This document shows positions 1 to 33,892 of a stretch of 33,892 bases of DNA, piece after piece. This DNA comes from Burkholderiales bacterium (lineage in GTDB: Bacteria > Pseudomonadota > Gammaproteobacteria > Burkholderiales > Casimicrobiaceae): contig JADLEZ010000369.1 in the NCBI GenBank assembly GCA_020845855.1, positions 1-33,892 on the forward strand, read 5' to 3'. The translations under genes were made by a program, and so were the position numbers. Every line of letters starts with the position of its first letter. Within the stretch, counting starts at the first letter, position 1. The notes beneath the pieces are model-generated. The model had not been told where the DNA came from. It saw only the letters and a program-made list of their open reading frames with translations, and did not search any database.

Positions 1-1
1 C

Positions 2-1210
2 ACGCTGCTCCTGCTCGCCACCGGACGGCGCGCGGCGCCGGGGGCGTTGGTGTCGATCCACGACTCGGGCGGGGAGTGCGAAATGTTCATCGACCTTGCC
101 GAGCGTGCGGGTGTCCCCTTCGCGCCGCTGGCGGACTCGACCAAGCAAGCGATCGTCGCGCAGCTCGAGCCGGGACTTGCCCCCGCCAACCCGCTCGACG
201 CCTGGGGCACCGGGGTCGACTTCGAGCAGCGCTTCGCCGAGTGCTTCGGCGCGCTGCTCGGCGACGACAACGCGGCGCTGGGCGTGTTCGCCGCCGACAT
301 CCGCGATCGCTACTACTTGAGCGACGGCTTCGCCGCCGCGGCCATCGCCGCGGCGGCGACCACGGCCAAGCCGGTCGCATTCGTCACCCACTACACGCAA
401 CTGCGCCACGATGCCGTGGCGATGCGCTTGACGCAGGCGGGGGTGCCGGTGCTCGACGGCACCTGGCCAGCGCTGGTCGCGCTGCGCGGCGCGCTCGCGC
501 TGCGGGACTTTCGCGCCCGCGGCGCAGACCCGATGCCGGACTGCCCGCCGCAGGCGCAACAACGGGCGCGCGAACGCCTCGCGGCCGGTGCGCCGGACGA
601 AGCCGAAGCGCTCGGTGTGCTTGCCGCGTACGGCGTGCCGGTGGTGGCGCATCGCGTCGTCGGCTCCGAGGACGCGGCTTTGGCGGCAGCCGCGGACATC
701 GGCTATCCGGTGGCGCTCAAGACCGCGCAGCCGGGAATCGCGCATAAGACCGAAGTCGGCGGCGTGCACCTCGACCTGCGCGACGAAAGCGCGCTGCGCC
801 GCGCGTGGCGCGACCTCGCGGTGCGCCTGGGGCCGCGCGCGCTGGTGGCGAGGATGCTGCCGCGCGGCGTGGAAGTCGCGCTCGGCATGTTCCGCGACCC
901 GGTTTGCGGGACGGTGGTGACGGTCGGCGCGGGTGGCGTACTGATCGAGCTCCTGCGCGACCGCAGCGCGGCGCCGGCGCCCTTCGGCACCGAGACCGCG
1001 CACCGGCTGCTCGACCGCCTCGCGCTGCGGCCATTGCTCGACGGCCATCGCGGCCACCCGCCCGTGGACGTCGACGCGCTGGCGCTGGCGATCGCCCGCT
1101 TTTCGCTCCTCGCGAGCGAGCTTGGCGATCTCGTGCGCGAGATCGACGTCAACCCGCTCGTTTGCGGCGGCGAGATCGCCGCCGTCGACGCGCTGTTCAT
1201 CCGCGCCTAA
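2..1210 (+). CDS. NDP-forming acyl-CoA synthetase, C-terminal part (5' end outside window)
   Basis: The reading frame is open from the first bases of the window, so the start lies upstream; about 400 C-terminal residues are visible. The family joins a CoA-binding/succinyl-CoA-ligase-like part to an ATP-grasp domain and makes acyl-CoA from a carboxylic acid, ATP and CoA (or the reverse). The visible part begins with a ligase-like segment (HDSGGE, then VPFAPL). It ends with an ATP-grasp domain holding GYPVALKTA, HKTEVGGVHL, a glycine-rich VGAGGVLIELL and the metal-site stretch REIDVNPL. The next gene, an acyl-CoA dehydrogenase, begins 8 bases after the stop, so the two are probably co-transcribed: activation of an acid followed by its oxidation. 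The substrate cannot be told from sequence. Confidence 0.85.
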   Translation, partial: TLLLLATGRRAAPGALVSIHDSGGECEMFIDLAERAGVPFAPLADSTKQAIVAQLEPGLAPANPLDAWGTGVDFEQRFAECFGALLGDDNAALGVFAADIRDRYYLSDGFAAAAIAAAATTAKPVAFVTHYTQLRHDAVAMRLTQAGVPVLDGTWPALVALRGALALRDFRARGADPMPDCPPQAQQRARERLAAGAPDEAEALGVLAAYGVPVVAHRVVGSEDAALAAAADIGYPVALKTAQPGIAHKTEVGGVHLDLRDESALRRAWRDLAVRLGPRALVARMLPRGVEVALGMFRDPVCGTVVTVGAGGVLIELLRDRSAAPAPFGTETAHRLLDRLALRPLLDGHRGHPPVDVDALALAIARFSLLASELGDLVREIDVNPLVCGGEIAAVDALFIRA

Positions 1211-1218
1211 AACACTCC

Positions 1219-2385
1219 ATGGACCTCGCCCTTTCCGCCGACGACCTTGCCTGGAAGGCGCGCGCGAAGTCGTTCGCGCAAGCCGAGCTGTTCCCGCACG
1301 AGCTCGCGCTCGAGATGGACGGCGCGCTGCCGCAGACGACCAAGGACCGCCTGCGCGAGGCGGTGGTGGCGCACGGCCTGCACGGCATCAACCACGCGCG
1401 CGAAGTCGGCGGACAGGGATGCACCCAGTTGCAGCAGACGCTCATCAACGAGGAGCTCGGCAAGGCGACCAACGCGCTGTGGGCGGTGGTGTGGCATCCG
1501 GCGGTGCCGCTCAAGTATGGCACCGCCGCGCAGATCCGCGACTTTCTAACACCGAGCTGCCTCGGCCAGCGCCGGGCGTGCGTGGCGGTCACCGAGCCCG
1601 ACGCCGGGTCGGACACCGGCATGATCCGCACCAGCGCCGCGCGCCGCGGCGAACGCTATCTCATCAGCGGCGAGAAATGGTTCGTCACCAGCGCCGACGC
1701 CGCCGACTACATCATCGTGCATGCGATCGTCGACGGCGACGCCGCGAAGCCCACGCTGTTCCTGGTCGACAGCAACGCGAAAGGCGTGCGCGTCAAGCGC
1801 GAGCCCAAGTTCACTCATACCTACGTGTTCGGGCACCACGAGCTCGTCTTCGACGGCGTCGAGGTGGGCGAAGATCGCGTGCTCGGCGCCGTGGGGCAGG
1901 GGCTCGAGCTGACCAAGGACTGGTTCGTCGAGGCGCGGCTGCAGATCGCGGCCAACTGCCTGGGGGCCGCGGTCCGCGCGTTCGAGCTCGCGAACGACTG
2001 GGCCTCGCGGCGCGTGCAGTTCGGCGCGCCCATCCGCAAGCACCAGGCGATCGAGTTCATGCTCGCCGACATGGCGGTGGAGATCATGGCGGCGAAGAGC
2101 CTCGTCTATCGTGTAGCGTGTCAGATCGACCGGGGGATCGACCGCAAGGTGGCGCACGCGCGCGCGAGTGTGGTCAAGCTGCACGCCTCCGAGATGGCGG
2201 GCCGCGTGCTCGACAAGGCCGTGCAGATCTTCGGCGGGCGCGGCTACATGCGCGAGAACCCGGTCGAGCGCCTGTCCCGCGACGTGCGCGTCGACCGCAT
2301 CTGGGAAGGCACGTCCGAGATCCAGCGGCTGATCATCGGCGGCCAGCTCGCCAAGCGCGGGCCCGATTTGTTCACGGAGTGGTAG
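1219..2385 (+). CDS. Acyl-CoA dehydrogenase
   Basis: A 388-residue protein of normal length for the FAD-dependent acyl-CoA dehydrogenase family, which inserts a trans-2,3 double bond into acyl-CoA and passes electrons to electron-transfer flavoprotein. Visible family motifs are VAVTEPDAGSD (FAD/substrate loop), GEKWFVTSADAADY in the middle beta domain, RRVQFGAPIRKHQAIEFMLADM, the FAD-contacting QIFGGRGYMRENPVERL, and IWEGTSEIQRLIIG near the end. The Glu of WEGT is the usual catalytic base. The start ATG directly follows the synthetase gene; upstream codons in this frame overlap that gene and are not used. It sits in a run with acyl-CoA synthetase and a GcvT-like protein. The acyl chain length or type is not predictable. 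Confidence 0.9.
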   Translation: MDLALSADDLAWKARAKSFAQAELFPHELALEMDGALPQTTKDRLREAVVAHGLHGINHAREVGGQGCTQLQQTLINEELGKATNALWAVVWHPAVPLKYGTAAQIRDFLTPSCLGQRRACVAVTEPDAGSDTGMIRTSAARRGERYLISGEKWFVTSADAADYIIVHAIVDGDAAKPTLFLVDSNAKGVRVKREPKFTHTYVFGHHELVFDGVEVGEDRVLGAVGQGLELTKDWFVEARLQIAANCLGAAVRAFELANDWASRRVQFGAPIRKHQAIEFMLADMAVEIMAAKSLVYRVACQIDRGIDRKVAHARASVVKLHASEMAGRVLDKAVQIFGGRGYMRENPVERLSRDVRVDRIWEGTSEIQRLIIGGQLAKRGPDLFTEW

Positions 2386-2387
2386 CG

Positions 2388-3512
2388 ATGGATCTCATCA
2401 AGCGCTCGCCCTATCACCACAAGTTCGTCGCGCAGGGCGCGACCTTCGTCGACCGGCTGGGATTCGCGGCACCCCTGGTGTTCACCTCGACCGAGGAAGA
2501 GCACAGGGCGACGCGCGAAGCGGTCGGGGTGTTCGACGTCTACTACCAGGTCGCGGTCGAAGTCGCGGGCCGCGATGCGGCGCGCTTCCTGCAGGAGGCG
2601 GTCGTCGCCGACGCCGCGGGCCAGCCGGTTGGTCGCGCGCTGTACACGTCGCTGTGCGACGACTCCGGCGGGATGATCGACGACCTCACGTGCTTTCGGC
2701 TGGCGCCCGACCGCTACTGGCTGTTTCCCACGCCGTCGCGGGTGGAGGCGGTGGTGGCGGCGCTGACCGCCGCCGCCGCCGGTCAGGCGGTGGTGGTCAC
2801 CAACCTCGGCTACCGCAACGCGTACCTGTCGATCCAGGGCCCGCGGTCCCGCGATCTCCTCTCGGCGTTGACCGACATCGATCTTTCCACCGCGGCGCTG
2901 CCGTACTACTCGTTCACGATTGCGCGCGTGGCGGACGTTCCGAATGCGCTGCTCTCGCGCACCGGGTACTCGGGCGAGCTGGGCTACGAGCTTTTCTACC
3001 CCGTCGAGTACGCCGAGCACGTCTGGGACCGCGTGTTCGCCGCCGGCGCATCGCTCGGCGTGCGCGCATGCGGCCTCGGCGCGCTGCGCACGCTGCGCCT
3101 CGAGAAGAAGTACGTGCTGTACGGTCTCGACGCCAACGCCACGACCACGCCGCTGGAGGCGGGCTTGAGCTGGACGGTGAAGTTCGACAAGCCGCGCTTC
3201 GCGGGCAAGGACGCGCTCGCAAAGCAGCGTGCGTCCGGGCCCGCGCGCCGCCTCGTTCTCATCGAGTTGCCCACACTCGACATGGTGCCGCCGGTTGGTG
3301 CTGCGATCGCGGTTCACGGCCGCGAGGTAGGCCAAGTCACGTCGGCGGACCGGGGCTACAGCGTGGGCAAAGCGCTGGCCCTGGGCTTCGTCGAGAGCGC
3401 CTGCGCGCAGCAGGGCCAGGCGGTCACGTTGGCGGGCGCACAAGGCGACCTGCCCGGCCGCATTCACGTCAAGGCGATCTACGATCCCGAGGGGTCGAGG
3501 CTGCGGTGCTAG
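2388..3512 (+). CDS. GcvT-like aminomethyltransferase/folate-binding protein
   Basis: A 374-residue protein of the GcvT family (tetrahydrofolate-dependent aminomethyl or methyl transfer). Visible signs are an N-terminal REAVGVFDVYYQVAVEVAG stretch (family pattern: R..VGVFD.S...k..v.G.dA..fLq), the folate-site motif RTGYSGELGYELFYP, GALRTLRLEKKY, TPLEAGLSWTVKFDKPRFAGKDAL, and the C-terminal barrel ending ALGFVES. It is probably not the glycine-cleavage T protein itself, since no gcvH or gcvP is near. Relatives beside acyl-CoA dehydrogenases often act as demethylases of N-methyl or other C1-bearing compounds. The ATG lies 2 bases after the acyl-CoA dehydrogenase stop, indicating translational coupling. 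Assignment to the family is firm; the substrate is unknown. Confidence 0.85.
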   Translation: MDLIKRSPYHHKFVAQGATFVDRLGFAAPLVFTSTEEEHRATREAVGVFDVYYQVAVEVAGRDAARFLQEAVVADAAGQPVGRALYTSLCDDSGGMIDDLTCFRLAPDRYWLFPTPSRVEAVVAALTAAAAGQAVVVTNLGYRNAYLSIQGPRSRDLLSALTDIDLSTAALPYYSFTIARVADVPNALLSRTGYSGELGYELFYPVEYAEHVWDRVFAAGASLGVRACGLGALRTLRLEKKYVLYGLDANATTTPLEAGLSWTVKFDKPRFAGKDALAKQRASGPARRLVLIELPTLDMVPPVGAAIAVHGREVGQVTSADRGYSVGKALALGFVESACAQQGQAVTLAGAQGDLPGRIHVKAIYDPEGSRLRC

Positions 3513-4435
3513 CGGCGCACCCCAGCGTCAGCGCCGCCGCCGGGCGCGCCGCGCGCGCGCGCGCCAATCGCCTGGGCGTCCTCGGAATGGTCGGGGCGAT
3601 GGGGTTCTTCGTCGTCAACGACACCATCGTGAAGTTCGCCGGCGAAAGCCTGCCGGGCGCGCAGCTCATCGCCATCCGCGGCGCGATGGCAACCGCGCTG
3701 ATCTTCGCGGTAATCGTCGCCATGGGCAAGGTCCGCGAGATCGGAGCCGTCACCCAGCGCTGGGTCCTGGTGCGCTCGTTCCTCGATGCGATCACCACGC
3801 TGCTCTTTCTGGTTGCCCTGTTCCACCTTCCGATCAGCACGGCGACGTCGATCAACGCCACCTCCCCGCTCCTGATCACGCTCCTGGCCGCCGTGGTGGC
3901 CGGCGAGCGCGTGCGCGGCGCCTTGTGGGCGGCGACCGCGATCGGGTTCGCCGGCGTATTGCTGGTTATCCAGCCGGGCGCAGGAGGCTTCAACCTCTAC
4001 GCCCTCGTCGCCTTCCTCTCGACGATGGTGTTGGCGGTGCGCGACATCGTCACCCGCCGCGTGGATGCGAGCGTGCCTTCGATCGTGGTCACGCTGTCGA
4101 CCTCGCTTCTGGTCACGCTACTGGCCGGTGCGCTATCGCTGTTCGAGGGCTGGATCGCCGTCAGCACCCGCAGCCTCGTGATGCTCGGGGCCGCGGCGGT
4201 CTCGATCTCCGTCGCGTATGTGCTGATCGTGGCCAGTACGCGCCGCGGCGACCTGTCGGTGATCGCGCCTTTTCGCTACTCGGCGCTGGCGTTCGCGGCG
4301 GTTGCCGGGTTCCTGGTCTGGGGGGATGTTCCCAACGCGCTGGCCTGGTGCGGTTTCGCGCTGCTCGTCGGCGCCGGCGTGTACGTGCTGCGCGTCGAGC
4401 AGCGGGCGCGGACGGCGCCGCCGCCGATGGATTGA
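3506..4435 (+). CDS. DMT-superfamily (EamA) transporter
   Basis: A 309-residue inner-membrane protein with about ten hydrophobic segments arranged as two EamA repeats, as in drug/metabolite transporters. The first repeat begins at GVLGMVGAMGFFVVNDTIVKF and includes LFHLPISTATSINATSPLLITLLAAVVAGERV, the typical segment before the short loop. The second repeat ends with the expected helix GFALLVGAGVYVL. The start taken is GTG, which overlaps the stop of the GcvT-like gene by 7 bases; an ATG about 27 codons later would remove the basic N-terminus but keep every membrane segment. Overlap with the catabolic genes suggests import or export of a related metabolite. Substrate unknown. Confidence 0.85.
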   Translation: MLAAHPSVSAAAGRAARARANRLGVLGMVGAMGFFVVNDTIVKFAGESLPGAQLIAIRGAMATALIFAVIVAMGKVREIGAVTQRWVLVRSFLDAITTLLFLVALFHLPISTATSINATSPLLITLLAAVVAGERVRGALWAATAIGFAGVLLVIQPGAGGFNLYALVAFLSTMVLAVRDIVTRRVDASVPSIVVTLSTSLLVTLLAGALSLFEGWIAVSTRSLVMLGAAAVSISVAYVLIVASTRRGDLSVIAPFRYSALAFAAVAGFLVWGDVPNALAWCGFALLVGAGVYVLRVEQRARTAPPPMD

Positions 4436-4474
4436 CCCGAGGGACCGCCCTTCAGAATTGGTATATTCCTGCCT

Positions 4475-5236
4475 GTGGCTACCCCCAGCGCGACTCCGCT
4501 CAGCCGTTACGTGCAGATTCTCGAAGCGGTCGCCGCCGCGCGAACGGGGCTGACCCTTACCGAGATCGGCAATCGGCTCGATCTACGCACGCCCACCGTC
4601 CATCGGCTCGTCAGCAGCCTCAAATCGCTCGACCTGCTGACCAGCCAGGAGGGCTCGCGAAGCTACATGCTCGGCCACCGCATGCAGCTCCTGCTGCACG
4701 CGACGCTGTCGACGGACGACTACTCGCACCTGACCACCTCGATCCTGCGCGACCTGGTGGGCGAACTGGGCGAGACGGTGCATCTCGCGCGGCTGAACGG
4801 CACGATCGCCGAATCGGTGCTGATGGTCCAGCCGGAGGGATCGAATCGCTCTTTCGTCCAGCCGGGACGCGAGCTGCCGCTGTACGCGGCCGCCTCGGGC
4901 AAGGCGATTCTCGCCTTCCAGAGTCCGGACTTCATCGAGCGCTACCTCGCCCGGCCGCGCACCGCGTATACCGAGAACACCAAGGTAGGCGACAAGGAGC
5001 TGCGCGCGGAGCTCGTGCGTGTCCGCGCGAACGGAATCGCGGTCTGCGACAACGAGCTCGATCCTGGCGTGCTCAGTTTCGGCCACCCGGTACGCGTCAA
5101 GGGCGGCTACGTGATGTACTCGATCGGCGTGACCGGCCTGACCGACCGCTTCCGCACCACGCCGAGGGACTTCATCCGCGACAGGCTGTCCCACGCCGCG
5201 GCCCTGCTCGGCGAGAGGTTCGGCGACGGCGATTAG
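4475..5236 (+). CDS. IclR-family transcriptional regulator
   Basis: A 253-residue protein with the IclR layout: a winged helix-turn-helix at about residues 8-65 (SRYVQILEAVAA, GLTLTEIGNRLDLRTPTVHRLVSSL) and a GAF-like effector domain (LVGELGETVHLARL, PLYAAASGKAILAF, GIAVCDNELDPGVLSFGHPV, YVMYSIGVTG). Start is GTG; the AT-rich stretch just before it (GGTATATT near 4460) is unlike the surrounding GC-rich sequence and may hold its promoter. It follows the acyl-CoA dehydrogenase/GcvT/DMT genes on the same strand, so it is the likely local regulator of that cluster. Members bind small acids or acyl compounds; the effector is unknown. Confidence 0.92.
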   Translation: MATPSATPLSRYVQILEAVAAARTGLTLTEIGNRLDLRTPTVHRLVSSLKSLDLLTSQEGSRSYMLGHRMQLLLHATLSTDDYSHLTTSILRDLVGELGETVHLARLNGTIAESVLMVQPEGSNRSFVQPGRELPLYAAASGKAILAFQSPDFIERYLARPRTAYTENTKVGDKELRAELVRVRANGIAVCDNELDPGVLSFGHPVRVKGGYVMYSIGVTGLTDRFRTTPRDFIRDRLSHAAALLGERFGDGD

Positions 5237-5302
5237 CTTAAGCCCGCACGATCGCGCGGCACGCGGTACGATCGACACTTTCGGTCCCGTCATCCGCTCC
5301 GC

Positions 5303-8299
5303 ATGAAGCTCAACGACCTCATCATCGATCGCCGCGCGGCGATGCCCGCGCAAGACATCTCCGTGGACGTGCTGCGCGAGAAGTACGCCAAGGGTCACGA
5401 GCAGACGATCGCCGACGTGCGCCGGCGCGTCGCGCACGCGCTCGCTGTCGTCGAAGCGCCCGAGCGGCGCGAGCACTGGGCACGCGCCTTCGAGCAGGCG
5501 CAGGAGGCAGGCTTCATCCCGGGCGGCCGCATCTCGTCGGCCGCCGGCACCGATTTGAAGGCGACGCTGATCAACTGCTTCGTGCAGCCGGTGGGCGACT
5601 CGATCTCGGCAGACGCTACCACGCCGGTCGGCATCTACGATGCCCTCCAGCAGGCCGCGGAGACGATGCGCCGCGGCGGCGGCGTGGGCTACGACTTCTC
5701 GCCGATCCGTCCGTCGGGCGCGTGGGTCAAGGGCACGCAGAGCAGCGCGTCGGGGCCGCTGTCGTACATGCGCGTCTTCGACGAATCGTGCAAGACCGTG
5801 GAATCGGCGGGCTCGCGCCGCGGCGCGCAGATGGGCGTGCTGCGCTGCGACCATCCCGACATCGAGGCGTTCATCCACGCCAAGAACCAGGGAGACTTCC
5901 GCAACTTCAACCTGTCGGTGAGCTGCACCGATGCATTCATGCAAGCGGTCGTCGCCGACGGCGACTGGGACCTCGTACACGCGGCGCCTCCGGGCGACGA
6001 TGCGCGTGCCGCGGGCGCGCACCAGCGCAGCGATGGCACGTGGGTCTATCGCACGGCGCGCGCCCGCGACTTGTGGGACCAGGTCATGGCGTCGACCTAC
6101 GATCACGCCGAGCCCGGCGTGATCTTCATCGACACCGTCAACCGCGACAACAACCTTGCGTACTGCGAGACGATCGCGGCGAGCAACCCGTGTGGCGAGC
6201 AGTTTCTCCCGCCCTACGGTAGCTGCGACCTGGGCAGCCTCGATCTCACGGCCTTCGTGCGCGATCCCTTCGGCGCCGCCGCGCGCTTCGACCTCGATGC
6301 CTATCGCCGGGTCGTGACCGTTGCCGTGCGCATGCTCGACAACGTACTCGACGCCACCGTGTGGCCGTTGACGCAGCAACGCGACGAGGCCATGGCCAAG
6401 CGCCGCATCGGTGTCGGCTTCACCGGCCTGGGTGATGCGCTCCTCGAACTCGGCCTTCGCTACGACAGCGACGAGGGACGCGTCAAGGCTGCGGAGATCG
6501 CGCGCGAGACCTGCCTCGCGGCGTATCGCGCGTCGGTCGAACTCGCCAAGGAGAAGGGCGCGTTCCCGCTCTTCGATGCCGATCGGTACCTCGCGGCGCC
6601 GGGCTTCGCCTCGCGCTTGCCCGAGGACCTTCAGGCGGCCATCCGCAAGCACGGCATCCGCAACAGTCACCTGCTGTCGATCGCCCCCACCGGCACGATT
6701 TCGCTCGCCTTTGCCGACAATGCGAGCAATGGCATCGAACCGCCATTCTCGTGGCAGTACACGCGCAAGAAGCGCATGCCCGACGACAGCATGAAGGAGT
6801 ATCGCGTCGAGGATCACGCCTACCGCTTGTACAAGCACGTGCACGGCTTGGACGACGCCGTCACGCTCGTTGCCTACGACGCCGCAAGGGCCGGCAGCCT
6901 GCCGCTCTTCGCGCCGGATACCCACGGCGCGGGCGCGTCGTTCGCGCCCGGTCGCGTGTGGTCCGACGCCGACGGCAAGCGCTACGCGATGTTGCCGCCG
7001 CACTTCGTGACCGCACTCGACATGAGCGCGCTCGACCACATGCGCATGAGCGCCGCGGTGCAGCCATTCGTGGACAGCGCGATCAGCAAGACGGTGAACG
7101 TTCCCGAGGACTATCCCTTCGCCGACTTCAAGGACCTGTACCTGCAGGCGTGGAAGGCGGGGTTGAAGGGCATCACCACCTACCGTCCCAACGCGGTGCT
7201 CGGCGCCGTGCTGGAGGTCGCGCCCGCGACAGCCGCGATCGCACGCGAGGACCTCGACCAGACCGATCCCGACCGTCGCGTGCGCCTGGACGCCACCGCG
7301 CAGCCGCCGCTCGCGAGCCTGCGCTGGCCCGGGCGCCCGGAGCTCGCCAACGGCAATCCGTGCTGGACGTACGTCGTGCGTCATCCGCACGGCGACTTCG
7401 CGGTGTTCATCGGCCACGTCGAGAACGGGCGCGGCGAACCGTTCGAGGTGTGGGTGAACGGCGCCGAGCAGCCGCGCGGCCTGGGTGCGCTCGCCAAGAC
7501 GCTGTCGATGGACATGCGCGCCGAAGACCGGCGCTGGCTCGACAAGAAGCTGACGGCGCTCGCGCGCACGACGGGCGACGACGGCTTCGATCTCGCCATG
7601 CCGCCGGAGGGCGCCAAGGTGCGGTGCCCAAGTCTCGTGGCCGGCTTTGCCGCGCTGGTGCGCTATCGTTGCAACGAACTCGGCGCCTTCGACGACCGCG
7701 GCGCCCCGTCGCCGGTGATGGATGCGCTGATGGCGCCCAAGGAGCCCAAGGCGGGCACCGACGGCACGTTGTCGTGGACCGTCGACGTGGACAACCCCGC
7801 TACCGGCGACGACTTCGTGATGTTCCTGAAGGAGCTTCAGATGCCCGACGGCCAGCGCCGGCCGTACTCGATGTGGCTCTCGGGCGAATATCCGCGCGCC
7901 TTCGACGGCCTGTGCAAGGCGCTGTCGCTCGACATGCGCGTCACGGATCCGGCGTGGATTGCCATGAAGCTGCGCAAGCTCCTGAACTACGGCGAAGCCA
8001 ACGGCGCGTTCATGGCGCGCACGCCAGGGTCAGCCAAGAGCGCGACGTATCCGTCCACCATCGCGTACATCGCGCAGCTCATGATCCATCGCTACGCGAT
8101 GCTCGGCATCCTCAGCGAGGACGGCTATCCCGTAGCGCACGCCGGCATCCTGAGCGTGCCGGCCGCGGAGCGCGCGGCGGGGACGCAGTACCGCGTGCTG
8201 GCCGGCAAGAAGTGTCCAGAGTGCGGAAATCGGGCGCTGATCAGGAAGGACGGGTGCGAGTTCTGCACGCAGTGCGGGCATATGGGGGCTTGCGGGTGA
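5303..8299 (+). CDS. nrdJ: Adenosylcobalamin-dependent ribonucleotide reductase (class II)
   Basis: A 998-residue enzyme that reduces ribonucleotides to deoxyribonucleotides with coenzyme B12 as radical source, so it works with or without oxygen. Visible: [12 protein letters not shown] with a conserved Cys at residue 92, [18 protein letters not shown], the active-site loop NPCGEQ (Cys297, Glu299), SIAPTGTIS and [14 protein letters not shown]. The C-terminus carries a Cys-rich tail (CPECGN, then [14 protein letters not shown]) of the kind that re-reduces the active site. Between about residues 690 and 960 lie two similar segments ([26 protein letters not shown] and [25 protein letters not shown], quoted in part), an internal duplication of a TSCPD-like domain. 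A gap of about 65 bases separates it from the IclR gene. Confidence 0.93.
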
Positions 8300-8326
8300 C
8301 GACGACGTGACCGTATCCTCAATCCG

Positions 8327-8422
8327 GTGTCATCCCGAGCGCAGCGAGGGATCCGCTTTGGCGTCGAATCAGCGAGCTGCGTAAAGCAGATCCCTCGTCG
8401 CCTTCGCTCCTCGGGATGACAC
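8327..8422. repeat. Palindromic intergenic repeat R1 (96 bp)
   Basis: The element starts GTGTCATCCCGA and ends TCGGGATGACAC, a perfect 12-bp terminal inverted repeat, with further pairing inward (GAGGGATC against GATCCCTC). It fills the gap between convergent nrdJ and fdxA, where the folded RNA might also act as a two-way terminator or 3'-end stabiliser. The same ends occur at 8812-8887, and one arm recurs almost unchanged at 16274-16336. It resembles the REP/MITE-like repeats with a GTCATCC..GAGCG core seen in many soil bacteria. Confidence 0.85.
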
Positions 8423-8445
8423 AGTGGAATGTTGCCGGGGGCGGT

Positions 8446-8784
8446 TCAATCGTCGCGGCCCCTGCTGTCGAGCAACGCCTTCTTGTCGTCGACCTTCTCC
8501 CACTCCTGGGCGCCGGGCATCGACGCCTTGGTCTTGATGATCGTCGGCCACTGCTTCGACAGCTCCGCGTTCAGGCGGACGAACTCGAGCTGCGGCGGCG
8601 CGGCGTCCTCCTCGGTGGCGATCGCGCTCACCGGGCACTCGGGGATGCACACCCCGCAGTCGATGCACTCGTCCGGGTCGATGACCAGCATGTTCTTGCC
8701 CTCGCGAAACGCGTCGACGGGGCATACATCCACGCAATCGGTATGCTTGCAGTTGATACAGGCTGCGCCGACGAAGTGGGTCAT
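8446..8784 (-). CDS. fdxA: FdxA-type 3Fe-4S/4Fe-4S ferredoxin
   Basis: A 112-residue electron carrier. Cysteines at 9, 12, 17 and 21, and at 40, 43, 46 and 50 (DECIDCGVCIPECP) match the seven-iron ferredoxin I family, in which the first group with the last Cys usually binds a 3Fe-4S cluster and the rest a 4Fe-4S cluster. The extra Cys found three or four residues after the first CP in Azotobacter ferredoxin I is Ala here (PVDAF). The C-terminal extension (LNAELSKQWPTIIKTK) is also typical of FdxA. No good Shine-Dalgarno is seen before the ATG. It is flanked by palindromic repeats on both sides, so it is probably its own transcription unit rather than part of the ThDP-enzyme operon. Confidence 0.93.
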   Translation of the reverse strand: MTHFVGAACINCKHTDCVDVCPVDAFREGKNMLVIDPDECIDCGVCIPECPVSAIATEEDAAPPQLEFVRLNAELSKQWPTIIKTKASMPGAQEWEKVDDKKALLDSRGRDD

Positions 8785-8811
8785 GGCGTTTGGACGAGGC
8801 TAGCCCCCCCT

Positions 8812-8887
8812 GTGTCATCCCGAGCGAAGCGAGGGATCCGTAGTTCGTACGAGCGGATCCCTCGGCGCATGCGCCTCGGGATGACAC
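8812..8887. repeat. Palindromic intergenic repeat R2 (76 bp)
   Basis: It has the same 12-bp ends as R1 (GTGTCATCCCGA and TCGGGATGACAC) and the same inner GAGGGATCC/GGATCCCTC arms, but a shorter centre. It lies between fdxA and the 3' end of the ThDP-enzyme gene and probably ends the upstream transcript. Confidence 0.85.
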
Positions 8888-8930
8888 GGTTATGGGGAGC
8901 AACGCGCGAATTCACGGCAAGCTGTTCAGT

Positions 8931-10643
8931 TTAGTTGGGTGGAAGGGGACTCGGATCGGCCGGAGGCGCCCCCAGCGGATTCGGCGGCGCGGTGTACCTG
9001 CCGGCCATCGCGCCAACCTCGCGCAGCCGCACGAGATGCCATGGGTCCGCCATGTCGCCGACCTGCGCCTCAATGAGCCACGGCTCGCGGCTCGCGATGG
9101 CGCGCGGCAACAGCGTCGCGAGCTCATCGGGCGAGCGAATCGCCGCGCCTTTCACGCCGAATGCGTCCGCGAGCTTGGCGAAATCGGGATTGTCGAGCTC
9201 ATGTCCCGTGGCGCGCCCGAAGATGCGCATGTGCAGATGCTTGACGTTGGCGAACTGCCGGTCGTTGAACACGATCGTGACGACCGGCAGGCGGTACTTC
9301 GCGGCGGTGGCCAGCTCCGCGAGGCCGTAACCGAAGCCGCCGTCCCCGCTCACGCACACCACGGCGCGCTCCGGGTTGCCGGCGGCCACGCCGAGCGCCG
9401 TCGGAAAGCCGAATCCGAGCGTGCCCTGGCGGCCGGGCGTAATGCTGGTGTCCGGCCGGTACAGCGGCAGGAGCGCGCGCGAGAAGTACGTGACCTGGGT
9501 GAGATCCTGCACCACCACGCCGTCCTCGGGCAGCGCCGCGCGCAGCTCGCGCGTCCATGACCATTGCGGCTCCACCTCGCGGGCCTGCAGGTCGCACCAC
9601 GCGCGCACCTTTTCCATGTCGGCCGCGCGCGAGGGCCTGCCGCCGGGAAGCGCGCCGGCGAGTGCGGCGAGCGCAAGCTTCGCGTCGCCGTGGATCGCGA
9701 GTGCGGGCTGTTGCGGCGGCGCCCAGGCGCTCGGATCGCAGTCGACGAAGATGAATTTCGCCTGGTCCTGCGGCCAGGCCGGGCCGGCCGTGGCGGTTTC
9801 GATGAAACGGCTGCCGACCACCAGCACCACGTCCGCGTGCGGAAGCACCGCGCGGCCTCCCAGCGTGGCGGTTGCCAGGGGGTGACGATCGGACAGCGCG
9901 CCGCGCCCGTTGTCGCTCATCACCACCGGCGCCTGCAGCAGGTCCGCGACGCGCGCGAGTTCTGCCGATGCACCGGCCGCCAGCGTGCCGCCGCCTGCGT
10001 ACACGACCGGGAAGCGGGCTCCATGGAGCAGCTTCGCGGCGCGCTCGACGAGACCCCGATCGGGGACGATACGCCCGTCCTCGTGCAGCGGCGGATCCAC
10101 GAGCGCCACCTCGGCACTCGCCGAGAGGACGTCGGGAGGAATCTCGATGCCGACCGGACGCGGCCGGCCGGAGCGAAGATGGCGGACCGCCTCGCGAACA
10201 AGGAGAGGAACGTCCTGGGGTGCGCGGGCAAGGGCATGCCACTTGGTGAGCGAGCTTAAGACTTGCGATTGGCCGTCGATCTCGTGCAGCAGGCCAAGGC
10301 CTTTGCCGATCGCCGCCGAGCGAATCTGGCCGACGATGGCGAGCACCCGCGAATTGCACGCCCACGCCGTGGCGAGGCCCGACGCGGCGTTGAGCAGGCC
10401 GGGCCCCGGTACCACCATGCAGGCGCCGATGCGGCCGGTGGTGCGCGCGTAGCCGTCGGCCATGTACGACGCGGTTTGCTCGTGGCGCGGCACCCAGAAG
10501 CGCACGCGGTCACGCACCTCGTGCAGCCCGTCCGTGGCCCAGTCGAGCTGCACGCCGGGAATGCCGAAGACATCGGTGATGCCTTCCCGGACGAGCTGGC
10601 GGGCGAGCGCCTGCCCGCCGGTCATGCGGATGGACTCGGTCAT
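8931..10643 (-). CDS. Thiamine-diphosphate-dependent enzyme (acetolactate synthase/carboligase/decarboxylase family)
   Basis: A 570-residue ThDP enzyme with the three-domain layout of acetolactate synthase and benzoylformate decarboxylase. The N-terminal Pyr domain holds GITDVFGIPG and the cofactor-activating Glu55 in RHEQTASYMADGYAR. The central domain has VVYAGGG. The C-terminal PP domain holds the ThDP/Mg motif GDGGFGYGLAEL ending at IVFND. The chosen ATG has GGGAG about 10 bases upstream; a GTG 30 bases earlier lacks one. The gene is last in an ABC-importer/flavoprotein operon, 36 bases after the ATPase gene, suggesting that it handles a 2-oxo acid or aldehyde formed from the imported compound. 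Sulfoacetaldehyde- or oxalyl-CoA-type activity cannot be decided from sequence. Confidence 0.85.
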   Translation of the reverse strand: MTESIRMTGGQALARQLVREGITDVFGIPGVQLDWATDGLHEVRDRVRFWVPRHEQTASYMADGYARTTGRIGACMVVPGPGLLNAASGLATAWACNSRVLAIVGQIRSAAIGKGLGLLHEIDGQSQVLSSLTKWHALARAPQDVPLLVREAVRHLRSGRPRPVGIEIPPDVLSASAEVALVDPPLHEDGRIVPDRGLVERAAKLLHGARFPVVYAGGGTLAAGASAELARVADLLQAPVVMSDNGRGALSDRHPLATATLGGRAVLPHADVVLVVGSRFIETATAGPAWPQDQAKFIFVDCDPSAWAPPQQPALAIHGDAKLALAALAGALPGGRPSRAADMEKVRAWCDLQAREVEPQWSWTRELRAALPEDGVVVQDLTQVTYFSRALLPLYRPDTSITPGRQGTLGFGFPTALGVAAGNPERAVVCVSGDGGFGYGLAELATAAKYRLPVVTIVFNDRQFANVKHLHMRIFGRATGHELDNPDFAKLADAFGVKGAAIRSPDELATLLPRAIASREPWLIEAQVGDMADPWHLVRLREVGAMAGRYTAPPNPLGAPPADPSPLPPN

Positions 10644-10679
10644 GGTTCGCGCGCTCCCGCGTGCCGCCGGCACGATCGG

Positions 10680-11519
10680 TCAGGCAACGGAAGAGAACAG
10701 GAGCCTTCGCGCATGGCCGACGTAGCGGTTGAACTCCACACTTTCCTTCATCTCCATGCGCCGCGGACGGGCGAGATCGATGTCGATGACCTCGCGCACC
10801 GTTCCCGGCCTGGCCGTCATCACCAGGATCCGGTCCGAAAGAAAAACGGCCTCGGAAATGTCGTGGGTGACGAACAGGATCGTCTTGGACTTTTCCATCC
10901 AGATCTTCTGCAGCCACACGTTCATTTCATCCCGGGTCATCGCGTCCAGCGCGCCGAAGGGCTCGTCCATCAGCAGCAACTCCGGATCGTGAATGAGGGC
11001 CCGGCAGAAGGAGACCCGCTGCTGCATGCCGCCGGACAGCTCCCAGGGGTGGCGCTTCTCGAACCCCGACAACCCCGCGAGGCGGATGAGGTCCATCGCC
11101 TTGTCGACGTACTCCTCCTTTCGATAGCCCTTTCTCATCTCGACCTGGAGCATGATGTTGCGCAAGACATTCCTCCAGGCCAGGAGCACGGGGCTCTGGA
11201 AAACGATGCCGACATTCGGATGCGGACCCGTGACGCGCTTCCCATAGACGCGGATCTCGCCGGCCGAGCGAGGCAGAAGGCCCGCAACCACCTTGATCAG
11301 CGTGCTCTTTCCGCACCCGCTCGGTCCCACGATGGAGATGAACTCCCCGCTCCTGCACGAGAAGTTCACGTTCTCCACCGCATGGATGCTCCCCCCCTTG
11401 TAGGGGTAATGGATCGCGCAGCCCTGGATGTCGATGGCGTTGTCCAATGGCCGCCGCTCTTCGATCGCATGCCGACGCAGGGCGCCTGGATTCACTTCCG
11501 GCTCTTTGAGGGTCGTCAT
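10680..11519 (-). CDS. ABC importer ATP-binding protein (SsuB/TauB-like)
   Basis: A 279-residue ATPase that powers the importer formed with the two permeases and the binding protein of this operon. Visible: Walker A GPSGCGKST (about residues 65-73), Q-loop VFQSPVLLAWRNV, signature LSGGMQQR, Walker B LLLMDEPFGALD and the switch-histidine motif VTHDISEAV. The Q-loop and the C-terminal part (MTARPGTVREVIDIDLARPRR) are those of the nitrate/sulfonate/taurine branch. It starts 16 bases after the stop of the binding-protein gene. The N-terminal 30 residues are a non-conserved lead. The solute is unknown; the branch imports aliphatic sulfonates, nitrate, pyrimidine precursors and aromatic acids. Confidence 0.93.
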   Translation of the reverse strand: MTTLKEPEVNPGALRRHAIEERRPLDNAIDIQGCAIHYPYKGGSIHAVENVNFSCRSGEFISIVGPSGCGKSTLIKVVAGLLPRSAGEIRVYGKRVTGPHPNVGIVFQSPVLLAWRNVLRNIMLQVEMRKGYRKEEYVDKAMDLIRLAGLSGFEKRHPWELSGGMQQRVSFCRALIHDPELLLMDEPFGALDAMTRDEMNVWLQKIWMEKSKTILFVTHDISEAVFLSDRILVMTARPGTVREVIDIDLARPRRMEMKESVEFNRYVGHARRLLFSSVA

Positions 11520-11535
11520 CGGGGTTTGCGAAGGC

Positions 11536-12540
11536 TCACTTCTTCGGCAGGAAATCGTTGGTCGCGATCCTGTCGGTCGAAATCTCTTTCGCCTGCGGAA
11601 GCTTGTCGTACTTGGCCGAGAGCTCTTTCAGTGCCTCGATGACCTTCGGGTCCTGCCATCCCAGCGGGTCCGGGAGCATGCTCTGGTCCTTGAGAAGCTT
11701 CAGCCGCGGCAGCAACACGACCGGGTCCACCATCGGGAAGTGCTTCTTCGAGATCGCCACCGCCTCGTCGAAGTTGGCGACCGTGGCAGCGATCCCCTTG
11801 AGGCTTGCCCTCACGAACCGGCGGACCAGCTCGGGATTCTGCTTCACGGTGTCCGCATGGGCCACCACGCCGGCGCCGCTTTCCGGAACGCCCCAGTCCT
11901 TGAACAGCAGGATGGTCGCGTCCTTCGCGCCCATGAGCCGCACGTCGAGCAGATCGTTGAATCCGTTCCCCAGCGCACCGTCTGCCCTGCCGGCGACCAT
12001 CGACTCCAGGCGCCCCGTCCCGGTCGCTACGTACTTCACCTGGTTGACGGGAACATTGTTCACGTCGAGAAACGCTTGCATGATGTCGATCATTCCGCCG
12101 CCGGAGCCTGCGATGGTCTTCCCGATCAGGTCCTTCGGCGCCTTGATCCCCGAATCCGCCTTGAGCAGGATTCCGTTGAGGCCCACCGAGTTGATGGTCA
12201 TCACCTGGACGACGGGAAGGCCCCGGACTACCGCTTTCAACGTCGTCGCCGTCTGCGAGATGCCGAAGGTCTCCTCCTTGGCGCCGACGAGCTTCAGGAC
12301 CCCGCCCGAGCCCAGGCCCATCCCTTCGTTGAGCGTTACGTCGAGCCCTTCAGCGGCGTAGAAGCCTTTTTCCTTGGCGACGATGAACGGCACGTGCTCC
12401 GCACCGACCTTCCACGAAAATCGAAGCGAGACCTTCTCCTGCGCCCAGGCATCCGACGGCAACGTGGCCCCGCCGATCAGCACGCCCGCCGCGACGGCCA
12501 AGCCGGCGACCCATCCACCTCGACTACGCAATGTCTTCAT
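11536..12540 (-). CDS. NMT1/SsuA-like ABC substrate-binding protein
   Basis: A 334-residue periplasmic protein. A signal peptide is clear: basic start MKTLRSRGG, hydrophobic GLAVAAGVLIGGA, and probable cleavage after DAWA. The mature part begins SLRFSWKVGAEHVPFIVAKEKGFYAAEGLDV, the typical opening of NMT1/THI5/SsuA binding proteins. Later GSGGGMIDIMQAFLDVNNV and AGRADGALGNGFND match the ligand-cleft regions. It lies between the small ferredoxin gene and the ATPase gene and is the solute receptor of this importer. The ligand is not predictable, but the catabolic partners (flavoprotein, ferredoxin, ThDP enzyme) suggest a carbon or sulfur source rather than a vitamin. Confidence 0.9.
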   Translation of the reverse strand: MKTLRSRGGWVAGLAVAAGVLIGGATLPSDAWAQEKVSLRFSWKVGAEHVPFIVAKEKGFYAAEGLDVTLNEGMGLGSGGVLKLVGAKEETFGISQTATTLKAVVRGLPVVQVMTINSVGLNGILLKADSGIKAPKDLIGKTIAGSGGGMIDIMQAFLDVNNVPVNQVKYVATGTGRLESMVAGRADGALGNGFNDLLDVRLMGAKDATILLFKDWGVPESGAGVVAHADTVKQNPELVRRFVRASLKGIAATVANFDEAVAISKKHFPMVDPVVLLPRLKLLKDQSMLPDPLGWQDPKVIEALKELSAKYDKLPQAKEISTDRIATNDFLPKK

Positions 12541-12592
12541 GACGATCCTCCTTCTGTTGATCCGACCATCCCTTCCCCGCGCCTCACCCTGC

Positions 12593-12811
12593 CTACCACG
12601 CAGGGGTGACCGGCGTTCCCATTAACGGAGAGACGTAAATGGCAATCTGCGGACAGGCGATCTCGCAGTTGTAGCAGGCGACGCAATCGGCCCGGTAAAG
12701 CACGTACGCCTTGTGCGTCTCCTCGTCGATGCGGATCACGTCCTCCGGGCAAGCGGGGTCGCACAGGCCGCATCCGTCGCACAAATCGAGATCGATCTTT
12801 TCTATGGGCAT
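12593..12811 (-). CDS. Small two-cluster 4Fe-4S ferredoxin (AprB-like partner)
   Basis: A 72-residue ferredoxin with two CxxCxxCxxxCP motifs: LCDGCGLCDPACP and DCVACYNCEIACP, enough for two 4Fe-4S clusters. Its start overlaps the end of the flavoprotein gene by 10 bases, so translation is coupled and the two almost surely form a complex in which the ferredoxin passes electrons to or from the FAD, as AprB does for AprA. Its end (IAIYVSP) is matched by the end of the GltD-like protein at 19151-20776 (NAIYVSP), which suggests that the second flavoprotein system uses a fused version of the same ferredoxin. Confidence 0.9.
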   Translation of the reverse strand: MPIEKIDLDLCDGCGLCDPACPEDVIRIDEETHKAYVLYRADCVACYNCEIACPQIAIYVSPLMGTPVTPAW

Positions 12812-14553
12812 GCCCGTGCCTCCTTCTGGTACTGCATTGGATAGCGAACTTCGTAGGGAAGCGACCGGTCGCCCTGGTAGGCCTCCGGCACCGGCTCGGT
12901 CGACAGCTTCATCTGCCCGCCTTCGTTGCTGACGACGATCCACTTGAGCCAGTTCTCGTCGTCCCGGCGCGGATAGTCCTCCCGGTAGAACCATCCCCGG
13001 CTCTCGGTGCGCATGAGCGCGGTCCGCAGCATCATCTCCGCGCCGAGTGTCATGTTCATCGCCTCGTGGGCGCTGCGCAGGTCGTGCAGATCGGCCGCGA
13101 AGAGGTTCGGGACGAAGCGCTCCTTGAAGAAGTCGATCATGGTCAGGCCGGCTTCGAGCCGCTTGCCGTGCATGACGATGCGCATTTCGTAGGGAAACAT
13201 CACCTCCTGGATCCTTCGGACCAGATGCTGCGGCCGGAAGCCGGCCTTGCGCTCGAGCGGCGCGAACACGCGCTTGGCGTACCGGCCGACGTCGTCCTGG
13301 GTAACGCGGATGGGCCGGGCGCCACGGGCGAACGCCGCCGCGTTCTCGCCTGCCCGATACCCGGTGACCGACGCCCTGCACATGCCGCTGCCCAGCGCGG
13401 AGTAATTGGCGCCCGTGTAGTTCGTTCCGGAAGAATCGCCGGCGGCAAAGAGTCCGGGGACGTCGGTTTGACAGTCGGTTCCGATCCGCAAGCCCCCAGT
13501 CGCGAAGGCGCCGGCAAAGGTCATGTACTGCTCGAAGCGGTCGTGGAAGATGTCGAGGCCGGCCCGGTCGAGCATGGAAATCCACGGACCTTCCGCCGTC
13601 TCGTTGTACTTCTTGAGCTGCTCGCCGAACGCCTCGCGATCGAGCCCGTAGGCCTCGTGGTAGATCGGACCGCGACCCTGGTGAAACTCGATCGCCCACT
13701 GGATGTTGGTGACGATGTGGGGAATGTCGTCGAGGAACTCCTCGCCCTTGCCGTTGGTGATCCGGTCCTTGCGCTTGCCGATCTCCGCGACCGGTCCGTT
13801 GATCACCACGGTGTTGACGTCCTTGACCACGTACATGCCGCGGCCCAGCTCCATGCCCGTGAGCTTCGCGCCGACCCGGTACGCCATCGTCGTTCCATCG
13901 CCCGTGTTGAACCACAGGCCATAGCGCGACGACCGGAATCCCGTTCCCCCGGCGGATACGATGGTGGCGCCGGCTTCGATCACGTACAGGTCTCCGGTTC
14001 GCACGTGAAACCCGACGGCGCCGCCGACGCGCCCGTCCCGTTCGATCAGCTCGGTGATCATGACCCGGTCCAGGATGTCGCCGCCGCTCTTGAGAACCTT
14101 CTTGCGCGCGATCGACATCTTTTCCTGCGCTCCCCACTTCGCGACCTGGGCGTGGCGGCGATACTTGGTTTTCCTGAACGCATACCGGAATGGTTCTTCT
14201 CCCTCCTCCGGAAGGCCGACCTCGCCGTTCTTCAGATAAAACGGCTCGCCCCACGAGATCAGGTCACGGAACCGCGGATACGATTCCTTCAGCAGAATCT
14301 CGGCCCAGCTCCGGTCCGCGATGTACTCGCCGACGCTGGAAAACTGCTGCAGCCACTCGTCGAAGTTGTCGCCCCATTCCTCACGGAACAGCAGGTAGTC
14401 CCGGGCGAAGTGGCTCGAGCCCGACTTGCCGCAATGGTTCTTTTCCGCCAGCACGACCTTCGCCCCCGACTCCAGCGCGCGCACCGCGGCAAAGCATCCG
14501 GCCAGTCCGCCGCCGATTACCAGGACGTCCGTCTGTATTCTCTGTTCAGCCAT
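12802..14553 (-). CDS. Fumarate reductase/AprA-family FAD flavoprotein
   Basis: A 583-residue flavoprotein. The N-terminus has the FAD dinucleotide motif VLVIGGGLAGCFAA (residues 11-24) and the KSGSSHF loop that holds FAD in this family. A second FAD segment near VPGLFAAGDSSGTN follows. The C-terminal helical domain carries RTESRGWFYREDYPRRDD, with the conserved Arg pair of fumarate reductase, L-aspartate oxidase and APS reductase. With a small two-cluster ferredoxin encoded next, the arrangement resembles AprAB, but nothing shows that APS is the substrate, and no sat or qmo genes are here. It shares overall architecture and exact length with the product of 17276-19027. Third gene of the importer operon. 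Confidence 0.88.
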   Translation of the reverse strand: MAEQRIQTDVLVIGGGLAGCFAAVRALESGAKVVLAEKNHCGKSGSSHFARDYLLFREEWGDNFDEWLQQFSSVGEYIADRSWAEILLKESYPRFRDLISWGEPFYLKNGEVGLPEEGEEPFRYAFRKTKYRRHAQVAKWGAQEKMSIARKKVLKSGGDILDRVMITELIERDGRVGGAVGFHVRTGDLYVIEAGATIVSAGGTGFRSSRYGLWFNTGDGTTMAYRVGAKLTGMELGRGMYVVKDVNTVVINGPVAEIGKRKDRITNGKGEEFLDDIPHIVTNIQWAIEFHQGRGPIYHEAYGLDREAFGEQLKKYNETAEGPWISMLDRAGLDIFHDRFEQYMTFAGAFATGGLRIGTDCQTDVPGLFAAGDSSGTNYTGANYSALGSGMCRASVTGYRAGENAAAFARGARPIRVTQDDVGRYAKRVFAPLERKAGFRPQHLVRRIQEVMFPYEMRIVMHGKRLEAGLTMIDFFKERFVPNLFAADLHDLRSAHEAMNMTLGAEMMLRTALMRTESRGWFYREDYPRRDDENWLKWIVVSNEGGQMKLSTEPVPEAYQGDRSLPYEVRYPMQYQKEARACP

Positions 14554-14598
14554 TCAGGTCTCCTTTGTCGACCTCGTCTTCGCTCCAATCGGTCCTGG

Positions 14599-15399
14599 TC
14601 AGGCGTGGAAGAGCTCGCCGCCCTCTCGCGTGGAGACGTGCCAGGAAATTGCGAATCGCTCGATCAGGACGATCGCGAAGTAGATCGCCCTTCCGATCAG
14701 CACCAGCGCGATCACGATGGAGAAGAGCAGCTTGACGTCGTAGCTGCCGTTCGCCCACATGATGAGGTAGCCAAGCCCCTTGTCCGCGCCGAAGTACTCG
14801 CCCAGGACGGCCCCGAGCAGCGCGACGATCCCGGCGAGCTTGAGTCCGCTGAAAAAGTGAGGCAGCGAATTCGGCAGGCGAACCTTGAGGAACGTCGAAA
14901 GCTTCGACGCCGACATCGATCGGCTCAACTCGACCATCTCCGGCTGGACGTCCCGCAGACCCGTGATCATGCTGATGAGAATCGGGAAATAGGCGAGCCA
15001 GAAGCTGATGACGATCTTCGGCATGAAGCCCATTCCGAACCAGATCAGGAACAGCGGTGCCACCGCGATCTTGGGCGTGGTCTGCAGCAGCACCACGACC
15101 GGCATCGTCAACCTCTCGACCGGCCGGAACCACACGATGAGGGCCGCCAGCACGGTCGAGAAGGCGATGGCCAAGAGCAGCCCGGCCAAGGTTTCGTAGA
15201 TGGTGACCAGCGCATGGGGGACGAGCTTTCCGATGCTGCCGAAGAAGTGCGTCGCCGTCTGCAACGGTGTCGGAAGCACGTACTCGGGGACGGCGAACAC
15301 CACGATCGCGAAGTGCCAGCACGCGAGGACGCCGACGATCCCCAGGGTGGGGTACATGGCGTCTTTGAGCCTTGCTTGGTATCCGGCCGGATTGAGCAT
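14599..15399 (-). CDS. ABC importer permease (SsuC/TauC-like), second of pair
   Basis: A 266-residue inner-membrane permease with about six hydrophobic segments. The BPD_transp_1 coupling loop is visible: MVELSRSMSASKLSTFLKVRLPNSLPHFFSGLKL (quoted in part), with the family pattern A.....s....F..v.lP..lP.i..glr. Also typical are KIAVAPLFLIWFGMGFMPKI and GALLGEYF-like GAVLGEYFGADKGLGYLI. It begins 12 bases after the stop of the neighbouring permease and is clearly related to it, so the channel is probably a heterodimer of the two. Works with the binding protein and ATPase encoded downstream. Confidence 0.9.
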   Translation of the reverse strand: MLNPAGYQARLKDAMYPTLGIVGVLACWHFAIVVFAVPEYVLPTPLQTATHFFGSIGKLVPHALVTIYETLAGLLLAIAFSTVLAALIVWFRPVERLTMPVVVLLQTTPKIAVAPLFLIWFGMGFMPKIVISFWLAYFPILISMITGLRDVQPEMVELSRSMSASKLSTFLKVRLPNSLPHFFSGLKLAGIVALLGAVLGEYFGADKGLGYLIMWANGSYDVKLLFSIVIALVLIGRAIYFAIVLIERFAISWHVSTREGGELFHA

Positions 15400-15411
15400 C
15401 GTCGCGCCTTT

Positions 15412-16227
15412 TTAGACGGTGAACTGAACCTTGTCCTGGTCCCGGAACACGACATGCCAGGACACGACGGCCCGCTCGATCCATTGCACGATGGAATACA
15501 GCGCCTTGCCCATGACCAGAAGCACGACCAGCACCGCGAAGAGCTGCGGCGTATTCATCCGAACGGTCGAATTCAGGATGAGGTAGGCGAGCCCTTCCGT
15601 GGAGCCCATGAACTCCGCCGTGATCGCGCCGGTCAGGGCGAGGATGATGCCGAGCTTGAGTCCGTCGAAGAGGTAAGGCAGGGAGTTCGGAATGCGGATC
15701 CGGAGGAACTGCTGCAATGTCGTCGCGGACATGGACCGGGCGAGGTCGAGCGCCTCGGCAGGCACATCGCGCATGCCAGCGGCCATCTTGATGACGATGG
15801 GGAAGTACACCAGCGAAAAGCTGATCAGGACCTTGGGCGAGTAGCCGAAACCGAACCACACGATCAGCAGCGGCGCAATGGCGACCTTGGGCACGAGCTG
15901 GACAAAGACGATCAGCGGCATCAGCGTCTTCTCGACCGGCTTCGACCAGACCACGGCAATCGCGACCGGAACGCCGATGACAAAGGCGAGGAGAAAACCG
16001 AGCAGCGTCTCGATCAAGGTAACCGTGAAGTGCTGGAACAGCTCGGGCGCGCTCGTCACGAGCTCCCGAAGGACGACATCCGGCCTCGGGAGCAGGTACT
16101 CGGGCACGCGGAGGAGGAAGATGACGGCGTACCAGACGAGGACGAGTCCGCCCAGGGAAAGGACGAGATAGGAGAAGTCCGAGAGGCGCGAAGCCTTGGC
16201 CTCCCCCGATCCGACAGTTGGCGTCAT
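15412..16227 (-). CDS. ABC importer permease (SsuC/TauC-like), first of pair
   Basis: A 271-residue inner-membrane permease, first gene of the importer/flavoprotein operon. It holds about six hydrophobic segments, the segment KVAIAPLLIVWFGFGYSPKVLISF shared with its neighbour, and the ATPase-coupling loop ALDLARSMSATTLQQFLRIRIPNSLP (quoted in part). It ends with a cytoplasmic tail like that of the second permease (WIERAVVSWHV against LIERFAISWHV), evidence of a tandem duplication. No clear promoter is seen in the short gap to the repeat at 16274-16336. SsuC-type importers are normally homodimeric, so a permease pair is less usual. Confidence 0.9.
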   Translation of the reverse strand: MTPTVGSGEAKASRLSDFSYLVLSLGGLVLVWYAVIFLLRVPEYLLPRPDVVLRELVTSAPELFQHFTVTLIETLLGFLLAFVIGVPVAIAVVWSKPVEKTLMPLIVFVQLVPKVAIAPLLIVWFGFGYSPKVLISFSLVYFPIVIKMAAGMRDVPAEALDLARSMSATTLQQFLRIRIPNSLPYLFDGLKLGIILALTGAITAEFMGSTEGLAYLILNSTVRMNTPQLFAVLVVLLVMGKALYSIVQWIERAVVSWHVVFRDQDKVQFTV

Positions 16228-16273
16228 CCCATTCGCCTTCCGCGCTAACTAACAGTTCGTCGAAGATCCCACT

Positions 16274-16336
16274 GTGTCATCCCGAGGAGCGAAGGCGACG
16301 AGGGATCTGCTTCACGAAACTCGCTGATTCGACGCG
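16274..16336. repeat. Half copy of palindromic repeat (R3)
   Basis: Starts GTGTCATCCCGAGGAGCG and matches the complement of the right arm of R1 almost base for base for about 60 bases (both run on through GAGGGATCTGCTT and CTCGCTGATTCGACGC). The opposite arm is missing, so this is a broken or single-arm copy. It sits between the start of the permease operon and the 3' end of the GntR gene. Confidence 0.8.
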
Positions 16337-16344
16337 ATCGGCGG

Positions 16345-17082
16345 TCAGGGCGCGACGCGCGCCGCCTTTCGCCCATTGGTCGAGTCGGCGCCTCGACCGC
16401 CGCCTTCCATCAACTCGACAATGGCCTGTCCGTACGACTCGATGTGCCGTCGAAGGATCTGCTCGGACCGGTCCTGATCCCGGCCTGCAAGCGCATCGAG
16501 AATTTCCGCGTGTCCCGGGTCGATGTCGTCGAAGCGGCCGGGATCCCTTCGGGTCACGCAGCGATAGCGCTGGATCCGTTCGTGCGTTTTCTGGAGCAGC
16601 TCCAGCAGTTCCTCGTTGCCCGAGGCGTTCCAGAGAACGGAATGGAAGTCGTAGTTGGCTTTCTCGGACTCCGACACGTTGCCGTCGTCGCGGTGCCTGT
16701 CGACCAGCGTGGCATACGTTCTCAAGACCCGGAAGTGCTCATCGTGCAGATTCGGGACGGCCTGCCGCGCAGCCAGTCCCTCGAGGACGCTCTGGATCGC
16801 GAAGAGGTTCCGGGCCTCCGTCGCGTCGACTTTGCGCACGATCACCATCGTGTGCGGTATCACTTCGACGAACCCCATCCGTTCCAGATGTCGCAGCGCC
16901 TCGCGGATCGGCGTCTTGCTGACCGCGTAGGTCGCCGCGAGGTCGGCTTCCTTCAACCGGGAAAGCGGCGGGTGGCGACCGCCGATGATGCTCTCCTTGA
17001 TGTCTTCGGCCACTGCCTCCCAGACCTGTTTTCCGGGCTTGGAGCGAACGACGGCAAGCGGCGCCTGGAACTGAATGCTCAT
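16345..17082 (-). CDS. GntR-family regulator, FadR/FCD type
   Basis: A 245-residue regulator. The winged helix-turn-helix (about residues 15-75) contains SRLKEADLAATYAVSKTPIREALRHLERMGFVEV (quoted in part), and the all-helical FCD effector domain follows. The domain's metal-binding residues are visible as Asp/His in NYDFHSVLW, His in PGHAEILDAL and His in LRRHIESYG. An ATG with AAGGG about 10 bases upstream is used as the start; a TTG 9 bases earlier sits too close to that ribosome site. It lies between the importer/flavoprotein operon and the divergent second flavoprotein, so it probably controls one or both. An FNR-like box lies about 60 bases upstream. FCD members usually sense small organic acids. 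Confidence 0.92.
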   Translation of the reverse strand: MSIQFQAPLAVVRSKPGKQVWEAVAEDIKESIIGGRHPPLSRLKEADLAATYAVSKTPIREALRHLERMGFVEVIPHTMVIVRKVDATEARNLFAIQSVLEGLAARQAVPNLHDEHFRVLRTYATLVDRHRDDGNVSESEKANYDFHSVLWNASGNEELLELLQKTHERIQRYRCVTRRDPGRFDDIDPGHAEILDALAGRDQDRSEQILRRHIESYGQAIVELMEGGGRGADSTNGRKAARVAP

Positions 17083-17142
17083 GAAAATCAAACCCTTGTA
17101 TTTCGTGTGGTTTAGGATATTTCATATTTCATCGACCGCTCT

Positions 17143-17156
17143 TTGATCCAGGTCAA
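17143..17156. promoter_or_regulatory. FNR/DNR-type operator in the divergent gntR-flavoprotein region
   Basis: TTGATCCAGGTCAA matches the FNR consensus TTGAT-N4-ATCAA in 9 of 10 informative bases and is extended to a perfect CTTTGA/TCAAAG inverted repeat. For the gntR side, TATCCT (complement of 17114-17119) is a good -10 that places the box near -41.5, the activating class II position. On the flavoprotein side, GACTAT near 17181 would do the same. It lies in an AT-richer island of about 190 bases. The site is seen in sequence; oxygen control is inferred. Confidence 0.6.
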
Positions 17157-17275
17157 AGTAAGCGCTCATTTTTCGAGATCGACTATCGATTTGCGAATTC
17201 ACTCGCTGTGCCACGGCACTCCGCACGGTGAGTGCTTTGCCCGATTCGTTCACGTCGCACCTGGAGAAGGCTTCA

Positions 17276-19027
17276 ATGCCATCGGAGAAGGTCATACAAA
17301 CGGACGTTCTGGTTATCGGCGCGGGGATGGCGGGATTCTTCGCCGCGATGAAAGCCCGGGAACAAGGGCTGGATGTCACGCTGACGGACAAGGCGTTCGC
17401 CGGCAAGGCGGGCAGCACGCACTTCTCCGAGGGAGACATCCAATACTTCAGAAAGGGCCTCGGCCACGACACCAAGGAGTGGATCGATCTCATCAGCAGG
17501 AACAGCGAATACCTCAACAACCGGGAATGGGACGAGATCTGCCTGCGGGAAGCCGAGGAGCGCTATGACGATCTCGTTCGCTGGGGCGTGCAGTTCTACG
17601 AAAAGGACGGCAAGCTCTACGTGTTCGGCACCCCCAAAGAGACCGGAGTCGCCGCACCCGCCAACGCGTATGCGGTGATTTCGCAGCAGAACCGCAAGTT
17701 CGCCCCGACGCTGCGCAGCAGAGCGCTCGAAGTCGGCGTGCGGGTGCTGGACCGATTGATGATCTCCGAGCTCCTCCGGCAAGACGGCAGGATCGCCGGC
17801 GCGGTCGGCTTCAACACGAACAGCGGCGATCTGTATGTCCTGAAAGCCAAGGCGACCATCCTGGCGACCGGTGCGAGCAGCCTCAAGGCCGGCGCCTACC
17901 CGGTCTACTCCTACACCGGCGACGGCGAAGTGATGGCCTACGAGGCAGGCGCCGAAGTCGTCAGCAAGGAGTTCATGTACGGGATGGCCTACTCCAGGGC
18001 GGACGTCCACCGCCGGCGACAGGGCGGCAGGGCCGAAATCTCGAGCAACGCCGTGGACACGTCGTACCGCCACCCCTTCGCGATCGGCGGCGATTTTTCC
18101 GGCTGGTTCAACAGGCCGAATCTCAATTCGGAAGGCGAGCCCGTCGTATATCCGGCGTGGGACGCGCACCAGGGCAAGGCCCCGCTGTATCTGGAGCTGT
18201 CCTCGTCGACCGATTGGATTCTCAAGGAATTTTTCAACCGCATCGGCACGTCCCAAGCGGACAAGATAGGACTGGACGTCCGGCACGGGGTGCAGATCAA
18301 GTGGCCGTCCTCCCGGATCATGACCAACTCGATCTGGAACGGCTCGGGCATCTGGGCGACCGACAAGAGCTGCTCGGTCGGCATCCCGGGGCTTTTTGCC
18401 GCCGGCAACAGTTGCGGAACCATGGCCTCGGGAGCGATGTACGGCGGCATGGGCTTCGCGAGCAACCATGCCATGGTCACCGGCGCGAGAGCCGCCATGG
18501 GCGCCGCGGCCTACATCGCGCAAAACGGGGAATGCGCCGTTTCGAAGGAGGAGGTCGCCAGGGTGAAGCAGGACATGTGCCGTCCGGTCGAGCGCAAGGG
18601 CGGCTTTAGTCCCGCGTGGGTGACCCAGGCGCTGCACGGGGTGACCATTCCCTACTACTTCCTCGACATCAAGCACGCGACGCGAATGCAGGCCGCGCTC
18701 GGCATCGTCGAGTTCCTGCGCGACCACGTGGTGCCCAAGCTCAAGGCCGAGTCGCCGCACGAATGGCGCCTCGCGCACGAAGCACGGAACATGGTCACGA
18801 TCGCCGAGATGCGGTTTCGCTCCTCGCTGTTCCGAACGGAGAGCCGGGGCAATCACTTCCGGGAGGACTACCCGAAGCGTGACGATCCGAACTGGCTCGC
18901 CTGGGTGAAAGTGAGGAAAGCCGGCGAAGCAATGGAGCTCGTCAAGGTACCGATACCGCAAGCCTGGTGGCCGGACATGAGCAAGCCGTACGAGGAGCGT
19001 TACCCGCGCATTCTTCCCGGGGAGTGA
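17276..19027 (+). CDS. Fumarate reductase/AprA-family FAD flavoprotein, second copy
   Basis: A 583-residue flavoprotein, the same length as the one at 12802-14553 and related to it along its whole length (QTDVLVIGAGMAGFFAA; KAGSTHF; VLDRLMISELLRQDGRI; VPGLF-like IPGLFAAGNSCGT; RTESRGNHFREDYPKRDD). The FAD motif is at residues 12-25; the Arg-containing RTESRG..FREDYP motif near the end is that of fumarate and APS reductases. The ATG has AGAAGG 5 bases upstream; an ATG-like start 48 bases earlier is less likely. Unlike the first copy it has no separate small ferredoxin; the next gene has ferredoxin modules fused to an NAD(P)H-linked flavoprotein instead. An FNR-like box lies about 120 bases upstream. 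Confidence 0.88.
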   Translation: MPSEKVIQTDVLVIGAGMAGFFAAMKAREQGLDVTLTDKAFAGKAGSTHFSEGDIQYFRKGLGHDTKEWIDLISRNSEYLNNREWDEICLREAEERYDDLVRWGVQFYEKDGKLYVFGTPKETGVAAPANAYAVISQQNRKFAPTLRSRALEVGVRVLDRLMISELLRQDGRIAGAVGFNTNSGDLYVLKAKATILATGASSLKAGAYPVYSYTGDGEVMAYEAGAEVVSKEFMYGMAYSRADVHRRRQGGRAEISSNAVDTSYRHPFAIGGDFSGWFNRPNLNSEGEPVVYPAWDAHQGKAPLYLELSSSTDWILKEFFNRIGTSQADKIGLDVRHGVQIKWPSSRIMTNSIWNGSGIWATDKSCSVGIPGLFAAGNSCGTMASGAMYGGMGFASNHAMVTGARAAMGAAAYIAQNGECAVSKEEVARVKQDMCRPVERKGGFSPAWVTQALHGVTIPYYFLDIKHATRMQAALGIVEFLRDHVVPKLKAESPHEWRLAHEARNMVTIAEMRFRSSLFRTESRGNHFREDYPKRDDPNWLAWVKVRKAGEAMELVKVPIPQAWWPDMSKPYEERYPRILPGE

Positions 19028-19077
19028 TGCACGTCGTCCAACGGTCCGTCCACGTTCGCGTGAACAGACGCAAAACC

Positions 19078-19110
19078 GTGTCAGATTCCTCGCTGCGCTC
19101 GGAATGACAC
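19078..19110. repeat. Short palindromic repeat (R4), related to R1-R3
   Basis: GTGTCA and TGACAC ends enclose an inner ATTCC/GGAAT pair with one unpaired base and an 11-base loop. The ends match those of R1 and R2, but the core differs (ATTCC for ATCCC). It lies in the gap between the second flavoprotein and the GltD-like gene, where the hairpin could weaken read-through or protect the upstream message. Confidence 0.65.
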
Positions 19111-19150
19111 AATTTCCTCACGAACCGGCTCGACCGGGGAGGCTAGTGGA

Positions 19151-20776
19151 GTGATCGAACTTGTAGACGCCGATCTTTGCAACGGCTGCCGGCTTTGCCT
19201 GGATACCTGTCCGACGGACTGCTTCCGGTTGGATACGGTCGTGGCGCAGCGAGCCGAACAGCCGCCGTGTCAGATCGCTTGCCCGGCGGGGGTGGACATG
19301 CGCCGGTACCTGTATCTCGTGCGCGAAGGCATGATCGACGAGGCGATCGGCGTGCTCGAGGAGTGCCTGCCGCTCGCCTCCGTCACCGGCCGCATATGCC
19401 CGCACCCGTGCGAATCGGCATGCGCGAGGAAGGACGTCGACGAGGCGGTCAACATCAACTCGCTGGAGCGTTTCGTGGGCGACCGGTGGATCGCGCAAAG
19501 GCCTGCTTCGGCGCGCGTGATCTACCGCGCGAAAGTGGCGGTCGTGGGATCGGGTCCTGCCGGCCTGGCCTGCGCCTACGTCCTGGCGCGCAAGGGCTAT
19601 CCGGTCACGATTTTCGACAGCATGCCCGAAGCCGGCGGGATGCTGAGGTACGGCGTACCCGACTTCCGGCTTCCCAGAGCCGTTCTCGATGCCCAGGTCG
19701 ACTATCTGCGGGCGATGGGCATCGAGTTCCGGCTGAATACTCCCATCGGCCGCGCAACGTCGCTCGATGACCTGACCAACGAGTATCAGGCCGTGTTCGT
19801 GGCAGTCGGCGCGAGCCGCAGCAGGAAGATCGACATCGACGGCAAGGAGCTCACCGGGGTCTTATGGGGACTCGAATTCCTGCGCGATGCCAATGCCGGC
19901 AAGCCCGCGCCGGCCGCCGGCAAGAAGGTGGTGGTGATCGGCGGCGGCAACGTGGCGATGGACGCCGCGCTCACCGTCAATCGGCTGGGCGCTGCGCGCG
20001 TGCAGATGGTGTGCCTGGAATCCGAGGCGAAGATGCCGGCCTATGCCGAGGAAAAGCGGCAGGCGCTGGAGGAGGGCGTGGTGATCGACGCTTCCTGGGG
20101 GCCCAGGAAGATCGTCGGACGGGACGGAAAAGTCGCGGGCATAGAGTTGGTGCGCTGTGTCGGCGTCACCGACAGCGCCGGCAGGTTCGCGCCCTCCTTC
20201 GACGAAGGCGAGACGAAGTTCATCGAAGCCGACCTCGTGATCCTGTCCATCGGGCAGGAAGCGGACCTGTCCTTGCTGCCAGACGACGTGCGCACGACCG
20301 CATCGAAGACGATCCGGGTGGATCCGCTGACCCTGCAATCGAGCCGGCCCGGTGTCTTCGCCGGCGGCGACGCCGTTTCCGGCAGCGCGACCGTCGTCGA
20401 GGCCATCGCAGCCGGGAAGGCAGCGGCCGTTTCCATCGATCGCCTGCTGAAAGCGGAAGACCTCCGCGCGGGCAGGGACGTGAAGCCCAAGCGAGTCATG
20501 AAACCGCCCAAAGAGCGCATCCCGCACATCCCGCGGCAGCCCACACCCTGGCTGCCCGTGCGCGAGCGGTCGGCCAACTTCGAGGAGGTCAAGCGCGGCT
20601 TCTCCGACGACACCACCCGGTTGGAGGCGCAGCGCTGCATGACCTGCGGCAGCCGGGCCATCATCGCGTATCCGGAGGACTGCCAGATGTGCATCTTCTG
20701 CGAGCGCGATTGCCCGACCAACGCCATCTACGTCTCGCCCGACAAGACCGAGCTGCCGATGATGGCCTGGAGATAG
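19151..20776 (+). CDS. GltD-like NAD(P)H/FAD oxidoreductase with ferredoxin modules at both ends
   Basis: A 541-residue electron-transfer protein. Residues 1-25 form a four-Cys 4Fe-4S motif (C10, C13, C16, C20). Residues about 38-110 are the Cys-rich domain of glutamate synthase small subunit and dihydropyrimidine dehydrogenase (PPCQIACPAGVD, GRICPHPCESAC). Then come an FAD motif VVGSGPAGLACAYVLARKGY, the NAD(P) motif VVVIGGGNVAMDAALTVNRLGA and the second FAD motif PGVFAGGDAVSG. The end holds another set, CMTCGS..., CQMCIFCERDCP. GTG start with GGGGAGG 8 bases upstream. It probably carries electrons between NAD(P)H and the flavoprotein encoded before it, replacing the small ferredoxin of the first copy. 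No large glutamate synthase subunit is present. Confidence 0.87.
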   Translation: MIELVDADLCNGCRLCLDTCPTDCFRLDTVVAQRAEQPPCQIACPAGVDMRRYLYLVREGMIDEAIGVLEECLPLASVTGRICPHPCESACARKDVDEAVNINSLERFVGDRWIAQRPASARVIYRAKVAVVGSGPAGLACAYVLARKGYPVTIFDSMPEAGGMLRYGVPDFRLPRAVLDAQVDYLRAMGIEFRLNTPIGRATSLDDLTNEYQAVFVAVGASRSRKIDIDGKELTGVLWGLEFLRDANAGKPAPAAGKKVVVIGGGNVAMDAALTVNRLGAARVQMVCLESEAKMPAYAEEKRQALEEGVVIDASWGPRKIVGRDGKVAGIELVRCVGVTDSAGRFAPSFDEGETKFIEADLVILSIGQEADLSLLPDDVRTTASKTIRVDPLTLQSSRPGVFAGGDAVSGSATVVEAIAAGKAAAVSIDRLLKAEDLRAGRDVKPKRVMKPPKERIPHIPRQPTPWLPVRERSANFEEVKRGFSDDTTRLEAQRCMTCGSRAIIAYPEDCQMCIFCERDCPTNAIYVSPDKTELPMMAWR

Positions 20777-20800
20777 AGGAAGAGCGGCCGGTTCCGGAAG

Positions 20801-22747
20801 ATGATCGTCGGCATCGTCGGCCATATCGACCACGGCAAGACACTGTTGGTGAAGACGCTGACCGGCGTGGACACCGACCGCCTGCCGGAGGAAAAGGCTC
20901 GCGGCATCTCGATCGACCTTGGTTTCGCCCCCTGGCCGTCCGCCGCCGGGGACGACGGCGCGATCGGATTCGTGGATGTGCCCGGCCACGAGCGTTTCAT
21001 CCACAACATGCTGGCCGGGACGTGCGGCATCGATTTCGCGCTCTTGGTGGTGGCCGCCGACGACGGCGTCATGCCACAGACCGTGGAGCACCTGCAGATC
21101 CTGAACCTGCTGGGAGTCCGCCGCGGACTCGCCGCGATCACCAAGATCGACCGGGTCGATCCCGCGCGCGTAGCGCAGGTGAAGACAGACCTGCAGGCGC
21201 TGCTCGCGGAAACCGCGCTTGCCGGAATCACGCTGCTCCCGGTCTGCGCGGTCAGCGGCGCGGGCATGGACGCGCTGCGCCGCAGCCTGCGCGCCGCGGC
21301 CGCCGCGCAGGCCCAGCGCTACCGCGAGGGGCAGCATTTCCGGCTCGCGATCGACCGCGCCTTCAGCGTCGCGGGCAGCGGCACCGTCGTCACCGGCACC
21401 GTGTTCAGCGGGCGCGTGCAATTGGGCGACCGACTCGTGGTGTCGCCCAAGGGAGTGCCCACGCGCGTGCGCGGCCTCCAGATCTGGGGCCACGCCGTGG
21501 AACGGGCGCAGGCGGGCGATCGCTGTGCGATCAATCTATCCGGAGTCGACGTCCGGGGCGCCACGCGCGGCAACTGGGTGCTGCACGACGCCATCCACGC
21601 GCCGAGCCGGCGCCTGGATGTCCGCTTCACGCTCCTGCCTACGGAACGCGCGCCCCTCGGGCACTCGACGCCGGTGCACCTGCACCTCGCCACCGTCGAC
21701 GTCCTGGCGCGAGTGGCGCTGCGCAAGGCGATCGCGCCGGGGACGACGGCGGCGGCGCAACTCATCACGGAGCTCCCGGTCAACGCGCTGAACGGCGATC
21801 GCTTCATCCTGCGCGACTGCTCGGCAAGCCGCACGCTGGGCGGCGGCAAGGTGATCGATCCGCTCGCCCCGCCAAGCCGCCGCGCAACCACGGTGCGACT
21901 GGACGCGCTCAACCTCGACACGCCCGAGGCGGCGCTCGCGGCGCTGCTCGCGATCCCCAAGCAGACGGTCGACTGCCGGCACTTCGAGACGATCTTCAAC
22001 CTCGATTCGGGGCGCGCCGCTGCGCTCTACCGGTCACGGAATGCGGCCATCGCGGGCCGCGCGCAGCCCGTCGCCCTTGCGTGCGCAGCCGTCGATGCGC
22101 TGCGCGAGGGCGTGCTCGCGCGCCTGGACGAGTTCCATCGTGCGCAACCGCAGGCTCCGGGCATCGAGCTTTCCGCGCTACGCAGGCAGGTCGCACCGTG
22201 GCTCGCAGCCGATGCGTTCTCCTTCCTGCTCGATGGCTTGGGCGAAACAGGGCAGATACAAGTGAGCGGCGCAATCGTGCAACGCTCCGGATACGACGCC
22301 ACGTCCAATCCCGCGGACGAAAAGATGTGGCGCGCCGTGGCGCCGGCGCTCCTTCAGAGCCGCTTCACCCCGCCAGAGACTGCCGAACTGGCGCGCCGCC
22401 TGGGTCTGAATGAAGCTGCCCTGCGCAGCTTCCTGCACCGCAAGAGCAAGGCCGGCATGGTCATGCAAGTCGGCAAGGAGCGCTTCTTTCTCAAGGCGAC
22501 GCTCGCCACCCTCGCCGCCAATGCCGCCCTGGTGGCGCGCTCGGCTTCGAAGGGTCTGTTCACCGCCGCGCAATATCGCGACGCGACCGGCATCAGCCGC
22601 AACCTGGCGATAGAAATCCTGGAATTCTTCGACTCTCGCGGCATCACGCAGCGCATCGGCGATGCGCGCAAGATGCACCAGAACTTCGTCCCGATTCTCG
22701 GGCCGGCGAAACCCTCCTTCACTTGCGGGCCTCGGCGGAAGAGTTAG
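20801..22747 (+). CDS. selB: Selenocysteine-specific elongation factor SelB (first copy)
   Basis: A 648-residue GTPase that brings selenocysteyl-tRNA to the ribosome at UGA codons marked by a SECIS hairpin. GTPase motifs: GHIDHGKT (residues 7-14), DVPGHE (59-64), TKID (114-117). Sequence TGVDTDRLPEEKARGISIDLGFA is diagnostic for SelB rather than EF-Tu. Translation-factor beta-barrels follow (VAGSGTVVTGTVFSG), then winged-helix domains in the last 250 residues that should bind the SECIS (FTAAQYRDATGISRNLAIEILEFFDSRGIT, quoted in part). It begins 24 bases after the GltD-like gene and its last 12 bases overlap the 3' end of tRNA-Sec on the other strand. A different SelB is encoded at 26079-27953. 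Confidence 0.95.
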   Translation: MIVGIVGHIDHGKTLLVKTLTGVDTDRLPEEKARGISIDLGFAPWPSAAGDDGAIGFVDVPGHERFIHNMLAGTCGIDFALLVVAADDGVMPQTVEHLQILNLLGVRRGLAAITKIDRVDPARVAQVKTDLQALLAETALAGITLLPVCAVSGAGMDALRRSLRAAAAAQAQRYREGQHFRLAIDRAFSVAGSGTVVTGTVFSGRVQLGDRLVVSPKGVPTRVRGLQIWGHAVERAQAGDRCAINLSGVDVRGATRGNWVLHDAIHAPSRRLDVRFTLLPTERAPLGHSTPVHLHLATVDVLARVALRKAIAPGTTAAAQLITELPVNALNGDRFILRDCSASRTLGGGKVIDPLAPPSRRATTVRLDALNLDTPEAALAALLAIPKQTVDCRHFETIFNLDSGRAAALYRSRNAAIAGRAQPVALACAAVDALREGVLARLDEFHRAQPQAPGIELSALRRQVAPWLAADAFSFLLDGLGETGQIQVSGAIVQRSGYDATSNPADEKMWRAVAPALLQSRFTPPETAELARRLGLNEAALRSFLHRKSKAGMVMQVGKERFFLKATLATLAANAALVARSASKGLFTAAQYRDATGISRNLAIEILEFFDSRGITQRIGDARKMHQNFVPILGPAKPSFTCGPRRKS

Positions 22748-22825
22748 GAGTCGAACCCCAGGGAACGATTACGCCCCCTCACTGGATTTGAAGTCCAGGC
22801 GCCCCACCGGGGACGTGACTCTTCC
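22736..22825 (-). tRNA. selC: tRNA-Sec, anticodon UCA
   Basis: Reading the minus strand, the molecule has acceptor 5' strand GGAAGAGT pairing with ACTCTTCC, and discriminator G. The D-arm is GTCCC-CGGT-GGGGC with the same 5-bp stem and 4-base loop as E. coli selC. The anticodon arm CTGGA-CTTCAAA-TCCAG is identical to E. coli, with anticodon TCA at 22789-22791. A long variable arm GGGGGCG/CGTTCCC follows, then T-loop TTCGACT. CCA is not encoded. The acceptor plus T stem 3' strand is only 12 bases long (usual bacterial 8+5 is 13), and the T stem contains a G-A mismatch. It lies 10 bases after selA on the same strand, so it may be cut from the selA transcript. Confidence 0.95.
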
Positions 22826-22835
22826 GGTGCCGATG

Positions 22836-24320
22836 CTAATGTCTTTTCCGGCCGCCGGGAAGACGAAGTCGATCGAGCTGCGCGAAGAGGAGCTCTTCGT
22901 CGTCCAGGCAGCGTAAGTCGAGCAGCAGCGCGCCGCTGTGCACGCGCCCGATGACCGGAACCGGCAGCGCGCGCAGCACTTGCGATAACCTCTCTACCCG
23001 CGCCTGCGCCTGGCGGCACGCCACGCGCGGCCGGATCGCGAGGCAGAAGCTCGGCAGGGCGTCGCCCGGCAGCGCACCGCTGCCGACCTGGCTCTCGCAG
23101 GGCTCCGCGCTCACGTCGGCGTGCGCCGCGAGCGCCTGCGAGGCGCGCGCCAGCAGGCGGCGCGCCTGCGCCTCGATGTCCGCGCGCGAACGGCGAAGGT
23201 GACGCAGCAGCGGGAGTTCCACCGCCAGGCGGTCCGGATTCGAGTACAAGCGAAGCACCGCGGCAAGCCCGGCGACCCTGAGCTTGTCCAGGCGCACGGC
23301 GCGCTTGAGCGCGTTGCGGTTGATCCGCTCGACGAGCGCGCCGCGCCCCGCGATGATGCCCGCCTGCGGACCGCCGATCAGCTTGTCGCCGCTGAAGGTG
23401 ACGAGGTCCGCGCCCGCGGCGATCGTCTCGGCCGCCGTGGGTTCGTGCGGCAGGCCCCAGCGCCGCATGTCGAGCAGTGCGCCTGCGCCCAAATCCGATA
23501 TCAGCGCCAGTCCGCGCGCGTGCGCGAGTTTCGCGAGCGCCCGCTCATCGACCGACGTCGAAAACCCCACGATCCGATAGTTGCTCGGATGCACCTTCAT
23601 GATGAGCGCCGTGGCGGGTCCGATCGCTTCGGCATAGTCCTCGAGGTGGGTGCGGTTCGTGGTGCCCACCTCCACCAGGCGGCAGCCCGCGCGCTTCATG
23701 ATCTCGGGCATCCGGAATTCGCCGCCGATCTCGATCAGCTCGCCGCGCGACACGAGCACCTCCCTGCGCTGCGCGAGCGTGTTCAGCGCGAGGAGCACGG
23801 CGGCCGCATTGTTGTTCACCACGGTCGCGCGCTCGGCGCCCGTCATCTGCACGAGAAGCGCTTCGAGGTGCCGGTCGCGGTCGCCGCGCCGGCCGGTCTC
23901 GAGGTCGAATTCCAGGTTCACCCCATGGGCGGCCGCCTCCGCGATCGCCTCGATCGCCGCGCGCGGCAAGCTCGCGCGGCCGAGATTGGTATGCAGCACG
24001 GTGCCGGTCAGGTTAAATACCGGCCGCAACGACGCTGTCGCGGCGCTTGCCAGGCGCGTGCTCACCCGTGCCGCGATGTTCTCCGCGCTGCTTTCGTCCG
24101 GCGCCGCCTCCGCACGGGCACTCAGGCGAGCGCGTAGAGCGGCGGCTTCGGCGCGCACCGCGGCGACGACCGCCTCGCGCCCGTGCTCCGCGATCAGGAC
24201 CGCGACGCTCGCGAGCCTAAGGATCCGGTCGACCGACGGGATCGAAATCTGGGCCGGCCGGCCTACTCGCATGGCCGTCATCGACTGCGGGACTGCATCG
24301 TGTGGCTCAATACCTCTCAT
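22836..24320 (-). CDS. selA: L-seryl-tRNA(Sec) selenium transferase
   Basis: A 494-residue PLP enzyme that converts seryl-tRNA-Sec to selenocysteyl-tRNA-Sec with selenophosphate. Visible: N-terminal IPSVDRILRL, FNLTGTVLHTNLGRASLP, VNNNAAAVLLALNTLA, SRGELIEIGGEFRMPEIM, VGTTNRTHLEDY, SDLGAGALLDM, and GDKLIGGPQAG, whose Lys313 should hold PLP. The ATG overlaps the end of the selenoprotein gene upstream by 14 bases; ATGs at codons 14 and 17 are possible alternatives and lose nothing conserved. tRNA-Sec follows directly. It is the only SelA in the window and must serve both selenoproteins. selD, which makes the selenium donor, is not here. Confidence 0.95.
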   Translation of the reverse strand: MRGIEPHDAVPQSMTAMRVGRPAQISIPSVDRILRLASVAVLIAEHGREAVVAAVRAEAAALRARLSARAEAAPDESSAENIAARVSTRLASAATASLRPVFNLTGTVLHTNLGRASLPRAAIEAIAEAAAHGVNLEFDLETGRRGDRDRHLEALLVQMTGAERATVVNNNAAAVLLALNTLAQRREVLVSRGELIEIGGEFRMPEIMKRAGCRLVEVGTTNRTHLEDYAEAIGPATALIMKVHPSNYRIVGFSTSVDERALAKLAHARGLALISDLGAGALLDMRRWGLPHEPTAAETIAAGADLVTFSGDKLIGGPQAGIIAGRGALVERINRNALKRAVRLDKLRVAGLAAVLRLYSNPDRLAVELPLLRHLRRSRADIEAQARRLLARASQALAAHADVSAEPCESQVGSGALPGDALPSFCLAIRPRVACRQAQARVERLSQVLRALPVPVIGRVHSGALLLDLRCLDDEELLFAQLDRLRLPGGRKRH

Positions 24321-26007
24321 ACACGGGGACGATGCTCCGGTAGCGGGCGACGAGCTTGTCCCATCCCGCGGGCACGCGGATCTTCTTGCTCACGAAATGG
24401 CTTCCCGGCAAGCCGCCGCCGCTGACGATACCCACGATGGCGCCCGCACCACCCGCCACCACGATTCTCACGTCTTCGGCGCTGGGCAGCACGGCCATGG
24501 GGTCCATGGGGTTCGGCGGCAGCGTGCCCGGCTCCCGCGAAAAAATCAATCCGTGAGAGGCACGATGCTTGTAGGCCGGCACGCGCCCGAATTCGTACGC
24601 GTACTTGGCGATCAGCGCCTTGGTCCAGCCCTTGGCCGCGAGCACTTTGGCCTGCGCCGGGGTGACGAGGAAGCAAGTCAGGCCGCATCTTCCCGGAAGC
24701 AGGTTGTAGACGAGGGTGCAGAGGATACCCCGGTCGTCCGTCCCATACTGCATGAGCTGGGTGTGGCTGTTCGGGTAGAAGAGCGTTACGGCGCTATCTT
24801 CCTTGCCGAATCCCTGGTCGACGTGCAACGGTTGCCAGGGACTCGCCTCCTCGTTCTCGGCGATCACGCTCGAGTACTTCGCGGGATTGCCGAAGACGCC
24901 CATGTCCTCCACGGCCTTGCGCGCGCCGCCGATGTTCTTCACGACGAGCCCCAGGGCGCGACCAATGGCCGCGTTCGCGATGTCGCCGGGACTCAGCGCA
25001 CCGGAACCGCCGTTCACGCGCGCATCGTGGCGCACCGGGCCGCTGACGATACAAAACGGCGCCCAGGAGCCGGTGCTGGTGCCGTAGACGCCGAACTTGC
25101 CCGCCGGGTCGACCAGCGCTTCGACGCACGCGATCAGGATCGGCAGGTGGATCGGCAAGGCGCCGGCCATGACGGCATTGACCGCGATGGTCTCGACGGT
25201 CGCGAAGCCGTAACGGGGCTCGATCTTGCCGACGAGATGATCAGGCGGCAGGTCGGTCCCGGCGAGCATCTCGCGCACCGCGGCCTCGGTGGGCGGAACG
25301 AGCGGCAGGCCGTCGCCCCAGCCGCGTCTGTAGAAGAACCGGTTGACCTCGTCGAAGCGGCCCTCGAAGACGATGCGTGAGGGCATCTCCTCCCGCTTGC
25401 GTTCGGGGGCAGCTTCCTCCCGGGTGAGCGGGCGCACGAGCGCGGCGACGATGTCCTCCATCGCGAGACGAATGCCCGCCTCCGCGACTTCGGCCACGGT
25501 GCACTCGCACGGAATCGTCTGGGCGACGATGCGCACGCCCGGCATTCCCACGTTCGACGCGGCAGACCGCCCGTCGGTGACGAATCCCTCGTTCGCGAGT
25601 ACTACCGCGGGCCGATGCAAGTCCTCGACGGATATTGCATCGTGCACGAGGAACTTCGTGCAGGAGCCTCAGTCTGCTACCGCGAGGACGACGGCATCCA
25701 CACCCCCGAGCCAGGCGATGAACTTTTCCTTGCCGACCGTGCGCATCTCCGGCAACGCTGTCTCGTCGGTAGCCGTGTACCAGGAAGGCTTCGCGCCCGG
25801 CGCCCGCTCGCGCAACTGCTTTTCGAACGCCTCCAGCACGGTGCGTGACGCACGCTTGGCGTTGGCGTAGAGGCCGATTCGCTTGCCGTCGAGGTCTTGC
25901 AGGCGCGCTGAAATGCCGCGCAGCGGGACGGGCGCTGCTTCGGCCCACGGGCTTAACACGTCGAACTGCATTCCATCCCGGCCGGGATGCGTGGAACTCG
26001 CTTCCAT
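24307..26007 (-). CDS. UGSC-family selenoprotein (copy 1), Sec at codon 113
   Basis: The frame runs for 566 residues if the in-frame TGA at 25669-25671 is read as selenocysteine. It is followed by codons for Gly-Ser-Cys, giving AVAD-U-GSCTKF. The ATG has GGGAGG about 10 bases upstream. The N-terminal 180 residues form an alpha/beta part (LDGKRIGLYANAKRAS, GVDAVVLAVADUGSC, RPAVVLANEGF). The long C-terminal domain has EVNRFFYRRGWGDGLPLVPPTEAAVREML (quoted in part), ETIAVNAVMAGALPIHLP and NPAKYSSVIAENEEASPW. Function is unknown; the family is known by this motif, in which Cys can replace Sec. A Sec/Cys pair spaced U-x-x-C suggests thiol-selenol redox chemistry. Flanked by selB and selA. The true stop is also TGA, with no Gly-Ser-Cys after it. 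Confidence 0.9.
25643..25671 (-). promoter_or_regulatory. UGA-Sec codon and candidate SECIS hairpin, copy 1
   Basis: Taking U of the UGA (25671) as base 1, bases 10-16 TGCACGA pair perfectly with 23-29 TCGTGCA, leaving loop AGTTCC (17-22) that contains G-U at 18-19. Distance and a G-U in the loop fit bacterial SECIS elements in coding sequence. No bulged U is seen in the upper stem, unlike copy 2. The pairing is direct observation; the function is inferred from the UGA and SelB context. Confidence 0.7.
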
Positions 26008-26068
26008 CGTTGGCCTACCTCCCTGATCAGTCGGTTTCCGATCGTTGCATCCGGTCGCGCAGGGAGAT

Positions 26069-26082
26069 TTGATACGCATCAA
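26069..26082. promoter_or_regulatory. Perfect FNR-type operator before selenoprotein copy 1
   Basis: TTGATACGCATCAA matches TTGAT-N4-ATCAA at all ten positions. It is 62 bases upstream of the selenoprotein ATG and covers the stop codon of the selB copy transcribed before it (26079-26081). At the class II spacing the transcript would begin near 26034, with a weak -10 (AACGAT on the minus strand). It would give the selenoprotein-selA-selC part a promoter of its own. Possible binding proteins are FNR, DNR or other CRP/FNR members; none is encoded here. Confidence 0.65.
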
Positions 26083-27953
26083 GCAAGCATCCGATGAGTA
26101 TCGCCCACCCTGCGCGCCAAGCCCACCCGATTGAAATACTCCAGGACTTGAATTGCGCGCTGGCGCCCGAGCTGCGTGCGATCGCGAAATTCGGCGGCCG
26201 TGACGCAGCCTCCCGCGGCGGCCGCGGATCGGTGCGCAATCGCCGCCAGCGTCGCCATCTGGGCGCGGGAAAAGTACAGGTCCTCGACGATCTGGTGCAG
26301 CTCGCCACGCTGCGCGAGACGTGCGAGCGACGTGCGTACGGCGGATTCCGGCTCGCCCGCTTCCCGCGCAAGGTCGCGCACCCAGGCTCCGCGGCGAGCA
26401 TTCGCGATCATGGGCGAAACCCGCTCCGCGATCCGCCCGTCTTCCGCGGACAGCGTCGCGCCATGCGCGGGCAACTGCACGAATGCCCCTCGAATGACGA
26501 TGTCGTCCCGGCGCTGCAAACGAGCGAGGATCTCGCGCCAAAGCGGCTCGGGCAGTCGCGGCGCGATCGACCGGCGCAGGCTGCCCGCATCGGGACCCGG
26601 CTCGTCAGGCCGCTTGGCGTGCCATGCGGCGAGGCTCTCGAGCGCCGCTTGCTCGATGTCGCGAACATGCCGCGCGGCGAGCGCCCAATTGCCCTGGCTG
26701 CCGGCGCGTGCCAGGACGCCGCGCGCATCGAGTTTCACGGGACGGCCTTGCGCGGCGGCGAAGCGATCGAGGTCGAGTCCCTGCTCACGCCGTGCGAGGA
26801 GCGTCTCGGCACGCGCCGACACGTCGGACAATGCCAGCGCGTCGAGCTCGGCCAGGCGCTGGGGTGTGCGCCGGCACCGCTTTTGTCCGAACGGGTCCAG
26901 CACGATACCGCCGGCGATCGTGCGGCTGCCCGAGGCATCGCGCAAGACGACGCGGTCGCCGTGCCACGCACATATCGACGAGCGCAACACGAGTTGCACG
27001 CGCGCCGATGCGCGAGGCTCGACGAATTCGCCGTCGAGTATGGCGACAGTGCCGAGCGCCGATGCCGTACCGATGTGGGCGCGTATCGGCGCTCCGGTAC
27101 GCAAGGTCCGCTCCTCGGCCCGCCACAGCACCAGGCTCGCGTCCAGACGATCAGTCGCCAAGGCCGCCGCCGGCGCCACCAGCCACTGCCCGCGCTTGAC
27201 CTGCTCGCGCGCCAATCCGGCGAGCGCGATGCCGCAGCGCTCGCCGGCGCTCGCGCTTCGCACCGCGCGGCTCTGAGCATGCAGGCTGCGCACGCGAACC
27301 CGAATCGAGCCCGGCATGAGCAGCAGTTCCTCGCCGACGGACACGCACCCCGCGTGCACCGTGCCCGTTGCCACCGTTCCCACTCCGTTGAGCGTAAACG
27401 CACGATCGACGGCGAGTCGAAACCATCGGTCGTCCGTGCGCCGGCCGGCAGCACGCGACGCGGCATCCAGAAGGCGGATCTTCAGCTCGGCCAGTCCTCG
27501 ACCGGTCCGCACCGAAGCCGGCACGACCGGAGCGCCCGCCAGAGGTGTGCCTTCGAGCAGTGCGGCGATCTGGTTCCCTACGTCCTCCACGCGCTGCGCT
27601 TCCACGCGGTCCGTCTTCGTCACGACCGCCACACCGCGCGCGATTCCCAGCAGGGACAAGATGGCGAGATGCTCGCGCGTCTGCGGCATCACGCCATCGT
27701 CCGCGGCCACCACCAGGAGGCCGAAGTCGATCCCCGTGGCGCCGGCCAGCATGGTATGCACCAAACGCTCATGGCCCGGGACGTCGACAAAGCCGATGCG
27801 GCGGTCGCCGCCGGCGTCGAGATAGGCATAGCCGAGCTCGATGCTGATCCCGCGCTTTTTTTCCTCCGGCAGGCGATCCGTATCCACACCCGTCAGCGCG
27901 TGGATCAGCGCCGTCTTACCGTGATCGATGTGGCCGGCCGTTCCGACGATCAT
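26079..27953 (-). CDS. selB: Selenocysteine-specific elongation factor SelB (second copy)
   Basis: A 624-residue SelB, clearly a full and intact gene. GTPase motifs: GHIDHGKT (7-14), DVPGHE (57-62), TKTD (112-115), with the SelB hallmark TGVDTDRLPEEKKRGISIELGYA. The EF-Tu-like barrels contain LNGVGTVATGTVHAG. The C-terminal winged helices (AEFRDRTQLGRQRAIQVLEYFNRVGLARRVGDTHR, quoted in part) are those expected to bind SECIS RNA. It agrees with the plus-strand SelB mostly in the GTPase domain and much less in the C-terminal half, so the two are not a recent duplication. It sits between the thioredoxin-reductase-like gene and selenoprotein copy 1, all on one strand. No strong Shine-Dalgarno is seen. 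Confidence 0.95.
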   Translation of the reverse strand: MIVGTAGHIDHGKTALIHALTGVDTDRLPEEKKRGISIELGYAYLDAGGDRRIGFVDVPGHERLVHTMLAGATGIDFGLLVVAADDGVMPQTREHLAILSLLGIARGVAVVTKTDRVEAQRVEDVGNQIAALLEGTPLAGAPVVPASVRTGRGLAELKIRLLDAASRAAGRRTDDRWFRLAVDRAFTLNGVGTVATGTVHAGCVSVGEELLLMPGSIRVRVRSLHAQSRAVRSASAGERCGIALAGLAREQVKRGQWLVAPAAALATDRLDASLVLWRAEERTLRTGAPIRAHIGTASALGTVAILDGEFVEPRASARVQLVLRSSICAWHGDRVVLRDASGSRTIAGGIVLDPFGQKRCRRTPQRLAELDALALSDVSARAETLLARREQGLDLDRFAAAQGRPVKLDARGVLARAGSQGNWALAARHVRDIEQAALESLAAWHAKRPDEPGPDAGSLRRSIAPRLPEPLWREILARLQRRDDIVIRGAFVQLPAHGATLSAEDGRIAERVSPMIANARRGAWVRDLAREAGEPESAVRTSLARLAQRGELHQIVEDLYFSRAQMATLAAIAHRSAAAAGGCVTAAEFRDRTQLGRQRAIQVLEYFNRVGLARRVGDTHRMLA

Positions 27954-28018
27954 GGTGAGCCGGAATCACGAACGATACCGCGATGCCGGGATGGCGGCGG
28001 AGTAGCGCCGGTGAAGTT

Positions 28019-28939
28019 TCACTGCTTCAGCTCATCCAGGTAGCGTCGTGCCGCCGCGGCGGCTGCCGCCCCGTCGCTCACGGCGGCGGCCACCGAGCGC
28101 GGAGAGCCGCGCCGGATGTCGCCGGCGGCGAAGATACCCCTCACGCGGGTCGTACCGTTTTCGCCGATCGCGACGTGCCCGTCCTCCTCCAGCCCGAGCA
28201 CGTCGCGCAAGTACGCCGTCGCCGGAACGAAGCCGACGTGCACGAGAACGCCGTCCACCGCCAGCAGCGCGTTGCGTTCCCCTTCTGCGATTTGCAGTCC
28301 GGTCACGAACCCCTCGCCGCGCACTTCGAGCGGCCGCACGGCGCAGCGGATGTCGAGCTTCGGATGCGCCTGCGCGCGCTCCTTGATAGCCGCGGGCGCG
28401 CTCAGTTGCGCCGCCGCCTCGAGCACATAGACCTTGGCGGCGTGCTTCGCCAGCAGCATCGCCTCGACCAGGCCGGCGCGGCCGCCGCCGCAGACCGCAA
28501 CCGTTTTCCCGGTGTACAGGCCGGCGTCGCAGGCCGCACAGTGGATCATCCCCTTGCCGGCGAGCGCCTGCTCGCCGGGCACGCCCAGCGGCTTCGACTG
28601 CAGGCCGCCGGCAAGCACGAGGACCGAAGCGCTGTAGGCCTTGCCGTCGCTGCACGTCACTGCCTTCATGCGCGAGTACGACTCGACCTCGACGACCTCC
28701 CCGTGCTGCAGGCGCACGCCGCTTTCCTTCGCGTGGTCGATCATGCGCGCCGCAAGCTCATTGCCGGTGACCCTTTCGCCCTGCGCGGGGTAGTGCATCA
28801 CCCACTCGAGGTTCATCACCCAGCCGCCGAAGGATTCCTTCTCGAGCAGCAACACCTCGCGGCCCGCCTGCGCGAGATCGGCCGCAGCCGACAGTCCCGC
28901 CGGCCCGCCGCCGATCACGATCGCGTCGCGGTGCGTCAC
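28019..28939 (-). CDS. Thioredoxin-reductase-like FAD/NAD(P)H flavoprotein
   Basis: A 306-residue protein of the thioredoxin reductase fold. FAD motif IVIGGGPAGLSAAADLAQAG (from residue 7), redox pair CAAC at 134-137 (IHCAACDAGLY), nucleotide motif VAVCGGGRAGLVEA (from 147) and the closing FAD motif RGIFAAGDIRRGS. Both Cys of CxxC are present, so it can pass electrons from NAD(P)H to a thiol partner. GTG start: its first four bases, GTGA, overlap the TGA stop of selenoprotein copy 2, so the two are translated together. The best guess for its partner is therefore that selenoprotein's U-G-S-C centre, although a thioredoxin elsewhere in the genome is possible. FFRP-like ferredoxin-NADP reductases share the fold but lack the CxxC. 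Confidence 0.88.
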   Translation of the reverse strand: MTHRDAIVIGGGPAGLSAAADLAQAGREVLLLEKESFGGWVMNLEWVMHYPAQGERVTGNELAARMIDHAKESGVRLQHGEVVEVESYSRMKAVTCSDGKAYSASVLVLAGGLQSKPLGVPGEQALAGKGMIHCAACDAGLYTGKTVAVCGGGRAGLVEAMLLAKHAAKVYVLEAAAQLSAPAAIKERAQAHPKLDIRCAVRPLEVRGEGFVTGLQIAEGERNALLAVDGVLVHVGFVPATAYLRDVLGLEEDGHVAIGENGTTRVRGIFAAGDIRRGSPRSVAAAVSDGAAAAAAARRYLDELKQ

Positions 28940-30576
28940 TGCCACGCGTCGACCCGCGCCGAAGACGGGCGCGACATTTGCCATGCCTGCGCGAAGGCGT
29001 TCGTCTCGCCGCCGGCAACGATGATCCGGATCGACCCTTCCGGGTACACCGGGAAGCGGTCGTGCGGCTGCAGCTTCAGGATGTCGGGCGACCAGACGGC
29101 CTTTTTGCCGTACCAGTCGTGTCCCATGAGGACCGGCTCGATGATCGGCACGTAGAAATGATCGGACTGGAACTGCGCGCGCGTTCTGGTGGCGCGCGCG
29201 CGGATGTACGCCTCGGCCGCCTGCTTGCTGTAGCCCTTCGCGGCGATGCGCCGCGCCGATCTCGGATCCACGATGAACATGGCGCCGCTCGGCAGCTCGT
29301 ACTGGGCGATCGCCTCGGCCATGGAATCCATGCCGCGCTCCACGTCGTCCTGCAGCCAGGCGAAGGGGCCGCTGTGGCTCCAGCCGCCGGTCATGACGGT
29401 AACCACGCTGTCTTCGCGCTGGTAGCCCTGCGCGACGTGGAACGGCTCCCAGGGGCTGCGCTCCTCGTTCTCGGCGAACGCGAAGCTGTACTTGGCCGGA
29501 TTGCCGATGCTGCTCATGTCGTTGACGCCGCTGCGCGAGCCGCCGAGACAGATGATGGCGAGCCTGAGGAAGCGGCCGATCGTGGCGTTCGCCTGGTTGC
29601 CGGTTCCGGAGCCGAGCGCGTTGACGCCCGCGTTCATGCCGATCCTGCGCGCGGCCGGCCCGTTGACCACCACCGAGAAGCAGAGCGAGGTCGTGGAGCG
29701 GATCGTGGAGGAGAACCAATCCTTGTCGAACGCCTGGACGAGCGCGAGCAGCACGGGCAGCGCCCGCGGCTCACACCCTGCCATCACCCCCACGACGGCA
29801 ACCTTCTCGACGGTGACGGTGTAGCTCTCCGGAAGCATGCGGGTCGTCACCACCTCGTCGGGTGCATGGCTCGTGCACGCGAGCATCTCGCGCACCGCTT
29901 TGTCGGTGGGCGGGATGATGGGCAGGCCGTCCGACCAGCCGCGCTTGCAGAAGAACCGGTTCACCTCGGCGAGCGTGCCCTCGAACGCGACGCGTCCCGG
30001 CCGCTCGATCGCAAGCGGCGGCGGCGAGCGCTCGGCCTCGGTGAGCGGCCGCGTCAGGGCATCGACCAACTGCGGCAGGATGTTCGGCAACTCGGCGTCG
30101 CTCACCTCGCCGCAGGGATGCGGGACGAGCACCCGGCGAAGCTGCGGCATCCCCTCCTTGTCGCAGGTGATCTGCGTGTCCGCCTCGAACCCCCGGTCGA
30201 CGATGAAAACGCCGGGAACACCGCGCTTTTCGAGCTCCATGGTCCAGTGGGCACCCCACATGGAACACGACCCTCAGGCAGCGCAGCCGTAGATGACCGC
30301 GTGGCCCTTGTGCGCAATCTCGTCCCACAGCGCCGGGTCGTCGGCCATGAAAGCCGTGGCCTTGTGGACGAACACCGTCTTCACGCCAGCGACCCGCTTC
30401 GCCAGCGCATCGGCAACCTTCTTCATAAAACTATCCGCGCCGCCGATGAACTGGCTGATGCAATAGACCGTGCTTCCCTCGAGGCTTTCGAGCCGCGCCG
30501 CCAGCGAAACGGTGGGCACTTCCTGCTGCTCGCCGGCGGGATCGAGCACCGTGTAGATCGGTTCGTCTTCCATCAT
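28936..30576 (-). CDS. UGSC-family selenoprotein (copy 2), Sec at codon 101
   Basis: The frame runs for 546 residues if the in-frame TGA at 30274-30276 is read as selenocysteine, giving YGCAA-U-GSCSMW. Without that, the gene splits into a 100-residue piece and a 440-residue piece in the same frame. AGGA lies 8 bases before the ATG pair. The layout matches copy 1: an alpha/beta N-part (LESLEGSTVYCISQF, HAVIYGCAAUGSC, VPGVFIVDRGFEAD) and a long C-part with EVNRFFCKRGWSDGLPIIPPTDKAVREML (quoted in part), VEKVAVVGVMAGCEPRALP and NPAKYSFAFAENEERSPW. Here a Cys three residues before the Sec gives C98-A-A-U101-G-S-C104, a second possible redox partner lacking in copy 1. It follows two Bug-type binding proteins by 21 bases. 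Molecular function unknown. Confidence 0.92.
30243..30276 (-). promoter_or_regulatory. UGA-Sec codon and SECIS hairpin, copy 2
   Basis: With U of the UGA (30276) as base 1, TCCA (13-16) pairs with TGGA (31-34), U17 is bulged, GTGGG (18-22) pairs with CCCAC (26-30), and the tip holds G23-U24-G25. A bulged U below a short upper stem, with G-U at the tip, is the arrangement that SelB recognises in the E. coli fdhF SECIS, and the positions agree closely. This is strong support for selenocysteine insertion. Confidence 0.82.
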
Positions 30577-30597
30577 AGTCCGCGTCCTGTTGCGTGA

Positions 30598-31575
30598 TCA
30601 ATCGGTCTTGATGTTGCTGGCCTTGATGACCTTCGCCCACTTGCCGACCTCGGCACGCACGTAAACGTCGAACTCGTCCGGCGTGGACCCGACCACCTGC
30701 GCGCCGAGCTTTTCGAGCTGCGCCTTGACCTCCGGCTTGTTGATGCCCCGCGTGACGTCCCGCTGGATCTTGTCGATGATCGGCCGCGGCGTGCCGGTGC
30801 GTACCATCAACCCGAGAAAGCTCGCCACGGCAAATCCCGGAATCGTGTCGGCGATCAGCGGGTATTCCTTGATGTCGGCCGGCCGCGTGCTCGCGGCCAG
30901 GGCGAGAATCCTGACCTTGCCCTGATCGGCCAGGGCCTTTGCCGACGCGTAGGCGTTGAACATGGTGTCTACGCGTCCGGCCACGAGGTCGAGCATCGCG
31001 GCGGGGCTGCCGTTGTAGGGCACCATCATGACGTCGATCCCCGCCTCGATCTTGAGCATCTCGCCCGCGAGATGCGAGGCCGATCCCAGCAGCGGCGAGG
31101 CGCAGGTTACCTTGCCCGGTTGCGCTTTCGCATACGCGATCAGCTCGCCGACCGTCTTGTAGGGTGCGGCTGGATGGGCGATCAGCACCATCGGCAGGTT
31201 GACGAGCTGGGTGACGAAAGCGAAATCCCGGAGCGTGTTGTAAGGGATGGTTGCCGCATGCAGCGTCGGGTGGATCACGAACGTGGAGGTGTCGAGGAGG
31301 ATGTCCTGCCCGTCGGGCGCCGACTTGGCCACCGTGCTGGCGGCAATCTGCCCGCCCGCTCCCACCTGGTTCAGGACGACGACCGGCTGACCCCATGCCT
31401 CCTGCAGCTGATGCGCCACGATACGCGCGACGACATCTCCCAGGCCGCCGGGTGCACTGCCCACGACCACGCGGACCACGCCATTCGGGTAGGCTTGCGC
31501 CGCCGCCGGATGAGGCGCGCCGAGCATCAGCGTGCACAGGCCTGCGATAACCGCGAATCGCGCCAAGTGCTTCAT
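30598..31575 (-). CDS. Bug-family (TctC-like) periplasmic binding protein, second of pair
   Basis: A 325-residue exported protein of the Bug/tripartite tricarboxylate receptor family. Signal peptide: MKHLARFAVIAGLCTLML, cleavage probably after AAAQA. Family motifs: VRVVVGSAPGGLGDVVARIVAHQL, VVLNQVGAGGQIAASTVAKSAPDG, TCASPLLGSASHLAGEML, VDTMFNAYASAKALADQGKVRILALAASTRP (quoted in part) and MVRTGTPRPIIDKI. It closely resembles the protein encoded just before it, from tandem duplication. No TctA/TctB membrane genes are near, which is common for this family; such orphan receptors may serve a transporter elsewhere or a sensing role. Its stop lies 21 bases before selenoprotein copy 2, so it is in that operon. 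Ligands of relatives are carboxylates and similar small molecules. Confidence 0.9.
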   Translation of the reverse strand: MKHLARFAVIAGLCTLMLGAPHPAAAQAYPNGVVRVVVGSAPGGLGDVVARIVAHQLQEAWGQPVVVLNQVGAGGQIAASTVAKSAPDGQDILLDTSTFVIHPTLHAATIPYNTLRDFAFVTQLVNLPMVLIAHPAAPYKTVGELIAYAKAQPGKVTCASPLLGSASHLAGEMLKIEAGIDVMMVPYNGSPAAMLDLVAGRVDTMFNAYASAKALADQGKVRILALAASTRPADIKEYPLIADTIPGFAVASFLGLMVRTGTPRPIIDKIQRDVTRGINKPEVKAQLEKLGAQVVGSTPDEFDVYVRAEVGKWAKVIKASNIKTD

Positions 31576-31593
31576 GTCTTCCCCCTCGACCGG

Positions 31594-32577
31594 TCAGTTG
31601 ACCTTGATCTTCGCCGCCTTGACCACCTTCGCCCACTTGACGATCTCGGCCCGCACGAAGGCGTCGAACTCGTCCGGGGTGGAGCCGACGATGTACATGC
31701 CCTGCTTTTCGAGCTGCGCCCTGACCTCCGGTTTCTTCATGGCCGCCGCCATGTCGCGCTGGATCTTGTCGATGATCGGCCGCGGCGTGCCCGAGCGCAC
31801 CATCAGCCCGAAGAAACTGGTGACGCCGAATCCCGGAATCGTCTCGGCGATCACCGGGTACTGCTTCAGATCCGCCGGCCGGGTGCTCGAGGCGAAGGCG
31901 ATGACCTTGATCTTGCCCTGCTCGACGAAGGGCTGGACGGCCGCCCAGGAGTTGAACATGGTGTCCACACGCCCAGCCACGAGGTCGAGCATGGCGGGCC
32001 CGCTTCCCTTGTACGACACGTGCAGCATGTCGATCCCCGCTTCGATCTTGAGCATCTCGCCGGCCAGATGCGAAGCGGAGCCCAGGAGCGGCGTGGCGTA
32101 GGTGACCTTGCCCGGGTGCGCCTTGGCATACGCGATCAACTCGGGCAGGGTGTTGAAAGGCGCCTCGGCATGGGCAACCAGCACGACATGCTGGGTGAAC
32201 AGCAGCGTGACGAAGGCGAAGTCCTTGAGGGTGTCGAACGGGATCGTTTCTGCGTGCAGCGTCGGATTGATCACGAACGACGTGGTGTCGACGAGGATGT
32301 GCCGCCCGTCGGGCGCCGACTTGGCCACCGTGTTGGCGGCAATCAGGCCGCCCGCCCCGACCTGATTCAGCGTGACGACGGGCTGACCCCATGCCTCCTG
32401 CAAGTTATGGGCGACGATGTTGCGCGCGACGAAGTCCCCCGGACCGCCCGCCGGACCACCCACCAGCACGTTGACCACGCCGGCCGGGTAAGCCTGCTGC
32501 GCCGCCGCCGGCCCGGCCACGCCGAGCCCGAGCATGCACAAGCCCGTAAGGAAGGCGATCCGCTTCCAGAGTTTCAT
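31594..32577 (-). CDS. Bug-family (TctC-like) periplasmic binding protein, first of pair
   Basis: A 327-residue exported protein. Signal peptide MKLWKRIAFLTGLCMLGLGVAG with cleavage after PAAAQ. Mature motifs as in the next gene: VNVLVGGPAGGPGDFVARNIVAHNLQEAWGQPVV (quoted in part), NQVGAGGLIAANTVAKSAPDG, YATPLLGSASHLAGEMLKIEAGIDMLHVSYKGSGPAMLDLVAGRVDTMFN (quoted in part). The ATG has AGGAGG 8 bases upstream; an earlier in-frame start 24 bases before would place residues ahead of the signal peptide. First gene of the run that leads through the selenoprotein and Sec-decoding genes to tRNA-Sec. A FNR-like box lies about 120 bases upstream. Confidence 0.9.
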   Translation of the reverse strand: MKLWKRIAFLTGLCMLGLGVAGPAAAQQAYPAGVVNVLVGGPAGGPGDFVARNIVAHNLQEAWGQPVVTLNQVGAGGLIAANTVAKSAPDGRHILVDTTSFVINPTLHAETIPFDTLKDFAFVTLLFTQHVVLVAHAEAPFNTLPELIAYAKAHPGKVTYATPLLGSASHLAGEMLKIEAGIDMLHVSYKGSGPAMLDLVAGRVDTMFNSWAAVQPFVEQGKIKVIAFASSTRPADLKQYPVIAETIPGFGVTSFFGLMVRSGTPRPIIDKIQRDMAAAMKKPEVRAQLEKQGMYIVGSTPDEFDAFVRAEIVKWAKVVKAAKIKVN

Positions 32578-32695
32578 GACTTTCTCCTCCTGCGCGACCA
32601 CGTACGGTTTTCGGCCTGTTCGAGTGGTCGGAACGCCGCATCCTTGGACAAGGGCGCGTCAGCGGCTAATGAACCCTCATTTCGCAATGCGCCCC

Positions 32696-32709
32696 TTGAC
32701 CTTGATCAA
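32696..32709. promoter_or_regulatory. FNR-type operator in the divergent region before the selenoprotein operon
   Basis: TTGACCTTGATCAA matches TTGAT-N4-ATCAA in 9 of 10 bases. It sits in the 220-base gap between the first Bug gene (minus) and the LivJ-type gene (plus). On the plus strand the same bases could serve as part of a -35 (TTGACC, 17-base spacer, TCATAT at 32719), in which case a bound regulator would block that promoter while being well placed to activate the minus-strand operon. Direction of effect is inferred. Nothing else is recognised in this gap. Confidence 0.5.
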
Positions 32710-32797
32710 TGAATGCGTTCATATTCCGAGATGAACTACCGGTTTGCGGAAGTTGCCTGCTCACCACCGCACCAACCCCTTTAGGAGGGCGTCGTTC

Positions 32798-33892
32798 ATG
32801 TCTACAAGTCGCAGGAGATTCATCGCCACGGCCGCGAGTGCCGCTTGCATGACGGCGTTCGGCGGTTCCGCGTTCGCACAACAGAAGGTGCTGAAGATCG
32901 GCTTCATCGGTCCGCTGAGCGGCGGCAACTCGCATCACGGGCTCGCCGCGCGCAACGGCTACATCCTCGCGATGGAGCATGCCAACGCCTCCGGCCTGCC
33001 GTTCAAGCTCGAGACCGTCGTGCTCGACGATGCGTCGGATCCGACCACCGGGGTCAACGCCGCGCTCAAGCTCATCAACGATACGGATGTCGTCGCCGCC
33101 ATCGGGCACTGGAACAGCCCGGTCGCGCTCGCCACCACGCCCGTGTTCGATCGCGCCGGCGTGCCGTTCATCGTCTGGGGCGCGATCAGCCCGCGCGTGA
33201 CCGAGCAGGGCCTGCGCTTCGTGACGCGGGTGACGCCGACGCTGGTTGCCGAGAACGCGCCGCTCGCCGAGTGGCTCGCGAAGACGAAGAAGGTCAAGAC
33301 GCTGGTGATCGTCTCGGACACCAGCGACTACGGCAAGCAGAACACGCTGAGCTTCACGCAGTTGTTCGAGCGTGCCGGCGGCAAGATCCTCGGCGCCGAT
33401 GCGGCGCCGGTGGGGACCGCCGATTTCCGCCCGATGCTGACCCGGCTCAAGGCGCTCAACGCCGAGGGACTCTATTTCGGCGGCGTGATCACCGAGGCCG
33501 GCATCGTCCGCAAGCAGATGGTGGAGATCGGCATGAACATCCCGATGTACGGGATCTCCGGCATCTACGACCCGAAGTTCATCGAGATCGCCGGCCCGGC
33601 CGCGGAAGGCACCATCGCGGGCGTGCGCGAGGCGCAGAAGAACCCGAAGTCGGAGGCCATGGAAGCCGCGTACGCCGCGCGCAAGTTCAACGAGCCGATC
33701 TCGCACTACTCGATGTTCGCCTACGACGCGATCGGCATCATCGTCGCCGCGCTGCGCCAGCAAGGCACGGCGACCCCGAACAAGGAGGCGCTCGCCAAGG
33801 CCATCCGCGGCATCAAGTACAACGGCGTGCTGGGCGAGACCACCTTCGACAGCAACGGCCAGACGCAGGTGTCGGTGGCCATTTCGCAGTAC
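32798..33892 (+). CDS. LivJ-type ABC substrate-binding protein, Tat-exported (3' end outside window)
   Basis: 365 codons are visible and the frame is still open at the end of the window. The N-terminus MSTSRRRFIATAAS followed by a hydrophobic stretch and AFAQQ is a twin-arginine signal peptide. The mature part has the type-1 periplasmic fold of branched-chain amino-acid receptors: LKIGFIGPLSGGNSHHGLAARNGYILAMEHAN (quoted in part), LDDASDPTTGVNAALKLI, VAAIGHWNSPVALATTPVF, TLVIVSDTSDYGKQ, YFGGVITEAG and HYSMFAYDAIGIIVAAL. GGAGGG lies 8-13 bases before the ATG. It is divergent from the Bug/selenoprotein operon. Relatives bind amino acids, amides, urea or aromatic acids; which one here is unknown. 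Permease and ATPase genes presumably follow outside the window. Confidence 0.92.
   Translation, partial: MSTSRRRFIATAASAACMTAFGGSAFAQQKVLKIGFIGPLSGGNSHHGLAARNGYILAMEHANASGLPFKLETVVLDDASDPTTGVNAALKLINDTDVVAAIGHWNSPVALATTPVFDRAGVPFIVWGAISPRVTEQGLRFVTRVTPTLVAENAPLAEWLAKTKKVKTLVIVSDTSDYGKQNTLSFTQLFERAGGKILGADAAPVGTADFRPMLTRLKALNAEGLYFGGVITEAGIVRKQMVEIGMNIPMYGISGIYDPKFIEIAGPAAEGTIAGVREAQKNPKSEAMEAAYAARKFNEPISHYSMFAYDAIGIIVAALRQQGTATPNKEALAKAIRGIKYNGVLGETTFDSNGQTQVSVAISQY

Follow-up and report, generated by a model that had tools for sequence, protein, structure and literature searches.

A putative catabolic operon that joins two UGSC selenoproteins to Sec-decoding genes in a Burkholderiales bacterium

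UGSC proteins have been catalogued as selenoproteins without a known function since the metagenome surveys. What are the closest described systems? UGSC-containing selenoproteins, and a fusion of UGSC with a domain named Unknown_1, are described in passages of PMC2398784, where a thioredoxin (Trx)-like fold is suggested for them. Passages of PMC1794560 report clusters of selA, selB and selC plus fdhA in Alpha-, Beta- and Gammaproteobacteria and argue that these genes move together, and the relevant part of PMC8124441 has selC nested in or overlapping selB, with a reversed overlap in Shewanella and Ferrimonas. The glycine reductase protein B family (GrdB, PrdB) and the far operon of fluoroacetate reductase are treated in passages of PMC10838667, and SAO and Tso are multi-selenoprotein operons according to the part of the review PMC13188914 that treats them.

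The locus considered here lies in the window, that is, the whole 33,892-nucleotide stretch of DNA that was analysed. Read from its low coordinates, a minus-strand run at 22734-32577 comprises the tRNA-Sec gene (selC; 22734-22826, anticodon tca, found by ARAGORN and scoring 66.8 bits with Rfam RF01852); the selenocysteine synthase SelA (22836-24320; TIGR00474, 560.6 bits against a cut-off of 267.9); UGSC1 (24307-26007), a UGSC domain fused to a CT domain; the Sec-specific elongation factor SelB2 (26079-27953; TIGR00475, 423.3 bits against 242.25, and also placed by tree and neighbourhoods); a thioredoxin-reductase-like (TrxR-like) flavoprotein with a CAACD motif (28019-28945), whose start overlaps the end of UGSC2; UGSC2 itself (28936-30576), again a UGSC/CT fusion; and two TctC/Bug solute receptors (30598-31554 and 31594-32577; PF03401, 194.6 and 211.2 bits, both above cut-off), the second of which is the first gene of the run. 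The spacing from tRNA-Sec to TctC, with the assumed start codons, is 9, -14, 71, 65, -10, 21 and 39 nt, so that no gap exceeds 71 nt. A terminator scan of the window found five terminator-like sites against 6.1 from shuffles; none lies between operon genes, and of the two minus-strand ones one is inside SelB1 and the other inside UGSC1. An earlier note on this DNA had read about 10 kb of minus-strand genes with small gaps or overlaps and eight named features, all of which the profile and tRNA searches recover. The inventory overlooked a second SelB: SelB1 (20801-22747, plus strand; TIGR00475, 390.4 bits, and placed by tree) is convergent with the run and shares its last 14 nt with the tRNA-Sec gene. 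Here selA, selB and selC adjoin a selenoprotein gene, the arrangement that marks a transferable Sec-decoding set; SelD is encoded outside the operon, elsewhere in the genome. In this genome, whose source bin has a contamination of 8.06%, the second-best RF01852 match scores 48.2 bits, barely above the family threshold of 47.

What kind of proteins are UGSC1 and UGSC2? Both are members of PF24696 (95.5 and 104.1 bits, cut-off 25), and at 74.7 and 77.6 bits the pair stays below the cut-off of 125 of the NCBIfam equivalog UGSC_fam (NF041046), relative to which they are, by sequence, divergent, fused members. The best match of UGSC1 is in L108, a gammaproteobacterial metagenome-assembled genome (53% identity over 557 aa), and that of UGSC2 is a Cys-type Variovorax protein (50%). 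When profiles are compared, the UGSC domain aligns with GrdB at an hhalign probability of 95-96% and a score of about 61, where 60 column-shuffled profiles score at most 19.4; the probability is still 88% after masking of two Cys-rich columns, and it is at most 2.4% for the GrdE, TctC, TrxR and SelB profiles. In a direct scan, 23 fused UGSC/CT proteins matched 12 families at E<=10, and PF07355 was not one of them. The structure model (pLDDT 81.7) gives the UGSC domain as a five-stranded alpha/beta fold in which Sec follows core strand three, and its PDB matches include flavodoxins. These comparisons suggest a flavodoxin-like UGSC domain that is distantly related to the GrdB/PrdB (PF07355) selenoproteins, and they sharpen the earlier description of the pair as proteins of unknown function. 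The CT domain, confidently modelled, has no detectable match among solved structures; its hhalign probability with GrdE is 0.08%, and PF09338 (GrdE) has zero matches in this genome. The pyruvoyl chemistry of Grd is therefore not simply transferable to the UGSC/CT proteins.

The Sec codon of UGSC1, in the UGSC motif, is the TGA at 25671-25669, and that of UGSC2 is the TGA at 30276-30274. Each is followed on the minus strand by a candidate SECIS minihelix: that of UGSC1 (25643-25662, helix scan) has 7 bp, a loop AGTTCC and a folding z of -3.19, and that of UGSC2 (30244-30263, RNAfold structure) has 3 bp, a bulged U, 5 bp and a loop GUG. The UGSC2 helix is in the register common to most UGSC genes but is no more than a candidate, since a simple scan chose a different helix with G-U pairs; the UGSC1 helix has an early apex and lies closer to the UGA than is usual for this family. 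Over 59 sites, 79% of the pairs in a helix at fixed distance 3' of the TGA are standard ones, and sliding the helix never gives more than 46%. This fixed-register test is better evidence for SECIS elements than shuffle z-scores; the dinucleotide-shuffle z of the region is weak on average (mean -0.75, 59 sequences). Among 37 homologue rows inspected from 27 chosen loci, nine have S, L, N, M or A at the Sec position (Acidobacteria, Deltaproteobacteria and bacterium SM23_31), so that the fold can exist without Sec; other relatives carry Cys there.

Why are there two SelBs? In a tree that used 39 of 47 rows, SelB1 clusters with SelBs of several UGSC-bearing genomes, and SelB2 belongs to a lineage that, by tree and neighbourhoods, adjoins formate dehydrogenase in the same family; those of G017 and G065 belong to neither group. 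The two are thus of different ancestries as judged from the tree. It is a guess that SelB1 and SelB2 read two different SECIS types, and it stays one because the L108 relative of UGSC1 showed no helix of at least 5 bp in the helix scan and the L108 genome has one SelB. The arrangement nevertheless offers a natural test of SelB specialisation on different SECIS elements.

Is the linkage of UGSC to sel genes peculiar to this locus? The earlier note called for a comparison of neighbourhoods across genomes, and the association does recur. Two genomes of the same genus, G017 and G006, have UGSC together with selA, selB and/or selC (in G006 the contig stops with selB alone visible beside UGSC), and the same holds for G421, for L108, where the order is TrxR, SelB, UGSC/CT, SelA, UGSC/CT, tRNA-Sec, for Roseobacter (L137), for Caulobacteraceae (L163) and Phenylobacterium (L173), and for a Paracoccus plasmid (L183). 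In a 189-row tree, with rows of short flanks labelled unlinked, the 11 sel-linked CT rows need seven label changes. To claim linkage in at least seven separate places would be too strong, as these changes count rows and not origins: the window and L108 are each represented twice, and their UGSC1 rows are sisters. The tree suggests about five separate origins, namely window/L108, G017, G006, Paracoccus, and an alphaproteobacterial/G421 group. In a genus sample of 22 genomes, presence is sporadic and selB goes with UGSC, being found in 3/3 genomes with UGSC against 0/19 without (p 6.5e-4); in an order sample selB is found in 8/9 UGSC genomes against 29/110 others (p 3.4e-4). UGSC copies reach 24 per genome, and most lie away from sel genes. 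Only 4 of the 29 suitable loci (among 80, those of Sec-type UGSC flanked on either side by 7 kb or more) are sel-linked, and none of the fetched loci of the multi-copy genomes G117, G068, G108 and G075 is; a conjugative Acidovorax plasmid has UGSC/CT and no sel genes within the 20 kb seen. As to the samples, the linkage inspection left out G258 and G388, the locus sets overlap (match positions in L145 and L079 are identical), and the motif filter that defined UGSC units recovered 60 of 64 PF24696 places once two spurious frame hits were dropped from 62. The portable functional unit proposed earlier thus holds as a recurrent association in these sequences but not as a single fixed cassette, given the 4/29 and the two SelB ancestries.

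Two other partners also recur, in line with the dedicated reductase and the solute-receptor link that the earlier note had proposed. The TrxR-like protein of the window scores 234.2 bits, below the TIGR01292 equivalog cut-off of 343.45, and the redox-active CxxC is kept in 14 of 16 TrxR-like rows; the other two rows are short fragments (37 and 40 residues). Such a gene is at the sel locus in 5/8 UGSC genomes (the window and four further) against 0/10 without UGSC, three of these ten stretches ending early at contig ends. TrxR-like genes also adjoin Cys-type UGSC in Variovorax, Mycobacteriaceae and Neorhizobium (the last in a frame-shifted stretch), with no sel genes found within the stretches seen. 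In Variovorax boronicumulans EBFNA2, an environmental strain, this Cys-type module runs TrxR-TctC-UGSC at 8065-11638 of locus L179. At most UGSC loci, though, no TrxR-like gene is seen. Of 58 UGSC/CT units, 30 have a TctC gene within 200 nt; the figure for random segments is 15.8%, these coming from G117 and G068 only and serving as control only for the families of that proximity test. Among 116 of the 208 listed neighbours, again in G117 and G068 only, TctC is by far the commonest family (22/116; the next has 4/116).

What might such an operon do? We lean, at slightly better than even chances, towards a catabolic operon in which two GrdB-like selenol enzymes are bundled with the Sec-decoding genes that they need, the TrxR-like protein serving as reductant; this reading is built on sequence and modelled structure. 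The TctC receptors would bind an extracellular carboxylate, which after import would sit between the UGSC and CT domains. There the selenolate may attack it, breaking a carbon-heteroatom or similar bond as in the GrdB relatives and leaving an Se adduct or a Sec-Cys bond (UxxC), which NADPH would reduce via the TrxR-like flavoprotein. UGSC may be the main or sole reason why this genome retains Sec decoding: its three FDH-like matches contain no UGA, and no PF07355 protein was found in it.

One would think of several other readings. That the UGAs are real stops, and the UGSC genes split or decayed, is barely credible: UGA is ordinarily a stop, and UGSC and CT are separate genes in some relatives (37 of 60 units are unfused), but a TGA is retained inside the PF24696 match at 63 of 64 places in nine genomes, the window's two included, other relatives have Cys at this position, and there are both a SECIS-like helix and a full complement of decoding genes. 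Scarcely better are the prospects of an SAO-like system for metals or organometals. Nearby ABC-transporter genes do match Sao models weakly, yet all far under the curated cut-offs (SaoA 212.4 against 360, SaoP 132 and 105.6 against 295, SaoX 27.4 against 300), and no other Sao model is among the NCBIfam matches listed for 20 window proteins. The idea suggested in print, that UGSC proteins are thioredoxin-fold antioxidants or thiol oxidoreductases with no catabolic role, fits UxxC as a redox motif; it is unlikely, we think, in view of the flavodoxin-like model, the profile match to GrdB (in comparisons with the GrdB, GrdE, TctC, TrxR and SelB profiles) and the prominence of TctC among varied catabolic enzymes in the neighbourhoods.

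Might an ordinary sel cluster simply have landed by UGSC genes, with no functional bond? The descent of SelB2 from a lineage associated with formate dehydrogenase would suit this, as would the 25/29 suitable loci, and the fetched loci of the four multi-copy genomes, that are not sel-linked. Linkage at about five separate places in the tree speaks against it, as does selB tracking UGSC perfectly across the genus sample; with one selB per genome of about 4 Mb, we estimate that chance would link about 0.5% of 20-kb stretches, compared with the 4/29 seen, and we rate such a coincidence as improbable, a shade more so than the antioxidant role. A stronger contender, though still a doubtful one, is that the TrxR-like protein, instead of reducing UGSC, turns oxidised selenium into selenide for assimilation. 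Thioredoxin reductases reduce selenite, and in G117, G068, G108 and G506 the TrxR-like gene is between selB and tRNA-Sec, the UGSC genes that were found being at other loci. Such a role is at odds with the TrxR-like genes beside Cys-type UGSC and with the absence of such genes from the ten sel loci of genomes without UGSC.

If the catabolic reading is right, what follows? The locus and its relatives tie UGSC to three partners, CT, a TrxR-like reductase and TctC receptors, and the remote tie to GrdB, with its selenol attack on small carboxylates, turns this into a hypothesis about the class of substrate and the source of electrons that can be put to the test. Similar bundles in unrelated bacteria point, as far as sequence goes, to a widespread, unstudied class of selenium enzymes. 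We offer a larger picture more tentatively, as a possibility that falls short of an even chance: UGSC/CT would form an extensive class of GrdB-like selenol enzymes that has gone unnoticed, in copies (up to 24 per genome) that a TctC receptor tunes each to an imported carboxylate of its own, with a CT fold not in the PDB. The need for UGSC/CT alone would repeatedly have drawn Sec-decoding genes and a dedicated NADPH reductase into sporadic lineages, leaving in the window two SelBs of different ancestry that may read two SECIS types. Should the catabolic hypothesis hold, bacteria far outside the amino-acid fermenters used to study GrdB would commonly use selenium-dependent bond cleavage as a catabolic strategy.

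How does the operon compare with the described systems? The UGSC proteins of PMC2398784, PF24696 and NF041046 are the same selenoprotein family as the window's pair, and CT is probably the Unknown_1 of that paper; beyond its passages, the present comparison adds genomic context, the GrdB relation, constant pairing with CT, high copy number and sel linkage, and the model is flavodoxin-like where that paper suggests a Trx-like fold. SAO and Tso, as described in the review passages (PMC13188914), share with the window the bundling of selenoprotein genes in one operon; the window differs from SAO in that no Sao model reaches its cut-off. With GrdB/PrdB and the far operon, as portrayed in passages of PMC10838667, UGSC/CT would share a remote profile relation, a UxxC selenol, substrate-specific paralogues and a transport gene in the operon; it differs in having UGSC without a GrdE-like partner and an unrelated CT. 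The 14-nt overlap of tRNA-Sec with a selB end recalls the cases in PMC8124441, but here it is convergent and a second selB lies on the other side. The selABC-fdhA clusters described in passages of PMC1794560 resemble the operon in that Sec-decoding genes cluster with the selenoprotein they serve. There the cargo is formate dehydrogenase and here it is two UGSC/CT proteins, a TrxR-like protein and TctC receptors, served, unlike those clusters, by two SelBs. Formate dehydrogenase is an already known cargo of a transferable selABC set; in the open-access literature searched, UGSC appears to be a new one.

The earlier note had described an operon of eight minus-strand features, with small gaps or overlaps, that carries its own selenocysteine (Sec) decoding genes, and such a run is indeed present at 22734-32577 (-), with gaps of -14 to 71 nt. 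In transcription order it encodes two Bug-type solute receptors (TctC), UGSC2, a thioredoxin-reductase-like (TrxR-like) flavoprotein, SelB2, UGSC1, SelA and tRNA-Sec. The intergenic distances are 9, -14, 71, 65, -10, 21 and 39 nt, the TrxR-like start lies within the UGSC2 end, the UGSC1 and SelA genes overlap, and no terminator-like site was found between genes on the minus strand of the run. Because the upstream neighbor (32735 onward, +) is divergent, the run starts with the first TctC gene. Missing from that description was a second full-length Sec-specific elongation factor, SelB1 (20801-22747, +), which points at the operon, shares 14 nt with the tRNA-Sec gene and is 42% identical to SelB2. 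SelD is located on a different contig.

Directly upstream of SelB1 (17228-20776, +) are a fumarate-reductase-like FAD flavoprotein and a GltD-like iron-sulphur NAD(P) oxidoreductase; the GltD-like protein scored 198.9 bits against the 'diclust_near_Sec' family NF045663, not reaching the cut-off of 530. A further GltD-like protein is encoded about 2 kb away from selD (locus L098, contig C16 of the same genome, 10355-12250). The window also holds an NrdJ-type B12-dependent ribonucleotide reductase (5303-8299, +). Its minus strand encodes, at 8931-16227, the ATPase, receptor and two permeases of a sulfonate/taurine-type ABC transporter together with a flavoprotein and a TPP enzyme, likely another uptake-and-catabolism unit.

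UGSC1 and UGSC2 both belong to PF24696, which is present in 9 of 119 genomes (relatives, own included) at 64 places, 63 of them with a TGA within the match. When 59 UGA sites are aligned, the helix placed at a fixed distance past the UGA shows 79% standard pairs; sliding it by 1 to 3 gives 23-46%. Of the 57 sequences where the scan detected a helix, 32 have the apex 19 nt past the UGA. UGSC2 has an RNAfold helix with a bulged U in this common register; the UGSC1 helix is closer to the UGA. Shuffle z-scores of the SECIS region are weak on average (mean -0.75).

Is this a portable unit, as the earlier note proposed? The association itself recurs: UGSC stands with sel genes in genomes G017, G006 and G421 and at loci L108, L137, L163, L173 and L183. 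L108, from a gammaproteobacterial MAG, has TrxR-like, SelB, UGSC/CT, SelA, UGSC/CT and tRNA-Sec; the first of these two UGSC/CT proteins is what UGSC1 matches best (53%). A fixed cassette, however, is not seen, as 25 of the 29 suitable named loci (Sec-type UGSC with at least 7 kb on each side) are unlinked, and the UGSC loci fetched from G117, G068, G108 and G075 likewise showed no sel linkage. In a FastTree phylogeny of 189 CT rows, with rows having short flanks scored as unlinked, the 11 sel-linked rows need 7 label changes, all forced by starred branches; because the window and L108 contribute two rows each, the linkage would have arisen about five separate times. At the genome level, selB is above the cut-off in exactly the three UGSC-bearing genomes among 22 of the window genus (Fisher p 6.5e-4), and in 8 of 9 UGSC genomes versus 29 of 110 others in the 119-genome sample (p 3.4e-4). 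At L137 (9288-9382), L163 (9165-9260) and L173 (9372-9466) tRNA-Sec separates selB from the CT gene, and the CT of these loci might be one of the ORF1/ORF2 genes reported in alphaproteobacteria beside overlapping selBC (PMC8124441).

The two elongation factors belong to different lineages. SelB1 grouped firmly with the SelBs of the UGSC genomes G506, G108, G117 and G068 (98/93), while its grouping with those of G006, G075 and Paracoccus was less well supported; the SelBs of UGSC genomes G017 and G065 fell outside. SelB2 grouped (100/100) with same-family SelBs of G049, G051, G060 and G061, whose sel clusters adjoin formate dehydrogenase. Since the two are of different lineages, the window Sec locus is, judged from this tree, a mosaic. 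UGSC1 and UGSC2 may be the only selenoproteins of this genome, since its three partial formate-dehydrogenase-like matches contain no UGA, no PF07355 protein was found, and tRNA-Sec gave one strong match and one barely above cut-off. A third, divergent SelB-like fragment, cut by the end of contig C544 of the same genome (L097, 9729-10547), is about 36% identical to SelB1 and SelB2 alike and may be contamination.

CT, probably the 'Unknown_1' fusion partner of PMC2398784, is a constant companion of UGSC: the relatives and the window yielded 60 re-found UGSC domains, of which 23 are fused to CT, 35 have a same-strand CT gene within 4 kb, and 2 have no visible CT, with contig ends close. The combination is widespread, with at least 552 stretches of the species collection encoding a relative and 24 of 72,556 plasmid records carrying it; in the phylum sample it is rare (4 of 397 genomes apart from its own). 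Copy number varies, four genomes from this order having 24, 19, 9 and 6. The Sec position is S, L, N, M or A in 9 of 37 inspected homologue rows, showing that the scaffold has other uses; such paralogues occur at L130, L106, L119, L110 and L099, the first three loci holding two or three each.

What accompanies the UGSC/CT unit? Of 58 units, 30 have TctC no more than 200 nt away, versus 15.8% of random 1.7-kb segments drawn from G117 and G068; within those two genomes alone the count is 19 of 39 (p 1.6e-6). Among 116 neighbors there, TctC has 22 matches and every other family at most 4, the remainder including assorted catabolic enzymes, a pattern that fits many enzymes with differing substrates. 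At the sel loci of G117, G068, G108 and G506, selB and tRNA-Sec flank a TrxR-like gene; in G523 (the genome of L108) one adjoins selB, and the loci of G075, G065 and G421 lack it. Such a gene was found at none of ten sel loci from genomes without UGSC, three of which end early and several of which adjoin a UGA-bearing formate dehydrogenase gene. Of 16 TrxR-like rows, 14 have the CxxC motif and the remaining two are short fragments. Among the 29 suitable named loci, TctC was detected at 12 and TrxR at 1. Variovorax boronicumulans carries a Cys-type UGSC/CT that shares 50% identity with UGSC2 and adjoins both TctC and a TrxR-like gene; no sel gene was detected over 21.6 kb.

Plasmids carry UGSC/CT too. 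On a Paracoccus ferrooxidans megaplasmid UGSC/CT is flanked by selA and selB. Acidovorax sp. T1 has a UGA-type UGSC/CT on its conjugative IncP plasmid p2-T1, close to IS1071 and IS91-family transposases; the 20 kb covered there yielded no sel genes. Also encoded in this UGSC/CT region (L180, 5539-13401) are a PEP mutase/isocitrate lyase-family protein, an FAD oxidoreductase, TctC and aroA. No mobility genes were seen among the scanned window proteins.

The likely scenario is that the TctC receptors would bind a carboxylate, which the UGSC/CT selenolate would attack, by analogy with GrdB and the far operon, and that the TrxR-like flavoprotein would then restore the enzyme. For the GrdB-like proteins of the far operon, C-F bond cleavage of fluoroacetate has been proposed (PMC10838667). 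The UGSC family itself is already known; the open-access literature searched gave no paper that places UGSC beside sel genes, a TrxR-like gene or TctC, or that relates it to GrdB. Sets of Sec genes with a selenoprotein are a known kind, of which the window shows what appears to be a new form, built around an unstudied enzyme class. Sec-decoding genes are known to move together with a selenoprotein in the case of fdhA (PMC1794560); the cargo of those clusters is formate dehydrogenase, whereas in the window it is UGSC that stands with the sel genes.
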